A stretch of 64,000 bases of DNA, from positions 124,001 to 188,000 of the forward strand of contig NZ_JADKYP010000005.1 in the NCBI RefSeq assembly GCF_015354405.1, written 5' to 3'. Position 1 is the stretch's first letter, and every line of letters starts with the position of its first letter. The notes beneath the pieces are model-generated. The model ran no database searches. It was given only the letters and a program-made list of their open reading frames with translations, and was not told where the DNA came from. This document shows, piece by piece, positions 1 to 64,000 of the stretch. Origin of the DNA: Nocardia sp. BSTN01. GTDB lineage: Bacteria > Actinomycetota > Actinomycetes > Mycobacteriales > Mycobacteriaceae. A program made the position numbers and the translations under genes.

Positions 1-1272
1 TCCCGGTGCTGCCTGCGAGCGCCCCGGCGGACGGGGCTGACCGTCGGTCGAGGAGTGAATGGAATCCACCGGTGTCGCCCGGGAGCCGGAATCGCCGGGT
101 GCCCTGCGAGGCCCCGCTTCGGAGGCGGGCGCGGATGCGGCCGGCGTCTGTCGTTCACCTCCGAATATCAGGGGCGCCTGGATCGCCGTGGCCGAGTCCA
201 GATGCGGTTCCCCGGTCACCCGGGCCGCCGTCGCCGCCACTCGGGCGCCGATCGCGTCGTAGTGGGCGAGAACCTCCTCGGCGGTCGCCGCGCCGATCTC
301 GACGAGGAGCCGGGCCGTGGCGGCCACCGGGTCGCGGCGGCGGTCGGCCTCGATATCCTCCGGCCGCCGATACGCCGACTCCACATCGGATCCGGCGTGT
401 CCGAGCAATCGCACAGTGCGCAGCCGCAGGAGGGCGGGCCGGCGCCGCGCGCGCACGGATTCCCCGGCGGCGGAGGCCACCGACAGGGCCTGCCGCAGAT
501 CGGAACCGTCGGCGTCGAAATACCGCAGACCCGATCGTGACGCGAAGGCCGATTCGATCCAGTCCGGGGGAGTGGGCACGCTGATGCCGAGCCCGTTGTC
601 CTCGCAGACGAACAGCAGCGGCATCGGAATACCTTGATGCGCGGTATGGATCGCGGCGTTGATCGCACCGATCGCGGTGGAGTGGTTGGCCGAGGCGTCC
701 CCGAATGTGCACAGCACCACCGCATCTCGCGGCCACGGCGTTTCCCGGCCCAGCCCCCGTGCCCGATCGAGGGCGAACGCCAGACCCATCGCCCGCGGGA
801 GATGGGAGGCGATGGTGGAGGTCTGCGGTATCACCGACGCGGGCGCGCTGCCGAACACCTTGTGCCGCCCGCCCGAGATCGGATCCGCGGCCGCCGCGAC
901 GACACCCAGCAGCACGTCACGAATCGGATCCAGTCCCGGGACCTGCCGGCAGCGATGCACGAAGAACGCGCCCGACCGGTAGTGCAGCAGCGCCGGATCG
1001 GTGCTGCGCAATGCCTGCGCCAGCACCACATTGCCCTCGTGCCCGCTGGAACCGATGCTGTAGAACCCACGTTTCGCCACACCGAGCCGCCGCGCCGCGA
1101 TATCCAGATGCCGGCTCGTGGCCTGGGCGTCGAACAACTCCAGGCATGTCCCCACGGTGATCGGACTGCCGCTGCCGATCGGATCGGTGGCGGCGCGGCG
1201 CGGTCCCGGCCGCACCTCTCGCAGGGAAATACGCAACCATTCGTCGAGAAGCTCTTCCGGGCCCGCTGTCAC
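1..1272 (-). CDS. Thiamine-diphosphate-dependent dehydrogenase E1, alpha part (partial, 3' end outside window)
   Basis: Reading the minus strand from a GTG at 1272 gives about 424 uninterrupted residues that run off the window edge. The ThDP-binding motif is visible as GDASAN (about residues 191-196) followed 28 residues later by EDNGLG (224-229), the usual spacing of E1 alpha subunits of 2-oxoacid dehydrogenase complexes. These decarboxylate a 2-oxoacid and pass the acyl group to a lipoyl E2. The last 50 residues are Ala/Pro/Ser-rich and look like a linker, so a beta domain may follow beyond position 1, as in fused actinobacterial E1 proteins; this is inference. A GGAGG lies only one base before the GTG, so the exact start is uncertain. 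The substrate (branched-chain 2-oxoacid or other) cannot be told from this part. Confidence 0.85.
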   Translation of the reverse strand, partial: MTAGPEELLDEWLRISLREVRPGPRRAATDPIGSGSPITVGTCLELFDAQATSRHLDIAARRLGVAKRGFYSIGSSGHEGNVVLAQALRSTDPALLHYRSGAFFVHRCRQVPGLDPIRDVLLGVVAAAADPISGGRHKVFGSAPASVIPQTSTIASHLPRAMGLAFALDRARGLGRETPWPRDAVVLCTFGDASANHSTAIGAINAAIHTAHQGIPMPLLFVCEDNGLGISVPTPPDWIESAFASRSGLRYFDADGSDLRQALSVASAAGESVRARRRPALLRLRTVRLLGHAGSDVESAYRRPEDIEADRRRDPVAATARLLVEIGAATAEEVLAHYDAIGARVAATAARVTGEPHLDSATAIQAPLIFGGERQTPAASAPASEAGPRRAPGDSGSRATPVDSIHSSTDGQPRPPGRSQAAPG

Positions 1273-1288
1273 CCCTCCATCATGTCGC

Positions 1289-1332
1289 CTGTGACCGCCC
1301 GCGCACCGGATTCGGCGCGCGGGCGGTCACAG
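1289..1332. terminator. Perfect 16-bp hairpin between FMN reductase and E1 genes
   Basis: Arms 1289-1304 and 1317-1332 are exact reverse complements with a 12-nt loop that itself contains a CCG/CGG pairing. It sits between the end of the FMN reductase gene (1395) and the start of the E1 gene (1272), both on the minus strand. There is no clear U-tract, which is common for actinobacterial terminators. It probably separates the two transcription units. Confidence 0.7.
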
Positions 1333-1394
1333 GAACCTGCCGATATGTTCACTCGGCTGCTACAGCAGGCGAACCGATCGTCGGCTGAGGGTGC

Positions 1395-2075
1395 CTACCG
1401 CTGCTCGGCCGGGCGATGGGGACGTTCGGTATGCCCCGTGTGGCCCGCCAGGAGCTTCGCGAACGGCGTCACCTCGCCGACGTGATTGCCCGACTGCCGG
1501 GCCCGGGTCGGTTCCGGGAGGAAGCCGTCCACGCCGGTCGGTACCGCGACCACGAGGGTGGCGAATTCGGCCGCGGCGCGGTGGATCCGCTCGCCGAGTC
1601 CGGCCGATCCGAAATCCTCGGTCGCGGCGAACACGCCGGTCGGGACGACGACGGCGCGCAGATAGGTGAACAGCGGCCGCATCGCATGCTCGAGCACCAG
1701 CGCGTGCCGGGCGGTTCCGGCCGTGGCGGCGACGAGCACCGGCATGGCGTTGAGCGCCTCGGTGTCGAGCACGTCGATGAACATCTTGAACAACCCGGAG
1801 TAGCTCGCGGCGAACACCGGGGTGACGGCGATGAGACCGTCCGCCGCGGAGACCTTCTCCCGCGCTGCCGCCACCGCGGGGGTCGGCAGACCGCCGGACA
1901 CCATCGTGGCGGCGAGATCGCTTGCCAGATCTCGCAATTCGATGACCTCGATGTCGACGGCCTCACCGCGGGCGCCGACGGCCGAGGCCACCGCATCGGC
2001 GAGCTGATCGGCGAGCAGACGGGTACTCGACGGCTGCGACAACCCGGCGGTGAGTACGACAACGGTGTGCGACAT
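1395..2075 (-). CDS. NADPH-dependent FMN reductase, CE1759 type
   Basis: 226 residues. The N-terminal flavodoxin-like segment has a TAGLSQPSSTRLLADQ loop for FMN phosphate binding, then the ITPVF-type strand (AVTPVFAASYSGLFKMF, about residues 85-101) that contacts the isoalloxazine ring, and an AATAGTARHALV turn. This is the NADPH-dependent FMN reductase fold. The gene lies 65 bp downstream of a luciferase-like monooxygenase on the same strand, the arrangement of the CE1758/CE1759 pair of corynebacteria and relatives. It therefore most likely supplies reduced FMN to that monooxygenase. The pair's substrate is unknown. The C-terminal 25 residues are Arg/His-rich and probably disordered. Confidence 0.85.
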   Translation of the reverse strand: MSHTVVVLTAGLSQPSSTRLLADQLADAVASAVGARGEAVDIEVIELRDLASDLAATMVSGGLPTPAVAAAREKVSAADGLIAVTPVFAASYSGLFKMFIDVLDTEALNAMPVLVAATAGTARHALVLEHAMRPLFTYLRAVVVPTGVFAATEDFGSAGLGERIHRAAAEFATLVVAVPTGVDGFLPEPTRARQSGNHVGEVTPFAKLLAGHTGHTERPHRPAEQR

Positions 2076-2140
2076 GGGTTTTCGTCCCTCGTTCGATGCG
2101 GTGGATGAGTACGGCGGTCCGATGGTTATGACGGGATGAA

Positions 2141-3280
2141 TCAGGCCTGCTCGGTGGTGGCCAGCAGGCGCTCACGCGCCGGCTCGACCAGATGGTGCGG
2201 CGCCTCCGGACCGGCGGCCACCAGCGACGCGTGGGTCGGCGGATCGCTGGGAACGTGTGCGGGACGGCGTGATTCGAATTCCTTGCGCAGCACCGGCACC
2301 ACTTCGCGGCCGAGGATCTCGACCTGTTCCAGGGCGACGTCGATCGGCAGGCCGGCGTGGTCGATCAGGAACAGCTGGCGCTGGTAGTCACCGGCGTAGT
2401 CGGCGAAGCCGAGGGTGCGCTCGATGACCTGCTCGGGAGTACCGACGGTCAGGGGCGTCATCTCGGTGAAGTCCTCCAGCGACGGACCGTGCCCGTAGAC
2501 GGGCGCGTTGTCGAAGTACGGCCGGAAGAACTTCTTGGCCGCCGCCTCGGTCTCGGCCATGAAGACCTGCCCGCCCAGACCGACGATCGCCTGGTCGGCC
2601 GAGCCGTGACCGTAGTGCTCGAACCGCTGCCGGTACAGCTGCACCATCTCCTGGGTGTGCTCCTTGTTCCAGAAGATGTTGTTGTGGAAGAAGCCGTCGC
2701 CGTAATAGGCGGCCTGCTCGGCGATCTCCGGCGACCGGATCGAGCCGTGCCACACGAACGGCGGCGTGCCGTCCAGCGGCGCGGGAGTGGCGGTGAATCC
2801 CTGCAGCGGCGTGCGGAACTGACCCTGCCAGTCGACCACCGGTTCGCGCCAGAGCCGGCGCAGCAGGTGATAGTTCTCGATCGCGAGCTCGACGCCCTTG
2901 CGGATGTCCTTGCCGAACCACGGGTAGACCGGGCCGGTGTTGCCGCGGCCCATCATCAGATCGACCCGTCCGCCGGACAGATGCTGCAGCATCGCGTAGT
3001 CCTCGGCGATCTTCACCGGGTCGTTGGTGGTGATGAGAGTGGTCGAGGTGGACAACTGCAGTTTCTCGGTGCGCGCCGCGACCCAGCCGAGCATGGTGGT
3101 CGGCGAGGACGGTACGAACGGCGGATTGTGGTGCTCACCGGTGGCGAACACGTCCAGCCCGACCTCCTCGGCCTTCAGGGCCAGGCGCATCATCGCGTCG
3201 ATGCGTTCGCCCTCGGTGGGCGCGATTCCGGTGGTCGGATCGACGGTGACGTCGCCGACGGTGAAGATGCCGAACTGCAT
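2141..3280 (-). CDS. LLM-class flavin-dependent monooxygenase, CE1758 type
   Basis: 379 residues, starting at the ATG at 3280 behind a good AGGAGG; a longer frame to 3358 exists but has no such site. The luciferase-like TIM barrel is evident from GLDVFATGEHHNPPF near the N-terminus, TLITTNDPVKIAEDYAMLQ and a GRVDLMMGRGN flavin-binding loop. Such enzymes use FMNH2 and O2 to oxidise organic substrates. It is followed by its probable FMN reductase partner (1395-2075). The start faces the TetR gene at 3447, with two inverted repeats between them, so repression by that TetR is likely. The last 45 residues are low-complexity. Confidence 0.88.
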   Translation of the reverse strand: MQFGIFTVGDVTVDPTTGIAPTEGERIDAMMRLALKAEEVGLDVFATGEHHNPPFVPSSPTTMLGWVAARTEKLQLSTSTTLITTNDPVKIAEDYAMLQHLSGGRVDLMMGRGNTGPVYPWFGKDIRKGVELAIENYHLLRRLWREPVVDWQGQFRTPLQGFTATPAPLDGTPPFVWHGSIRSPEIAEQAAYYGDGFFHNNIFWNKEHTQEMVQLYRQRFEHYGHGSADQAIVGLGGQVFMAETEAAAKKFFRPYFDNAPVYGHGPSLEDFTEMTPLTVGTPEQVIERTLGFADYAGDYQRQLFLIDHAGLPIDVALEQVEILGREVVPVLRKEFESRRPAHVPSDPPTHASLVAAGPEAPHHLVEPARERLLATTEQA

Positions 3281-3306
3281 GGCCGCCTCCTGAGGTCTGA
3301 TCAAAA

Positions 3307-3322
3307 GTTCAATCACCTGAAC
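3307..3322. promoter_or_regulatory. GTTCA-N6-TGAAC inverted repeat upstream of the LLM gene
   Basis: Five-base arms at 3307-3311 and 3318-3322, 26 bp before the LLM start codon. It contains the half-site TTCAATCA (3308-3315) that also forms one arm of the perfect palindrome at 3400-3416. This suggests a second, weaker site for the same regulator. Confidence 0.4.
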
Positions 3323-3399
3323 GAGAGCAGGTGCCCCAGTATTCCTTGACATGTCCACTATCGGAAAAACGGCCGCTGCGCAGCAGTTTGTCTCACTGA

Positions 3400-3416
3400 T
3401 TCAATCAATGATTGAA
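3400..3416. promoter_or_regulatory. Perfect palindrome, candidate TetR operator
   Basis: TTCAATCA-A-TGATTGAA: eight-base arms with one central base, located 30 bp before the TetR start and 119 bp before the divergent LLM start. AT-rich perfect dyads in an otherwise GC-rich gap next to a TetR gene are typical autoregulatory operators. Confidence 0.65.
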
Positions 3417-3446
3417 GCCTGTTCTGTGTCGTGGTTCACTAACCGC

Positions 3447-4052
3447 ATGGGCGAGAAGGTGGTGGCGGGTACCCGGGCCAAACTGCTGGCGGCCGCGGAG
3501 CGGTTACTGCTGACCGAGCGCTACGAGGACGTCTCGGTGCGGGCGATCTGCGTGGCCGCGGGCGCCAATCCGGCCGCGGTGCACTACCACTTCGGTTCCA
3601 AGGAGGCGCTGATCGCCGCCCTGATCGAGGATCGGCTCGGACCGCTGTGGGCCGAGGGTCTGGCAGCGGCCACGGCCACCGCGCCCAGCTCGGTCCCGGC
3701 GGTGGTGGATGCGGTGCTCGCGCCGTTCGTCGACCTCGCCGCCGACCCGATGGGCCGGTTGCATCTGCGGCTGCTGGCCGGATTGATCCTGCGCCGGCGG
3801 CCGATGTCCTGGCAGCACCAGTGGTTCCGGATGGAGTCGTGGTCGCAACTGCTGCCGGAGCTCACCACCGGCGAGGCACGCCGGCGCTGGCAGCTGGCCT
3901 TCGACCTGATCATCATGCGCTTCGGCAGCACCGAGGACTACGACATCGCGCCGTCCTCGGTGGCGACGCTGCGCGAATTCGTCATCGCCGGGTTGAGCGC
4001 GCCGCCGCCCGTGCCCGCCGCCACCGCTTCACAATCCGCCGTACAGGAGTAG
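3447..4052 (+). CDS. TetR-family transcriptional regulator
   Basis: 201 residues from the ATG at 3447; an in-frame extension to 3351 would read through the operator palindrome, so the shorter start is preferred. The N-terminal HTH is clear: TRAKLLAAAERLLLTERYEDVSV, then RAICVAAGANPAAVHYHFGSKEALI. The C-terminal ligand domain is typical of the family in length. The gene is the first of a three-gene run with an old yellow enzyme (3 nt downstream of the stop) and an SDR, and it faces the LLM/FMN-reductase pair. It probably represses both directions. The inducer is unknown. Confidence 0.88.
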   Translation: MGEKVVAGTRAKLLAAAERLLLTERYEDVSVRAICVAAGANPAAVHYHFGSKEALIAALIEDRLGPLWAEGLAAATATAPSSVPAVVDAVLAPFVDLAADPMGRLHLRLLAGLILRRRPMSWQHQWFRMESWSQLLPELTTGEARRRWQLAFDLIIMRFGSTEDYDIAPSSVATLREFVIAGLSAPPPVPAATASQSAVQE

Positions 4053-4054
4053 TA

Positions 4055-5239
4055 GTGAACGATATTTTCGAACCCGTCGATCTGGGCCCGATCACCCTGC
4101 GCAACCGAGTGATCAAGGCCGCTACCTTCGAGGGCCGCACACCCGACGCGCTGGTCACCGACGAACTGATCGAGTTCCATCGCGAGATCGCGGCCGGCGG
4201 CGTCGGGATGAGCACCATCGCCTACTGTGCCGTCGCGCCGGGCGGGCGCACCGATCGTCACCAGATCTGGATGCGCCCCGAGGCGCTACCGGGCCTGCGG
4301 CGGCTCACCGACGCCATCCATGCCGAAGGGGCCAAGGTCAGCGCGCAGATCGGCCACGCGGGACCGGTGGCCAATGCCGCCTCCAACCGGGCACCGGCGC
4401 TGGCGCCGACGCGGCTGTGGTCGCCGCTGAGCATGAAGATGATGCAGTCGCCGTCGGTCGCCGACATCCAGGATCTCGTCACCGCGCACGTGCGGGCGGT
4501 ATTGCTGGCCGAGGAGGCCGGATTCGATGCCGTGGAACTGCATTTCGGCCACAACTATCTGGTCAGCTCGTTCCTGAGCCCGCTGCTGAACCGCCGCAAG
4601 GACGCCTACGGCGGTCCCTTGGAACATCGCGCGCGGATGGCCCGCGAGATCGCCCTGGCGGTCCGCGACGCCGTCGGCGGCCGGCTGGCGATTCTTGCCA
4701 AGCTGAATATGGAAGACGGTGTGCGCGGCGGGTTTTCGCTGGCCGAATCGCTCCAGGTGGCGTCCTGGCTGGAATCCGACGGCGGACTCGACGCTCTCGA
4801 ACTGACCGCGGGCAGTTCGCTGCTCAACCCGATGCTGCTGTTCCACGGCGACGCACCACGGCAGGCGTTCGCCAAGACGCTGCCCGGCCCGACCCGGCTG
4901 GGCTTCAAGCTCGTCGGCAAGGCCTTCCTGCGCGAATACCCGTATCACGGCACATATCTGCTCGAACGGGCCCGCCAGTTCCGACGCGAGCTGTCGATGC
5001 CTCTGGTGCTGCTGGGCGGGATCACCGATATCGACGATATGCGGCGGGCGCGGCGCGAAGGCTTCGAATTCCTGGCGATGGGCCGCGCCCTGCTGCGCGA
5101 GCCGGATCTGTTGCAGCGCATCCGCTCCGACGCCGACACCCGCTCGGCCTGCATCCACTGCAACGAATGCATGCCCAGCATCTACACCGGCACCCGATGC
5201 GTGCTGCGTCTGGACGGCCCACCCATTCCCGCCCACTGA
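4055..5239 (+). CDS. NADH:flavin oxidoreductase, old yellow enzyme family
   Basis: 394 residues, starting at a GTG three bases after the TetR stop, behind CAGGAG. The barrel begins with LGPITLRNRVIKAATFEGR, contains AQIGHAGP, the active-site stretch FDAVELHFGHNYLVSSFLSPLLN with the HxxN pair (His-Asn, about residues 168-171), and ends with LLGGITDIDDM, FLAMGRALLREPDL and a Cys-rich CIHCNECMPS. The last resembles the 4Fe-4S Cys cluster of the larger 2,4-dienoyl-CoA reductase class, but no C-terminal NAD domain follows. The likely role is FMN-dependent reduction of an activated C=C bond. The downstream SDR suggests a combined ene/carbonyl reduction step. Confidence 0.85.
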   Translation: MNDIFEPVDLGPITLRNRVIKAATFEGRTPDALVTDELIEFHREIAAGGVGMSTIAYCAVAPGGRTDRHQIWMRPEALPGLRRLTDAIHAEGAKVSAQIGHAGPVANAASNRAPALAPTRLWSPLSMKMMQSPSVADIQDLVTAHVRAVLLAEEAGFDAVELHFGHNYLVSSFLSPLLNRRKDAYGGPLEHRARMAREIALAVRDAVGGRLAILAKLNMEDGVRGGFSLAESLQVASWLESDGGLDALELTAGSSLLNPMLLFHGDAPRQAFAKTLPGPTRLGFKLVGKAFLREYPYHGTYLLERARQFRRELSMPLVLLGGITDIDDMRRARREGFEFLAMGRALLREPDLLQRIRSDADTRSACIHCNECMPSIYTGTRCVLRLDGPPIPAH

Positions 5240-5273
5240 CCCGGATCGACAGAGAGAAGAGAGAGACGAATTC

Positions 5274-6020
5274 ATGAGTGGACGTTTGACGGGCCGAGTC
5301 GCCCTGATCAGCGGCGGCGCCTCCGGCATGGGCGCCTCGCACGCGCGAGCCTTCGTCGCCGAAGGGGCGCGGGTGATGCTCGGCGATATCGCCGACGACG
5401 CGGGACGGGCGCTGGCCGCGGAACTGGGTGAGCAGGCCGGCTACGTACACCTCGACGTCACCGAGGCCGCCGACTGGCAGGCCGCGGTCGCCGCCACCGT
5501 CGAACGATTCGGGCTGTTGAACGTGCTGGTGAACAATGCGGGCGTCCTCGACGGCGGCCCGCTGGGCACCTACACCGAGAAGCAGTGGCAACGAGTCATC
5601 GATATCAACCTGACCGGTCCCTTCCTGGGATTGAGCGCCGCGCGCGACGCCCTGGTGGCCGCCCGGCCGGCCGCGGTGATCAATATTTCCTCCGCGGCCG
5701 GTATCCAGGGCGTGGGCGGTATGCACGCCTATACCGCCTCGAAGTTCGGAGTACGGGGTCTGACCAAGTCGGCCGCGCTGGAACTCGCGCCCGAGGGCGT
5801 GCGGGTCAACTCGGTGCATCCCGGGGGCATCCTCACGCCGATGATCGGGGTCACCGAGGAGATCGCCGTCGATCGCGGCGAGAATGTGCGGGCGCGGCTC
5901 GGCCTGCCCGCCGAGGTGTCGGATCTGGTGGTTTTCCTGGCGAGCGCCGAATCCAGCTACTGCACCGGTGCGGAATTCGTCGTCGACGGCGGGATGACGG
6001 CCGGTTCGGTGGTCGGCTGA
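5274..6020 (+). CDS. Short-chain dehydrogenase, 3alpha/20beta-hydroxysteroid dehydrogenase-like
   Basis: 248 residues with a classical SDR layout: GGASGMG nucleotide-binding turn near residue 14, NNAG near 86, catalytic Ser in ISSAAG and the YTASK Tyr-Lys pair near 150, and a C-terminal FVVDGGMTAG. The N-terminal wording (ALISGGASGMGASHARAF) is that of the actinobacterial 3-alpha/20-beta-hydroxysteroid dehydrogenase group, so a hydroxyl/keto interconversion using NAD(P)H on a bulky alcohol is likely. It follows the old yellow enzyme by 34 bp and probably shares its transcript. A steroid substrate is inferred from family resemblance only. Confidence 0.85.
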   Translation: MSGRLTGRVALISGGASGMGASHARAFVAEGARVMLGDIADDAGRALAAELGEQAGYVHLDVTEAADWQAAVAATVERFGLLNVLVNNAGVLDGGPLGTYTEKQWQRVIDINLTGPFLGLSAARDALVAARPAAVINISSAAGIQGVGGMHAYTASKFGVRGLTKSAALELAPEGVRVNSVHPGGILTPMIGVTEEIAVDRGENVRARLGLPAEVSDLVVFLASAESSYCTGAEFVVDGGMTAGSVVG

Positions 6021-6040
6021 GCATCCCATAAACTGTCGGC

Positions 6041-6274
6041 ATGCAAATGTTCCTGGATATCCTCCTGGTCATCACCAGCGTCCTGCTGGTGTTGCTGGTG
6101 TTGCTGCACCGCGCGAAGGGTGGAGGGTTGTCCAGCCTGTTCGGTGGCGGTGTGCAGTCAAGCCTGTCCGGATCCACGGTCGTCGAGAAGAACCTCGACC
6201 GCATCACCATCTTCGTGGGCCTGATCTGGTTCATCGCCATTCTCGGCATCGGCTTCGAGATCAAGTTCGCCTGA
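6041..6274 (+). CDS. secG: Preprotein translocase subunit SecG
   Basis: 77 residues with two transmembrane helices (about 3-22 and 54-74) separated by a short loop containing HRAKGGGLSSLFGG, the SecG hallmark. It acts in the plasma membrane with SecYE. In related genomes secG follows gap-pgk-tpi; here it follows an SDR gene by 20 bp, so the usual upstream neighbours are displaced. Its 3' end overlaps the convergent MFS gene by 14 bp. Confidence 0.93.
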   Translation: MQMFLDILLVITSVLLVLLVLLHRAKGGGLSSLFGGGVQSSLSGSTVVEKNLDRITIFVGLIWFIAILGIGFEIKFA

Positions 6275-7430
6275 TCGGCGCGGGCGCCGCGGCAACGGGG
6301 TCGCGGCGCCGGCTCGATCCGATCGCGGTCGCTGTCACGGCCGCCACGGCCAGAATCAGCGTCGCGATCGTGAACGCGGCGCCGTAGCTGTCGCCGAGCA
6401 CCGGCGCCACCACCAGCGGACCGAGCATCTGGCCGAGTCCGTATCCGGCGGTCAAGGTCGCCGCCGCCCCCGGACCGGCCAGATCGTCGCCGATCTCGAG
6501 GGCGAGCAGAGTGATCCCCATGAAGGTCGCGCCGAACAGCGCGGCCGACACCACCGCCGGCCAGACACCGGCCGACAGCGTCGGCAACAGCGCGGATAGA
6601 CATTGCAGCGCGAGTGCGGCCACCAGCGCGATCACCGGAGTCGCCCGGCGCGCGATCAGCCCCCACACCACCGTCGCCGGGGCGGCCGCCACTCCCACCA
6701 CGATCCAGATCGCGGTGCCGGCCGTCCGATGGCCGGTGGCGCCGACCGCGGCGACCAGGAACGTGCCCAGCACGATATAGCCCAGACCCTCCAGGAAATA
6801 GGTCGTCTGCAGGAGTCGCCAGGAGCGTTTCGATCGCACCGTGGCCGCGCCCGTACGGCTGCCGGCGACGACCTCCAACCGCAGGGCAGGCCACAGCAGC
6901 AGCGCGGTCAGTCCGGACGCGGCGAGCCACAGCGCCTGCCACGACAGCACCGATTGCGCGATCAGCACCAGGGCACCGGTCGCCGCGATTCCCGTGCCCA
7001 CTCCGGCGAAGGCGATACCGGCTGCGCGCCTGCGGTTTTCGTGCCGGGCGGCGATCTGCGCGCAGCCGATGAACAGCACCGCGCTGGCGATACCGGCCAC
7101 CGTGCGCGCGATGATCGGCAGTATCGCGGGCGCCGGAATCGCCATGGCCGCTTCACTCGTCACCAGCGCGGCAGCCGAGATGTGGAAAGCCTTGCCGCCG
7201 TTGTATTCCGGAAAGCGTGCCAGCGCCACCGCGCCCAGCAGGTAACCGGCGTAGTTCGCGGCGGCCACGATCGCGCCGGTGTGTGCGCCGAAGCGTCCGG
7301 CGTCGATCATCACCGGGAGCAGCGGCGTGTAGACGAAGCGCCCGATACCCATGGCGGCGGCCAAGCCGGCCGAGGCGCGCAGGGCGGGCCCGAGGGATGC
7401 CTGGCGGGGAAGTGCGATGGTCACATCCAT
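6261..7430 (-). CDS. YbfB/YjiJ-family MFS transporter
   Basis: 389 residues, almost wholly hydrophobic, with about 12 predicted helices. The first helix carries GIGRFVYTPLLPVMIDAG, the signature of the YbfB/YjiJ branch of major facilitator proteins, and a short RRR loop separates the halves. It is probably an efflux or uptake permease for a small molecule. The divergent LysR gene 64 bp away is its likely regulator. Its 3' end overlaps that of secG. Confidence 0.85.
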   Translation of the reverse strand: MDVTIALPRQASLGPALRASAGLAAAMGIGRFVYTPLLPVMIDAGRFGAHTGAIVAAANYAGYLLGAVALARFPEYNGGKAFHISAAALVTSEAAMAIPAPAILPIIARTVAGIASAVLFIGCAQIAARHENRRRAAGIAFAGVGTGIAATGALVLIAQSVLSWQALWLAASGLTALLLWPALRLEVVAGSRTGAATVRSKRSWRLLQTTYFLEGLGYIVLGTFLVAAVGATGHRTAGTAIWIVVGVAAAPATVVWGLIARRATPVIALVAALALQCLSALLPTLSAGVWPAVVSAALFGATFMGITLLALEIGDDLAGPGAAATLTAGYGLGQMLGPLVVAPVLGDSYGAAFTIATLILAVAAVTATAIGSSRRRDPVAAAPAPIRRT

Positions 7431-7494
7431 TCACGCTACGGATCCGTCGCGGTCCGGTGAAATGCTTCCTGTGCACGATGTATACGCTGAGCGC

Positions 7495-8355
7495 ATGGAA
7501 CTGGAACTGCGGCATCTGCGCGCGTTCCTGGTGCTGTGCGACGAAGCCAACTACACCCGCGCCGCCGCGCGGCTGCACACCACGCAGCCGTCGCTGACCC
7601 GCACCGTGCAGCAGGCCGAACGGATTCTGGACTGCCGGCTGGTCGAGCGCAGCGCGCGGCGCTTCGCCCTCACCGCCGAGGGAGAGTATCTGCTGGCGGC
7701 CGCGACCCGGATCGTCGCCGACGCCGACGCGGTGACCGCCGATCTGCGGCTGCGGGCCCAGGTGTCGGTGGGTTTCTCCTGGCTGCTGCCCGACGACTGG
7801 TTCACCGAGGTCCGCACCCGTTTCGAAGCGCGCGGCGGGCGGGTCGGCATCCACCGCATCGACGATCCGGTGGCTGCCGTCGCGGCGGGGCGTATCGATA
7901 TCGCCCTGTATCGCAAGGAGATTCGGCTGCCGGCCGTGATGAGCGGGCGGATCATCGGCACCGAGCGGCGGGTGGCGGCGGTCTCCACCCGCTCGCCGCT
8001 GGCGAACGCACCGGCGCTGCGATGGCAGGATCTGGCCGCTCATCCGCTGGTGGTCAACACCATCTCCGGCACCACCGACGAAACCAGCTGGCCCGCCGCC
8101 GAATCCGGCCGCGAGATCGTCACCTGCACGAATTTCGACGAATGGATCGAACTGATCGCCGCTGACCGGGGGATCGGTGCCGTTCCCGAACTGGCGCGCA
8201 CCCGAGCACCGCATCCCGGCGTGGCCTACCTCGACATCCCCGATGCTCCGCCCTCGACCCTGCGGCTGGCCTGGCGAACCCGGCCCGCGCCGGGCAGGTC
8301 GGTGCGGAGTTTCCTCGATATCGCCGTCAGTGGCCAGGATGCCTCGAACAGCTAG
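7495..8355 (+). CDS. LysR-family transcriptional regulator
   Basis: 286 residues from the ATG at 7495; the start is fixed by the family pattern MELELRHLRAFLVLCDEANY. A winged HTH follows (ARLHTTQPSLTRTVQQAE), then a periplasmic-binding-like effector domain with ALYRKEIRLPAV and CTNFDEWIELIAADRGIGAVPE. The short divergent gap to the MFS gene (7431-7494) includes TATACG, a possible -10. It most likely controls the MFS transporter and itself. Confidence 0.88.
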   Translation: MELELRHLRAFLVLCDEANYTRAAARLHTTQPSLTRTVQQAERILDCRLVERSARRFALTAEGEYLLAAATRIVADADAVTADLRLRAQVSVGFSWLLPDDWFTEVRTRFEARGGRVGIHRIDDPVAAVAAGRIDIALYRKEIRLPAVMSGRIIGTERRVAAVSTRSPLANAPALRWQDLAAHPLVVNTISGTTDETSWPAAESGREIVTCTNFDEWIELIAADRGIGAVPELARTRAPHPGVAYLDIPDAPPSTLRLAWRTRPAPGRSVRSFLDIAVSGQDASNS

Positions 8356-8364
8356 GGGACCGCT

Positions 8365-8856
8365 TCAGGCGGGGTGGCCGGGGGTGAGATCGGCGAGGTC
8401 GCTGTAGCGCAGTCCGGTGGTGCCCTCCGGCGGCTTCGGGCCGCCGAGCGGTTCCACCAGCAAACCCACATGGTCGCCGAAATCGTGGCGCTCGAGGATC
8501 CGGCCGGAGAACCAGGCCGCCGCCTCGTCGAGCACCACCACGCCGTCAGGCCCGTGATGCCACCGGCACCACGTGAACTTGTCGATATCGTCGCCCGTCT
8601 CCGCGCCGAAGAGCTGGGCCAGGGCCCGCGACCCGGTATCGACGAGATGCACCGCGACATGGGTGGCGCCGGCCACCACCCGGTAGGTGTGGTTGAGCTC
8701 GGAAACGCACACCAGGAATCGGCGCGGCTCGATGCCGACCTGGGACGCGAAGCCGACCACACAACCGGCGCGCTCGGACTCGGTCGCCACCGTCACCACA
8801 TAGATCGGAGCGTCCGCCGCCGCTACCAGCGCGTCGAAATTCGCGATCGCGTCCAT
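8365..8856 (-). CDS. Flavin reductase-like FMN-binding split-barrel protein
   Basis: 163 residues from the ATG at 8856, behind GAAGGAGG; a longer frame exists but lacks a ribosome site. The sequence shows APIYVVTVATESERAGCVVGFASQVGIEPRRFLVCVS, the start of the flavin reductase-like fold, and FTWCRWHHGPDGVVVLDEAAAWF in the second half. It may provide reduced flavin to an oxygenase or act as an FMN-binding reductase. It lies 10 bp from the convergent LysR gene and 67 bp downstream of an SDR gene on the same strand. Confidence 0.78.
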   Translation of the reverse strand: MDAIANFDALVAAADAPIYVVTVATESERAGCVVGFASQVGIEPRRFLVCVSELNHTYRVVAGATHVAVHLVDTGSRALAQLFGAETGDDIDKFTWCRWHHGPDGVVVLDEAAAWFSGRILERHDFGDHVGLLVEPLGGPKPPEGTTGLRYSDLADLTPGHPA

Positions 8857-8923
8857 CCACCCTCCTTCACCGCCGGTGCCGCTCGCTGCGGCCCGCCGCA
8901 TCAGGCTAGGACAACGGTGGCCC

Positions 8924-9760
8924 TCACGTGCGCGGCACGCGACCGTCGATATCGGTGAACCCGTAGGCTTCGGCCAGATCGGCCACCCGCCATGCCCGGC
9001 CCGTGCGTGCACGCCGGCCCGGATCCGCCGCGAGCGCGACCACCGCGCGCCCGGCGAAATGCGGAGTCTCGGCCTCGTTCAGATCGAACGTGCCCTCACC
9101 GGGCAGTGTGATCAGCCGCCGTCCCTGCGCATCGGCCGGAACCAGCTGCAGCAGTTCGGTATTCACGATTCCCGGCCACAGCGACACCACCGTGACCTCG
9201 GTGCCGGCCAGATCGTGCGCCATATCCGCGGTCAGCCGGTCGACGGCGGCCTTGCCCACGCCGTAGACGACGTTGTGCGTGAAATGTTCGGCTCCCGGTG
9301 AGGAGATGTCGACGATCAGCCCGCCCGATTCGATGAGCAGCGGCGCCGCGAAATGGGCGGCAGCGTAATGGGACCGCACGCCGATATCGAAGCCCTCGTC
9401 CCATGCCTTCGGCGGCACCTCCCAGAACGGTTTGCCGAGCCAGCGCGCCGAGGCCGGGGAGTTGTAGACATTGTTGACCAGCACATCCAACCGGCCGTGG
9501 TCGGCGCGCACGGTCTCGAACAGCCGCGCGACCGCCTCGTCGTCGCGGTGGTCGCAGACGAACGGCACTCCGCGCCCGCCGAGATCGGCGATCTCGCTCG
9601 CGGTCGCGGCCACCGTGCCCGGCACCTGCCCGGGGCGTTCGGAGCGCCCGGTCACGTACACCGTGGCGCCGGCCGCGCCCAGCTCCAGCGCGATGCCCTT
9701 GCCGATGCCGCGGCTCGCGCCGGTGACGACGGCGACTCGATCGGTCAGTATTCCGTTCAC
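8924..9760 (-). CDS. Short-chain dehydrogenase, DHRS1-like
   Basis: 278 residues. The Rossmann turn is TGASRGIG near residue 14. The usual NNAG is NNVYN, an altered motif typical of the DHRS1-like SDR group, and VVYGVGKAAVDR holds the Tyr-Lys pair. The C-terminus is longer than in classical SDRs and ends with a TGRAWRVADLAEAYGF segment seen in this group. It diverges from the epoxide hydrolase gene across a 54-bp gap that contains a KstR-like box, so both may answer to that regulator. The substrate is unknown. Confidence 0.83.
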   Translation of the reverse strand: MNGILTDRVAVVTGASRGIGKGIALELGAAGATVYVTGRSERPGQVPGTVAATASEIADLGGRGVPFVCDHRDDEAVARLFETVRADHGRLDVLVNNVYNSPASARWLGKPFWEVPPKAWDEGFDIGVRSHYAAAHFAAPLLIESGGLIVDISSPGAEHFTHNVVYGVGKAAVDRLTADMAHDLAGTEVTVVSLWPGIVNTELLQLVPADAQGRRLITLPGEGTFDLNEAETPHFAGRAVVALAADPGRRARTGRAWRVADLAEAYGFTDIDGRVPRT

Positions 9761-9784
9761 GACTCCGGGACACTACCGTGAAAC

Positions 9785-9798
9785 GAGAACGTGTTCTA
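9785..9798. promoter_or_regulatory. KstR-like operator between SDR and epoxide hydrolase genes
   Basis: The 14-mer GAGAACGTGTTCTA matches the published KstR consensus TnnAACnnGTTnnA at every fixed position except the first base, and its inner 12 bases AGAAC-GT-GTTCT form a perfect dyad. KstR is the TetR-type repressor of cholesterol catabolism in mycobacteria and rhodococci. The site sits 25 bp before the SDR start and 17 bp before the hydrolase start. Confidence 0.6.
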
Positions 9799-9814
9799 GT
9801 ACCTGGGAGGCGCA

Positions 9815-10807
9815 GTGGGGCCGACACATCGGTTCGTGGAGACCAACGGGATTCGGCTGCATATCGCCGAAGAGGGGCGCGGGTATCCGGTGATCTTCTG
9901 CCACGGATTTCCGCACGGCTGGTACGTGTGGCATCGGCAGCTGTCGGCGCTGGCGGCGGCCGGATATCACGCCATCGCCCCGGATCTGCGTGGGTACGGC
10001 CGCACCGAGGCGCCCGGCGGGGTGGAGGAGACCACGAACCGGGTCGTGATCGGCGATCTGCTCGGACTGCTCGACGAGATCGGCGCCGAGCGAGCGGTTT
10101 TCGTCGGCCTGGACTTCGGTGCCCAGCTGGTGTGGGAGCTGGCATTGCGGGCGCCGGAGCGGGTCGCGGCGATCATGGTGCTGAACAATCCTTACGCGCC
10201 CCGGCCGCCGAAGGCGCCGTCGGAGTTCTGGACGCGCGCCGCGCAACGTCATTTCCTGCACCTGTCGTATTTCCAGCAGCCCGGTGTCGCCGACGCCGAA
10301 CTGGCCGCGCGCCCACGCGAATTCCTGGCTCGCGTGTACTACGCGCTCAGTGGCGAGTTCCATTACCTGGACACGTGGAAGAATCCGCCCGGCATCGGTT
10401 ACCTCGACGCGCTGCCGCAGGCGCCCGCACTGCCCTGGTCGTGGCTGCCGGAATCCGAATTCGACACCCTGGCAACCGAATTCGAACGGACCGGCTTCAC
10501 CGGCGGGCTGACCTGGTATCGGGCGCTGGACCGCAACTGGGAGTTGACCGAGGGCCTGCCCACGACGGTCACGGTGCCGACCTGTTTCCTCTACGGCGAG
10601 AACGACCCGGATATGGAAGGTTTCAGCGGCCGCGACCCGCTGGCGGTGCTGCGCGCGCACGTGCCGGATCTGCGGGCGGTCGAAAAAGTCCCGGGCGCAG
10701 GACATCTCGTACAACTCGAGCGGACCGGCGCGGTGAACGACTTCCTCCTGCGTCACCTTGCCGAACTGGTCGCCGGCGATGCGTCGCGAAATGCGGCGCT
10801 GCGGTAG
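9815..10807 (+). CDS. Alpha/beta hydrolase, epoxide hydrolase type
   Basis: 330 residues from a GTG at 9815 preceded by GGGAGG. HGFPHGWYVW (about 30-39) provides the oxyanion HGxP loop. The nucleophile elbow is GLDFGAQ (about 97-103) with Asp rather than Ser, as in epoxide hydrolases. Candidate lid tyrosines appear in RVYYALSGEF and TWYRAL, and the late GENDPDM and GAGHLVQLE stretches hold the acid and the catalytic His. It should open an epoxide to a diol. The upstream KstR-like box hints at a sterol or terpenoid context, which is inference. Confidence 0.85.
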   Translation: MGPTHRFVETNGIRLHIAEEGRGYPVIFCHGFPHGWYVWHRQLSALAAAGYHAIAPDLRGYGRTEAPGGVEETTNRVVIGDLLGLLDEIGAERAVFVGLDFGAQLVWELALRAPERVAAIMVLNNPYAPRPPKAPSEFWTRAAQRHFLHLSYFQQPGVADAELAARPREFLARVYYALSGEFHYLDTWKNPPGIGYLDALPQAPALPWSWLPESEFDTLATEFERTGFTGGLTWYRALDRNWELTEGLPTTVTVPTCFLYGENDPDMEGFSGRDPLAVLRAHVPDLRAVEKVPGAGHLVQLERTGAVNDFLLRHLAELVAGDASRNAALR

Positions 10808-10888
10808 GGATTCGCCCGGTCCCCGCGCCGGGTGCGGCCGGAGCGTCTACGCGCAGGGTGGCGATGTACGGTCTGGCATGCTTGCCGC

Positions 10889-11249
10889 GTGCCTCTCATC
10901 GACGTCACGTGCTCATACCGAGTCTCCGACGATTCGAAGCGCAGGCTGGTCGCGGAGTTGCCACATATCGTCTCGGTGGCGGTCGCGTGTGCGGCGGAAC
11001 CCTACGACGGCTGCCTGCAACCCGGTGACGTCCTGGTGCGCTGCCGATCCGCCGAGGCGGGCGACCGGTTCGACATCGACGTGCTGATCGAAGTGAAGTC
11101 GAAGTGGTTCGAAGGACCGCGCCGCCGATCGTGACCGCCGGGCGGCCCACATACGCGGCGAGGTGGCCCGCATCCTGCCCGCGGGCCACCTCGTCGGTGT
11201 GTATCTGAGCCTGCCTGTCGCCGCGTGGGCGCAGACGGACGACGACTAG
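10889..11249 (+). pseudogene. Tautomerase-family protein, interrupted by a one-base frameshift
   Basis: From a GTG at 10889 the frame reads PLIDVTCSYRVSDDSKRRL, placing Pro right after the initiator as tautomerases require, and then EEPYDG-like and LQPGDVLVRC segments. At about 11112 (KSKWFEG) it falls into a frame that stops at 11134. The next frame continues without a break as DRAADRDRRAAHIRGEVARI and GVYLSLPVAAWAQTDDD to a TAG at 11247. The total of 361 nt is one base more than a multiple of three, so a single deleted base (two codons' worth of phase) explains it. It is either a real pseudogene or a sequencing error. A 13-bp inverted repeat (11159-11171/11181-11193) lies in the second part. 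Confidence 0.75.
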
Positions 11250-11294
11250 CAGGGATTTGCCGCCCGGCTCAGGGCAGCGTCGCCCGCACTACCC

Positions 11295-12026
11295 TCAGGG
11301 CAGCTTCGCCGCCGCGGCTTCGTCGAGCATCCAGGTCGTGGTTTCGCTGCCGTGCGCCCCGGCCGCCGGAATCTCGAGCGCGGACGCGCCGCCCACGGCC
11401 TGGGCCACCGCATCGGCCTTGCCCTCGCCGCCGACGACCAGGACCACGTGCCGGGCGCGCGCGACCGCGGGCAGGGTCAGGGTGACGCGCACCGGCGGCG
11501 GCTTCGGCGAATCGGTCACGGCGAGAACGAGTTCGTGCTCCTCGGCCACGGCCGCGGAATGCGGGAACAGCGAGTTCACATGCGCGTCGCCACCCATGCC
11601 GAGCAGATGCAGGTCGAATGCGCCGTGCTCGGCCAGATGCGCGTGCACCGCCGCCGAGTACTCCGCGGCGGCCTCGACCGGATCCGGATACTCGCCGTCG
11701 GAGGTCGCGACCGGATGCACGCGCGCCGGATCGACCGGCACGTGATCCAGTAGCGCCTCGCGCGCCTGCAACTCGTTGCGCTCGGCGTCGCCCGCGGGGA
11801 CGAACCGCTCGTCGCCCCAGAACACGTCCAGGCGACCGAAATCGACTGCGCCGGGTGCGAGGCGCACCTGCTCCAGCAGGGCGATTCCGGTGCCGCCGCC
11901 GGTGAGGACCACCGACGCCGAACCACGCTCGGCCTGAGCCCTGGTAACCACCTGCACGAACCGCACGGCTGCCGCCCGCACCAGTTCGTCATGATCGGCG
12001 AAGACCTCGATCTCCGGCTTACTCAT
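11295..12026 (-). CDS. pgl: 6-phosphogluconolactonase
   Basis: 243 residues of the SugarP isomerase-like fold: VLTGGGTGIALLEQV near the N-terminus, VFWGDERFVPAGDAERN in the middle and the GMGGDAHVNSLFPH motif, where most homologues have GMGxDGHxxSLFP. It hydrolyses 6-phosphogluconolactone in the oxidative pentose phosphate pathway. It is the last gene of the tkt-tal-zwf-opcA-pgl operon and overlaps opcA by 8 bp, so translation is probably coupled. Confidence 0.93.
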   Translation of the reverse strand: MSKPEIEVFADHDELVRAAAVRFVQVVTRAQAERGSASVVLTGGGTGIALLEQVRLAPGAVDFGRLDVFWGDERFVPAGDAERNELQAREALLDHVPVDPARVHPVATSDGEYPDPVEAAAEYSAAVHAHLAEHGAFDLHLLGMGGDAHVNSLFPHSAAVAEEHELVLAVTDSPKPPPVRVTLTLPAVARARHVVLVVGGEGKADAVAQAVGGASALEIPAAGAHGSETTTWMLDEAAAAKLP

Positions 12027-12927
12027 AGATCACCTTCCCGATTCCGGCCAGTGCCTCGGCGTAGACCTCGTCGGCGTCCAGCCGCCGCAGTTCCTCCGCC
12101 AGGCAATCCTTGGTCTCGCGACGGGCGAGGGCGAACCGCTGATCCGGCTCACCGGTGCGCGTCAGGGTCGCGGTGCGGCCCGTCTGCGGGCGTTCGATCC
12201 CGACCGAGATCGACGCCCGATGCAGCACGACCTTCAACTCCCCGGTCTGCCGGCGGATCGGGCAGTCCAGTTTGGCCGCCAGCCACCCCGCCAGAATGTC
12301 GAGCGCGGGTTCCTCCGCCAGGCCCGAGACGGTCACCGATTCGATCGGCTCGTACGGCGGCACATCGAGCGCGGAGGCCAGCAGCGCCCGCCAGAACGTG
12401 ATCCGGCTCCACGCGAGATCGGTGTCGCCCGGGGCGTAGGAATCCAGCCGCCGGGTGATCGCCGCACGCGGATCGGGAGCGTAGGTGGAGTCGGTGATAC
12501 GGCGAATGGCCAAGCGGCCCACCGAATCCCGCGACGGGAACTCCGGCGCCCCGCGCGGCCACCACGCCACCACCGGAGTATCCGGCAGCAGGAACGGGAT
12601 CACGACGCTGCTCTCGTTGTTGACCAGTTCGCCCTGCAGCCGCAGCACTATCACCTCGGCCGCCCCGGCATCGCCGCCGACCCGGATCTGGGCGTCGAGT
12701 TTGGTCTCGGAGAACCGGTCGCCGCGGGCGAGCACGATCACGCGACAGGGATGTTCGCGGCTGGCGTCGTTGGCGGCATCGATGGCGTCCTCGGCCTCCG
12801 AGGAATCCAGGGTGCACACCACCAGCGTCAGCACCCGGCCCATGGCGATCACGCCGTTGGACTCCCGCAGGCTGACCAGGCGTTTGGTCACGTCGCGGGT
12901 ACTGGTGTCGGGCATGTCCACGATCAT
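12019..12927 (-). CDS. opcA: Glucose-6-phosphate dehydrogenase assembly protein OpcA
   Basis: 302 residues from the ATG at 12927, which overlaps the zwf stop as ATGA. It has the OpcA layout: an N-terminal IVDMPDTSTRDVTKRLV, a central VVAWWPRGAPEFPSRDSVG stretch, and a C-terminal domain. OpcA proteins bind and activate or assemble G6P dehydrogenase in cyanobacteria and actinobacteria. Its place between zwf and pgl fits that role. Confidence 0.92.
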   Translation of the reverse strand: MIVDMPDTSTRDVTKRLVSLRESNGVIAMGRVLTLVVCTLDSSEAEDAIDAANDASREHPCRVIVLARGDRFSETKLDAQIRVGGDAGAAEVIVLRLQGELVNNESSVVIPFLLPDTPVVAWWPRGAPEFPSRDSVGRLAIRRITDSTYAPDPRAAITRRLDSYAPGDTDLAWSRITFWRALLASALDVPPYEPIESVTVSGLAEEPALDILAGWLAAKLDCPIRRQTGELKVVLHRASISVGIERPQTGRTATLTRTGEPDQRFALARRETKDCLAEELRRLDADEVYAEALAGIGKVIYE

Positions 12928-14486
12928 GGCCGCCGCCATTCGCGCCCGGTGCGGGCGAGCATCTCGTCGGCCGAGGTCGGACCCCAGGTGCCGGACTCGT
13001 AGGACTCGGGTTTACCGCCCTCGGCCCAGTGATCGAGCACGGGATCGAGGATGCGCCACGCCAATTCGACCTCCTCGTTGACCGGAAACAGCGACGGCTC
13101 GCCCAGCAGCACATCCAGGATGAGCCGCTCGTAGGCCTCGGGCGAGGATTCGGTGAACGATTCGCCGTAGCTGAAATCCATGTTGACGTCGCGGACTTCC
13201 ATGCTGGATCCGGGCACCTTCGACCCGAATCGCATGGTGATGCCCTCGTCCGGCTGCACCCGGATGACGAGCGCGTTCTGGCCCAGTTCCTCGGTCATCG
13301 TCTGATCGAAGGGCAGATGCGGGGCCCGCTTGAACATGACCGCGATCTCGGTGACCCTGCGCCCCAGGCGTTTTCCGGTGCGCAGATAGAACGGCACCCC
13401 CGCCCAGCGGCGGGTGTCGACGTTCAGCGTGATCGCGGCGTAGGTCTCGGTACGCGAATCCGGATCGAAACCCTCCTCCTCGAGCAGGCCCACCACGCGT
13501 TCGCTGCCCTGCCAGCCGGCCGCGTACTGGCCGCGGGCCGTGGTCTCCTCCAGCGGTTCGACCAGTTTCGTCGCCGAGAGCACCTTGATCTTCTCGATCT
13601 GCAGCTGCCGCGGCTGGAAGTTGACCGGATCCTCCATCGCCGTCAGCGCCAGCAGTTGCAGCAGATGGTTCTGGATGACGTCGCGGGCGGCGCCGATGCC
13701 GTCGTAATAGCCTGCGCGCCCGCCCAATCCGATGTCCTCGGCCATCGTGATCTGCACGTGGTCGACGAAGTTGGCGTTCCAGATCGGTTCGAACAGTTCG
13801 TTCGCGAACCGCAACGCCAGCAGATTCTGCACCGTCTCCTTGCCGAGGTAGTGGTCGATACGGAAGACCGTTTCCTCGGGGAACACCCGATTGACCAGGG
13901 CGTTGAGTTCCTGGGCACTGTGCAGGTCGTGACCGAAGGGCTTCTCGATCACCACTCGCCGCCACGGCTGCGGTTTACCCGGCCCCGCATCCGGCGGCTT
14001 CGCCAGCCCGGTGCGCGAAAGCTGTTCCAGCACAACCGGAAACGCGTTCGGCGGAATCGACAGGTAGAACGCGTGGTTGCCGCCGGTGCCGCGTTCGGCG
14101 TCGAGTTTCTTCAGCGTCTGCGCGAGCGTGCCGAAGGCGGCGTCGTCGTCGAAGGTGCCCTGGACGAAGCGGATACCTTCCGCCAGCTGCTCCCACACCT
14201 CCTGCCGGAACGGGGTGCGGGCGTGCTCCTTGACCGCCTGGAGGACGACCTGAGCGAAATCCTCGTCGGCGTAGTCGCGCCGGGCGAACCCGACCAGCGC
14301 GAAACCGGGCGGCAGCAGCCCCCGGTTCGCGAGGTCGTAGATGGCCGGCATCAGTTTCTTGCGTGACAGATCACCTGTCACCCCGAAGATCACCATGCTG
14401 CACGGGCCGGCGATCCGGGGAAGCCGCTTGTCGCGCTCCTCGCGCAGCGGATTCCCCGGGGCGGCCGTCTTCTTCTGGCCGGCCAT
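12924..14486 (-). CDS. zwf: Glucose-6-phosphate 1-dehydrogenase
   Basis: 520 residues from the ATG at 14486, five bases after the tal stop; a longer open frame reads back into tal and is rejected. VIFGVTGDLSRKKLMPA is the NADP-binding turn, and RIDHYLGKETVQN holds the catalytic His and Lys. The Zwf family length is normal. It oxidises glucose 6-phosphate and makes NADPH. Tight spacing with tal and overlap with opcA indicate one transcript. Confidence 0.95.
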   Translation of the reverse strand: MAGQKKTAAPGNPLREERDKRLPRIAGPCSMVIFGVTGDLSRKKLMPAIYDLANRGLLPPGFALVGFARRDYADEDFAQVVLQAVKEHARTPFRQEVWEQLAEGIRFVQGTFDDDAAFGTLAQTLKKLDAERGTGGNHAFYLSIPPNAFPVVLEQLSRTGLAKPPDAGPGKPQPWRRVVIEKPFGHDLHSAQELNALVNRVFPEETVFRIDHYLGKETVQNLLALRFANELFEPIWNANFVDHVQITMAEDIGLGGRAGYYDGIGAARDVIQNHLLQLLALTAMEDPVNFQPRQLQIEKIKVLSATKLVEPLEETTARGQYAAGWQGSERVVGLLEEEGFDPDSRTETYAAITLNVDTRRWAGVPFYLRTGKRLGRRVTEIAVMFKRAPHLPFDQTMTEELGQNALVIRVQPDEGITMRFGSKVPGSSMEVRDVNMDFSYGESFTESSPEAYERLILDVLLGEPSLFPVNEEVELAWRILDPVLDHWAEGGKPESYESGTWGPTSADEMLARTGREWRRP

Positions 14487-14491
14487 CGCGG

Positions 14492-15622
14492 TCAGTTGCT
14501 TCCGGTGCTCTTCAACTCGGCGGTGGTCGCGGTGAGCAGCTCGTCCCAGGACTTCTCGAACTTCTCGACACCTTCGCGCTCGAGGACGGCGAACACGTCG
14601 TCGAGATCGATTCCCACGCCGGTCAGCGCGTCGAACACGCCCTGCGCGTCGGCGGCCGTGCCCGACACCGTGTCCCCACGCAGCTCGCCGTGGTCGGCGA
14701 ACGCCTCGAGGGTCTTCTCCGGCAGCGTGTTGACCGTATTCGGCGCCACCAGTTCGGTGATGTACATGGTGTCGGAGTAGTCCGGGTTCTTCACGCCCGT
14801 GGACGCCCACAGCGGCCGCTGCCGGTTACCGCCGGAGGAGGCCAGATGCGAGTACGTCGAGGTGTGGTTACCCCCGTCGAATACGTCCTGGTAGGCGGCG
14901 TAGGCCAGGCGCGCGTTGGCGATTCCGGCCTTACCGCGCAACGCCAGCGCCTCGTCGGAACCGATCTGCTCGAGCCGCTTGTCGATCTCGGTGTCCACGC
15001 GGGAGACGAAGAACGACGCGACCGAATGGATGCGGGCCAGGTCGTGGCCGGCGATGCGCGCCTTGCGCAGGCCGTCCAGGTAGGCGCCCATCACGCTGAG
15101 GTAGCGCTGCACCGAGAAGATCAGCGTGACGTTGACGCTGATCCCTTCGGCGATCACGCGCGTGATCGCGGGCAGGCCCTCCTCGGTGGCCGGAATCTTG
15201 ATGAACAGATTCGGCCGGTCGACGATCTTCCACAGCTCGACCGCCTGCGCGACGGTCTTGTCGGTGTCGAAGGCCAGCCGGGGGTCCACCTCGATCGAGA
15301 TCCGGCCGTCCACGCCGCCGGTCGATTCGAAGACCTCGGCCAGCACGTCGCAGGCCGAGCGAACGTCGTCGGTGGTGATCGTGCGGATGGCGGCGTCGGC
15401 ATCGGCGCCCTGGGCGGCCAGTTCCTTGACCTGGTCGTCGTAGGCGTGGCCCTCGCTCAGCGCGACCTGGAAGATGGTCGGGTTGGTGGTCACGCCGACG
15501 ATGCTGCGGGTGGCGACGAGTTCGGCGAGATTGCCCGAGCGGATCCGGTTGCGTGACAGATCGTCGAGCCACACCGACACGCCTGCTCCGGACAGTGCGG
15601 CGAGATTCTCGTTCTGTGCCAT
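14492..15622 (-). CDS. tal: Transaldolase
   Basis: 376 residues, the long TalB-like actinobacterial class. GVTTNPTIF lies near residue 44, the Schiff-base Lys is in LFIKIPAT (near residue 140), and the phosphate-site segments SVNVTLIFS and [10 protein letters not shown] follow. It transfers dihydroxyacetone units in the non-oxidative pentose phosphate pathway. It ends five bases before the zwf ATG and starts three bases after the tkt stop. Confidence 0.95.
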
Positions 15623-15625
15623 TGG

Positions 15626-17770
15626 TTATCCCTTCACCTTGTCGAGTGAGCGCTTCGCGGCGTCGACGACGGCTTCGGCGGTGATGCCGAATTCGCGGAA
15701 CAGGGTCTTGAAGTCGGCCGAGGCACCGAAGTGCTCGATCGAGACGTTCTCACCGTCGCTGCCGGTGAAGCGGTGCCACGGCATCGCGATACCGGCCTCG
15801 ACAGTGACGCGGGCGGTGATCTGCGGGGGCAGCACCTCGTCGCGGTAGGACTGTTCCTGCGCGTCGAACCATTCCACGCACGGCATGGACACCACCCGGG
15901 TGCCGATGCCCTGCTCCTCCAGCGTAGTGCGCGCGGCGACGGCGAGCTGAAGTTCGGAACCGGTGGCGATCAGGATCACCTGCGGTGTGCCGGTGGAGGA
16001 TTCGGCCAGGATGTATCCGCCGCGGGAGACGCCCTCGTAACTGGTGCCCTCCAGGGTGGGCACGTCCTGGCGAGTCAGTGCCAGCGCCGACGGGCCGTCG
16101 GTGTGCGGGTGGTCGGCGGGCACGAAATGCGAATGCTGCTCGGCACTTTCGAGCTCGAGGACGGTGCGCCACGCGTACACGGTCTCGTTGGCGTCGCCGG
16201 GACGGACCACGTTCAGGCCGGGGATGGCACGCAGCGCGGCGAGATGTTCGATCGGCTGGTGGGTGGGGCCGTCCTCACCCAGGCCGATGGAGTCGTGGGT
16301 CCACACGTAGATGGCCGGCACCCGCATGATCGCGGCCAGCCGGACCGCCGGGCGCATGTAGTCGGAGAACACCAGGAAGGTGCCGCCGTAGGGCCGGGTC
16401 GGGCCGTGCAGGGCGATGCCGTTGAGGATCGAACCCATCGCGTGCTCGCGCACACCGAAGTGCAGCGTGCGGCCGTAGGGCTCGGCCTTCCACATACCGG
16501 TGGAGATCGACGCCGGGCCGAAGCTCGGCACGCCCGGCATGGTGGTGTTGTTCGATTCGGCGAGGTCGGCCGAACCGCCCCACAGCTCCGGCAGCACCGG
16601 CGCCAGCGCGGCCAGCACCTTGCCCGAGGCCTTGCGGGTGGCCATGCCCTTGGCGTCGGGCTCGAACGAGGGCAGCCCCTCGGTCCAGCCCTTCGGCAGC
16701 CGGCGCTCGCGCAGCCGGTCGAACAGTTCCTTGTTCTCCGGGTTGTTCTGCGCCCACGCGTCGAACTGCTCCTGCCAGACGGCGCGGGCGGCCTTGGCAC
16801 GGTCGGCGGCGTTGCCGCGGGTGTGGGCGATGACCTCGTCGTCGACGACGAAGCTCTGGCCGGGATCGAAGCCGAGGATCTCCTTGGTGGCGGCGACCTC
16901 GTCGGCGCCCAGCGCGGCACCGTGCGCGGCGCCGGTGTTCATCTTGTTCGGCGCGGGATAGCCGATGATCGTGCGCAGCAGGATGAACGACGGCTTGTCG
17001 GTGACGGCCTTGGCGGCCTCGACCGCCTCCAGGATGCCGGTGACGTTCTCACCGCCCTCGACGACCTGCACATGCCAGCCGTAGGCGCGGTAGCGCTCGG
17101 CGGTGTCCTCGGTCAGCGCGATGGAGGTGTCATCCTCGATCGAGATCCGGTTGTCGTCGTAGAAGACGATCAGATTGCCCAGCTGCTGGGTGCCGGCCAG
17201 CGAGGAGGCCTCCGAGGTGACGCCCTCTTCGATATCGCCGTCGGAGGCGATGGCGTAGACGAAGTGGTCGAACGGGCTGGCGCCGGTCGCGGCGGACGGG
17301 TCGTAGAGACCGCGCTCGCGGCGGGCCGCCATCGCCATGCCGACCGCCGAGGCCAGGCCCTGGCCGAGCGGGCCGGTGGTGATCTCCACGCCCCTGGTGT
17401 GGCGGAATTCCGGGTGGCCCGGGGTCAGCGAACCCCACTTGCGCAGGTGCTTCAGGTCGTCGAGTTCCAGGCCCAGTCCCGACAGGTACAGCTGGATGTA
17501 CTGGGTCAGGCTGGAATGCCCGCAGGAGAGGATGAACCGGTCGCGGCCCGTCCAGTCCGGATCGCTCGGGTCGTAGCGCAGGACCCGCTGGTAGAGGGTG
17601 TAGGCCAGCGGCGCCAGGCTCATCGCGGTGCCGGGGTGACCGTTGCCGGCGGCCTGCACCGCGTCGGCGGCCAGGACACGGACGGTGTCGACGGCTCTGG
17701 TGTCCAGTTCGGTCCAGTCGGCCGGATGTGCGGGCTGGGTGAGGGCGCGGATGTCGTCTGTGACTGACAC
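15626..17770 (-). CDS. tkt: Transketolase
   Basis: 714 residues from a GTG at 17770 with AGGAGA about 10 bases upstream; a longer frame to 17833 has no better site. Motifs include GNGHPGTAMSLAPLAYTLY, the ThDP pattern SDGDIEEGVTSEASS with FYDDNRIS, and in the pyrimidine domain THDSIGLGEDGPTHQPIEHL. It is the promoter-proximal gene of the pentose phosphate operon and diverges from ctaB across 438 bp. Confidence 0.95.
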   Translation of the reverse strand: MSVTDDIRALTQPAHPADWTELDTRAVDTVRVLAADAVQAAGNGHPGTAMSLAPLAYTLYQRVLRYDPSDPDWTGRDRFILSCGHSSLTQYIQLYLSGLGLELDDLKHLRKWGSLTPGHPEFRHTRGVEITTGPLGQGLASAVGMAMAARRERGLYDPSAATGASPFDHFVYAIASDGDIEEGVTSEASSLAGTQQLGNLIVFYDDNRISIEDDTSIALTEDTAERYRAYGWHVQVVEGGENVTGILEAVEAAKAVTDKPSFILLRTIIGYPAPNKMNTGAAHGAALGADEVAATKEILGFDPGQSFVVDDEVIAHTRGNAADRAKAARAVWQEQFDAWAQNNPENKELFDRLRERRLPKGWTEGLPSFEPDAKGMATRKASGKVLAALAPVLPELWGGSADLAESNNTTMPGVPSFGPASISTGMWKAEPYGRTLHFGVREHAMGSILNGIALHGPTRPYGGTFLVFSDYMRPAVRLAAIMRVPAIYVWTHDSIGLGEDGPTHQPIEHLAALRAIPGLNVVRPGDANETVYAWRTVLELESAEQHSHFVPADHPHTDGPSALALTRQDVPTLEGTSYEGVSRGGYILAESSTGTPQVILIATGSELQLAVAARTTLEEQGIGTRVVSMPCVEWFDAQEQSYRDEVLPPQITARVTVEAGIAMPWHRFTGSDGENVSIEHFGASADFKTLFREFGITAEAVVDAAKRSLDKVKG

Positions 17771-18208
17771 GACCGAGGTTCTCCTGACCTTCTCGTGTGG
17801 GTACAACGGCTGCTTGCGGGCTGTACCCACCACCCTAGAGGTCGCATGATCGCCGCGAGTGGGGAACCCTTCGCCCGCACCCCGTGCAGGTGCGCGGGAT
17901 TACGGTGAATGATGACAGCCGGCGAGGTGCCGAGCCGAAGCGATTCCGCACAGCGGCCGACGGCGGATATGTGACGTGGCACTCCCGCCCGGTCCGGCCG
18001 GGGCCGATCGCCTGCGGCACGGGCGCTTTCGCGGCGGGTGGGTGCCGGAGCGCAACACGCGGGGGTCTACCATCGTCTGTAGTAGAGGCTGCGCCGCCCG
18101 CGCCGCGCTCTGCGGTGACAGCGGAAACGGCTGCGCGCGGGAGGCCCGCCACGCCGCCGACACCGTTGCTTCCCTACCGGATCGATGCACCACCTGCGAG
18201 GAGAGACA
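17771..18208. other. Intergenic region between divergent tkt and ctaB
   Basis: 438 bp without a credible gene on either strand; the open frames seen are GC-rich shadows. It must hold both promoters. The only clear structure I see is the 21-nt dyad at 18066-18086. Confidence 0.6.
18066..18086. promoter_or_regulatory. Imperfect dyad resembling a BlaI/CopY-type operator
   Basis: The stretch from TCTAC to GTAGTAGA forms a 21-nt dyad with seven of ten pairs matching. Its right half TGTAGTA is the half-site of the TACTACA/TGTAGTA operators described for mycobacterial BlaI (Rv1846c). It lies 123 bp before the ctaB start. The left half is poor, so the assignment is tentative. Confidence 0.35.
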
Positions 18209-19195
18209 GTGCGGATTGGGCAACAGCCGGGTGATGCGCATGGCTCCTCCGCGACGGCGCTCGTCGACCGTGTCCAGGGCAGCGGCCCGCTGTCGAAGCT
18301 GACCCGCCGGGTGCTCGCCTACATCGCGCTGACCAAGCCGCGGGTCATCGAGCTGCTGCTGGTGGCCACCATCCCGACGATGCTGCTGGCCGACCGCGGC
18401 CATGTCGACATCCGGTTGATCGTGGCCACCCTGTTCGGCGGCTGGATGGGTGCGGCCAGTGCCAACACCCTGAACTGCGTCGCCGACGCCGATATCGACA
18501 AGGTCATGAAGCGCACGTCGAAGCGTCCGCTGGCGCGCGAGGCGGTGCCGACCCGCAACGCGTTCGTCTTCGGTGTCGCTCTCGGCGCGGGCTCGTTCGC
18601 CTGGCTGTGGTGGCAGGCGAATCTGCTCTCCGGCCTGCTCGTGGTCGCGACGATCCTGTTCTACGTCTTCGTCTACACCCTCGGCCTCAAGCGCCGGACC
18701 TCCCAGAACGTGGTGTGGGGCGGCGCCGCGGGCTGTATGCCCGCCCTGGTCGGCTGGTCGGCGGTCACCGGCACCATCGGCTGGCCCGCGATCGCGCTGT
18801 TCGCCGTCATCTTCTTCTGGACGCCGCCGCACACCTGGGCGCTGGCGATGCGCTACAAGGACGACTACCGCGCGGCCGGTGTGCCGATGCTGCCGGTGGT
18901 GGCGACCGAGCGCGCGGTCACCAAGCAGATCGTCATCTATACCTGGCTGACCGTGCTCGCGACGCTGGCACTGATTCCGGCGACGGGTGTCGTGTACGCG
19001 GCGGTCGCGATCGTCGCGGGCGCCTGGTTCCTGCTGATGGCGCATCAGCTGTACTCCGGCGTGCGACGCGGTGCGTCGGTCAAGCCGCTGCGGCTGTTCC
19101 TGCAGTCCAACAACTACCTCGCCGTGGTGTTCTGCGGTCTGGCCGTGGACTCGGTGCTCGGCTGGCACACCATCGGCTCGACGCTGTTCGGCTGA
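18209..19195 (+). CDS. ctaB: Protoheme IX farnesyltransferase (heme O synthase)
   Basis: 328 residues from a GTG at 18209 behind GAGGAGA. It is a polytopic UbiA-type prenyltransferase with two Asp-rich regions: the [20 protein letters not shown] block and the later [15 protein letters not shown]. It attaches a farnesyl group to heme B to give heme O for cytochrome oxidase. The partner ctaA lies 8 kb away on the other strand, as in relatives. Divergence from tkt is conserved in the order. Confidence 0.93.
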
Positions 19196-19372
19196 GATCA
19201 CCGCGGGCGCCGGTCCGCGCCTCGAGCAGCTATATCGCGCCCTCGGTCTCGCCGAGGCTCGGGACGCGGTCACGGCACCGGTACCGAGTACGGCCGGGTG
19301 CCCGGCTGTGGCGTCATTCTCGCGCCCGCGTCATCCTGCCGCCGTAGCGGCAGGCACCCGTCCGTGCTGGGT

Positions 19373-20545
19373 TCAGGGGCAACCGGGCTGGAATGGGTAG
19401 CACGCGTGCCCGGGTGTCGACGGCGGCACGGTGCGTTCCGGTGCTGGGCTGTAGGGCGCGGTGGTCGTCGTGCTGGTACGACCCGAGGCGGGGGCGTGGC
19501 TGGGGCCCGAGCCGGAACCGCCGCCCGCGGTGCACATGGCGGCCAACGCCAGCACCACCACCAGAACGCCCAGCAGGATCAGCGGCACCAGGCCGCGGTT
19601 ACGGTTGCGTCGCGGCGGGGCCGCGGGCGGGCGCGGATCGAAGGGCACCGAATACGGCTGCTGATTCTGGCCGTAGGCCGGCGCGGGACCCGGCTGCGCG
19701 GGACCGCCGGGGCCGAAACCGGAGGCGGCGACCGGCTGAGGGACGGGGCCGGGCGCGGGGTGCGCCGCCGTGTTCGGCCGAGCCATCGATACCGGGGCAC
19801 CGCCCGGCGACATCGGCGCAGCGGAGGCGGCGACCGGGACACCGGCCGGACCGGCCCCTGGAAGCGGCGCCCCCGCCGGCGGTGTGGGTCCGCGGGACGG
19901 AACGGGATTCGGCGGCGGGGGAGTGCGCTCCAGCCGGGCGGGGAAGCCCTCCGCGGTGAGGTCGGAATGGCTTGCGGCCGCGGCGAACCCGAGTGCGGCC
20001 AAGGCCTGGCCGACCTGCGTCGCGCTCCAGGTGTCGGGTGCGTCCGCGGTGATCCGGGTGAAGTAGTTGCGCAAGGCCGCCGGGCCGTCACCGAGTACCA
20101 CATCGATCCCGTCGGGCAGGTCACCCTGCTCCAGGGAGACCCGGCTGCTCAATTGCGGCATCACCAGCACCATGCCGGTCACCCCGACCCGCTCGCGGCC
20201 GGGCGCGCCGCGCAACAGTTCGGCGATCTCGCCGGTACGGGCGCGGATCTCGGTCATCGGTTCGGTTCCGGCCTCGGTTCCCGACAGCGGCGCGATGCGG
20301 TCGCCGATGGTCCAGGGCCGGTAGCCGGAGACGGTGAGGGTGCCGCTCGCCCGTTCGGTGAAATCCTTGATCACGACGACCACACAGGTCTTGGGCGTCC
20401 ACACGATCGCGTCGGCGGCACCGGCCGCGACCACGGCGATCCCGGGTAACGCGTGTGCGCCGGTCCAGGTCTTCAGCCAGTTCGCCACCGTCCGTTCGGA
20501 ATTGGACAGCCGCGACGGGTCGTCGTTGCGAACCTTCACCAACAT
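19373..20545 (-). CDS. NERD-like domain protein with Pro-rich linker and one membrane segment
   Basis: 390 residues from the ATG at 20545 (AGGGG seven bases upstream). Residues 1-190 resemble a nuclease-related (NERD-like) fold: an early SERTVANWL helix, then GAADAIVWTPKTCVVVVIKDF, which has the Asp and the hydrophobic strand-Lys pattern of the restriction-like core. A Pro/Gly/Ala linker follows (about 205-325), then Arg-rich RRNRNR, one transmembrane helix (about 331-351) and a Ser/Thr-rich tail ending with two Cys. The topology suggests a cytoplasmic N-domain anchored at the membrane. The family call is from pattern only and nuclease activity is unproven. Confidence 0.55.
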   Translation of the reverse strand: MLVKVRNDDPSRLSNSERTVANWLKTWTGAHALPGIAVVAAGAADAIVWTPKTCVVVVIKDFTERASGTLTVSGYRPWTIGDRIAPLSGTEAGTEPMTEIRARTGEIAELLRGAPGRERVGVTGMVLVMPQLSSRVSLEQGDLPDGIDVVLGDGPAALRNYFTRITADAPDTWSATQVGQALAALGFAAAASHSDLTAEGFPARLERTPPPPNPVPSRGPTPPAGAPLPGAGPAGVPVAASAAPMSPGGAPVSMARPNTAAHPAPGPVPQPVAASGFGPGGPAQPGPAPAYGQNQQPYSVPFDPRPPAAPPRRNRNRGLVPLILLGVLVVVLALAAMCTAGGGSGSGPSHAPASGRTSTTTTAPYSPAPERTVPPSTPGHACYPFQPGCP

Positions 20546-20690
20546 CTGGATCAACCCCTGACCGATGCCTGTTCTGCCGGCCGCCCCGAGCGACCGCCCG
20601 ACCACCGTACGACGGTACGGCGAAGCGGGCGAATCGGCTTGGGCGGCAGCACAGATCATCCACCATCGGTGCGCCCGGGTCGTCGGCGGG

Positions 20691-21758
20691 TCACCCCTGC
20701 CGATGCCAGGCGAGGTATCCGTCCGGCCGCACCAGCACCTGCGTGCCCGCGGTGGTCGCGTAATCGGCGAACGCGTGGCCGTCGACCGCGATCAACTGCC
20801 CGGGTTCGGGCCGATGGCCCGGCGCGACGATCGAATACGCCCGCACCCCGGCGACTTCCGTGGCCTCGGCCGGCGCTCCGAACGTCAGGCGGGTCGCGTG
20901 CGGGCCCCGGAACAGGTCGAACAGGCGCAGCGCACTACCGTCACCGCGCCACAGCGGGGCGTCCGGCGCGCGGTCGCCCGCGGTGAGCCCGGCGGCGTCG
21001 GCCGCATCGCGATAGCTGATGTCGAGCTGATGAGTCTCGGTGCCGCGGTGCATCGCGTCCTCGTGTCCCTCGAGGTGTTTGTCGAGCAGTGTCGTACTCA
21101 GGCCGAGCACTCGCCGAGCGACCGCGCGGCGTTCGGACTCGTAGGTCTCGAGCGGTCCGGGATCACCGTTCAACGCCGCGGCCAGTTTCCAGCCCAGGTT
21201 GTAGGCGTCCTGAACGCCGGTGTTCATCCCCTGCCCGCCGGTGGGCGGGTGTACGTGGGCCGCATCGCCGGCCAGGAACACGCGCCCGGACCGGAACCTT
21301 GCGCCAGCCGGATATTGGGCCGCCACACCGTGGACCACACCGGTTCCCCGACGGTGAGATCGGTGCGCCCGCTCACCCGATCCAGCCGTTCCTGCAGTAC
21401 CGCGCGCGTCGGCCGCGGATCGTCTCCGAGCGGGGCCGCGAACTGGAAGAGCCGGCCGCCGGGCAGCGGCGTCAGCGCGACACCCGCGGTGGGTGTCGCG
21501 GCGGTGGCGAACCAGTATCCGAAGTCGTGATCGAGCGCGTCGACCGGGACGTCGCCGAGCAGCATGCGAATCGACTCGTCGGTGGTCCCCTCGAACGGGA
21601 TGCCCAGCGTGCGCCGCACGGTTCCCGCGCCGCCGTCCGCGCCGATCAGATATCGCGCCGCGACGTTTTCGGTGCCGCCCGGCCCGGACAGCGTGGCCCG
21701 CACCTCGTCGATCCCGATTTCACCAAGCCACAGGCCGTCGAATTCCATATCGAGCAGT
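20691..21758 (-). pseudogene. FAD-dependent aromatic monooxygenase, 5'-deleted and frameshifted
   Basis: The 3' part (20691 to about 21298) has the FAD ribityl motif VFLAGDAAHVHPPTGGQGMN followed by TGVQDAYNLGWKLAAAL, as in PHBH-like and MhpA-like monooxygenases. The 5' part (about 21299-21758) has YLIGADGGAGTVR, the family's DG motif, in a different frame. The two join at RPNIRLA/RFRSGRVF (about 21295-21303), where one base is missing. The N-terminal GxGxxG FAD-binding third (about 110 residues) is absent. Upstream DNA instead encodes the C-terminal half of a TetR protein on the other strand. The gene cannot make a working enzyme. Confidence 0.82.
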
Positions 21759-22075
21759 ACTGGCATTACGCGCGCCGGCATTGGCCGGTGCTGCGGGCGG
21801 TGACGCAGGCGGCGCTCGTGGACGAGGAATTCGCGCGGCTGACCAGTCGATTCACCGCCGGTCAACTCGACGAGGTGGTCGACCACGTCGACGGTTTCGA
21901 GGCCGCCGGACTCCGCCTGCCCAGCACGGCCGAGACCAGCGTGGCGATGATGTTCCTGCTGGTGCGGGCGCTGCTGGAGGCGGTGGAGGAGGGCGTGCTC
22001 GTCCTCGACGACGAGCAGGCGGTGGCCGGGCTGACCCGGTTCGTCTACCGGGGGCTCACCGGCCGCGACTACTGA
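21740..22075 (+). pseudogene. C-terminal remnant of a TetR-family regulator
   Basis: About 111 residues, IEQYWHYARRHWPVLRAVTQ onward to GLTRFVYRGLTGRDY, read as the ligand-binding half of a TetR regulator. No HTH precedes it; the frame upstream is the antisense of the monooxygenase remnant. The regulator and monooxygenase were probably divergent neighbours whose facing 5' ends and shared promoter were removed by one deletion ending near 21740-21760. Confidence 0.72.
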
Positions 22076-22079
22076 CCGC

Positions 22080-23045
22080 TCAGGGCAGCAGCACGATCGA
22101 CCCGGTGGTCTGGCGGGCCTGCAGATCGCGATGCGCCTGCGCGGCCTCGGTCAGCGGATATTCGGCGCCGACCCGTACCCGCAACGTTCCGTCGGCGACG
22201 GCGTTCAAAACATCGCCTGCCCGCCAGGTCAATTCGTCGCGATCCCGGGTGTAGTGCGCGAGCGTCGGACGGGTGACGAACAGCGAACCGGCCGGATTGA
22301 GCCGCTGCAGATCGAACGGCGGCACCTGACCGCTGGCGGCGCCGAACAGCGCCAGCATGCCGCGGATGCGCAAGGCCGCCAGGCTCGCCTCGAACGTCGC
22401 CGCGCCCACCCCGTCGTAGACCGCCGCCACGCCGATCCCGTCGGTGAGGTCGCGCACCCGCTGGGCGAGGTCGTCGCCGTAGCGCAGCACATGTGCGGCG
22501 CCCGCCTCACGGGACAATTCTTCTTTCGCGTCGGTGGACACCGTGGTGATCACGCGGATATCGCGGGCGGCGGCCAGCTGGGTCAGCAGGAGTCCGACGC
22601 CGCCGGCGCCGGCGTGAACCAGAATCGTCTCCCCGGGCTGCGGCTTGTATACCGATTCGATCAGGTAGTGCGCGGTCATTCCCTGTAGCAGTGCCGAGGC
22701 CGCCACCGCCGCCGGAACTCCGTCGGGAACGGCCACCGCCACCGCGGCGTCCACGGCGACCTTCTCCGCGTAGCTGCCCGGCGCCGCCGCCCACGCGACC
22801 CGATCGCCGACGGTGAATTGGGTCACCTCCGAACCGACCTCGGCGATCACGCCCGTGCCCTCGGAACCCGGAATGTAGGGAACCGCCTGCGGATAGGTGC
22901 CGGTGCGGATGTAGGTGTCGATGAAATTGACACCGGCCGCCTCGGTATCGACGAGCAGCTGATTCGGCCCGATGGCAGGGTCGTCGACCTCGGTCGCGAC
23001 GAGCACTTCGGGACCACCGTGTTCGCTGACCTGAATGGCGCGCAT
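22080..23045 (-). CDS. qor: Quinone oxidoreductase (zeta-crystallin type)
   Basis: 321 residues from the ATG at 23045 (MRAIQVSEHGGPEVL), the normal family start; a frame running to 23396 is rejected. It has GVNFIDTYIRTGTYP, the GSEGTGVIAEVG turn and the NADPH site HAGAGGVGLLLTQLA, and lacks the MDR zinc ligands. It reduces quinones or enones with NADPH in the cytosol. A qor at this place near ctaA/ctaB is conserved in mycobacteria. It diverges from the gene at 23128. Confidence 0.9.
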   Translation of the reverse strand: MRAIQVSEHGGPEVLVATEVDDPAIGPNQLLVDTEAAGVNFIDTYIRTGTYPQAVPYIPGSEGTGVIAEVGSEVTQFTVGDRVAWAAAPGSYAEKVAVDAAVAVAVPDGVPAAVAASALLQGMTAHYLIESVYKPQPGETILVHAGAGGVGLLLTQLAAARDIRVITTVSTDAKEELSREAGAAHVLRYGDDLAQRVRDLTDGIGVAAVYDGVGAATFEASLAALRIRGMLALFGAASGQVPPFDLQRLNPAGSLFVTRPTLAHYTRDRDELTWRAGDVLNAVADGTLRVRVGAEYPLTEAAQAHRDLQARQTTGSIVLLP

Positions 23046-23127
23046 GGCTTTCAGTTCTACACCCCCTGGTGCCGCCGACACCGGTAGGGCGGTCGGGCGG
23101 GCCCTAGTGGACGGTAAACTCCACGCC

Positions 23128-23478
23128 ATGAGCGAAACCGCCACCGCGGCCCCGGTCGCGCCGTCGTCCACTGTCGTCGAGTCGGTCAAGAAGTTCGTCG
23201 CCGCCCACGGTGGTTCGGGTACGGCTGTGCTGCAGCCGATCGGTCGCATCGGGGTCCGCATCACCCTCGTCGGTGCCGACGGTGTGCTCGGCGATCGGGT
23301 CGTCGCGGATCTGGCCACCGCCAAGGCCGTGGTCGAGGCCGTCGACGGCCTCGCCGAAACCGAGCACTGGGATCGCGATCTGAGCTCGGTCGCCACGCCC
23401 GCGAAGGGACACTGGGCACGGATGGCCGGCTGGGTCGCCGGTCAGGCCCGGTTCCCGAAGGCGCGCAACGAGAACTGA
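23128..23478 (+). CDS. Conserved hypothetical protein, 116 residues
   Basis: Starts at the ATG at 23128. A Thr/Ala-rich leader precedes VVESVKKFVAAHG, then GRIGVRITLVGADGVLGDRVV and ATAKAVVEAVDGLAE, ending with WARMAGWVAGQARFPKARN. There is no signal peptide or transmembrane segment. It is cytoplasmic and small, probably alpha/beta. I do not recognise the family. It is one base from the next gene, so the two are likely co-transcribed. Confidence 0.75.
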   Translation: MSETATAAPVAPSSTVVESVKKFVAAHGGSGTAVLQPIGRIGVRITLVGADGVLGDRVVADLATAKAVVEAVDGLAETEHWDRDLSSVATPAKGHWARMAGWVAGQARFPKARNEN

Positions 23479-23479
23479 G

Positions 23480-24259
23480 ATGGCTCTGCGGCATCGGATG
23501 ATCGCCGCCGCGACGGCCGGTGCGGCCGCGGTCCTGACGATGGTCGTACCGGCGCGAGCCGAGGACTCCGCGACCGTGCGGGTGTGCACCACCGGCGATT
23601 ATCCGCCCTATTCGGTGACCGACGGCCACGGCGGTTACCGCGGCATCGACATCGACCTGATCCGCGACATGGCACAGCTGCTAGGGCGACAGGTGCGGTT
23701 CGTGCCGACCACCTGGGCGTCGATGGGCAGCGATTTCGCCACGCGCGCCTGTGATCTCGCGGTGGGCGGAATTTCCGACGCCGCGGCCCGGCGCGCCTAT
23801 GCCGACTTCTCGCTGAGCTACGGCACCGACGGCAAGACCCCGATCGTGCGTGCCGACGACGCCGGGAAGTACGCGACGATCGAGCAGATCGATCAGCCGC
23901 AGGTGCGGGTGATCGTCAACCGCGGCGGCACCAACGAACAATTCGCCCGCACGCATTTCCCGCGTGCGCAGCTGACCGTCTGGCCGGACAACGTCACCAT
24001 CTTCGACCAGATCGTCGCCGGTCGCGCGGATGTCTTCGTCACCGATTCGGTGGAGGGTCGTTATCGCGTGCGGCAGCATCCCGAACTGCGGGTCTTGCAC
24101 CCGGAGACGCCCTTCGACTCCTTCGGCAAGGTGTTCCTGCTGCCGAAGAACGATGTCCCGACCGCGGTGATGGTCAACTCCTGGCTGGCGAGTCAGCTCG
24201 CCACCGGGGGAGTCGACCGGCGGGTCGCGGAGTGGATCGGACCGCACGCCACCGCCTGA
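23480..24259 (+). CDS. Secreted solute-binding protein, cyclohexadienyl dehydratase (PheC)-like
   Basis: 259 residues with a Sec signal peptide (basic MALRHR, hydrophobic AATAGAAAVLTM, cleavage after PARA). The mature part begins VRVCTTGDYPPYSV, followed by YRGIDIDLIRDMAQ, a type-II periplasmic binding fold of amino-acid-binding proteins. VNRGGTNEQFARTHFP is the segment characteristic of cyclohexadienyl/arogenate dehydratases of the PheC type. It may be an extracytoplasmic dehydratase or an orphan binding protein; no transporter genes adjoin it. Confidence 0.7.
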   Translation: MALRHRMIAAATAGAAAVLTMVVPARAEDSATVRVCTTGDYPPYSVTDGHGGYRGIDIDLIRDMAQLLGRQVRFVPTTWASMGSDFATRACDLAVGGISDAAARRAYADFSLSYGTDGKTPIVRADDAGKYATIEQIDQPQVRVIVNRGGTNEQFARTHFPRAQLTVWPDNVTIFDQIVAGRADVFVTDSVEGRYRVRQHPELRVLHPETPFDSFGKVFLLPKNDVPTAVMVNSWLASQLATGGVDRRVAEWIGPHATA

Positions 24260-24284
24260 GCGACGCGCGACCATAATCGACCGG

Positions 24285-25157
24285 GTGACGGATAAAGCGG
24301 CGAGCCGGACCGCGGTGCTGGTCTGTCAGGGCCGGGCAGTGGCCGACGGGCGACTGGCGGTCGGGCGATTCTCGGATCCCATTGCGGCGCAACTACTTCA
24401 CGACGACGAACGGGCGGCGGTGCGGCGCGCGCGAGCACCGCAGCCACCCGGCGGCTGGCGGGAGCGGCTCGAATTCGAGATGCTGACGGCCACCGCCGCC
24501 GTGCTGGCCACCCGGACCGTCGTCATCGACGAGGCGATCCGCGAGGCGGCGGCCGCGCAGCTGATACTGCTCGGCGCCGGACTCGACGGGCGGGCCTGGC
24601 GTACCGACGAACCCGCCGCCGATGTCTTCGAGGTGGATCATCCTGCCTCGCAACGGGATAAGCGCGACCGGGTAGGTGCGCTGGTTCCGGTCGCGAAGTC
24701 GCTGACCTATGTGCCGGTGGAATTCGGCCGCGACGACCTGGGGGCGCGCCTGGCCGAGGCGGGCCATCGCGCGGACGCGACGACCACCTGGGTGTGGGAG
24801 GGCGTCCTGCCGTATCTCACCCAGCCGCAGGTCGAATCGACGCTGGCCGTCGTCGCCGCGCGCAGCGCGAACGGCAGCCGATTGATCGCGACCTATCCCA
24901 CTCCGAACCGCTTCGCCGCACTCGGTCGTGCCGGAATGCGTCTGTACAGCAAGCTGGCCGGCGCCCGGGACCCGCTCGCCGACGAACCGCACCTGTCAGC
25001 GTGGTGGCCCGCGGAAATGGCCGCGCTGACAACGCGTTACGGGCTCACAGTCACCGCGGACGTCGAGCTGATCGAGGCGGCCCGCCGGCTCGGCGTGCCG
25101 GCCCGGCAGTCCCGGGCCTACGGATTGGGACGCGCGCTGATCGCCGATCGCGTCTGA
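24285..25157 (+). CDS. Class I SAM-dependent methyltransferase, PPM/LCMT family
   Basis: 290 residues from a GTG at 24285. The pattern is that of actinobacterial TIGR00027-type methyltransferases: RTAVLVCQGRAVADGR, the SAM-site ILLGAGLDGRAWR, VFEVDHPASQRDKR, and WVWEGVLPYLTQPQVESTL. It probably O-methylates a small-molecule carboxylate; the substrate is unknown. It lies 25 bp after the PheC-like gene. Confidence 0.85.
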   Translation: MTDKAASRTAVLVCQGRAVADGRLAVGRFSDPIAAQLLHDDERAAVRRARAPQPPGGWRERLEFEMLTATAAVLATRTVVIDEAIREAAAAQLILLGAGLDGRAWRTDEPAADVFEVDHPASQRDKRDRVGALVPVAKSLTYVPVEFGRDDLGARLAEAGHRADATTTWVWEGVLPYLTQPQVESTLAVVAARSANGSRLIATYPTPNRFAALGRAGMRLYSKLAGARDPLADEPHLSAWWPAEMAALTTRYGLTVTADVELIEAARRLGVPARQSRAYGLGRALIADRV

Positions 25158-25164
25158 CTGGCGA

Positions 25165-25389
25165 TCAGCCGCAGCAACCGCCGCCGCAGCAACCGCCGCC
25201 GGACGGGGCGGGCGGCGCGGACGGTGCGCCCGACCCCGCGGCCTTGCCGGTCAGAGCGACCGTGGTGAGCAGTTTGACGGTGTCGCGGTGGCCACCCGGG
25301 CAGACCGCCGGGTCGCCGGATTCGCTCATCGGCCGGGTCAGTTCGAACGATTCCGTGCATTCCCGGCAGCGGTAGGCGTAGGTCGGCAT
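25165..25389 (-). CDS. FmdB-family zinc-ribbon protein
   Basis: 74 residues from the ATG at 25389. MPTYAYRCRECTESFE provides the first CxxC, and VCPGGHRD the second knuckle, with the family's typical spacing. The C-terminus is Gly/Cys-rich (GGGCCGGGCCG), which may bind metal. FmdB proteins are small putative regulators of unknown precise role. It is convergent with the methyltransferase gene, 7 bp apart. Confidence 0.85.
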   Translation of the reverse strand: MPTYAYRCRECTESFELTRPMSESGDPAVCPGGHRDTVKLLTTVALTGKAAGSGAPSAPPAPSGGGCCGGGCCG

Positions 25390-25598
25390 GAGGAAATTAT
25401 GTCGCGTGCGAGGCGGACCGGATCGCCAGGGTCCGGCCAAGTTCGCTCGATATCCGGCCGCGATCGTCGGTGAGCGCCCGGCCTGGGTGGGCGGTGACCG
25501 CATCATCCGCCTCCCTCATTCCGGTATCCGAGCCGCCCGGCCGTGTTACTGTCCCGGACACATGTCCGGCATTGTGTCCGGGTGAAGGGAGTCCGCGG

Positions 25599-26651
25599 AT
25601 GACGGCGATGGCGGAGGTCCTGGTGGACGCCGAGCGGATCAGCCCACAGTGGTTGAGCCGGGCGCTGTCGACACCGGTGCGCGCGGTCACCGCGACGCCC
25701 GTGGGCACCGGGCAGATGGGTTCGGTGTTCCGGCTCGAGATCGACGGCGAATCGGCACCCGCGCGGTTGATGGCGAAACTGCCCGCCGCCGACCCGGCCG
25801 CGCGTGCCATGGTCGCGGGCGCTTATCGGCAGGAGATCCGCTTCTACCGCGAGATCGCACCCACCGTCTCGGTGCGGGTGCCCACCTGCCATTTCGCCGA
25901 ATTCGCCGGTGACGGAGCGGAATTCACCCTGCTGCTCGACGATCTCGCGCCGGCGCGCCAGGGCGATCAGATCGCGGGATGCACGGTGGCGCAGGCGGAT
26001 GCGGCGGTCCGGAATCTGGCGGGACTGCACGGACCGCGCTGGTGCGATCCCGGCTTGTCGGCGATCGAAGGGCTGAACTTCAACGGTGCGGCCGAGGCGC
26101 AGGCCTTGTCGGAGTTGTACGGTCCGGCGACGGAGGTCTTCCTCGAGCGCCTGGGACAGCGGCTGTCCCCGGCCGACCGCGACACCTTGCGCGCCTGTGT
26201 TCCCGGCATCGCCGACTGGCTGCTCGCGGCGCCCGATCGTTTCGCGCCCGTCCACGGCGATTACCGCTTGGACAATCTGATGTTCTCCGATGACAGCGGC
26301 GAGGTCGAGGTGTGGGCGCTGGACTGGCAGACGCTCGGTCTCGGATTGCCGGCGCGTGATCTGTCGTATTTCGTCGCCACCGGTCTCGAACCGGACCTCC
26401 GGCGCGCGCACGAGGACTCCATCATCGAAACCTATTGGCGCGCATTGTGTTCCCACGGCGTCGGCGATTACACACTGGATCAGTGCCGGCGCGACTACGG
26501 TTTCGCTCTGGTGCAGGGGCCGCTGGTGGCGGTGTTCGGCGCTGCCTACGGCACGGTCACGCCGCGCGGGGACGAGATGTTCGCCGCGATGGCGCGTCGC
26601 AGTTGCGCCGCGATCCGCGATTGGGACGCACTCGGGCGGACACCGGCGTAG
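25599..26651 (+). CDS. Phosphotransferase-family protein (aminoglycoside/choline kinase fold)
   Basis: 350 residues from the ATG at 25599 (AAGGGAG upstream). The ATP-site lobe has GTGQMGSVFRLEI and LMAKLPAAD, and the catalytic loop is PVHGDYRLDNLMF with a following VWALDWQTLGLGLPARDL, the Brenner HGDxxxxN and D motifs. It belongs to the ecdysteroid/choline kinase-like branch often annotated DUF1679/APH. The substrate is a small alcohol, unknown. No acyl-CoA dehydrogenase adjoins it, unlike the second kinase at 53110. Confidence 0.8.
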   Translation: MTAMAEVLVDAERISPQWLSRALSTPVRAVTATPVGTGQMGSVFRLEIDGESAPARLMAKLPAADPAARAMVAGAYRQEIRFYREIAPTVSVRVPTCHFAEFAGDGAEFTLLLDDLAPARQGDQIAGCTVAQADAAVRNLAGLHGPRWCDPGLSAIEGLNFNGAAEAQALSELYGPATEVFLERLGQRLSPADRDTLRACVPGIADWLLAAPDRFAPVHGDYRLDNLMFSDDSGEVEVWALDWQTLGLGLPARDLSYFVATGLEPDLRRAHEDSIIETYWRALCSHGVGDYTLDQCRRDYGFALVQGPLVAVFGAAYGTVTPRGDEMFAAMARRSCAAIRDWDALGRTPA

Positions 26652-26718
26652 TGCACTCGCTCAGCGAAGGCAGGAGTCCGCGCGGTCGGGCGTGACGACG
26701 GCAGCGTGCGCGCCCGGT

Positions 26719-27693
26719 TCACGCAGCGCGGGCGGCTGCTTCGGGGGCGAGTACGGTGACCTGTTCGCGGGTGCGCATCGAGGCCCACAACGCCGCCGTC
26801 GCGACGATGCACGCGGTGGCGCCGCCGACGTGGAAGACCACCAGCGCCGCGGGAACGTGCGTGAAGTATTGGACGATGCCGATGAGCGCCTGGGCGCAGA
26901 CCGTGGCGATCACCACGATCAGACGCACCCGGATCGCGCGGGTCATACCCACCGCGGCCAGTCCGAAGCCGAGACCGACCAGCAGTGCCAGATACGCCAC
27001 GAGCAATTCGGCGTGGGCGTGCACCAGGGTGACGATCTCGATCTGCAGGCGTGCCACCGGCCGCTCGGTGCTCTTGTCCCCGGCGTGCGGTCCCGCGCCG
27101 GTGACCAGGGTGCCGGCGATGAGGGTGCCGGTCATCGCGACCGCGCTCAGTGCGGTCAGCCAGCGCAGTGGTGCCGGGACCTGGACGACGTCGACCCCGT
27201 CGTCGGGTTCGCCGACCTTGGCGAACAGCAGCGTCGCCAGCCACACCATCAGCATCGAGGCCAGCAGGTGGACCGACACCGTCCACCACAGCAATCCGCT
27301 GCGCACGGTGATTCCGCCGATCACGGCCTGCAGCATGGTGCCGCCGGGCATCAGCCAGGCGTAGACCACGACCTCGCGCCGCCGCCGCGCCCGGACCACG
27401 GCGAGCACGATCAGCGCCGCGCACAGCGTCACCGCGAAGGTGAGCATGCGATTGGAGAATTCGACCGCCTGGTGGAGCGCCGGAACTTCGGCGTGGGCGG
27501 TGGGTGTGAAACTGCCGGGGAAGCACTGCGGCCAGGTCGGGCAGCCGAGGCCGGAGGAGGTGACGCGCACGATCGCGCCGGTCACCGAGATGCCCGCCTG
27601 GGACAGGATCACCGCCAACGCGATGATGCGCTGCACCCGCAGGGAGGGCAGCGGCAGAAAGTCGACGAGTCGCACAAACGCGCGGGACAGCAC
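26719..27693 (-). CDS. ctaA: Heme A synthase (COX15/CtaA)
   Basis: 324 residues with eight transmembrane helices. Conserved segments are VRVTSSGLGCPTWPQCFPG (with the paired Cys of CtaA), LHQAVEFSNR, SVHLLASM, LVHAHAELLVAY and VVFHVGGAT, which hold the heme-ligating His residues. It oxidises heme O to heme A for the cytochrome aa3 oxidase. The ABC exporter and mptB genes lie upstream on the same strand, as in mycobacteria. Confidence 0.92.
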   Translation of the reverse strand: MLSRAFVRLVDFLPLPSLRVQRIIALAVILSQAGISVTGAIVRVTSSGLGCPTWPQCFPGSFTPTAHAEVPALHQAVEFSNRMLTFAVTLCAALIVLAVVRARRRREVVVYAWLMPGGTMLQAVIGGITVRSGLLWWTVSVHLLASMLMVWLATLLFAKVGEPDDGVDVVQVPAPLRWLTALSAVAMTGTLIAGTLVTGAGPHAGDKSTERPVARLQIEIVTLVHAHAELLVAYLALLVGLGFGLAAVGMTRAIRVRLIVVIATVCAQALIGIVQYFTHVPAALVVFHVGGATACIVATAALWASMRTREQVTVLAPEAAARAA

Positions 27694-27784
27694 GAAACGA
27701 TGGTAGACGCAGCCGGATCCGCGCCCGCACGGGGGCTACTACGTTGTGTCGTTGCCGTCACATCCGGTTCGGGCTCGCGACGAT

Positions 27785-28573
27785 TCAGTCGAAGCGGAAC
27801 CAGCGCGTCGCCAGCCAGCCCGTCACCACGCCCCACACCACGAGCACCGCGATGCCGTACCAGTCCACACTGGTGTGCAGCGCCTGATCCAGCGCTTCGG
27901 CCAGCGCTCCCGACGGGATCAGTCGCGCGATCAGCGTCACCGCGTGCGGGAGGTTGTCCGAGGCGAAGACCAGGCTCGCCACCCCCAGCATCACGAACCA
28001 CAGGATGTTCGCCAGCGCGAGCACGATCTCGGCCTTGAGGGTGCCGCCCAGCAGCAGTCCCATCGCGACGAAGGTGGCCGTGCCGAGTGCGATGACGAGC
28101 GCGCCCAGCGCCAGCCCGCCGATCCCCGGCCGCCATCCCAGCGCGACACCGATCAGCCCGAGCAGAACCGATTGCAGCACCACCACGATCAGCACCGCCG
28201 CGCATTTGCCGCCGACGATGCCCCAGCGCGGTAATGCCGTGGCGCCCAAGCGTTTCAGCGCACCGTAGCGGCGGTCGAAACCGACGGCGATGGCCTGGCC
28301 GGTGAACGCGGTGGACATGATCGCCACCATCATCACCGCCGGCACGATCCGGTCGACCTTGTGGTGTTCGCCGAGGCTCGAGCCCAACGGCAGCAGGGTC
28401 AGCCCGATCAGCAGCGTGATCGGAATGAACATGGTCAGCAGGAGCTGTTCGCCGTTGCGCAGCAACAGGATCAGCTCCATGCGGGTCTGCGCGGCCAGCA
28501 TGGCCAGGCGCGGAGCCGGTCGCGGCGCGGGGCTGAAGGTGCCGGGGGTGAAACGAGGGGCGGTCCGGGTCAT
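27785..28573 (-). CDS. ABC-2 type transporter permease
   Basis: 262 residues from the ATG at 28573, which overlaps the ATPase stop as ATGA. About six helices follow a short cytoplasmic N-terminus; FDRRYGALKRLGATALPRW is the coupling-loop motif of ABC-2 exporters of the ABC-type multidrug or antibiotic group. It pairs with the ATPase at 28570. In mycobacteria the equivalents (Rv1457c/Rv1458c) lie between ctaA and mptB; their substrate is unknown. Confidence 0.88.
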   Translation of the reverse strand: MTRTAPRFTPGTFSPAPRPAPRLAMLAAQTRMELILLLRNGEQLLLTMFIPITLLIGLTLLPLGSSLGEHHKVDRIVPAVMMVAIMSTAFTGQAIAVGFDRRYGALKRLGATALPRWGIVGGKCAAVLIVVVLQSVLLGLIGVALGWRPGIGGLALGALVIALGTATFVAMGLLLGGTLKAEIVLALANILWFVMLGVASLVFASDNLPHAVTLIARLIPSGALAEALDQALHTSVDWYGIAVLVVWGVVTGWLATRWFRFD

Positions 28574-29502
28574 CCGCGCAGCTCCCGTCCGGTCAATTCG
28601 AGGAACACATCCTCCAGGCGGCGCTGGTCGATGCGAATATCGGTGGGCAGCACGTCGATTCGCGCGCACCAGGCGGTCACGGTGGCCAGCACCTGCGGGG
28701 TGATGTCGCCGCACAGCAGATAGGAGCCGGGCGCGGTCTCGTTGGGCGAGAACCCTTCCGGCAGTGCGCTTTCCAGCAGGGACAGATCGAGTTTCGGCGG
28801 CGCACTGAACCGTAGTTGCCCCTCGGCGCCGGCGGAGGTCACCTCGGCCGGGGTGCCGGCGGCGACGATGCGGCCGTGATCGATGATCACCAGCCGGTCG
28901 GCGAGCTGTTCGGCCTCGTCCATCATGTGCGTGGTGAGCAGAATGCCGACGCCGTCGCGGCGCAGCGCATCGATCAGCTCCCACACCAGATGCCGGGCCT
29001 GTGCGTCCATTCCGGCCGTGGGCTCGTCGAGGAAGACCAGTTCGGGGCGCCCCACCAGCGCGCACGCCAGCGCGAGACGCTGTTGCTGACCGCCGGACAG
29101 GCGCCGATACGGGGTGCGGCGGGCGTCGCGCAGGCCGAGGGTGTCGAGCAACCACTGCGGATCGAGTGGATCGGCGGCGTAGGAGGCGACCAGATCGAGC
29201 ATCTCGCCGGCGCGCGAACCCGGATAGGCCCCGCCGCCCTGCAGCATCACACCGATGCGCGGGCGCAGGCGATCCGAGTCGGCGACCGGATCCAGCCCGA
29301 GCACCCGCACCGATCCGGCGTCGGGGGTCAGGAACCCCTCACACATTTCGACGGTGGTGGTTTTCCCGGCGCCGTTGGGCCCCAGCAGCGCCAGCACCTC
29401 CGCGCGCCCGACCTCGAAAGCGACCCCGTCCACGGCGGTGGTATCGCCGTAGCGTTTCACGACACCGTCGATACAGACAGCGGGTTCCGAGGCTGCGCTC
29501 AC
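28570..29502 (-). CDS. ABC transporter ATP-binding protein
   Basis: 310 residues. Walker A GPNGAGKTT (near 40), Q-loop VMLQGGGAYPG, signature LSGGQQQRL, Walker B LVFLDEPTAGMD and switch TTHMMDEAEQL are all intact. The last 90 residues form the extra domain of drug-exporter ATPases. It works with the overlapping permease and overlaps mptB by 4 bp. Confidence 0.92.
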   Translation of the reverse strand: MSAASEPAVCIDGVVKRYGDTTAVDGVAFEVGRAEVLALLGPNGAGKTTTVEMCEGFLTPDAGSVRVLGLDPVADSDRLRPRIGVMLQGGGAYPGSRAGEMLDLVASYAADPLDPQWLLDTLGLRDARRTPYRRLSGGQQQRLALACALVGRPELVFLDEPTAGMDAQARHLVWELIDALRRDGVGILLTTHMMDEAEQLADRLVIIDHGRIVAAGTPAEVTSAGAEGQLRFSAPPKLDLSLLESALPEGFSPNETAPGSYLLCGDITPQVLATVTAWCARIDVLPTDIRIDQRRLEDVFLELTGRELRG

Positions 29503-31196
29503 GATGAGACACCGTATGCCGGGCCCGGCTGTGACGGAGCAGACACCCCTGTCCGGTTACGCCAGGGCAGCAGGTTCCGGGTCACCGCGATGAATCCGAG
29601 CGCGACGATCACCACCGCGACCGCCGCCTCGATGATCTGGAAGACCCCGAAATCGGCGCCGCGCGGCATCAGCATCACGCTCACGACCGCGGAGAACGCC
29701 ACGGCCGGAACCCGGAACGCGGGCGTGGTGGCCCACGCCGCGAGCGGCACGATCGCCCACAGCAGATACCACGGCTGAACCACGGGAAAGAGCAGCACGA
29801 TCGCCGCCAGCGACACGCCCATCGCGCCGACCGGCTGCAATCGCCCGGTCCAGGTGGCGATCAGCATGCGCACGGTGATCAGCGCCGCCACCACGCCGGC
29901 GATCGGACGGGTGATGCTCAGCAGCGCGGTGGTGTGATCGCCCAGGCCCAGCAGGACGCCGCCGAATCCGGTGATGATGCCGATCGCCGTGGGCAGCGAC
30001 ATCCAGCTGCGCACGGTGCTGGCGGCGTTGAGGGTGTGCGTCCAGCCGAAGCCGAGTCCGGAGGTGTAGCTGACGAACAGCGTGGTGACCAGGGTGATCG
30101 CGCCGAGAACCGCCGCGGCGGCCAGCAGCGGCCGCCATCCGCGACCCCAGCGGCGGGCCAGGGCCATGCCGACGAATCCGAGCGCGATGATCGAGGTGAT
30201 CTTGACCGCCGACGACAGGGTGATGACCACGGTTCCGAAGGTCAGCAACAGCCACCCGCGCTGATCGAATCCGCCCAGCCCCGGGGCGTGGTCGGTGGCC
30301 AGCGCGCGCAGGCAGAACTCGACTCCGGCCAGCATCAGCCCGAGCATCAGCGCGTCGTTGTGGACGCCGCCGACCAGGTGGAACAGCACCAGCGGGTTGG
30401 CCGCGCCCAGCCACAGCGCGCTGACCGGCGCGACTCCGCAGCGCCGCGACAGTCGCGGCAGCGCCCAGACGATGAGCGCCACCCCGGCCAGTGCCAGCAA
30501 GCGATGCGCCCAGACCCCGACGATGATGTTGTCGCCGGTCACGTGCGCGATGCCGCGGCCCATCCAGACGAACAGCGGTCCGTACGGGGCGGGGGTGTCG
30601 CGCCAGATGTTGGGCACGTTGTAGGTCAGCACGTTGTGCAGGCCCAGGCCGGTGGCCGGGCCGACCGCGTACGGATCGAGGCCGCGGGCCGCGATCTCGC
30701 CCTGTGCCAGATAGGAGTAGACGTCGTTGGAGAACAGCGGCGGCGCCACCGACAGCGGGATGATCCACAGCAGCAGGGTGCGATCGAGTTGGGAGCGGCT
30801 GAGCCGGTGCACCGGCGAGCCGCCGAACCCGCCGACCGCGAAGCGGCCCAGCAGCAGCCACGCCATCACCACGAAGACCGTGCCGATCATGCACAGCGCC
30901 AGCGACGAGGTCTGCCAGCGCGCGAAGACGCCGATCACCCGGACTCCGGAGACCGGATTCTGCAGTACCGGCTGGGCGGCGACGCCCAGCGCGCTGATCG
31001 CCATGAGGACCGAGCCGGTGGCGCCGAGCAGCCGAATTCGCTTGAACTGCGCGGTTTCCCGGCTGTCGAGCCCCGGTGCGTCGGCTTCGACGGTGTGTAG
31101 CACCGCGATGGTGTGATCGGCGGGCGGAACGTCCAGGCCCAGGGCCCGGCGACCGATCTCGATGCTCCTATGCCATGCGCCTTCCACAACCGCCAC
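29499..31196 (-). CDS. mptB: Alpha-(1->6)-mannopyranosyltransferase MptB-like, GT-C membrane enzyme
   Basis: About 565 residues if started at the GTG at 31196; a frame reaching 31268 also exists, and neither has a clear ribosome site, so the start is uncertain. Over ten helices are present. An Asp near the first external loop lies in APPLFSNDVYSYLAQGEI, the GT-C catalytic region, followed by GLDPYAVGPATGLGL and TPAPYGPLFVWMGRGI. The sequence tracks mycobacterial MptB closely through LSITRPI and VVQPWYLLWAIVPLAAWAT. It extends the mannan core of lipomannan using polyprenyl-phosphomannose on the outer membrane face. It diverges from sufR. Confidence 0.88.
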   Translation of the reverse strand: MAVVEGAWHRSIEIGRRALGLDVPPADHTIAVLHTVEADAPGLDSRETAQFKRIRLLGATGSVLMAISALGVAAQPVLQNPVSGVRVIGVFARWQTSSLALCMIGTVFVVMAWLLLGRFAVGGFGGSPVHRLSRSQLDRTLLLWIIPLSVAPPLFSNDVYSYLAQGEIAARGLDPYAVGPATGLGLHNVLTYNVPNIWRDTPAPYGPLFVWMGRGIAHVTGDNIIVGVWAHRLLALAGVALIVWALPRLSRRCGVAPVSALWLGAANPLVLFHLVGGVHNDALMLGLMLAGVEFCLRALATDHAPGLGGFDQRGWLLLTFGTVVITLSSAVKITSIIALGFVGMALARRWGRGWRPLLAAAAVLGAITLVTTLFVSYTSGLGFGWTHTLNAASTVRSWMSLPTAIGIITGFGGVLLGLGDHTTALLSITRPIAGVVAALITVRMLIATWTGRLQPVGAMGVSLAAIVLLFPVVQPWYLLWAIVPLAAWATTPAFRVPAVAFSAVVSVMLMPRGADFGVFQIIEAAVAVVIVALGFIAVTRNLLPWRNRTGVSAPSQPGPAYGVSS

Positions 31197-31324
31197 GGAG
31201 GTCAAGCGTAGCCGGGGTGGACGCCGGGCCGGACGCAACGTCGCGACGCGGACCGTGACATATTGCACCGGGGTTCGATGCCCAGGTCGGAGCCGTATCC
31301 GGGAGAGATTCAGGGCACCCTTAC

Positions 31325-31330
31325 TAGAAT
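31325..31330 (+). promoter_or_regulatory. Candidate -10 box of the suf operon
   Basis: TAGAAT in the mptB-sufR gap, 60 bp before the sufR start, directly followed by the palindrome GGAAATATTTCC (31334-31345) and the SufR operator. No good -35 is seen 17-18 bp upstream, so an activator-independent strong promoter is not evident. Confidence 0.4.
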
Positions 31331-31348
31331 GCGGGAAATATTTCCGTC

Positions 31349-31363
31349 ACACTGATGTTGTGA
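31349..31363. promoter_or_regulatory. SufR operator, ACACT-N5-TGTGA
   Basis: ACACTGATGTTGTGA matches exactly the inverted-repeat pattern ACACT-N5-TGTGA that I recall as described for SufR upstream of the M. tuberculosis suf operon. It lies 26 bp before the preferred sufR start and covers an alternative GTG at 31360, which argues against that upstream start. Confidence 0.75.
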
Positions 31364-31389
31364 AAACCGTGGGTTTGCGGGAGAACGAG

Positions 31390-32184
31390 GTGAATACCGA
31401 GCGTCAGCAGGGCGCCCGGCCTTCCGCCGCGCCCGCGGCCGCCGCCGGTGAGGGGCATACTCGCGCGGCCGTCGTCCAGCTGCTGCTGGAGGAGGGGCCG
31501 ATCACCGCGACGGCCATCGGGCAGCGGCTGGGACTGAGCCCGGCCGGCGTGCGTCGCCATCTCGACGCGCTGATCGAATCCGGCGAGGCCCGGGCCATGC
31601 GCTCGGCGCCGTGGCAACAGCAGGGCCGTGGTCGTCCCGCCAAGCAGTTCCAGCTGACCGCCGCCGGTCGCGGCCGGCTCGGCCACGCCTACGACGATCT
31701 GGCGGGAGCCGCGATGCGGCAGCTGCGTGAGATCGGCGGCGAGAACGCGATCATGGATTTCGCTCGCCGCCGCGTCGGTGTGATCGTCGCCGGTATCGAT
31801 CGCCTGGCTCAACACACCCCGGCCGCCACCTCGGAGAAGGCGGAGGAGATCGCCGAGGCGTTCAGCGACGCCGGATTCGCCGCCACCACCCGCAAGGTCG
31901 GCTCGGGCGTCCAGATATGCCAGCATCACTGCCCGGTCTCGCATGTGGCCGAGGAGTTCCCGGAGCTGTGCGCCGCCGAACTCGAGGCATTTCGCGAGCT
32001 GCTCGGAACCCACGTGCAGCGGCTCGCGACCATCGCCAACGGTGACTGCGCCTGCACCACCCACGTACCCCTGTCCGTTCCCCCGACGAGCAATCCCCCG
32101 ACGAGCAATGCTCAGCCCGCCACCCGCGCCGTTGCACAGCCCGCAGCGGCAGCTCGAAACGACTCCGGAAGGAGTGCCGAATGA
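31390..32184 (+). CDS. sufR: Fe-S cluster-sensing repressor SufR
   Basis: 264 residues from a GTG at 31390 (GGGAG six bases upstream); a frame from a GTG at 31360 would begin inside the operator. The winged HTH spans about 26-90 ([20 protein letters not shown], then [17 protein letters not shown]). Cluster ligands are Cys177, Cys181 and Cys194 in CQHHC and PELC. The Cys-less tail has a duplicated 15-nt segment giving PPTSN twice. It represses the downstream suf genes when holding its cluster. It overlaps sufB by 4 bp. Confidence 0.93.
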
Positions 32185-33641
32185 CGTCGACCACCGCGGC
32201 GAGCCGTGAATCCGATGCGCCCCAGAACCAGCCCCTGACCCAAGAGGAGACCATCGCCTCGCTGGGTACCTACGGCTACGGCTGGGCGGATTCGGATATC
32301 GCCGGCGCCAGCGCCAAGCGCGGCCTGTCCGAGGACGTCGTGCGCGACATCTCGGCGAAGAAGAACGAGCCCGAGTGGATGCTCGACGCCCGCCTCAAGG
32401 CGCTGCGGATCTTCGACCGCAAGCCGATGCCGAGCTGGGGTTCCAACCTCGAGGGCATCGACTTCGACAACATCAAATACTTCGTGCGCTCGACCGAGAA
32501 GCAGGCCGAGAGCTGGGAAGATCTGCCCGAGGACATCAAGAACACCTACGACAAGCTGGGCATCCCGGAGGCCGAGAAGCAGCGCCTGGTCGCCGGTGTG
32601 GCCGCCCAGTACGAGTCCGAGGTGGTCTACCACCAGATCCGCGAGGATCTCAAGGCCCAGGGCGTCATCTTCCTCGACACCGACACCGGTCTCAAGGAGC
32701 ATCCGGAGATCTTCCAGAAGTACTTCGGTTCGGTCATTCCCGCCGGCGACAACAAGTTCTCCGCGCTCAACACCGCCGTGTGGTCGGGTGGTTCCTTCAT
32801 CTATGTGCCGCCGGGCGTGCACGTGGACATCCCGCTGCAGGCCTACTTCCGCATCAACACCGAGAACATGGGCCAGTTCGAGCGCACGCTGATCATCGTC
32901 GACGAGGGCGCCTATGTGCACTACGTCGAGGGTTGTACCGCGCCGATCTACAAGTCCGACTCGCTGCACTCCGCGGTCGTGGAGATCATCGTGAAGAAGG
33001 GCGGCCGTTGCCGCTACACGACCATCCAGAACTGGTCGAACAACGTCTACAACCTGGTCACCAAGCGGGCCAAGGCGGAGGCGGGCGCGACCATGGAGTG
33101 GATCGACGGCAACATCGGTTCCAAGGTCACCATGAAGTACCCCGCCGTCTGGATGACCGGCGAGTACGCCAAGGGTGAGGTGCTGTCGGTGGCGTTCGCC
33201 GGCGAGGGGCAGCACCAGGACACCGGCTCGAAGATGCTGCACCTGGCGCCCCACACCTCGTCGAACATCGTGTCCAAGTCGGTCGCGCGCGGCGGCGGCC
33301 GGGCGTCCTACCGTGGCCTGGTCCAGGTCAACAAGGGCGCCTACGGGTCGAAGTCGACGGTGAAATGCGATGCGCTGCTGGTGGATACGATCAGCCGCTC
33401 CGACACCTACCCCTACGTCGACATCCGCGAGGACGACGTGACGATGGGGCATGAGGCCACCGTCTCGAAGGTCTCCGATGATCAGCTGTTCTACCTGATG
33501 AGCCGCGGCATGACCGAGGACGAGGCGATGGCGATGGTGGTGCGCGGCTTCGTCGAGCCCATCGCCAAGGAACTGCCGATGGAATACGCGTTGGAACTGA
33601 ACCGGCTCATCGAGCTGCAGATGGAAGGAGCGGTCGGCTGA
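32181..33641 (+). CDS. sufB: Fe-S cluster assembly protein SufB
   Basis: 486 residues, full SufB length. Conserved stretches include [54 protein letters not shown] with the acceptor Cys, and [17 protein letters not shown]. It is the scaffold subunit of the SufBC2D complex. There is no intein, unlike SufB of M. tuberculosis. Start ATG at 32181 has AAGGAG upstream. Its stop overlaps the sufD start by one base. Confidence 0.96.
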
Positions 33642-34834
33642 TGCCGGTCGAGAATGTGGCTGTCGCGGGCGAGGCCCGCATCCCGGCCGTCAACAAGGGT
33701 GAGCTGTTCGCCTCGTTCGACGTGGCAGCCTTCGAGGTGCCCTCGGCACACGACGAGGCCTGGCGCTTCACCCCGCTGCGCCGGCTGCGTGGCCTGCACG
33801 ACGGCACCGCGGTGCGTGACGGCCGGGCAGGTATCGAGGTCGCTGCCGTCGACGGCTCGGCGATCGACGGTGTGACGGTCGAGACCGTCGGCCGTGACGA
33901 CCTCCGGCTCGGCGAGGGCGGGGTGCCCACCGATCGTGTTGCCGCCCAAGCCTATTCGGGTTTCGAGCAGGCGACCGTGGTATCCGTCGGCGCCGAGACC
34001 GAGGTCGCGCGGCCGGTCGTCGTCCGGGTCACCGGCCCGGGCGAGGGCAGCACCGCCTTCGGACATCTGCAGATCCGGCTCGGCAACTTCGCCACCGCGA
34101 CCGTGGTCATCGACCAGCGCGGTAGCGGAACCTATGCGGAGAACGTGGAATTCGTCCTCGGCGACAGCGTCAAGCTGACGGTGGTCGCGGTCCAGGACTG
34201 GGCCGATGACGCCGTGCACGTCACCGCCCATCACGCCAGATTGGGCCGCGACGCCGTCCTGCGGCACACCAACGTCACCCTCGGCGGCGATCTGGTCCGG
34301 TTTACCGCGACCGTGCGCTACGACGGTCCCGGCGGCGACGCCGAACTGCTGGGCCTGTACTTCGCCGACGACGGGCAGCACTTCGAACAGCGCCTGCTGG
34401 TCGACCACGCGCAGCCGCACTGCAAGTCCAACGTCCTGTACAAGGGTGCGCTGCAGGGCGATCCGAGTTCGGCCAAGCCCGATGCGCGCACCGTCTGGGT
34501 CGGCGACGTGCTGATCCGCGCCGAGGCCGAAGGCACCGACACCTACGAGGCCAACCGCAATCTGGTGCTCACCGACGGTGCGCGCGCAGATTCGGTGCCC
34601 AACCTCGAGATCGAGACCGGCGAGATCATCGGCGCCGGACACGCCTCGGCGACGGGCCGATTCGACGACGAGCAGCTGTTCTACCTGCGTGCTCGCGGTA
34701 TTCCGGAGGAGGCTGCCCGCCGCCTGGTGGTGCGTGGTTTCTTCCACGAGATCATCCAGAAGATCGCGGTCGTCGAGATCCGGGAGCGGCTGGAGTCGGC
34801 CATCGAGGCCGAACTCGCCGCCATCGGTGCCTAG
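33641..34834 (+). CDS. sufD: Fe-S cluster assembly protein SufD
   Basis: 397 residues. AHDEAWRFTPLRRLRGLHDG marks the N-terminal helical part and the beta-helix core ends with the SufB/SufD shared segment SNVLYKGALQGD and RGIPEEAARRLVVRGFF. It pairs with SufB in the scaffold. It is translationally coupled to sufB and followed by sufC after 51 bp. Confidence 0.95.
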   Translation: MPVENVAVAGEARIPAVNKGELFASFDVAAFEVPSAHDEAWRFTPLRRLRGLHDGTAVRDGRAGIEVAAVDGSAIDGVTVETVGRDDLRLGEGGVPTDRVAAQAYSGFEQATVVSVGAETEVARPVVVRVTGPGEGSTAFGHLQIRLGNFATATVVIDQRGSGTYAENVEFVLGDSVKLTVVAVQDWADDAVHVTAHHARLGRDAVLRHTNVTLGGDLVRFTATVRYDGPGGDAELLGLYFADDGQHFEQRLLVDHAQPHCKSNVLYKGALQGDPSSAKPDARTVWVGDVLIRAEAEGTDTYEANRNLVLTDGARADSVPNLEIETGEIIGAGHASATGRFDDEQLFYLRARGIPEEAARRLVVRGFFHEIIQKIAVVEIRERLESAIEAELAAIGA

Positions 34835-34885
34835 TACCGGCGCGTCCCGGCAGCCCGAAACCTCCACCAGCCCAGAAGGAATGCA

Positions 34886-36923
<2,038 letters not shown>

Positions 36924-36969
36924 ATCCGGCGAGCGCGAGCGACCAGTGAACGGGGCGTGAGATTTCGCA

Positions 36970-37467
36970 ATGCGTATGGAACAGATGTACCAGGAAGTGA
37001 TCCTGGACCACTACAAGCATCCGCACCACCGCGGACTGCGGGAGCCGTTCGGTGCCGAGGTGCATCACGTCAACCCGACCTGCGGTGACGAGGTGACCCT
37101 GCGGGTGCACATCGACGACAACGGCGACGTCGCCGATGTGTCCTACGACGGGCAGGGCTGCTCGATCAGCCAGGCCGCCACCTCGATCCTCACCGATCAG
37201 GTCATCGGCCAGCCCGTGCAGCAGGCGCTGAAGGTGGTCGACTCCTACAGCGAGATGATCTCGAGCCGCGGCACGGTCGAGGGCGACGAGGACGTGATCG
37301 GCGACGGCATCGCGCTGGCCGGTGTGTCGAAATATCCGGCCCGGGTGAAATGTGCCCTGCTGGGCTGGATGGCGTTCAAGGATGCCGTGGTGCGGATAAC
37401 CTCGGCCGAAGAGACCAAGCGGACCATGGGCAACGGGTCCGCCGGAAATGGGGAAGCTCATGACTGA
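36970..37467 (+). CDS. sufU: Zinc-dependent sulfurtransferase SufU
   Basis: 165 residues. MYQEVILDHYKHPHHRG starts the IscU-like fold; ligands are NPTCGDEVTL, GQGCSISQAATSIL and RVKCALLGW, three Cys plus Asp as in SufU. It accepts persulfide from SufS. It overlaps sufT by 8 bp, so translation is coupled. Confidence 0.94.
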   Translation: MRMEQMYQEVILDHYKHPHHRGLREPFGAEVHHVNPTCGDEVTLRVHIDDNGDVADVSYDGQGCSISQAATSILTDQVIGQPVQQALKVVDSYSEMISSRGTVEGDEDVIGDGIALAGVSKYPARVKCALLGWMAFKDAVVRITSAEETKRTMGNGSAGNGEAHD

Positions 37468-37831
37468 GACGCCGGCAACCGAACAGCCGAACACCGAGGC
37501 CGAACTCTCCCAGGAGCAGGTCGCGTTGCTTGAGGACATGGAGGAGGCGATGCGTGACGTCGTCGACCCCGAACTCGGCATCAACGTCGTCGACCTGGGG
37601 TTGGTCTACGGGATGCGGCTCGAGGAGGAGGTGGCCGTCCTCGACATGACCCTCACCTCCGCGGCCTGTCCGCTCACCGACGTGATCGAGGACCAGTCGC
37701 GAAACGCGCTGGTGCGCAGCGGTTTGGTGGAAGATCTGAAGATCAACTGGGTCTGGATGCCGCCGTGGGGTCCGGACAAGATCACCGACGACGGCCGCGA
37801 GCAGCTGCGCGCCCTGGGCTTCACGGTCTGA
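37460..37831 (+). CDS. sufT: SufT, MIP18/DUF59-family Fe-S assembly factor
   Basis: 123 residues from the ATG at 37460. The DUF59 core reads AMRDVVDPELGINVVDLGLVYG and DMTLTSAACPLTDVI with its conserved Cys, ending WMPPWGPDKITDDGREQLRA. It aids cluster delivery to target proteins. It is the last gene of the sufRBDCSUT operon. Confidence 0.94.
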   Translation: MTETPATEQPNTEAELSQEQVALLEDMEEAMRDVVDPELGINVVDLGLVYGMRLEEEVAVLDMTLTSAACPLTDVIEDQSRNALVRSGLVEDLKINWVWMPPWGPDKITDDGREQLRALGFTV

Positions 37832-37928
37832 TTCTCGCCACCGGGTAGGGGGAAGTGGACATCCGGGGCCGCTGTGGAGCAGGATCGCCTGCGTCCAGTA
37901 CGCAGACTTGAACGGGGTGGATTCACGG

Positions 37929-38366
37929 ATGTCCCAACAGTTTTCCCGGCGTATCCGCTCGGCGGCCGTCGCGGCGGTGGCCGGTGCGGGTTTCGCGGTG
38001 GCCGGCGCCGCCGGTTCGGCTCAGGCCGATGGTGACCTGCACGGTGCGATCGCCTACTCCGACAGCAGCGGAGTGGTGGCCGCGGCCACCAACTTCGCCG
38101 ACGCGCCCAGCGCGGATGCCGCGGCCCGAGCGCACTGTGGTCGCGGTGACTGCCGCGTCATCTTGGATTTCAGCAACGGCTGCGGTGCGGTCGCTCAGGG
38201 AGCGGACGGCCGGATCGCGGTGGGCTGGGGTCCGACTCAGGTCGAGGCCGAGAAGCAGGCGAGGGATTTCCTGGGGCCGAGCGCGCCGCCGTTCCCCGAC
38301 CTGGGGAGCGCGAGCCCGCGTCCGGCGAACATCGCCCTGACCAGCTGCACCGCGAACGCGCACTGA
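37929..38366 (+). CDS. Secreted DUF4189-domain protein
   Basis: 145 residues from the ATG at 37929. A Sec signal (RRIRSAAVAAVAGAGFAVAG, cleaved after SAQA) precedes a DUF4189 domain: GAIAYSDSSGVVAAATNF, ARAHCGRGDCRVILDFSNGC and GWGPTQVEAEKQA. Cys in CGRGDC and SNGCG and the final SCTANAH could form disulfides. This family is common in Nocardiaceae; function unknown. A strong terminator follows. Confidence 0.85.
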   Translation: MSQQFSRRIRSAAVAAVAGAGFAVAGAAGSAQADGDLHGAIAYSDSSGVVAAATNFADAPSADAAARAHCGRGDCRVILDFSNGCGAVAQGADGRIAVGWGPTQVEAEKQARDFLGPSAPPFPDLGSASPRPANIALTSCTANAH

Positions 38367-38379
38367 CCGTTTCGAACCG

Positions 38380-38420
38380 ACGGCGGCCGACCTGCATGGC
38401 AGGTCGGCCGCCGTTGTTTT
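38380..38420 (+). terminator. Rho-independent terminator after the DUF4189 gene
   Basis: Perfect 16-bp stem (38380-38395 and 38399-38414) with a 3-nt loop and a following TGTTTT run. It is the most canonical intrinsic terminator in the window. Confidence 0.9.
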
Positions 38421-38491
38421 CCCCGAGAAGGCATGCCGCGCGATATCGTGAGGGCCGAATCGCCGGACCGGCCGAAACGGTAGGAGCAGCA

Positions 38492-39754
38492 GTGGATTTC
38501 GACGTACCCTCCGAGCTCAGCGACTATCTGGCCGAACTGGATGCCTTCATCGACCGTGAGATCGTGCCGCTCGAGCGCGAGAACGACAACATCCGCTTCT
38601 TCGACCACCGCCGTGAAGACGCACGCACCGACTGGGATCGCGGCGGGCTGCCCAGTGCCGACTGGGAGGATCTCCTCGCCGAGACCCGCCGCCGCGCCGA
38701 CGCCGCCGGGCACTACCGCTACGCGTTCCCGCCCGAATTCGGCGGCCGCGGCGGCACCAATCTCGATATGGCCGTCATTCGCGAACATCTCGCCCGCAGG
38801 GGGCTGGGCCTGCATTGCGATCTGCAGAACGAACACGCCGTGGTCGCCAACAATGTGGGCCTGTTGCTGATGCTGGAATACGGTTCGCCGCAACAGCGAG
38901 CGGAGTGGGTGGAGGGCCTGGCGGCGGGCACGAAATTCTTCGCCTTCGGCATCACCGAACCCGAACACGGTTCCGACGCCACCCATATGGACACCCGCGC
39001 GGTGCGCGACGGCGGCGGCTGGGTGATCAACGGCGAGAAGACCTGGAATACCGGCATTCACACCGCCGACGCCGATCTGATCTTCGCGCGCACCGCCGGC
39101 GAAGCGGGGGACGGCACCGGCATCACCGCATTCCTGGTGCCGCCCGATACCCGCGGATTCACGGTCGAGGAATATCTGTGGACCTTCAACATGCCCACCG
39201 ATCACGGGCGCGTCACCCTGCGCGACGTGCGCGTCGGCGCCGACGCCGTCTTCGGTCCCGAGGGCCGCGGGCTGGCGGTCGTCCAGCATTTCTTCAACGA
39301 GAACCGGATTCGCCAGGCGGCGTCGAGTCTCGGAGCGGCGCAATACTGCATCGATCGGGCCGTGGCATATGCCAAGGAGCGCAAGCCCTTCGGTAAGGCG
39401 CTCGCCGACAATCAGGCGATCCAGTTCCCGCTGGTCGAATTGCACACCCAGTGCGAGATGCTGCGCACGTTGATCCACAAAACCGCGTGGACCATGGATC
39501 GCCGCGGCACCTTCGCCGCCTCCGAGCAGGTGTCGATGTGCAACTACTGGGCCAACCGATTGTGCTGTGAGGCGGCCGATCGCGCCATGCAGGTGTACGG
39601 CGGCCTCGGTTATTCGCGCCACCAGCCGTTCGAACACATCTACCGCCACCACCGCCGCTATCGAATCACCGAGGGAGCGGAGGAGATTCAGATGCGGCGA
39701 GTGGCGGGCTATCTGTTCGGATTCATGTCCTCCCACGCGCCCAAGGGCGTATGA
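38492..39754 (+). CDS. Acyl-CoA dehydrogenase
   Basis: 420 residues from a GTG at 38492 behind TAGGAGCAGCA. FAFGITEPEHGSDATHM is the flavin/acyl-CoA signature, with WVINGEKTWNTGIHTADADL, QVYGGLGYSRHQPFEHIYR and RRYRITEGAEEIQMRRVA, the last carrying the usual ITEGxxEIQ of the family. It uses FAD to introduce a 2,3-double bond in an acyl-CoA. It stands alone between two terminators. Confidence 0.9.
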   Translation: MDFDVPSELSDYLAELDAFIDREIVPLERENDNIRFFDHRREDARTDWDRGGLPSADWEDLLAETRRRADAAGHYRYAFPPEFGGRGGTNLDMAVIREHLARRGLGLHCDLQNEHAVVANNVGLLLMLEYGSPQQRAEWVEGLAAGTKFFAFGITEPEHGSDATHMDTRAVRDGGGWVINGEKTWNTGIHTADADLIFARTAGEAGDGTGITAFLVPPDTRGFTVEEYLWTFNMPTDHGRVTLRDVRVGADAVFGPEGRGLAVVQHFFNENRIRQAASSLGAAQYCIDRAVAYAKERKPFGKALADNQAIQFPLVELHTQCEMLRTLIHKTAWTMDRRGTFAASEQVSMCNYWANRLCCEAADRAMQVYGGLGYSRHQPFEHIYRHHRRYRITEGAEEIQMRRVAGYLFGFMSSHAPKGV

Positions 39755-39784
39755 GGCCGTCCGGCATCGGCGCTCGCTACACGA

Positions 39785-39822
39785 CACGGCCCCGCGTCCG
39801 ATAAGGGAGCCGCGGGGCCGTG
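39785..39822. terminator. Bidirectional hairpin between convergent genes
   Basis: Twelve-base perfect arms (39785-39796 and 39811-39822) with a 14-nt loop, midway between the ends of the acyl-CoA dehydrogenase and the RDD gene. It probably stops transcription from both sides. Confidence 0.75.
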
Positions 39823-39841
39823 ACAGTGCTGGGCAGCGACG

Positions 39842-40606
39842 TTACTGCTGAGCCTGCACCACGATGGTGCCGACGATCTTGTCGGCGAAGGTCTGGTTCT
39901 TCTCGTCCCACAGCGGCCACAGATAGCCGAGGCCGCACAGGGCGTTGTCGAGAATGTGGCAGAGCTTGCGCACGAAGGCCATACCGAAGCCGAGTACCTG
40001 ACCGTCGGCTTCCTTGATCACGCGGATGCCGACCAGCTTCTTACCGGGCGTCTGACCGGTGGTGCCTTCCAGATAGATCAGGTAGAGCGCCGCCGCGGCC
40101 ATGACGGCGAACGCCAGCAACATCAGAATGACGCCGATGGCCGTCATACCGCCGCCGGTGCACGAAGCGGAGTACGAGTACGAGGAACCGTAGGAGTCGT
40201 TGTTGCCCGAGCAGTCGATATCTTTCGTGCCCACACCGAACGCGAGTCCGTAGAGGATGCCGAACGGCACGCCGATGATCAGCGCGTCCACGAGGTATCC
40301 GCCGACACGCGCGAACCAGTTGGCGTAGGGCGCGGGCGGACCGTATCCGGGTTGCGGATAACCGTAGCCCGGGCCGGCCGGCGGGTAACCCGCCCCGGGC
40401 GGGGGTGCGCCGTAATTCGGTTGTGCCGCACCGTATCCCGGAGGTGGTGTGCCGTAACCCGGTGGGGGAGCGGCATATCCGGGCGGCGGCGCGCCGTAAC
40501 CCGGCGGGGGTGCGCCGTAGCCCGGCTGCGGGCCGGCGGGCGGATACCCGTAGCCCGGTTGCCCCGGCTGGCCGTACGGGCCGTTCGGGTCCGACGGGTT
40601 GGTCAT
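39842..40606 (-). CDS. RDD-family membrane protein with Gly-Tyr-Pro repeats
   Basis: 254 residues from the ATG at 40606 (GGAGG upstream). Residues 1-95 are a Pro/Gly/Tyr-rich cytoplasmic stretch with six seven-residue GYGAPPP-like units. The RDD domain follows: [20 protein letters not shown], a second helix [15 protein letters not shown], and [15 protein letters not shown] loop holds Cys in DCSGNND and ASCTGGG. The family's role is unclear, perhaps transport. Pro-rich N-termini are frequent in actinobacterial RDD proteins. Confidence 0.87.
40397..40522 (-). repeat. Six tandem 21-nt units in the RDD gene
   Basis: They encode [35 protein letters not shown] and NYGAPPP (residues 29-70). Units are in frame and nearly identical at the DNA level for the first four, so unit number can vary by slippage without frameshift. 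Confidence 0.85.
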
Positions 40607-40794
40607 ATGTGGTTCCTCCGGAAGCTGGTGGTACGGGGACGATCCGGGCCCCGACCGGGTCGAACTGTGATTGCACCGTACGGTAACCGCCAGGCCCCGC
40701 CAAAGTATGGCCGACCCGCGCGCAATGGGCGCGCCGAACAGTCGGATATCCTTCTCACGATTGCCTGATTCGGCGACGACGCCGGAATCGCCGC

Positions 40795-41754
40795 CTAGGC
40801 TCCCTTGCGGGTCTGCTTGGTGGCCTTGGGTGCCGCCTTCTTCGCAGTCGACTTGCTCGCCGATTTTGTACCGGTGGATTTCGACGCGGCCCGCTTGGTG
40901 GTCGCCTTCGCGGTCGACTTGGCGGCGGATTTCGAGGCGCGCCCCCGGCTCGATTTGCCCGATTCCCCACCGCGGCCGGTGGCTTCGAGACTGCGCTGCA
41001 ACGCGGCCACCAGATCGACCACCTCGGCATCCATCTGCGCCGGCTCGGCCTCCTCGTGGCGGGTGACACGGTCGGATCCGGATTCGATCGCCTCGTCGAG
41101 CAGCTTCTTCAGCTCGATCTGATACTCGTCGGTGTACTGATCGGGATCGAAATCCTCCGACATGCTGTCGACCAGCGTCTGCGCCATTGCGACCTCCTGC
41201 GATCGCGGAGCGGCGGCATCGTCGAGCGATTCGAATTCGGCCGCGCGCACCTCGTCCGGCCACAACAGCGTCTGCAACACCAGCACCCCGTCGCGCACCC
41301 GCAGCGCCGCCAACCGTGTCTTCTGCCGCAACGTGAAATGCACCAGCGCCACCCGATCCACCTGATCCAGCGTCTTCGCCAGCAAGACGTACGCCTTGGG
41401 TGTCGTGGAATCGGGCTCGAGGTAGTAGCTACGGTCGAACAGGATCGGGTCGATCTGCTCGGACGGCACGAACTGCAACACCGGAATCTCGTGCTTCTCG
41501 GCCACCGGCAGTTTCGCGAAGTCCTCGTCGGTGAGAATCACCTTGTCACCCTCGGGCGACTCATAAGCCTTGTCGATATCCGCGAACGCCACCGACTGCC
41601 CGCACACCGTGCAGACCCGGTCGTATTTGATCCGCCCGCCGTCCTTGGCGTGGACCTGATGAAACCTGATGTCATGGTCCTCGGTGGCGGTATAAACCTT
41701 CACCGGGACATTCACCAGCCCGAACGCGATGGAACCTTTCCAGATCGACCGCAC
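40795..41754 (-). CDS. ku: Non-homologous end-joining protein Ku
   Basis: 319 residues. [21 protein letters not shown] is the bacterial Ku start; [39 protein letters not shown] and [13 protein letters not shown] follow. After about residue 255 the tail is Lys/Ala/Ser-rich ([19 protein letters not shown]), a basic extension that binds DNA in actinobacterial Ku. It forms a homodimer ring with LigD, whose gene is not in the window. Residue CTVCG is a possible zinc knuckle half. Confidence 0.95.
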
Positions 41755-43189
41755 CCTTCGATGCTACTGATGACCGGTTGGTTTTGTCCGGCGAAGCGGC
41801 GCGACCTGCGGGTTCGTCGTTGTTGGTGCGTGTTGCTGGTTGCTGTTTGTTGCTGTTTGTGGACCTGTGACGTCCTGTGGACGTCCTGATACAGACGTCG
41901 TTTGCCGACGTCCAGTGCTACTTTCGAGACGTTTCGCGCCCGACAGCCGAACTGCCCGTCAGGGTCGATTCGCCGTTTTGTCCGCCTTGGCTGGCGTGCA
42001 ATGTTGCGCTACGAATATATGCGCATCTAAACATTCCAGAGTTCGCTCGGCGGCTACGTCCAGGCCGCACCGATACTCACGAAGACCTTCCGCCACCCGG
42101 TCGTCGGGGGAGATCACCGTCGATTGAGACTCGCTCGCCCTCGATCAGCGCCCCGTACTCTATTCCGCGCCGGCGGGATCCGCGTACGTCGAGGCTCTGG
42201 CGCTGCTGAACTGCTCGGGGCGGAGGCCGGCGAGTTCCTGTGGTAGCACCCGGCCGGCCGAGACCAGCGGCCCGGAACGGTGCGCGCCGCACAGTCGGGC
42301 GGTTCACGCCGGGGGTGGCGATGGGTGCGCGGTCGTCGTGCTCGAGGATGACGAGGATCTCTGCTGGGATGTGGTGCGTCTTGACGGCGTGGGCGAGCAT
42401 GGTGGAAAACTCGGCGGCCCGGCCGGTCTCGAGTCGTACGGCGCGTTCGCCGAGGATCGGCGTGATGGTTCCGGACACGACGGTGAACCATTCTCTGCCG
42501 GGGCGATGGGTTGAGGATCGGTTCGACAAATGCACGACGTCGGCGGCATGGGCTGAGGACGAAATGGAGACGTTCGTGATGATCTCGCTGCAACCAAGTA
42601 CGCACATTGCGCATCGTTGACTCCCTGGCATACAACCTTTTTCACCTAGACACCTCCGACGCCGCGGGCCGGCGGAGATTCTCGACTTCCTGCGGGACTT
42701 CTCCCAGCGCACGGGCCCTGAGGTCGTTGCCACGTTCACCGTGTTCGTAGCAGCGCCTGATTCATGCGGCCAGATCGGGTGCGCCACAACAGGAATTGTC
42801 ACTGCCCGGAGTTGCCTACCTGGGCGGCGTCGTAGTCTTGCGAACGGCACTGGGGGGCTTGCGCGTCCACCTGGACGGCCTCGCCGTTGCGACGCCTGAT
42901 TCGGCGTTGTGCGATCCAGGCGCTACCGGTCGGCGCCCGGGAAGAACCAGCCATGTGCCTTCCGGCGGCCGACATCGCCACTGTCGACATGCACATGAGC
43001 TTCCACATGCACCCACGGTCCTGGTATTTCGGCTTACTCTTATGGGCGTTCGCGATCCCACTTATGAGTCAAAGGCATTCGAGCTTCCGATCAGATCGCC
43101 CATGATGCGTGGGCAGCCCTTTGATCTACATGCAGGCTCAGAAAACCTAGACGGTATTCGAGTTTGATTGAGGCAACGGCTGCTTGAAC
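41755..43189. other. Gene-poor, degraded region upstream of ku
   Basis: About 1.4 kb without an intact gene on either strand. Its start holds short TTGCTG/TTTG repeats (41836-41865) and two copies of GACGTCCTG (41869-41889). It contains one recognisable relic, the cupin-like piece at 42250-42607, and an open stretch near 42662-42768 with no start that could be another. Composition falls from the chromosome's high GC toward the island that follows. Confidence 0.6.
42250..42607 (-). pseudogene. Relic of a cupin-type regulator domain
   Basis: From about 42607 the frame reads SEIITNVSISSSAHAADVVH, then GREWFTVVSGTITPILGERA and AVKTHHIPAEILVILEHD: a beta-rich cupin pattern like the sensor half of small HTH-cupin regulators. 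No HTH half precedes it, and after LEHDDRAPIATP the frame turns into arginine-rich shadow sequence. It seems truncated at both ends. Confidence 0.4.
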
Positions 43190-43642
43190 TCACCGTCGAA
43201 ACTTATAGGTCAGCGATGAGAGTCCAAAACCGGATTGTTCGACAACTTTGATACTGCCTTCATTTCCCGCATGAATTCCTGCCTCAAAAATCTTCACGTC
43301 CTGAGTATCGGGATGATTTATTAAGGCCCTAACCGTCGCCGCGCCGTAACCCTTACTTCGATGGTTGACTGTGACGGTATAACCTACGGCGACCTGGTTG
43401 TACAGAACCTTGCCTGCTGCCTCCGCGGGGGTCGTCATGATAAAGGCGACCCTCTCTCGGTTGGGGTTCCAGGCAATATATCGCCGTGCACCAGGGGCTC
43501 TCACGGTCGTGAACGCCCCAAGGTACTTGAGGGTGTCGGGATCATCGAACCAAGGCTCGATCGCAGCAAGGTCTTCTTCAGTCGCATGTAGAAGGACCAC
43601 GCTTGGTTCACCGTCGCTGGACGCCAAGGGCTCAGAAACCAC
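43190..43642 (-). CDS. GNAT-like N-acetyltransferase
   Basis: 150 residues from a GTG at 43642 with no clear ribosome site. LLHATEEDLAAIEPWFDDPD begins a GNAT fold; AVGYTVTVNHRSKGYGAATV holds the V-R-x-x-G-x-G acetyl-CoA loop (RSKGYG), and AGNEGSIKVVEQSGFGL the usual N-x-x-x-x-x-x-x-x-GF end. It should acetylate an amine on an unknown acceptor. Codon use and GC are below the flanking chromosome. Confidence 0.75.
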   Translation of the reverse strand: MVSEPLASSDGEPSVVLLHATEEDLAAIEPWFDDPDTLKYLGAFTTVRAPGARRYIAWNPNRERVAFIMTTPAEAAGKVLYNQVAVGYTVTVNHRSKGYGAATVRALINHPDTQDVKIFEAGIHAGNEGSIKVVEQSGFGLSSLTYKFRR

Positions 43643-43872
43643 GGGTACAGCGTACAGCTAAGATGTTGCTGGATATAGACATTCACGCAGAAGTGCGTGC
43701 CACACCCAATGCCCGTGTGGCTGGAACCGGTGCTGGGCTCGCTGATTTGCACCCATAGGCTCGGCGCAATTGGTTTGCTGTCGGCAGCGGCAGTGGGCAT
43801 GCTTGATCCGGCACCAGCGTCAGGCGCCGCCGTGTCACTCCCGGATCTGGAGTGGTGAAAGGTGCACGGTCA

Positions 43873-44496
43873 GTGACTACTTCGCCTCCGTCAGAGCGAT
43901 TGCAAGCGAAACTTGCTGAACAGCTGAACTTCCTCGAACGTTCGGCGGCCCTGTACGACCAGGGACACGAAGACGAGGCGCTGCGGATGGCAGTTGCACT
44001 CCGAGTGCTTTTTCACCAGACGGCAAGGAGCGATGCCTTGATGGTCATGCTGGGGCGCGGAGGTTGCGACGTGCTGAGTTCATCGAGAGGGCTTGGAACC
44101 TGGAAAGACTACCTCAACGAGCGGATCGACCTGAGCAGTCCGCGACCGGTCACGATGATTCCAATGTGCCAGCCCGAATTTCTCCATGCAGTTTCATTCG
44201 ATGCATGGTGGAAGCAAGAAGTTGTCTTCCAGTACAGCGGGACGAACTACACTCGGTACAAGATCGTCTGGAGTATGGCCAACAAGGACGGCGGCGCACA
44301 CGTCGATGACCTTGAGCCGTACTACGAAGTGTTGTCTTCGGGGAAATGGGCACTAACAATAACCGGAAACTTGACCTACGCTGGTCCCGCGCCATTTCCG
44401 CAGGGGGTCGAGATTTCTCCAGATAACGGACATTTTGCGCTTGTTCGACAGTTTGCGTTTGAGGTTTTACGTAGTGCCGATTATTTCAAGTGGTGA
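43873..44496 (+). CDS. Hypothetical protein in the low-GC island
   Basis: 207 residues from a GTG at 43873 (AAAGG upstream); an in-frame GTG at 43852 is possible. The first 55 residues are helical (RLQAKLAEQLNFLERSAALY and DEALRMAVALRVLFHQT). The rest is mixed, with SFDAWWKQEVVFQYSGTNY and AHVDDLEPYYEVLSSGKWAL. No transmembrane segment or signal. I do not recognise the family. It is convergent with the OLD-type ATPase gene; a bidirectional hairpin separates them. Confidence 0.7.
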   Translation: MTTSPPSERLQAKLAEQLNFLERSAALYDQGHEDEALRMAVALRVLFHQTARSDALMVMLGRGGCDVLSSSRGLGTWKDYLNERIDLSSPRPVTMIPMCQPEFLHAVSFDAWWKQEVVFQYSGTNYTRYKIVWSMANKDGGAHVDDLEPYYEVLSSGKWALTITGNLTYAGPAPFPQGVEISPDNGHFALVRQFAFEVLRSADYFKW

Positions 44497-44504
44497 AGTA
44501 GCAG

Positions 44505-44528
44505 GCGAACCGGTTACAGCCGGTTCGC
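44505..44528. terminator. Bidirectional hairpin after the hypothetical and OLD-type genes
   Basis: GCGAACCGG (44505-44513) and CCGGTTCGC (44520-44528) pair perfectly around a 6-nt loop. It lies in the 87-bp gap between convergent gene ends. Confidence 0.75.
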
Positions 44529-44583
44529 ACCTTGCTGCGAGAGCTTTTCGAGTTCAGATCATGGCTGCCGGGCTTTGACGCTA

Positions 44584-46506
44584 CTAGCTTCGGATCAGCG
44601 AATTCAATCGGATGAATAGCTGTTCCGCTCGCTCAAGGGTTGCGTCACTCAATTTAGGTATGAATTTTGCCTGCTCGCGCAGTAGCAGTGCGGCTGGCTT
44701 GTAGTGGCTATTTTTACCGCGCGCGATTCCACTTCGCTGGAAGTAGCCCTCTACACGTTTCGCAATGCGAGGAGAGTTCCCTGTCAGGTCTGCCAAGTTG
44801 ATCGGCTTTGACAAGTCTGCCTTGAATGCCTGACTGACAAGTTCGAGGTAGAAGTCTGGCTCGAACAGATCCTCGATGTCAGCATCCTCTGCGGTCGTGA
44901 ATTCGCTGATCTCAACCAGCCCATTACTTGCCAGGCGACCGTTGTCGCGAAGACGCTGCACTGCCTGTGTATCCTGCGTGCTGGAGTCGATCAGTACGGC
45001 AACATTAAGCTGATTGGCCCCTAGAAGCGTCGCGAAGGTTGACAACTTCCCGGAGCCGCCGATTGGTGTCTTGACCCATCGGGGATCGAGACCAGTTCGC
45101 CCCGATGTCTCGGTTGCGTCACTGAGGACATCGAGGTAGATCATGTCGCTCGGTCCTTCAACGAGCAACGTATCCTCGCCGACAAACAGAGTCTGCGTCA
45201 ATTCGATTCCCATTGCCGCCAGAAGCGGGAAGGCGGTATCAGCATCTGCTTTCAATACTTCCGCTGAGACCTTCGTGCCGACTTCGTCCTGATCAACTAC
45301 CGTTCTCACGCGGTGCAGTTTTTTGGGTGACACCATGAACGGCGAATGGGTCGTATACAGAACCTGATGCTTTGGCGCAAGCCGATTGTCTATCAGCTTC
45401 AGCAAATCCTCTTGCGCACGACCGTGCAGGGACAGTCCGGGCTCGTCCAGCAACAGGATCAGATCGGTGTCCCCGGCAACCTCCAGTTTGTTGAAGTACG
45501 CTAGGAAGCTGAAGAACCAGACGAAGCCACGGGACCGGTCGTCAAACGGGACCGAAACACTGTGGCGCTGGTTCCATACTCGAATCTGAAGAATCGGACC
45601 TTTGTCATACGGTGCAACCGCACCGTCCTCCACGGGAAGAATATTCAACCGAACAGCGAGATCCGTGTTCTGCGACCAGTACCTGAAGACTTCCTTCGAG
45701 ATTATGTTTCCGCTTCTCTCCAGTTCGCGTATCAGACGCTCGTGACGATCGGTTTTCTTGAAGTCCTCCGGCTTCACGCCAGCCATGTCCAGCAGGCTGA
45801 CTAGTGCCATTTCTCCCCGATTGAGCTGATCAGCTTCACGACGAGCAACCAGGTCAGGGATCGACACCTTGCCTGGCATGATATCGTAATCGCCAAAGTA
45901 CACGAATGTCGGCATCATTGGCGAGGCATATTTGTCTATAAGGTGAAGTACGATGCTCTGTTTTCGCCATTTGCGGATTTTCTCAGCGAGTGCAACTGCC
46001 GTCGATGGCGGCTCTTCCAACCCTTCCAGAGCGTCCAGCAATTCGGCGATGGAGGCTGTCGGTCCCACTGCTGCTTCGGCGATAGGTGAAAGGTCGAGAG
46101 CTGATTTCAGGTGCGCAACAGCAACCGATTCATCGTAGTCGAGGTTGAAGGTTTTGTAGGAGTCGGGGTAATTCAAGGTGACCGTGAACTCTGGACTGCG
46201 CAAGAATCCGTTACCAAGCTCAAGCTCGATCTGTTCTACCTCCTCCGGTTGAAATCGAAAGCGCGCCCTTACAACTGCCAGTTTCTCGTCCTCATCATCC
46301 CGAGGATCGGAAAGATTAGCAGGAAAGTCGATCACCTCGTCTAAGGCAAGCTTCTCGACTGGTTTTAGCCGATAGAGCGCTTGTAAGACGTTTGTCTTGC
46401 CGGATTCGTTCTTGCCGACCAAGCATGTTACGTCGGGCTCGATGACGAACTGCTCCGAGTCCTCGATCGAGCGGTAGTAGGTCACCTGGGTGTCGACCAG
46501 CTGCAA
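44584..46506 (-). CDS. OLD-type ATPase with TOPRIM nuclease-like domain
   Basis: 640 residues from a TTG at 46506 (AAGGAG five bases upstream). Walker A is GKNESGKT (31-38), the signature SRGFVWFFS (325-333) and Walker B LILLLDEPG (349-357), with THSPFM after it. The TOPRIM domain begins with LLVEGPSD (Glu450), then VAVLIDSS (Asp507, without the usual DxD) and DADIEDLFEP. The order ATPase-TOPRIM is that of OLD-family proteins, which act in phage defence either alone or with a helicase partner as in Gabija. No UvrD-like partner is adjacent. Lower GC than the chromosome suggests acquisition. Confidence 0.85.
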   Translation of the reverse strand: MQLVDTQVTYYRSIEDSEQFVIEPDVTCLVGKNESGKTNVLQALYRLKPVEKLALDEVIDFPANLSDPRDDEDEKLAVVRARFRFQPEEVEQIELELGNGFLRSPEFTVTLNYPDSYKTFNLDYDESVAVAHLKSALDLSPIAEAAVGPTASIAELLDALEGLEEPPSTAVALAEKIRKWRKQSIVLHLIDKYASPMMPTFVYFGDYDIMPGKVSIPDLVARREADQLNRGEMALVSLLDMAGVKPEDFKKTDRHERLIRELERSGNIISKEVFRYWSQNTDLAVRLNILPVEDGAVAPYDKGPILQIRVWNQRHSVSVPFDDRSRGFVWFFSFLAYFNKLEVAGDTDLILLLDEPGLSLHGRAQEDLLKLIDNRLAPKHQVLYTTHSPFMVSPKKLHRVRTVVDQDEVGTKVSAEVLKADADTAFPLLAAMGIELTQTLFVGEDTLLVEGPSDMIYLDVLSDATETSGRTGLDPRWVKTPIGGSGKLSTFATLLGANQLNVAVLIDSSTQDTQAVQRLRDNGRLASNGLVEISEFTTAEDADIEDLFEPDFYLELVSQAFKADLSKPINLADLTGNSPRIAKRVEGYFQRSGIARGKNSHYKPAALLLREQAKFIPKLSDATLERAEQLFIRLNSLIRS

Positions 46507-46733
46507 CGCTTCTCCTTACGAGATCTTCCGGCTGAGACTTGCGTCCCGGCGAGATGTGGCCACGATGGTGGTGCGGTTAGATCCTGTTGCTCGGCTGTTA
46601 CTTACAGCATCGGGTTCAGACCTGCTGTGAAGGGTACTCGGACACACCGACAGTCGTCCCGTACATGTCGTGCTTGACCATCTCCCATCTTGCGCCTGCC
46701 CTGCACCCAGTCGGCAACCTGCTCGAAGCGTTG

Positions 46734-47102
46734 CTATCGCGTCGACGGTCGCATCTCGACCCCGCTGTTGGTCAACGCATTCCAGACGCTGCCCTTCGCC
46801 TTACCGAGTCTTTCGGCGATGGTCTTGATAGAGTCTCCTGCTTCGTAAAGTCTTACGGCTCTGTCGATCTCGCTTTTGGACATCGGTTGGAAGCGGGTCT
46901 GCACACCGTGGTCACGAAGGATCTTCATCATGCTGCCTTTGGACAAACCGTACTGCTTGCATAGTTGGTTGGTGGAGGAACCGGATTCGTATTCAGCCAC
47001 GATCTCGGCGATAGTTTCAGGCCCGAAGCGGTGATCGAGGCGGCGGGGCTTGACTTGCGTTGCGCCTGGTGACCGCGGGGATGTGGTTTCAAGCAGCTTC
47101 AC
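46734..47102 (-). CDS. Double helix-turn-helix protein, recombinase-C-terminus-like
   Basis: 122 residues from a GTG at 47102. It has two HTH repeats: FGPETIAEIVAEYESGSSTN to YGLSKGSMMKILRDHG, and MSKSEIDRAVRLYEAGDSIK to LGKAKGSVWNALTNSGVEMR. Such tandem HTHs occur as the DNA-binding end of resolvase-like recombinases and as stand-alone mobile-element proteins in actinobacteria. The frame stays open upstream to about 47177 (VGLLGNFSKHSQATQIRNLV) without a good start, so the gene may be a decayed end of a longer one. Confidence 0.6.
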   Translation of the reverse strand: MKLLETTSPRSPGATQVKPRRLDHRFGPETIAEIVAEYESGSSTNQLCKQYGLSKGSMMKILRDHGVQTRFQPMSKSEIDRAVRLYEAGDSIKTIAERLGKAKGSVWNALTNSGVEMRPSTR

Positions 47103-47391
47103 GAGATTGCGGATTTGGGTGGCTTGCGAGTGTTTTGAGAAGTTTCCAAGGAGCCCGACCAGGCAACTACCGGAACCAGTTCGTCACCGGCGGCCCTCCG
47201 ACCTTGCCCCACGCATTGTGTTGCCAATGTCGCCACCCGAACGCCGACCTTCGATCATCACACGTCCCCGACCTGCTGACCGGACGGATGTAGGCCTCAA
47301 CCGAAGGTCGTGTGCGGGTCCTGGCATGAGCCGTAAACCGGCGGGGCTCGACGCACGACTCCACGGCCCTCGAACGGTCGAACGATCCTGC

Positions 47392-47805
47392 TCATGTGGG
47401 GCTATCGATGCCGTCATGCCGGGCGGTCAACCCGTCGAATGCGACCTCGGGCGTGCGGGCGATGAGCAGACGCCGTACCTTGCCGTCGCTGTCGAACTGG
47501 GCCGAGGCGTTGAACGATGCCTCGAACGTCCCCGCCCGAGTGGTCCGGCCGAGTACCAGTTCGTATGCGCCGACCGCGGCGCCCGCGTCGATGTGATGGA
47601 CGAGTGTGCTCTTCTCCCGCTGTTGCAGGTAGCTGATCAAGCCATCGCGGTCGCCGACGAACTCCGTGCTCTGCCCGGCGCCCCGGGAGAACTGCACCGA
47701 CATGACGAAATCGGGGGAGATCATGGTCAGCACCCGATCCGGGTCGTCGGAATCCATGTATTCGAACCAGCGCGCGAGGGTCGGCGTCGAGGCGGTGGCC
47801 GTCAT
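47392..47805 (-). CDS. NTF2/SnoaL-like protein
   Basis: 137 residues. LARWFEYMDSDDPDRVLTMI leads a cone-shaped NTF2-like fold, with FVGDRDGLISYLQQREK and a C-terminal VRRLLIARTPEVAFDGL. Such proteins act as isomerases, dehydratases or ligand binders. It overlaps the next NTF2-like gene (ATGA), so the two may form a heteromer. They are the outermost genes of the catabolic cluster's minus-strand arm. Confidence 0.75.
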   Translation of the reverse strand: MTATASTPTLARWFEYMDSDDPDRVLTMISPDFVMSVQFSRGAGQSTEFVGDRDGLISYLQQREKSTLVHHIDAGAAVGAYELVLGRTTRAGTFEASFNASAQFDSDGKVRRLLIARTPEVAFDGLTARHDGIDSPT

Positions 47806-48188
47806 GCTCGTTGTGCTCCTTCGGGAGTGAATCCGCCTGGCAGCACAGGGAATTCGGCGTTGAATGTGACCTGGTAACGGTCGATGCGGCCGGCCGCGTC
47901 GAAGTGCATGGCGGCGACGAAGTATCCGGTGGTCACCGTGCCGTTCTCGATGACCGCACCGTGCGCGAACTGCATGTCACCGTCGGCGGCCACCCGCAGC
48001 ACCCGATGCTTGCGGTCGACATCGGGCCTACCGCCCAGATACTCCAGCATGGCGGCGCGGCCCCTGCCCGTTCGTACTCCGGACGGCAGCACCATGACGA
48101 ACTCGACGTCCTCGGCGAGCAGGTCCACGGCGTCGCCGAGCTTGCCGGAGTCGACGACGGCGTAGTAGTCCTCGATCGGATAATTCAT
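47802..48188 (-). CDS. NTF2/SnoaL-like protein
   Basis: 128 residues from the ATG at 48188. PIEDYYAVVDSGKLGDAVDL and AMLEYLGGRPDVDRKHRVLR mark the NTF2-like fold; FDAAGRIDRYQVTFNAEF is the last strand pair. It precedes and overlaps the other NTF2-like gene. Its start is 5 bp from the TGAACTTAGTTCA palindrome, and the acyl-CoA dehydrogenase gene diverges from it across 91 bp. Confidence 0.75.
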   Translation of the reverse strand: MNYPIEDYYAVVDSGKLGDAVDLLAEDVEFVMVLPSGVRTGRGRAAMLEYLGGRPDVDRKHRVLRVAADGDMQFAHGAVIENGTVTTGYFVAAMHFDAAGRIDRYQVTFNAEFPVLPGGFTPEGAQRA

Positions 48189-48192
48189 GAAA

Positions 48193-48205
48193 TGAACTTA
48201 GTTCA
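48193..48205. promoter_or_regulatory. Perfect palindrome TGAACT-T-AGTTCA, candidate operator
   Basis: Six-base arms with one central base in the divergent gap between the NTF2-like pair and the acyl-CoA dehydrogenase. Its reverse strand contains GACTGAACTA, close to the CTGAA core found at 48250, 49459 and 59434. Confidence 0.55.
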
Positions 48206-48249
48206 GTCAAGGTCTTCTTGTCGAGCCTTCCAGTGGCTACCCTCAAGAA

Positions 48250-48264
48250 TTGAACTGAACTCAA
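48250..48264 (+). promoter_or_regulatory. Second copy of the cluster motif, TTGAACTGAACTCAA
   Basis: It shares 12 of 15 bases with TAGAACTGAAGTGAA at 49458-49472 before the enoyl-CoA hydratase gene. It lies 15 bp before the ATG of the acyl-CoA dehydrogenase at 48280. Confidence 0.5.
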
Positions 48265-48279
48265 CTCTATTGGAGAATC

Positions 48280-49425
48280 ATGTCCGCATCGCAGGTCAAC
48301 GTAGGTGAAGTCCGCTGGCCACATTCCGAACCGGCCGGATTCATCCCCGGCCCCGAGCAGTCCGCCCTGCGCGAGTCTCTCCGGGCGTTGCTGCTCAAAT
48401 GGGGTGATATCGCCCAGGTCCGCCAGGCCTCGTCCACCGAACGTGGATTCTCGGCATCGCTGTGGCGGGCCCTCGTCGACGACATGTCGGTCACCGCACT
48501 TGCCGCATCCGAGGATCGCGGCGGGCTGGGATACGGGGTGGCCGAACTGGCGACGATTCTCGAGGAGTGCGGGCGCGCGCTGGTCTGCGAACCGGTCTAC
48601 AGCTCCGCCGTGCTGGGCGTACAGGCCCTGCTCCTGACCCGCCCCGGCGACGACGATCTCCTGCTGGCGGGCGTATTGGCCGGTGATCTCCTGGCCACCG
48701 TCAGCGCCCTCGATACCACCACCGACGATCTGCGCGCGGTCCGGACGTCGGCCGGATGGGTCGTCGACGGCACGGTCACTCACCTGGTGTGCGGTGGAAC
48801 CGCCGACATGATCGTCGCGTCGGCGCACTGCCCGGATGGACGCCGCCTGTTCGCCGTGCGTCCGGGTGAGGACTGTGTGCGAACCGAGCGAGTGGTCCTG
48901 GACCCCACCCGCCGGCAGGCGGACGTGGCGCTACGGGCCGCTCCGGCGGTCGTCCTCACCGCGCCGGAGGGTACCGCCACCGCGGCCACCCGCTTGCGTG
49001 ATCTCGCCACACTCGCCCTCGCCAGCGAAAACACCGGCATCATCGACATGCTGCTCGAGACGACCGTGTCCTACGTCTCGACTCGCCGCCAATTCGATCG
49101 GGCCATCGGCTCCTTCCAGGCCGTCAAACATCGCCTCGCCGATCTGCTGGTCCTGCTCGAGCGCGCGCGATCCGCGTCCCGCTATGCGGCCGCGGCCTAC
49201 GCCGAGGACCCGGACGCGGCACGGCTGGCGGTCGCCGTTGCGGGTGCGGTCTGCACCGACGCGGCTGTCCAGACTGCGGCCGAGGCGGTCCAACTGTACG
49301 GCGGGATCGGCTTCACCTGGGAGCATCCGGCTCACTCCTATTTCCGCCGGGTCATGGGAAATGAAGCGGCACAAGGCGGTTCCCGAGCTCACCGCGGCAC
49401 GATAGCCGGCCTCGTCGGATTGTGA
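48280..49425 (+). CDS. Acyl-CoA dehydrogenase
   Basis: 381 residues, starting at an ATG with TGGAGA upstream. The N-terminal helical domain has VTALAASEDRGGLGYGVAEL; the middle domain is shortened and lacks the TEP motif, resembling the smaller partner subunit of heteromeric actinobacterial FadEs. The C-terminal domain has TRRQFDRAIGSFQAVKHRLA and QLYGGIGFTWEHPAHSYFRR. It is likely the partner of the dehydrogenase at 51905. Heteromer formation is inferred from sterol-degrading relatives. Confidence 0.85.
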   Translation: MSASQVNVGEVRWPHSEPAGFIPGPEQSALRESLRALLLKWGDIAQVRQASSTERGFSASLWRALVDDMSVTALAASEDRGGLGYGVAELATILEECGRALVCEPVYSSAVLGVQALLLTRPGDDDLLLAGVLAGDLLATVSALDTTTDDLRAVRTSAGWVVDGTVTHLVCGGTADMIVASAHCPDGRRLFAVRPGEDCVRTERVVLDPTRRQADVALRAAPAVVLTAPEGTATAATRLRDLATLALASENTGIIDMLLETTVSYVSTRRQFDRAIGSFQAVKHRLADLLVLLERARSASRYAAAAYAEDPDAARLAVAVAGAVCTDAAVQTAAEAVQLYGGIGFTWEHPAHSYFRRVMGNEAAQGGSRAHRGTIAGLVGL

Positions 49426-49433
49426 ACGGTGTA

Positions 49434-49463
49434 TTGACGGCGAGCGGGATCGCACGGTAGAAC
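49434..49463 (+). promoter_or_regulatory. Candidate SigA-type promoter of the enoyl-CoA hydratase operon
   Basis: TTGACG (49434-49439), an 18-bp spacer and TAGAAC (49458-49463), 52 bp before the ATG at 49515. The -10 overlaps the motif at 49459, so a bound regulator would block it. Confidence 0.6.
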
Positions 49464-49482
49464 TGAAGTGAATCCAGTTCAG
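49459..49482 (+). promoter_or_regulatory. Third copy of the cluster motif, overlapping the promoter
   Basis: AGAACTGAAGTGAA followed by CCAGTTCAG: arms GAACTG (49460-49465) and CAGTTC (49475-49480) with a 9-nt spacer, and CTGAA/TTCAG pairing as well. Confidence 0.5.
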
Positions 49483-49514
49483 GAAAATCTCCCCGACAGA
49501 AAGAGGCCACTCAC

Positions 49515-50303
49515 ATGATCGACACCGACCACATCGTGCTCGAGAAGGACGGCGAGATTGCGCGGGTGTGGCTCAACCGCCCGCACGTCAAGAACGCCGT
49601 CACCGTCGAATTGCTGCACCGCCTCGACGAGATCATCGTCGAGGTCGACAACGACCCCAACCTCAAGGTCCTGGTCCTGCGCGGCCGGGGTAACACCTTC
49701 TGCTCGGGCTTCGACCTCAACGAACTGCGCGCGAACTACGTCGGCCAGACCAACGCGATGGATGTCGCGGTGCTCTCCGCGAAGGTCTGCGACCGGCTGT
49801 ACTCGATGAACACCCCATCGGTCGCGGTACTCGAGGGTTACGTCACCGCCGGCGGTTTCGAGCTGATGATCTCCTGCGATTTCGCCGTCGCGGCCGACGA
49901 CGCCAAGATCGGCGATTTCCACATCCGCCGGGCCCTGTTCGGCGGCGCGGGCCCGATCTACCGGCTGCCGCGCATGATCGGCATCCGCAAGACCAAGGAG
50001 CTGATGCTGACCGGCAAGCTGCTCAGCGGCCGGGAGGCCGCCGCGTTCGATCTCATCAACGCCTCCGCCCCTGCCGCCGAGCTCGACCAGCTGGTCGCCG
50101 ATTTCGTTGCCCCGCTGGCCGATAAGAGCCCGTTCGCGATGAAGCTCACCAAGATGACCATCGACCGAGGCTTGGACGCCGACATCCAGTCGCTGATGGT
50201 GATGGAGCACCTGGCCGTGGGCAACGCACTGCAGTCCGAGGACGCCGCCGAGGGCGTGACCGCCTTCCTGGAGAAGCGCGAACCGAAGTGGGTCGGTCGC
50301 TGA
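49515..50303 (+). CDS. Enoyl-CoA hydratase/isomerase-family protein
   Basis: 262 residues. Crotonase landmarks are FCSGFDL (62-68) and EGYVTAGGFELMISCD, whose Gly and Ala NH groups form the oxyanion hole. In the region that holds the first catalytic Glu of hydratases (PE motif) this protein has GDFHIRRALFGGAGP, with Phe-His instead, so water addition may be lost. It may be an isomerase, hydrolase or an enzyme of different acid-base chemistry. It begins the main operon, 47 bp before the DUF35 gene. Confidence 0.85.
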   Translation: MIDTDHIVLEKDGEIARVWLNRPHVKNAVTVELLHRLDEIIVEVDNDPNLKVLVLRGRGNTFCSGFDLNELRANYVGQTNAMDVAVLSAKVCDRLYSMNTPSVAVLEGYVTAGGFELMISCDFAVAADDAKIGDFHIRRALFGGAGPIYRLPRMIGIRKTKELMLTGKLLSGREAAAFDLINASAPAAELDQLVADFVAPLADKSPFAMKLTKMTIDRGLDADIQSLMVMEHLAVGNALQSEDAAEGVTAFLEKREPKWVGR

Positions 50304-50350
50304 ATCACTGATCGGTTCGAGCCTTTCAGCCGATTTCGGAAGGAAAAGAC

Positions 50351-50728
50351 ATGGGCGTTGCGGAGCTCCGCACACTCGAGGGCAGCCGGTGCACGACCTG
50401 CGGCACCGTCGCATTCCCGGCCGGCACGATGTGCGGACGGTGCGCCACCGCGACCGTGACGACGATTCCGCTCAGCGACCACGGCGTGGTCTGGGCCTAC
50501 ACCGTGCAACGGTTCGCGCCCAAGTCACCGCCCTATGTCGCTCCGGCCGAAGGGTTTTCACCGTTCGCGGTCGGATATGTCGAACTTCCGGAAGGCGTCA
50601 GGATCGAGGCGGTTCTGGACTGCACCGACTTCGCCGAACTGGATGGGGCACAGGTGCGGCTGGTCGCCGTCGCGCCGGTGCCCCGGTTCGCGACCCGCAC
50701 GTTCATTCAGGAAGGCAAGGCGCAGTGA
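50351..50728 (+). CDS. DUF35 zinc-ribbon/OB-fold acyl-CoA-associated protein
   Basis: 125 residues. The rubredoxin-like zinc ribbon uses Cys14, Cys17, Cys28 and Cys31 (CTTC, CGRC); the OB-fold follows with GVVWAYTVQRFAP and FAVGYVELPEGVRI. DUF35 proteins bind CoA thioesters beside a thiolase-like partner, as ChsH2-DUF35 does with Ltp2. Its stop overlaps the start of the thiolase-like gene at 50725 as GTGA. Confidence 0.9.
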   Translation: MGVAELRTLEGSRCTTCGTVAFPAGTMCGRCATATVTTIPLSDHGVVWAYTVQRFAPKSPPYVAPAEGFSPFAVGYVELPEGVRIEAVLDCTDFAELDGAQVRLVAVAPVPRFATRTFIQEGKAQ

Positions 50729-51876
50729 CACCATCGGTCTCGATCATCGGCACCGGGTTGTCCCGGTTCGGCAGGCAACCGGATCTCACCGGCAGGCAGC
50801 TCGCGGTCGTCGCTATCAACGCCGCGCTCGATGATGCCGGACTACGTTGGCAGGACATTCAATTGGCGTGCGGCGGCAGTGACAGCTCCGGTCTGGCCGA
50901 CACTCTCGTCGCCGAACTGGGCTGCACCGGGATACCGTTCACCAACGTCAAGAACGGCTGCGCGACCGGCGGTAGCGCACTGCTCGGGGCGGTCAACGCC
51001 GTCCGCTCCGGTACCGCCGAGATCGCGTTGGCCGTCGGGTTCGACAAGCATCCGCGCGGTGCGTTCGATCCGACGCCGGAGGAGTGGGGTCTTCCGCACG
51101 GGTACGGCGAGGCCGGGCTCATGGTCACCACGCAATTCTTCGGCGCGAAGATCAACCGGTACATGCGGTTGCACGGTATCTCGACCATGACGCTGGCCAA
51201 GGTCGCCGAGAAGGCTTACCGCAACGGCAGTCTCAACCCCAACGCCTGGCGGAGAGAACCGATGTCCGCGGCGGAGATCGCCGCGGCACCCATGGTGAAC
51301 GACCCGCTGACCAGGTTCATGTTCTGCTCACCCGGTACCGGTGCCGCCGCGGTGATCGTTGCGAGCGAATCGGTGACCCGCCGCCGCGTTGCACAGCCCA
51401 TCCGCTTGCGCGCGATCAGTCACCGCACCCGCCGGTTCGGCTCGTTCGAGGTGTTCAGCCCGGCCGTCCTGGGCGGCGGCGAACCGGTCAGCGTGAGCTC
51501 CGACGCGGCGACCGCGGCATTCGAGGAGGCGGGCATCGGGCCCGCCGACATCGACGTCGCACAGCTGCAGGACACCGAGAGCGGTGCGGAAATCATGCAC
51601 ATGGCCGAATGCGGGTTCTGTGAACACGGCGAACAGGAGGCGATACTCGCCGCGGGCGACACCGAAATCGGTGGACGCCTGCCGGTCAACACCGATGGCG
51701 GCTGCATCGCCAACGGTGAGCCGATCGGCGCATCCGGCCTGCGCCAGGTCCACGAGATCATCACCCAGCTGCGCGGTGCCGCGGGCGCCCGGCAGGTTCC
51801 GGGATCGCCGCGGGTGGGGTTCACCCACGTCTACGGGGCGCCCGGGATCAGCGCCTGCACCGTGCTCTCGGTGTGA
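50725..51876 (+). CDS. Thiolase-like protein of the lipid-transfer (Ltp) group
   Basis: 383 residues from a GTG at 50725. The nucleophile region is VKNGCATGGSAL with Cys79. The region usually GHP in thiolases is NGEPIGASGLRQVHEI, where the active His is Glu, and the C-terminal CxG is GISACTV. This profile fits Ltp-type thiolases or aldolases (SCP-x relatives) rather than acetoacetyl-CoA thiolases. With the overlapping DUF35 gene it could carry out a retro-aldol or thiolytic side-chain step. Confidence 0.85.
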   Translation: MTPSVSIIGTGLSRFGRQPDLTGRQLAVVAINAALDDAGLRWQDIQLACGGSDSSGLADTLVAELGCTGIPFTNVKNGCATGGSALLGAVNAVRSGTAEIALAVGFDKHPRGAFDPTPEEWGLPHGYGEAGLMVTTQFFGAKINRYMRLHGISTMTLAKVAEKAYRNGSLNPNAWRREPMSAAEIAAAPMVNDPLTRFMFCSPGTGAAAVIVASESVTRRRVAQPIRLRAISHRTRRFGSFEVFSPAVLGGGEPVSVSSDAATAAFEEAGIGPADIDVAQLQDTESGAEIMHMAECGFCEHGEQEAILAAGDTEIGGRLPVNTDGGCIANGEPIGASGLRQVHEIITQLRGAAGARQVPGSPRVGFTHVYGAPGISACTVLSV

Positions 51877-51904
51877 GCCGAGCAGAGCGATCGAGAGAAG
51901 AGCA

Positions 51905-53113
51905 GTGACCGAACCTTCAATTCCCGATTTGGCCCAGTTCGTCGAACAAGCCACATCCTGGCTCGCCGGTATGGCCTCACCCCGCACCGAGAGTCCCTGG
52001 GGTAGTGGATCCGATTCGGTCGCGGTCTTCGAAAACTGGACCGAAGCACAGGAGCGGGCCGAGACCGACCGCGTGCGTGCCTACGAACGCGCCAAATTCG
52101 ACGCCGGCTGGGGTGCGCTGAACTGGCCGCGCGCCTACGGCGGCCGCGAGCTCCCACTGTCGTACGTGCTCGCCTTCCGGCGCGCCGAGGAGGGCTTCGA
52201 CCTGCCGAGGCGCACCGAAATGTTCTCGGTGACACAGCAATTGGTGGCGCCGACGATCGACCAGTGGGGCACCGAGGAGCAGCGGGAGCGATATGTCCGG
52301 GCGATGCTCCGCACCGATGTCATCGCCTGCCAGCTCTTCTCCGAGACCGAGGCGGGTTCGGATCTGGCCGCCGTGCGGACCCGCGCGGTCCGCACCGACG
52401 ACGGCGGCTGGATTCTCAACGGGCACAAGGTGTGGACCTCCGGCGCCCGGATCGCCGACATCGGCATCGCGGTGTGCCGGACCGATCCGGCCGGCGCCAA
52501 ACATGCCGGTCTGACCGTATTCCTGGTACCGATGCACGCTCCCGGCGTCACCGTACGCCCGATCCGGCAGATGACCGGGGGAAGTTCCTTCAACGAGGTC
52601 TACCTCGACAACGTCCGCCTCGACGACGGCGACCGGCTCGGGCCCGTCGGCAAAGGCTGGCAGGTCGCGCTGACGGTACTGGCGGCCGAGCGCCTGGACG
52701 GCGCCAACCTGGGCCTGGCCAATGCCGATCGCGCGATCGCGCTGGCCGGGAATCTGGATCGTGGTCTGACCGAACTCGAACGCGACCGAGTGGCCGACCT
52801 GGTGACCCGCGGGTATGTGCAGCGTGTTGCCGCCATGCGGGTCGCCGCGGCGGTGGTGGCCGGGCGCGACCCAGGCCCCGAGGCATCGATCGGGAAGCTG
52901 CTTGCCACCGACACGATGGCCCGGACCTCCGAGGTCGTGCGGCTGCTGCTCGGCCGCGACCTAACCGCCGACTCCGGCGCGTGGGGCACCTTCGCGTGGA
53001 CCGAACATGTGCTCGGGGCGCCCGGATACCGGATAGCCGGTGGCACCGACGAGATTCAGCACAACATCATCGCCGAGCGAGTACTCGGCCTGCCCAAGGA
53101 GCCGCGCCCATGA
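51905..53113 (+). CDS. Acyl-CoA dehydrogenase
   Basis: 402 residues from a GTG at 51905 behind GAGAAGAG. The family markers are CQLFSETEAGSDLAAVRTRA, WILNGHKVWTSGARIADI and, near the C-terminus, APGYRIAGGTDEIQHNIIAE. It resembles larger FadE subunits of sterol-degrading actinobacteria and may work with the dehydrogenase at 48280. It overlaps the kinase gene at 53110 (ATGA). Confidence 0.9.
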   Translation: MTEPSIPDLAQFVEQATSWLAGMASPRTESPWGSGSDSVAVFENWTEAQERAETDRVRAYERAKFDAGWGALNWPRAYGGRELPLSYVLAFRRAEEGFDLPRRTEMFSVTQQLVAPTIDQWGTEEQRERYVRAMLRTDVIACQLFSETEAGSDLAAVRTRAVRTDDGGWILNGHKVWTSGARIADIGIAVCRTDPAGAKHAGLTVFLVPMHAPGVTVRPIRQMTGGSSFNEVYLDNVRLDDGDRLGPVGKGWQVALTVLAAERLDGANLGLANADRAIALAGNLDRGLTELERDRVADLVTRGYVQRVAAMRVAAAVVAGRDPGPEASIGKLLATDTMARTSEVVRLLLGRDLTADSGAWGTFAWTEHVLGAPGYRIAGGTDEIQHNIIAERVLGLPKEPRP

Positions 53114-54060
53114 GCCCGACACTGGAACAGCGGGTCGCGGCGCGACTGCACACCGATCTCGGCGTGCGACTCACGTCTTTCGAACGGCTGCCCGGTGGCC
53201 ATTCCGGCCTGACCTTCCGGGTGGAAACCACCGGCGAACCGTATGTCGTCAAGGCCGTGCCGGAGGGCAGCAGGCCGATCGGCCGCCACGACATGCTGCG
53301 CCAAGCCCGCATCATGCAGCTACTCGCGCAGACACCGGTGCCGGTGCCACGTATCGCGGTGGTGGACAGCGACGAACCCGCCTGGTTCGCCATGGAACTC
53401 GTCGCCGGTGAGTCGCTGGAGCCGGTGCTCGACGATCCCGCGGTCGCACCGGAGCTGGCCGCGGCCCGGATGCGCCGTGCCGCGCGGCTGCTGCCCGCGC
53501 TCCACGCGGTGGACGCGGCCGGTATTTCCGCGCCCGCGCTCACACCGGCCGAGGAACTCGCTCGCTGGGCGCGCACTCTCGGCGCCGTGCCACCCGAACT
53601 GGTCGCCGGTGGTGACCGGCTGCTGGCTTCCCTCGAACGCCGAATCCCCGAGCCGATCACGCCGGGGCTCGTGCACGGCGACTATCGCCTGGGCAACATC
53701 ATCTCCGCCGGGTCGGAACCGATAGCTCTGATCGACTGGGAGATCTGGAGCATGGGTGATCCGCGTGTGGAACTCGGCTGGTTCCATGTCTTCGCGGACG
53801 GCAGCAATTTCCCCGGTGTCGGCCGGCAGGTGCCCGGTTTGCCCAGCGCGGCGGAACTGCTCGACATCTACTGCGGGGGCGGGCCCTCGCTCGCCGAGCA
53901 AACCTGGTTCGACGCGCTGGGCCGGCTCAAGATGGCCGCGATCATGGGCCACAACCTGCGCCGGCATCGCGAAGGCCGGCATCACGATCCGGACCAGGAA
54001 AAACTGCCCGCCACCATCACTCGCCTCATCGAGACCGGAACCGCGCTACTCGCCGGTTGA
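53110..54060 (+). CDS. APH-like kinase, ACAD10/11 kinase-domain type
   Basis: 316 residues from the ATG at 53110. Lys48 (YVVKAVPEG) in the N-lobe, GGHSGLTFRVE as the nucleotide loop, and the catalytic loop VHGDYRLGNII (His189-Gly-Asp191, Asn196) with LIDWEIW (Asp209) are intact. In human ACAD11 and in the Pseudomonas lva system a kinase of this family phosphorylates a 4-hydroxyacyl-CoA before elimination. Here it sits 29 bp upstream of an ACAD11-type dehydrogenase, the order seen in those fused proteins. The substrate is inferred. Confidence 0.8.
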   Translation: MSPTLEQRVAARLHTDLGVRLTSFERLPGGHSGLTFRVETTGEPYVVKAVPEGSRPIGRHDMLRQARIMQLLAQTPVPVPRIAVVDSDEPAWFAMELVAGESLEPVLDDPAVAPELAAARMRRAARLLPALHAVDAAGISAPALTPAEELARWARTLGAVPPELVAGGDRLLASLERRIPEPITPGLVHGDYRLGNIISAGSEPIALIDWEIWSMGDPRVELGWFHVFADGSNFPGVGRQVPGLPSAAELLDIYCGGGPSLAEQTWFDALGRLKMAAIMGHNLRRHREGRHHDPDQEKLPATITRLIETGTALLAG

Positions 54061-54089
54061 CCCTCGCCCTTCCGCCCAGGAGCCGCACT

Positions 54090-55292
54090 GTGGACTTTTC
54101 CTACTCCGCCCGCACCCAGGATCTGCTCGTCGAACTCGAAGACTTCATGACCGGCCACGTGTATCCGGCCGAGCCGGTGTACGACGCGCAGATCGCCGCC
54201 GCCGCCAACCCGCATGAGCAGCCGCAGATCATGCGGGATCTGCAGGCCGAGGCCCGGCGTAGGGGGTTGTGGAACCTGTTCATGACCCACGACGGCTTGG
54301 GCGCCGGACTCACCAACCTCGAGTACGCGCCGCTGGCCGAGGTGGCCGGCCGGTCGGTGATCGGCAACGAGGCGATCAACTGCTCGGCGCCGGATACCGG
54401 CAACATGGAGATCCTGGCCATGTTCGGCACCGAACAGCAGAAGCAGCAATGGCTGAAACCCTTGCTGGACTGCAGTATTCGCTCCGCCTTCGCGATGACC
54501 GAGCCCGCGGTGGCCAGCTCGGACGCCACCAACATCACCTCGACGATTCGCCGCGACGGTGATGAGTACGTCCTCAACGGGCGCAAGTGGTACACCTCCG
54601 GAGTTCTCGATCCGGATTGCAAGCTGATCATCTTCATGGGCAAATCCGATCCCGCGGCGAAGACCTACCGCCAGCAGAGCATGATCCTCGTGCCCGCCGA
54701 CGCCCCCGGCATCGAGGTACTGCGCGATCTGCCGATGTTCGGCTTCCACGATCGCCTCGGTCACGGCGAGGTCCAGTTCACCGACGTCCGGGTCCCCGCG
54801 GCGAACATGCTCGGCGCCGAAGGCGACGGTTTCGCCATCGCGCAGGGCCGGCTCGGGCCCGGGCGGATGCATTACGCGATGCGCGCCATCGGCATGGCCG
54901 AACGGGCCCTGGAGTTGATGTGCCGCAGGGCGTTGGAGCGCACCGCGTTCGGTGGTCCGCTCGCCGATCGCGGGGTGGTCCGCGAGTGGATCGCGCGCAG
55001 CCGCATCGAGATCGATCAGATCCGGCTGCTGGTACTGCAGTCGTCCTGGCTGATGGACACCCAGGGCAACGCCGCGGTGCGCTCACAGGTCGCGGCGATC
55101 AAGGTCGCGGCGATGGAGGTGGCACACACCGTCGTCGATCGCGCCGTGCAGACCTTCGGCGCTGCCGGAGTCAGCAACGACACCGTCCTGGCCCGGATGT
55201 ACGCCATCACCCGGGCACTGCAGATCGCCGACGGTCCCAATGAGGTGCACCTGCGCACAATCGCTCGTCTCGAGGTGGAGAACTACCGATGA
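54090..55292 (+). CDS. Acyl-CoA dehydrogenase, ACAD11 type
   Basis: 400 residues from a GTG at 54090 behind CAGGAG. The sequence follows the ACAD domain of human ACAD11: FAMTEPAVASSDATNI (134-149), YVLNGRKWYTSGVLDPDCK, GRLGPGRMHYAMRAIGMAER, and MYAITRALQIADGPNEVHL at the end. In ACAD11 this domain eliminates phosphate from 4-phosphoacyl-CoA to make enoyl-CoA rather than dehydrogenating. It is preceded by the APH-like kinase and overlaps the SDR gene by 4 bp. Confidence 0.88.
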   Translation: MDFSYSARTQDLLVELEDFMTGHVYPAEPVYDAQIAAAANPHEQPQIMRDLQAEARRRGLWNLFMTHDGLGAGLTNLEYAPLAEVAGRSVIGNEAINCSAPDTGNMEILAMFGTEQQKQQWLKPLLDCSIRSAFAMTEPAVASSDATNITSTIRRDGDEYVLNGRKWYTSGVLDPDCKLIIFMGKSDPAAKTYRQQSMILVPADAPGIEVLRDLPMFGFHDRLGHGEVQFTDVRVPAANMLGAEGDGFAIAQGRLGPGRMHYAMRAIGMAERALELMCRRALERTAFGGPLADRGVVREWIARSRIEIDQIRLLVLQSSWLMDTQGNAAVRSQVAAIKVAAMEVAHTVVDRAVQTFGAAGVSNDTVLARMYAITRALQIADGPNEVHLRTIARLEVENYR

Positions 55293-56047
55293 ACACATCT
55301 GATCTGACCGGCAGGGTCGCACTGGTCACCGGCGCCAGCCGAGGGCTCGGCCTGGCCATCGCCAGGGGCTTGCGCGATGCGGGCGCCACGGTGATAGTGT
55401 CGAGCCGAAAGTTCTCCGCTTGTGCGGAAGCGGTTGCGGCACTGGGTGATTCCCCTGTCGGCAGCGCCCACCCGCTGGAACTGCATGTCGGCAAGTGGGA
55501 TGGCATCGAGCCGGCCCTCGACGGGATCATCGCGGAGTTCGGGCGCCTGGACATCGTCGTCAACAATGCCGGCATCGCACCGGTGGCCGACGATCTCACG
55601 TCCGTGACGGAAGCGCTGTGGGACAAGACCATCGAGGTCAATCTGAAGGGGCCGTTCCGGCTGATGGCCCTGGCCGGAGCCCGGATGGCCGCCGCCGGTG
55701 GTGGATCGATCATCAACATCTCCAGCATCGGGGCCCTGCGACCGAGCCCGCCGGAAACGATGTACGCCGCCGCGAAGAGCGGCCTCAACGCGTTGACCCT
55801 GGCCTTCGCCCAGGCGTACGCGCCCGCCGTGCGGGTGAACTGCGTCCTGCCGGGCGGATTCGCGACCGATATGGCCGAGCACTGGGACGACGAGTTCATC
55901 TCGAAGATCGTCGATCGGCTGCCGGCGGGACGGCTGGGCAGGCCGGAGGAGATCGCCGGGCTCGTCACCCATTTGGCAGGTGACGCGGCGAGTTACACCA
56001 CCGGCACGGTCATTCCGGTCGACGGTGGCCGGACCGCGGTGTACTGA
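55289..56047 (+). CDS. Short-chain dehydrogenase
   Basis: 252 residues with TGASRGLG (Rossmann turn), NNAG, ISSIG Ser and MYAAAKSG Tyr-Lys, and VIPVDGGRTAVY at the end. Overlap with the ACAD11-type gene suggests it reduces or oxidises an intermediate of the same path, perhaps the 3-hydroxyacyl-CoA, as LvaD does in levulinate breakdown. That analogy is inference. Confidence 0.87.
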   Translation: MNTSDLTGRVALVTGASRGLGLAIARGLRDAGATVIVSSRKFSACAEAVAALGDSPVGSAHPLELHVGKWDGIEPALDGIIAEFGRLDIVVNNAGIAPVADDLTSVTEALWDKTIEVNLKGPFRLMALAGARMAAAGGGSIINISSIGALRPSPPETMYAAAKSGLNALTLAFAQAYAPAVRVNCVLPGGFATDMAEHWDDEFISKIVDRLPAGRLGRPEEIAGLVTHLAGDAASYTTGTVIPVDGGRTAVY

Positions 56048-56057
56048 GGCGGATGCT

Positions 56058-56843
56058 GTGCTGACCGACGATACGACTACCGATACCCTCACCCGGCTGT
56101 TCGGCCTGCGCGGCCGGACCGCCGTTGTCACCGGCGCCTCGTCCGGCCTCGGCCTCGGATTCGCCAAGACGCTCGCCGGTGCCGGGGCCACAGTGTTCGC
56201 CGTGGCCCGCCGCACCGACCGGCTGACCGCCCTGGCCGAGCGTGACCCGGGCATCGTCCCGGTCCGTTGCGATGTGACCCTCGACGAGGACCGCCGGGCG
56301 TTGGTCGAACGCTGTTACGAACAGACCGGCCGCCTGGACGTGCTGGTCAACAATGCGGGCATGGCCGGTCCTCCGCACGCGGAGCAGGAATCGGCCTCGG
56401 GTTTCGCGGCCCTGCTCGAACTGAATCTGATCGCCGGATTCCATCTCGCCCTCGCCGCGGCCACCGCGCTGCCGGAGGGGCGCGGCGCGTCGATCATCAA
56501 CATCTCCTCGATCATCGGGCTGGCCTCGACCGCGCCGATCGGCGGGGCGAGCTATGCCGCCTCCAAGGCGGGGGTTCTCGGCCTGACCCGTGAACTCGCC
56601 GGTCAGTGGGGTTCTCGCGGGATTCGCGTCAATGCGGTCGTGCCCGGGTGGTTCGATACCGAGATGACCGACGGGCTGTTCAGTAACGACAAGTCGGCCG
56701 GCTGGGTGCGACGCAACACGATGCTCGGCCGGGGCGGTTCCGCCGGAGAGGTCGACGGCGCCGTGCTGTTCCTGGCCTCGGCGGCGTCGTCGTATATGAC
56801 CGGCCAGACGGTGGTGGTCGACGGCGGATGGACGGCCCGCTGA
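56058..56843 (+). CDS. Short-chain dehydrogenase
   Basis: 261 residues from a GTG at 56058 (GAGG over the previous stop). Motifs are TGASSGLGLG, NNAGMAG, ISSIIG and SYAASKAGVLGL, ending TVVVDGGWTAR. All catalytic residues are present. It is 10 bp from the preceding SDR and overlaps the MDR start by one base. Confidence 0.85.
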   Translation: MLTDDTTTDTLTRLFGLRGRTAVVTGASSGLGLGFAKTLAGAGATVFAVARRTDRLTALAERDPGIVPVRCDVTLDEDRRALVERCYEQTGRLDVLVNNAGMAGPPHAEQESASGFAALLELNLIAGFHLALAAATALPEGRGASIINISSIIGLASTAPIGGASYAASKAGVLGLTRELAGQWGSRGIRVNAVVPGWFDTEMTDGLFSNDKSAGWVRRNTMLGRGGSAGEVDGAVLFLASAASSYMTGQTVVVDGGWTAR

Positions 56844-57895
56844 TGTTGGCAGTACAGCTGACCGAATGGGGCAGGCCTCCGGTGCTGCGGCACGTGCCGG
56901 CACCGGAGCCCGTCGGCGAGGAGCTTGTCCTGCAGGTCACCGCGGCCGGACTGTGCCGATCCGATCTGCATGTCATGGACTCGGCGGCGGCGAGTTTCGA
57001 CTGCCCGTTGCCCCTCACGCTCGGCCATGAGGTCGCCGGCACGGTGCTCATGGCCGGACCGGACGCCGATCCGGGATGGCTGGGCGAAACCGTTGTGGTG
57101 CACGGCATCTGGAGTTGCGGCCACTGCCGCAACTGTGCGCGGGGCAGGGAGAACTACTGCCTGCGGCTGCGGCCGCGCGCGACCGGCGCGCCGGCGCCCA
57201 TCGGCAACGGCCTCGGATATCACGGTGGCCTGGCCCAGGCGATACTGGTCCCGTCTGCCCGGCATCTCGTCCGCACCGACGGTCTGGATCCGATCGTGGC
57301 CGCACCACTGACCGACGCAGGCCTGACCGCCTATCACGCGGTTCACGAACACGCCGACCTGATCGATGCGCACGCGACCTGTGTGGTGATCGGAGTCGGC
57401 GGCCTCGGCCACCTCGGCGTGCAGATTCTCCGCGATATGGGCGCCGGTCGGATTCTCGCCGTCGACAACCGGGCGGACGCCCGTGAGATGGCCGTGCGCT
57501 TGGGCGCGGAAGCGGCGTACCACGATGTGGACTCGCTGCGTGCGGCGGTGACCGACGGTGCGGATGTGATCATCGATTTCGCGGGCGCACCGGATACGGC
57601 GCAGCCCGCGACGCGCCTGCTCGCGCCGGGCGGCCGCCTGACGGTGGTGGGCAGCGCGGGCGCACTGATCGAGGTCGGCAAGACCGTCGGCCTCGCCGCG
57701 GGCTGGCGGGTCACCGCACCATTCTGGGGTCCGCGCGCGGACCTGGTCGCGGTGATCGACATGGCGCGACGCGGCGCCCTGCAGGTGGCGGCCACCCCCT
57801 ACCCACTGGCCGAGGGGGCCGAGATCTACCGGCGTCTGCGCGCCGGCGACATCACCGGACGCGCCGTGCTGATTCCGCCACCGTTGCAGCGCTGA
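56843..57895 (+). CDS. Zinc-dependent medium-chain alcohol dehydrogenase
   Basis: 350 residues from the ATG at 56843 in a TGATG overlap; an in-frame ATG at 56828 is an alternative. Catalytic zinc ligands are Cys38 (GLCRSD) and His62-Glu63 (LGHEVAG); the structural zinc has Cys92, Cys95, Cys98 and Cys106. GVGGLGHLGVQILRDMG binds NAD. It probably oxidises a secondary or primary alcohol intermediate. Confidence 0.87.
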   Translation: MLAVQLTEWGRPPVLRHVPAPEPVGEELVLQVTAAGLCRSDLHVMDSAAASFDCPLPLTLGHEVAGTVLMAGPDADPGWLGETVVVHGIWSCGHCRNCARGRENYCLRLRPRATGAPAPIGNGLGYHGGLAQAILVPSARHLVRTDGLDPIVAAPLTDAGLTAYHAVHEHADLIDAHATCVVIGVGGLGHLGVQILRDMGAGRILAVDNRADAREMAVRLGAEAAYHDVDSLRAAVTDGADVIIDFAGAPDTAQPATRLLAPGGRLTVVGSAGALIEVGKTVGLAAGWRVTAPFWGPRADLVAVIDMARRGALQVAATPYPLAEGAEIYRRLRAGDITGRAVLIPPPLQR

Positions 57896-57943
57896 ACGGC
57901 AAGTACGCAGCGAAGAACCGACAGTCACACGAGGGAACAGACG

Positions 57944-59455
57944 ATGAAGATACTCGCGAAGGAAATGCTCGAACGGGCAGAGCGCAGCCCGGATCGGATC
58001 GCGGTGGTCGACGAGTTCGGCGAGCATACCCTCGGTGAGATCATCGCGGCGGCTTCGACGCTGGCGGCCCGCATCGAGGCGACCGATCCGGGCGCCCCGA
58101 CCGTCCTGGTCCAGGCGGGCAACACCTGGCACACCGTGGCCGCCGCGCTCGCGGTCGGGATGCGGGGAGGCGTCGTCGCGGTGCTGAGCCCGCACGCCGC
58201 CGACTCGGAGTTCCGGCTCGCTGTCGCGGATATCGCGCCGGATCTGGTGTTCGCCGAACCCGGAACACTGGATCGGTGGGAGGTGCCCGCAGCCTTTTCG
58301 ATCCGGCAGCCCGCTTTCGCGGGTCGAGTGGTGTGCGCCCGGCCGGGGCCGTTCGGCCCGGTGGAACGCTGGCGCGGCGGGACGGCCATCGCGATGACGT
58401 CGGGATCCACCGGTCGGCCGAAATGTGTCGTGCAGTCCGAGGAGGCGATCCGCTATGCCTGCGCGCGCACGATCGATGTCGTGGGCATACAGCCGGGCGA
58501 AGCCGTCGGAGCGTTCGTTCCGCTCTCATCGGTGGCCGCGTTCTGCTTCGGCATGTATCTGCCCGCTTACCTGGGCGGGGTCATGGTGACGATCGACAAG
58601 TGGTCCCCGGCCGCCGCGTTGACCGCGATGGCGGACCATCGCGTCGCCTGGACGATGCTGGTCCCGACAATGGCCCTGCAATTGTCGCTCGTCGACGATG
58701 CCCCGGGCGTGCCGGTTCTGCGAGCGATCACCGTCGGCGGTGGTCCGATGAACGAGAGTGCCATGGCCGCGGCGGAGAACCGCCTCGGCACAACCTTCCT
58801 ACGGGTGTTCGGCATGTCCGAATGCCTCGGCCACACCACGCCGCGGCCGGATGACCCGCCCGCGATCCGCCTCGGCCGGGACGGACGCCCGTTCGAGGGC
58901 ACCGTGGTCCGGGCCGTCGACGGCGCGGGTAACATCCTCGGGCCGGGCGAGGTCGGCGACGCTCAGGTGAAGGGACCGTCACTGTTCGTGGGGTATGCCA
59001 GGGACGGGGTGCCGGTACCGCCCGAACTCACCCCCGACGGGTTCCTGCCCACCGGAGATCTGGTCGAGGTGGCCGGTGACGGTTCGATCCGCGTGCTCGG
59101 ACGGCAGAAGCAGATCATCATCCGCGGCGGCCGCAACATCGATATCAACGAGGTGGAGGCGGCGATCGCGGGTCTGCCCGCGATCGTCCAGGTGTGTGTC
59201 GTCGCGGTACCCGATGATCTGCTGGGTGAGCGCGCGGCCGCGCTCGTCGTCACCGATGGTCCACCGCTGACGCTGGACAACGTCACCACCCAGCTCGCGG
59301 CGGCGGATGTGCCCAAGTTCAAGTGGCCGGAGTACCTGTTCACCGTGCAGGACCTGCCGCAGAACCGGGTCGGCAAACTGGACCGCCCGGAGGCGGTTCG
59401 CATGGCAACCCGCCTGGCCGTGGCTGTTGACCCGACTTCAGCTCAGGTACGGTAG
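57944..59455 (+). CDS. Acyl-CoA ligase (AMP-binding class I)
   Basis: 503 residues. The A3 motif MTSGSTGRPK is at 151-160; FGMSECLGHTT, TGDLVEV and the hinge RQKQIIIRGGRNIDINEVE follow. The catalytic Lys lies in QNRVGKLDR near the end. It activates a carboxylic acid with ATP and CoA, likely the entry step for the cluster's substrate. Its 3' end holds the last copy of the cluster motif (59434). Confidence 0.88.
   Translation: MKILAKEMLERAERSPDRIAVVDEFGEHTLGEIIAAASTLAARIEATDPGAPTVLVQAGNTWHTVAAALAVGMRGGVVAVLSPHAADSEFRLAVADIAPDLVFAEPGTLDRWEVPAAFSIRQPAFAGRVVCARPGPFGPVERWRGGTAIAMTSGSTGRPKCVVQSEEAIRYACARTIDVVGIQPGEAVGAFVPLSSVAAFCFGMYLPAYLGGVMVTIDKWSPAAALTAMADHRVAWTMLVPTMALQLSLVDDAPGVPVLRAITVGGGPMNESAMAAAENRLGTTFLRVFGMSECLGHTTPRPDDPPAIRLGRDGRPFEGTVVRAVDGAGNILGPGEVGDAQVKGPSLFVGYARDGVPVPPELTPDGFLPTGDLVEVAGDGSIRVLGRQKQIIIRGGRNIDINEVEAAIAGLPAIVQVCVVAVPDDLLGERAAALVVTDGPPLTLDNVTTQLAAADVPKFKWPEYLFTVQDLPQNRVGKLDRPEAVRMATRLAVAVDPTSAQVR
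59434..59444 (-). promoter_or_regulatory. Fourth copy of the cluster motif before the TetR gene
   Basis: On the minus strand it reads GAGCTGAAGTC, sharing CTGAAGT with the 49459 copy. It overlaps the end of the ligase gene and lies 55 bp before the TetR ATG, next to a TTGACC (59427-59432) and a TAGAGT (59453-59458) with 20-bp spacing. Confidence 0.4.
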
Positions 59456-59498
59456 AGTTGATCAATCTCGATACACAAGAGGTCCGGGGGATTCACTG

Positions 59499-60122
59499 AT
59501 GGTTATTGATACCGAAGTTCGCCGTGAGAGCGCCCGTTCGAAGCGTGGCCACATCCTCAGCACTGCCATCGAGAAATTCGGGCAGGTCGGCTACGAGCAG
59601 ACCAAATGGGCCTCCGTCGCCGACGAGGTCGGCATCGGCCAGACCGCGCTGTATCACTACTTCGAATCCAAGGCGCATTGCCTGCTGACGATCATGCGCC
59701 TCGAACTGGCGGATTCCGTCGAACGTTTCGCCGCTGCCACCGAGAATCAGGATGATCCCGAACAAGCCTTGCGCGCAGCGGTCGCCGCCGCCCTGGCCGG
59801 GACAGCGACCGACGCCCTGCAGCGGCGGATCCTGCAGAGCCATATGGATCTGCTCGTCGCGCCGCGCCAGTCCGAGAAGGAGGAGGCAGAACGGCTGCGC
59901 TCCCGCGAGCTCGTGCAGGAGATCGAACAGAACTGGTCCGGGTTGATCTCGCGTGGTATCGACGCCGGTGTGTTCGCCGAGGGCGACCCGCGCCTGCTCG
60001 GGCAGTTGATCCTCGGCATGATCGTCAGCATCTGGCGCTGGTACCGGCCCGACGGCGACCTCAGCCTGGCCGAGATCACCGAGACGATCAGCGCCGCGAC
60101 CGTCCGGCTCCTGGTCGAGTAG
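59499..60122 (+). CDS. TetR-family transcriptional regulator of the catabolic cluster
   Basis: 207 residues from the ATG at 59499. The HTH is ILSTAIEKFGQVGYEQTKWA and ADEVGIGQTALYHYFESKAH, close to FadR/KstR2-like actinobacterial repressors. The C-terminal ligand domain is full length. It follows the ligase gene by 43 bp but has its own promoter-like boxes. It is the best candidate to bind the GAnCTGAAsT sites, with an acyl-CoA as inducer. Confidence 0.87.
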   Translation: MVIDTEVRRESARSKRGHILSTAIEKFGQVGYEQTKWASVADEVGIGQTALYHYFESKAHCLLTIMRLELADSVERFAAATENQDDPEQALRAAVAAALAGTATDALQRRILQSHMDLLVAPRQSEKEEAERLRSRELVQEIEQNWSGLISRGIDAGVFAEGDPRLLGQLILGMIVSIWRWYRPDGDLSLAEITETISAATVRLLVE

Positions 60123-60190
60123 ATCCCGAGGCGCATCCGGACCGGTTCCGCTTGCCCGCAGAAACTAAACAGAATTCAATTAGGAGAATC

Positions 60191-60526
60191 GTGTACAACC
60201 TCTTGGTTCTGGCATCCCGCCCCCGCGACTGGTCGCATGAGCAGTTCATCGAGTGGTGGCGCGGCGGGCACGCCGAGGTCACCTATCCGCTGCCCGGATT
60301 GCTGCGCTGGCAGCACACCGATCTGCTCGAGTCGATGGACGAGAAGTCGGCGGGCTGGGACGGGCTGTCGATCCTGAGCTTCGAATCCCGCGAGGCGCTC
60401 GACGCCGCATTGGCGAGTCCGGAATGGGAGGCCGCGGTGCGGCACGTCGGCGCGATGCGGGGCAGGCGCATGATCTGGTTCGGCGACGAACGGACGATGG
60501 TGCCGCTCGCCGAGCCGGGCGCGTGA
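60191..60526 (+). CDS. EthD-like dimeric alpha/beta-barrel protein
   Basis: 111 residues from a GTG at 60191 behind TAGGAGAATC. The start YNLLVLASRPRDWSHEQFIE and WWRGGHAEVTYPLPGL match the EthD ferredoxin-like barrel, with SFESREALDAALASPEWE on the last helix. EthD proteins act in ring or terpenoid degradation, often as lyases or helpers. It is 68 bp after the TetR stop and overlaps the hydrolase start. Confidence 0.83.
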   Translation: MYNLLVLASRPRDWSHEQFIEWWRGGHAEVTYPLPGLLRWQHTDLLESMDEKSAGWDGLSILSFESREALDAALASPEWEAAVRHVGAMRGRRMIWFGDERTMVPLAEPGA

Positions 60527-61542
60527 GTAAGCACTGGGCGGAACCTGGGTGTTATCCGATAGCCGAAGGCATCCATCGCATTCCGCTGCAAATGCCACAG
60601 GACGGATTGCGCGCGGTCAATGTGTACGTCCTGGAAACCGGGGGCGGTCTCGCGCTGATCGATGGGGGCTGGCATCGGCCGGACACCTACCGCGAACTCG
60701 CCGCCGGCTTGGCGCGAATCGGCCGTTCCCCCGACGAGATTCACGATGTGTTCGTGACGCACGTGCATCGCGATCACTACACCTTCGCCGTCGAACTGCG
60801 TCGAAGGCACGGCTGCCGGGTACATCTGGGCGCCGGTGAATCCCCTGGCCTCGAGGCCGTCCGACGGCTCGGCACCAATGAGCCCCAGAACGCCCTGCAC
60901 GAGTTGCGCCGTGCGGGCGCAGGCGCTCTCGCCACCCGCGCCCGGGCCGGCAGCCTGGCCGAGTCCTTCGATCCGCACGACTGGGAACCCCCCGACCACT
61001 GGTTGCGGCCGGGCGACGTCGACCTGGCCGGGTATCGTCTGCACGCCCGGGCAACTCCCGGACATACCAAGGGCCACATGGTCTTCGAGGACCTCGATCG
61101 AAAACTGATGTTCACCGGCGATCATGTGCTGCCGACGATCACCCCCTCGATCGGTTTCGAGCTCGGCCCGTGGGAACTGCCGTTGGAGAACTTCTTGCGC
61201 TCGCTGACACTGCTGAGTGATGACGACACGCCCGTGATGCTGCCGGCCCACGGTATGCCCGGCGGGAGCGTCGGCCGGCGTGCGCGCGCACTCCTCGCGC
61301 ACCACGACGAGAGACTCGCCCAGACGGTCGCTGTCGTCGGTGAACTGGCGCCCTGCACGGGTTCGGCCGTGGCCCGGGCACTGACCTGGACGCGGCACGA
61401 CCGCAGCTTCGACACTCTGGGCACCTTCGATCAGATGTTCGCCACCTGCGAGACGCTCGCGCATCTCGACCTGCTGGTCGCTCGAAATGTATTGACCGCG
61501 AAGGACAACGACGGTGTGGACGTCTTCAGCACTGCCCGCTGA
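60523..61542 (+). CDS. Metallo-beta-lactamase-fold hydrolase
   Basis: 339 residues from a GTG at 60523. Metal ligands are in FVTHVHRDHYTF (His80, His82, Asp84, His85), ATPGHTKGHMVFED and FTGDHVLPTITPS, with a final PAHGMPGG. A C-terminal helical region (about 255-339) is typical of the larger MBL hydrolases. It may cleave a thioester, lactone or ester of the path. Its 3' end forms half of a 23-bp hairpin. Confidence 0.87.
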   Translation: MSKHWAEPGCYPIAEGIHRIPLQMPQDGLRAVNVYVLETGGGLALIDGGWHRPDTYRELAAGLARIGRSPDEIHDVFVTHVHRDHYTFAVELRRRHGCRVHLGAGESPGLEAVRRLGTNEPQNALHELRRAGAGALATRARAGSLAESFDPHDWEPPDHWLRPGDVDLAGYRLHARATPGHTKGHMVFEDLDRKLMFTGDHVLPTITPSIGFELGPWELPLENFLRSLTLLSDDDTPVMLPAHGMPGGSVGRRARALLAHHDERLAQTVAVVGELAPCTGSAVARALTWTRHDRSFDTLGTFDQMFATCETLAHLDLLVARNVLTAKDNDGVDVFSTAR

Positions 61543-61561
61543 AGACGTCCACACCGTCGTT
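61507..61561. terminator. Long perfect hairpin over the end of the hydrolase gene
   Basis: Arms 61507-61529 and 61539-61561 are exact reverse complements over 23 bases with a 9-nt loop. The left arm encodes the last residues of the hydrolase and the stop codon falls in the right arm. It separates convergent genes and should work both ways. Confidence 0.85.
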
Positions 61562-61572
61562 TCCGGTCCCGC

Positions 61573-62337
61573 TCAGGCGCAGGTCCACCCACCGTCGACA
61601 TACAGCTCGCTGCCGGTGATGAAGGTCGAATCGTCGCCGGCCAGGAATGCGACCGCCGCGGCGACCTCCTCGGCGCGGCCGAGCCGGCCCATAGGGGTGT
61701 GCTCGAGCATCGCCCGGTAGCGATCACTACCCTCGTATCGGTCGAGCAGCTGGCGGGTCTCGATGAATGCCGGGTGGATCGAATTGACCCGGACCCCCTT
61801 GGCGGCCCAGTACAAGGCCGCATTCTTGGTCATCGTCCGGACCGCACCCTTGGCCGCCGCATACGCCAGGCTGTTGCCCAGACCGCCCACGGTGCCCAGT
61901 ATCGAGCAGAGGTTGACTATCGATCCTCCGCCGGTGCGCTCGATGAGCGCACCGGCGTGCTTCATACCCAGCCAGGTACCGGTCTGGCTGATCGCGATCA
62001 CCTTGTTGTAGCGCTCCAGATCCTCGTCCACCACCGTCGCCAGGCTGCCGATGGCGCCGTTGGCGACGAGCACATCCAGGCGCGAGAAACGTTCGGCGAT
62101 CGCCTCGACCGCGGCGCGCCACTGCTGTTCATCGCCGATGTCCAGCTCGAGCACATGATGGCGTTCGGGATCCGGGATGTCCGCCGCCATCCGCGCACAC
62201 GCTTCGGCATCCAGATCCGTCAGGACGAGCACAGCGCCCTCGCCGGCCAGCCGCCGCGCGATCTCCACGCCGATCCCACCGGAGGATCCCGTCAACAGGA
62301 CCACTTTGTCGCGCAATCGCGCACGGCCGGCCGTCAT
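61573..62337 (-). CDS. Short-chain dehydrogenase
   Basis: 254 residues. It has LTGSSGGIG at the Rossmann turn, but the NNAG motif is replaced by ANGAIG; LCSILG and AYAAAKGAVRTM hold the Ser and the Tyr-Lys pair, and LYVDGGWTCA ends the protein. The gene lies on the minus strand with the ABC permease 40 bp upstream (its stop at 62378), so it may share that transport operon rather than the catabolic one. Confidence 0.85.
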   Translation of the reverse strand: MTAGRARLRDKVVLLTGSSGGIGVEIARRLAGEGAVLVLTDLDAEACARMAADIPDPERHHVLELDIGDEQQWRAAVEAIAERFSRLDVLVANGAIGSLATVVDEDLERYNKVIAISQTGTWLGMKHAGALIERTGGGSIVNLCSILGTVGGLGNSLAYAAAKGAVRTMTKNAALYWAAKGVRVNSIHPAFIETRQLLDRYEGSDRYRAMLEHTPMGRLGRAEEVAAAVAFLAGDDSTFITGSELYVDGGWTCA

Positions 62338-62377
62338 ATGTACATCTCCACTTCCGGCCTCGGCCGTCGCCTCCGGA

Positions 62378-64000
62378 TCACAGATTGCTCAACACGTTCC
62401 GGCCGCCCACGAGCATCGCCGCCGCCACGCCCACGGTGGTGACCGCGGTCATGAGCAGCGCCATCGCGGCGACCAGTGGATAGGAGCCGTTCTGCCACAG
62501 ATCGAACAGCAGGGTTCCCATCACCTGGGTGGTCGATGCGCGCACCAGGAGTGAGGCGGCGAATTCGTGCGTGAGCAGGATGAACATCAGCGCGACGGCG
62601 CTGAGTACGGTCGGGCGCATCAGTGGGAGCATCACCCGGATGTTCGTGACCATCGGCGATGCTCCGCTGGTCGCCGACGCCTCGCTGTAGGTGTTACCGA
62701 GTGCGAGCAGCGCGGTCATCTGCATCCGGATCGCGTAGGGCAGCATCAGGACGATGTAGACCAGGATGATGACCGTGCGGGTTCCGTACAGGATCAGCGG
62801 CGGCTCGGTATAGGTCAGCAGGAATCCCACACCGAAGATCACCGCGGGAATTCCCATCGGCAGCACGGTGATGAGGTCGGCGATCACCGCGAGGACCCGG
62901 AATCGCTTGCCGCGCAACAGCAATGTGGCCACCGCGTAGCCGATGGGAATGCAGATGGCCACGGCGATCAGTGAGGTGACGACGCTGGTGACGACCGAGT
63001 CCACGATCGACTGGTTCGAGGCCAGACTCCGGAAATTCGCGAGCGTCAGGATGTCCGGGGACAGCGAGCCCGACCAATACGGCGTCAACGAGACGATCAC
63101 GAGCCCGAGCAGGGGGACGACCAGGGCCAACAGGGCGTAGATCAGCAGAGTCAGCGACGCCCAGGCGGAGCGACCCGGCGGCGCCGAGAAGGCCTTTCCG
63201 CCGTGGGTGACGAACCGGCTCTGGTTGCCCAGCAACCCCTTCTGGATCAGGACCACCGCGAGCCCGAACAGCACCAGGGGCGAACCCGCTGCCGCGGCTG
63301 CGGCGAAATCCGCCGGTGACTCCGAAACTCGGTGGTACATGTCGGTGGTCAGAACCTGCACACCCTTGTTCTGCCCGAGCAGCAGCGGCCCGGTGAACTG
63401 GCCCAGGCCCAGCAGCAGGGCGATGCCGCCGCCGTAGACCAACGACGGGCGCAGCAGCGGAAGCACGACCCGGAAGAACACCCCCACCGTCGAGGACCCG
63501 TTGATCTGGGCTGCTTCGAGATGTTCGGAATTGATGCTCTGCATGCCGGCGCTGACGAACAGGTAGACGAACGAGGTCAGACTGAAACCGGTGAGGATGA
63601 CGATCCAGGGCACCGTGTAGACGTCGACCGGTCCGGTATCCGAACCGCTCCACCAGGGCAGGTGACGCAGCAGCACATTCAGATATCCCGGTCCGGGGGA
63701 CAGCAGGAATGTCCAGCCGACGATATTGGCGACCGCGGGCATCACGATCGGCAGGATCGGGATGATACGCAGGAACGAGAGGCGGGCCGGGAGCCGGCTC
63801 GCGGCGAAGGCGAGCAGGGTTCCGAGCAGCATGGCGATCACCAGCGATCCGACGGCCAGCACGATCGTGGTCCGAATCGTTTCGCCGATGTCGTAGCGGC
63901 CGTACTGACTTCGGTAGCCCTGCGCTCCGTTCTCGAACGCCAGTGCCTGCAATCGGATCATCGGCACGACGACGAGATAGGCGAGAACCGCGAGCAGGAC
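62378..64000 (-). CDS. Two-domain ABC transporter permease (partial, N-terminus outside window)
   Basis: At least 540 residues run to the window edge with no start in view. Two permease halves of six helices are present, each with an EAA-like coupling loop: NSEHLEAAQINGSSTVGVFF in the first and SEASATSGASPMVTNIRVML in the second. This is the layout of iron(III)- and spermidine/putrescine-type importers with fused permeases (FbpB-like). An ATPase and binding protein should lie beyond 64000. The solute is unknown. Confidence 0.85.
   Translation of the reverse strand, partial: VLLAVLAYLVVVPMIRLQALAFENGAQGYRSQYGRYDIGETIRTTIVLAVGSLVIAMLLGTLLAFAASRLPARLSFLRIIPILPIVMPAVANIVGWTFLLSPGPGYLNVLLRHLPWWSGSDTGPVDVYTVPWIVILTGFSLTSFVYLFVSAGMQSINSEHLEAAQINGSSTVGVFFRVVLPLLRPSLVYGGGIALLLGLGQFTGPLLLGQNKGVQVLTTDMYHRVSESPADFAAAAAAGSPLVLFGLAVVLIQKGLLGNQSRFVTHGGKAFSAPPGRSAWASLTLLIYALLALVVPLLGLVIVSLTPYWSGSLSPDILTLANFRSLASNQSIVDSVVTSVVTSLIAVAICIPIGYAVATLLLRGKRFRVLAVIADLITVLPMGIPAVIFGVGFLLTYTEPPLILYGTRTVIILVYIVLMLPYAIRMQMTALLALGNTYSEASATSGASPMVTNIRVMLPLMRPTVLSAVALMFILLTHEFAASLLVRASTTQVMGTLLFDLWQNGSYPLVAAMALLMTAVTTVGVAAAMLVGGRNVLSNL

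Follow-up and report, generated by a model that had tools for sequence, protein, structure and literature searches.

A kinase gene lying next to an acyl-CoA dehydrogenase (ACAD) gene in Nocardia sp. BSTN01 raises the question of whether bacteria harbour variants of the chemistry of mammalian ACAD10 and ACAD11, and for which substrates. According to the available excerpts of two reports, these proteins combine a 4-hydroxyacyl-CoA kinase with a phosphate-eliminating ACAD (PMC12440821, PMC11342911), by a precise mechanism that is still described as unclear (PMC12440821). The initial annotation of the 64,000-nucleotide stretch analysed here, hereafter the window, had interpreted the two genes as a split ACAD10/11-like pair in an lva-like operon, acting by phosphorylation and elimination. 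We call their products Kin and AcdC.

A conserved gene cluster surrounds the pair

The gene layout (Table 1) agrees with that annotation. The kinase-to-ACAD gap is indeed 29 bp, as the stop codon of kin ends at 54060 and acdC starts with the GTG at 54090. The expected SDRs (two), MDR (zinc-type) and ligase (adenylate-forming) follow the pair, the thiolase/DUF35 genes and two more FadE-type ACADs precede it together with a crotonase, and the EthD-like protein scores above the model cut-off. The gene cluster extends over the right edge of the window, with an ABC importer and OYE-type and flavocytochrome/KstD-type flavoproteins.

Table 1. Genes of the cluster, with coordinates as window positions; occurrence is given among 17 named actinobacterial loci.
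Gene product	Position	Strand	Evidence and occurrence
SnoaL-like protein of NTF2 fold, transcribed divergently from the operon	47392..47805	-	Pfam SnoaL_2, weak (19.1 bits, cut-off 27); 11/17
Second SnoaL-like protein	47802..48188	-	Pfam SnoaL_2, 36.7 bits; 11/17
AcdA, small-subunit-type ACAD	48280..49425	+	Nearest model IpdE2, score far under its cut-off; 14/17
Ech, crotonase-fold enoyl-CoA hydratase	49515..50303	+	Pfam ECH_1, 155 bits; 16/17, 81-95% identity
DUF35/ChsH2-type OB-fold partner of thiolase	50351..50728	+	17/17
Thl, SCP2/Ltp-type thiolase-fold protein	50725..51876 (GTG start 50725)	+	17/17
AcdB, large-subunit-type ACAD	51905..53113	+	Nearest model PimC, score far under its cut-off; 17/17
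Kin, APH-fold kinase	53110..54060	+	Pfam APH, 102 bits; 17/17
AcdC, ACAD10/11-clade dehydrogenase	54090..55292 (GTG start)	+	ACAD11 match, tree; 17/17
Sdr1, short-chain dehydrogenase	55289..56047	+	17/17
Sdr2, short-chain dehydrogenase	56058..56843	+	17/17
Mdr, zinc-type alcohol dehydrogenase	56843..57895 (start 56843 or 56828)	+	15/17
Lig, adenylate-forming acyl-CoA ligase	57944..59455	+	17/17
TetR-family regulator	59499..60122 (ATG 59499)	+	16/17
EthD-family protein	60152..60526 (true start probably slightly downstream)	+	TIGR02118, 33.7 bits, cut-off 30.5; homologue listed in 15/17
Mbl, metallo-beta-lactamase-fold hydrolase	60523..61542	+	16/17
Sdr3, short-chain dehydrogenase	61573..62337	-	14/17
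ABC importer permease	62378..64000, continuing to 64075 past the window	-	Followed by ATPase, SDR and solute-binding protein

Comparative genomics of kinase-ACAD neighbours, as proposed at the outset, revealed that eight genes (DUF35-Thl-AcdB-Kin-AcdC-Sdr1-Sdr2-Lig) form a set common to all 17 named loci, which were selected solely for the presence of a close kinase orthologue and scored with identity cut-offs fixed after the locus matches had been seen. This co-occurrence exceeds chance. AcdC comes after Kin in every locus. In 16 loci their matches lie 23-53 bp apart, and the kinase frame of the seventeenth (L053) is broken. The cluster is conserved but patchy among actinobacteria, and it has probably moved horizontally; one copy lies on a plasmid of an environmental Rhodococcus. 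In Thl, the Cys motif is kept in 17/17 loci, the His of the GHP-type motif is replaced by Glu in 17/17 and that of the HDAF-type motif by Gln in 16/17, with one unread (some Thl comparisons were run from 50728, the start being at 50725). These positions were examined with an Ltp2/ChsH2-type retro-aldolase in mind, for which a thiolase fold, a DUF35 partner and changed catalytic residues would be expected.

AcdC belongs to the ACAD11 clade but has an altered active site

AcdC scores 417 bits against ACAD11 and at most 138 bits against ordinary ACADs. It aligns with mouse ACAD11 over 402 residues at 49% identity (E 6e-124), whereas among solved ACADs other than the ACAD11-type matches, the top hit has E 2.7e-39. 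The segment shared with ACAD11 that had first drawn attention to the gene, MTEPAVASSDATN, is present in AcdC. A grouping away from ACAD11 would have spoken against the initial reading; in our tree, AcdC falls within a 30-row clade that includes mouse ACAD11, with 100/100 support. That tree was computed with LG+G4 and no mixture model on chosen rows, among them 13 of the 37 distinct AcdC orthologues, and its outgroup, AcdB, forms a long branch. We also considered a grouping with the ACADs of what we call type II pairs, found in Nocardia, Streptomyces and others. These ACADs are about 40% identical to AcdC, and the test rejected the grouping (p-AU 1.5e-80): they form another clade, with the motif HHAMR.

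Arg254, Arg265 and Asp381 of AcdC correspond to R626, R637 and D753 of ACAD11 and are kept. The CoA contacts R86 and R176 were left out of the scoring, as their alignment positions mismatched the numbering of the paper. At the position of H634 in the HCMR motif, AcdC has Tyr262, its own motif being YAMR. Tyr occupies this position in the window protein and in all 37 distinct orthologues fetched, and AcdC with Tyr is present in 22/22 short loci around close Kin orthologues (L009-L030, some from the same genomes). In contrast, the residue is His in 32/32 sequences 45-70% identical to AcdC, and between 34 and 45% identity it is His in 23 of 25, with one Asn and one unreadable. In the excerpts available, the ACAD11 study designates the Asp as the catalytic base and the HCMR His as essential (PMC12440821). 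Ala or Leu substitutions of H634 are reported there among the most disruptive changes, and those excerpts of the mutagenesis account name no Tyr substitution. The ACAD11-like reading of the dehydrogenase therefore stands for its clade and for the conserved Arg and Asp residues, but not for the His. Because YAMR replaces the HCMR motif, we regard AcdC not as a plain member of the phosphate-eliminating ACAD10/11-LvaC proteins but as a putative variant that probably works like the family.

Two further kinase-ACAD pairs are encoded in the Nocardia genome itself; their ACADs share 59% and 51% identity with AcdC and both have the His, suggesting a separate job for the window pair. It is conceivable, though rather doubtful, that the pair has been repurposed, Kin phosphorylating a hydroxyl elsewhere on the acyl-CoA or on a ring, and AcdC catalysing another elimination or an isomerisation with Tyr as an acid/base rather than a phosphate-binding residue. 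The strict partition between Tyr and His, the retention of His-type pairs in the same genome and the different origin of Kin (see below) would fit such a scenario. However, both phosphate-contacting Arg residues and the catalytic Asp are kept, as one would expect if the leaving group were unchanged. A return of AcdC to ordinary acyl-CoA dehydrogenation, with Kin acting elsewhere, for example on the free hydroxy acid, appears unlikely. One of the three phosphate ligands is lost in AcdC, and many APH-fold enzymes use other small molecules, but the equivalent of the ACAD11 catalytic base is retained and the two genes are adjacent in 17/17 loci.

Kin belongs to a different kinase branch

The description of Kin (316 residues) as an APH-like kinase with intact motifs holds, since D191 and N196 of the HGD..N motif and D209 of the D motif are all in place. 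Its grouping with the kinase of ACAD11 does not: in the kinase tree, Kin lies on a separate branch from the ACAD11 kinase domain, with a split supported at 100/100. For that tree, a chosen part of the rows was analysed with LG+G4 and no mixture model; the L118 kinase was lost, its match being cut by the end of the locus, and the L053 kinase was left out for its broken frame. The 'canonical' group comprises just three or four rows beside His-type ACADs (L086, L087, L089 and fused ACAD11). The kinases of type II pairs share the Lys/Gln branch with Kin, and the test did not separate a position of Kin nested within them from one sister to them (p-AU 0.186). Kin has Lys48 in beta-3 and Gln65 in alpha-C, whereas all 43 kinases found beside His-type ACADs have Arg and Glu. 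Gln combined with Arg was also found in two distant kinases, the second kinases of L093 and L106, and Gln by itself is thus not unique to Kin. Judged from sequence, Kin-AcdC is predicted to be a re-paired version of the known module of phosphorylation followed by elimination, altered in its active site. It differs from ACAD10 and ACAD11 in being encoded by two genes instead of one, while sharing with them an APH-fold kinase partner.

A putative pathway for a 4-hydroxy acid

We lean towards the locus being a breakdown cluster for a carboxylic acid with a 4-hydroxyl group, or a reducible ketone, through phosphorylation by Kin and elimination by AcdC. The reactions, their order and the substrate are predicted from the gene content, conservation, clade placement and residue states observed here. 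Lig would convert the acid to its acyl-CoA, and an SDR may form the 4-hydroxyl from a ketone, by analogy with LvaD, which reduces levulinyl-CoA to 4-hydroxyvaleryl-CoA according to excerpts of the lva report (PMC6692424). Kin would then transfer phosphate from ATP to the 4-hydroxyl, and AcdC would eliminate it using FAD, without net redox change, to yield a 2-enoyl-CoA. Ech, the SDRs, the AcdA and AcdB dehydrogenases and the Thl/DUF35 pair may subsequently shorten the chain.

The ligase, SDRs and thiolase/DUF35 pair (17/17 loci) and the hydratase (16/17) were counted in favour of a 4-hydroxy acid pathway. Counted against it were the Tyr at the H634 position, the Gln of Kin at the usual alpha-C Glu and the separation of Kin from the ACAD11 kinase, as well as the wide occurrence of Sdr1-like SDRs beside other pairs and the match of just 35% at the Sdr1 place of the most distant cluster, on a Streptomyces plasmid (L124). 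As Sdr1-like SDRs adjoin many different kinase-ACAD pairs, they are of little help in identifying the substrate; Sdr1 was also dropped as a marker of Kin origin, as such SDRs (at most 53% identity, over a short piece) are found beside Arg/Glu-type kinases too. Nor could the substrate be named from the neighbours, as the importer, OYE-type, KstD-type and MBL genes suit several compound classes, none of which is preferred.

The label 'lva-like' fits loosely. As in the Pseudomonas putida lva operon (LvaA kinase, LvaB, LvaC ACAD, LvaD SDR, LvaE ligase), separate kinase and ACAD genes lie near SDR and ligase genes, a likeness drawn from gene content and descriptions, as the LvaA and LvaC sequences stand outside our trees and alignments. 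When LvaA and LvaC were sought through Pseudomonadota genomes, all that turned up were different kinase-ACAD pairs and ACADs without a partner kinase (orphans). A plain levulinate operon has these four functions in its favour but is very improbable: a TetR regulator takes the place of LvaR, a sigma-54-dependent regulator in the available part of the lva report (PMC6692424), no lvaB gene separates kin from acdC (although lvaB is reported, in the text available, to be missing from the P. citronellolis cluster too), and the locus comprises many extra genes, including two ACADs, the thiolase/DUF35 pair, the OYE-type and flavocytochrome/KstD-type flavoproteins and the importer. Actinobacterial steroid-type modules have similar families of ACADs (IpdE2/PimC-type) and of thiolase-DUF35 pairs (Ltp/ChsH2-type), but the NCBIfam scores of the window proteins are far under the curated cut-offs. 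We know of no kinase-ACAD pair in steroid-type catabolic pathways.

The phosphorylation and elimination reading thus keeps the ACAD11 clade, the catalytic kinase residues and the acyl-CoA breakdown neighbours, and loses the HCMR His, the kinase branch and part of the lva resemblance. Given the fixed His-to-Tyr change in the phosphate pocket and the descent of Kin from another kinase branch, the pair has probably adapted to a larger substrate, most likely a branched or cyclic 4-hydroxyacyl-CoA. It is tempting to speculate, as a possible but tentative extension, that the pathway serves an imported cyclic or branched gamma-hydroxy acid (or gamma-lactone or gamma-keto acid), with Tyr taking over from the phosphate-binding or phosphate-protonating His and a kinase recruited from another branch. 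Within a limited literature search, this route could be undescribed.

Implications

The eight-gene set of all 17 loci, the His-to-Tyr change of AcdC and the position of Kin on another kinase branch go beyond the initial annotation. The redox-neutral loss of phosphate on a flavin by ACAD10/11 was discovered recently, and since all fetched members of the AcdC sub-clade have Tyr in place of a reportedly essential His, they offer a natural comparison for testing the role of that residue. The cluster also points to named organisms where a new 4-hydroxy acid pathway can be sought. If the proposed Tyr-type pathway is true, it would represent a second natural solution to the dephosphorylative dehydration of hydroxyacyl-CoAs.

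An ACAD11-type dehydrogenase with a fixed tyrosine

The initial annotation had likened AcdC, the dehydrogenase encoded next to the APH-fold kinase Kin, to ACAD11, and this kinship is borne out. Among solved structures it scores best against an ACAD (4hr3) and mouse ACAD11, with 428 and 417 bits respectively, and ordinary ACADs reach at most 138 bits. In a 48-row tree (LG+G4 model), AcdC and 13 orthologues fall inside a 30-row clade that holds mouse ACAD11 (support 100/100). Under the same model, forcing AcdC together with the type II ACADs, i.e. those of kinase-ACAD pairs that are about 40% identical to it, was rejected (p-AU 1.5e-80). As AcdC belongs to the ACAD11 clade and the type II grouping is rejected, it does not group away from ACAD11, the outcome that would have refuted the initial annotation.

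PMC12440821 gives R626, H634, R637 and D753 as key residues of mouse ACAD11 and reports that Ala or Leu at R626, H634 or R637 disrupted the enzyme most. In an alignment of RLGPGRIHHCMR with RLGPGRMHYAMR, AcdC has Arg254, Tyr262 and Arg265, and Asp381 is the counterpart of D753. All 37 distinct sequences retrieved at 70% identity or above have Tyr at the H634 position; this Tyr is kept even in the orthologue furthest from AcdC among them, which a Streptomyces plasmid carries (71%). His is present in 32 of 32 sequences at 45-70% identity and in 23 of 25 at 34-45%, with one Asn and one unreadable residue in the latter. Further sets at 45% identity or more, which overlap partly with the earlier sequences and with each other, have His in 68/68 and 59/59. 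In three of the orthologous clusters (L053, L055 and L124) another, more divergent kinase-ACAD pair lies nearby (about 30% and 35%); both that were read have THCMR in place of YAMR. A literature search that covered few subscription journals yielded no paper that we recognised as dealing with the cluster or with Tyr-type ACAD10/11.

Separate ancestry of the kinase

Kin retains HGDYRLGN and DWE and carries Lys48 and Gln65. Arg and Glu occupy the latter two places in all 43 kinases beside His-type ACADs (matches of at least 90 residues among 135 partly overlapping loci whose His-type ACAD is at least 45% identical). In a 42-row tree, Kin falls in a group of Lys/Gln kinases, and a split with 100/100 support divides this group from the one that holds the ACAD11 domain; Kin may nest among the type II kinases or be their sister (p-AU 0.186). 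ACADs 36-43% identical to AcdC were extracted from 16 of 18 loci (L054, L056-L072), where the kinases are of the Lys/Gln type. Because the branch of Kin is thus found beside ACADs of about 40% identity and apart from the ACAD11 kinase domain, Kin and AcdC appear to stem from separate lineages and to have been paired later, with the ACAD11 domain, and not Pseudomonas putida LvaA, as the reference for this comparison. LvaA itself may be far from ACAD11, as PMC11342911 gives it only 29% identity to the ACAD10/11 kinase domains. At the His634 position, a distant ACAD that lies near a Lys/Gln kinase (L064:8703-9893) carries Asn.

Organisation and distribution of the cluster

The cluster lies on a 238-kb contig of the 7.8-Mb genome, as a tight run on the + strand: AcdA, Ech, DUF35, Thl, AcdB, Kin, AcdC, Sdr1, Sdr2, Mdr, Lig, TetR, EthD and Mbl. 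The AcdB and Kin genes share 4 bp, and the gap between Kin and AcdC is 29 bp. Beyond the right edge of the window, the contig continues with the remaining ABC importer genes (ATPase, solute-binding protein) and an SDR. Then come two flavoproteins, one OYE/FadH-type and one flavocytochrome/KstD-type, with another SDR between them. Every one of these genes scores far under the curated cut-off of the model nearest to it. A comparable extended gene set, in a different order, is present on a Rhodococcus qingshengii plasmid. The large AAA ATPase resembles Old/AriA/GajA-type defence proteins (best 73 bits) and sits in a lower-GC stretch (0.57 at 44001-48000); it is perhaps a recent insertion.

Coordinates of the features in the window
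Feature	Position	Strand	Location
Large AAA ATPase	44584-46506		directly left of the cluster
Two SnoaL-like genes	47392-48188		upstream, divergent from the operon
Kin, APH-fold kinase	53110-54060	+	within the run
AcdC, ACAD10/11-clade dehydrogenase	54090-55292	+	within the run
Sdr3, then ABC permease		-	after the + strand run

The closest named kinase relatives among the matches listed are from Nocardia albiluteola (91%) and N. miyunensis (89%). Of 486 relatives in a genome-contig scan the best 80 were taken, at 79 loci; this set gave 17 loci with a close kinase orthologue (63-91%), in Nocardia, Williamsia, Gordonia, Rhodococcus, Aeromicrobium, Dietzia, Allosalinactinospora and Nocardioides. 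Within this sample, eight genes are present in 17/17 loci, Ech, TetR and Mbl each in 16, Mdr in 15, AcdA and Sdr3 each in 14, and the SnoaL-like pair in 11. In the window's own family, a kinase match at 1e-40 occurs in 32 of 201 genomes: our genome and 22 others with at least 64% identity, the remaining nine with at most 41%. Phylum-wide, an ACAD match at 1e-100 is found in 136 of 396 genomes; our genome aside, a single congener reaches 89% and the next stands at 63%. ACAD matches at 1e-110 occur in 70 of 145 genomes of the order to which one gammaproteobacterial genome (that of L079) belongs, none above 59%, and three of 123 plasmid records matching at 1e-90 exceed 60%. The patchy spread and the plasmid copies fit horizontal transfer of the cluster.

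All 25 genomes of one genus (Pseudomonas-like as read; L165, L166, L198-L220) have an ACAD10/11-type gene 56-59% identical to AcdC. No kinase match was found within about 1.5 kb on either side, and these are possibly orphan ACADs without an adjoining kinase; in L165 and L166 the gene adjoins a LysR-like gene, as judged by eye. A Bosea plasmid (L163) groups a kinase, a ligase, a DUF35/thiolase pair and a His-type ACAD, so the association of kinase and ACAD with thiolase/DUF35 is not exclusive to actinobacteria.

Proposed pathway and substrate

On the model of ACAD10/11 and the levulinate (lva) operon (PMC12440821, PMC11342911, PMC6692424), the pathway probably runs as follows. The ligase would act first, a 4-oxo group would be reduced where needed, and the 4-hydroxyl would then be phosphorylated. 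Flavin-dependent loss of phosphate would yield an enoyl-CoA, with hydration, oxidation and cleavage as the last steps. The thiolase-fold protein Thl, which may resemble Ltp2-type aldolases, retains the Cys motif, but Gln and Glu replace the two customary His residues. Such a thiolase and the two extra ACADs may indicate a branched or cyclic skeleton, and possibly a retro-aldol-type cleavage. In six more places of the genome a kinase gene lies within about 1 kb of an ACAD gene; in two of these the ACADs are of His type, with 59% and 51% identity to AcdC. That the genome keeps one more pair beside these, with a fixed change, suggests that Kin and AcdC have a substrate of their own.
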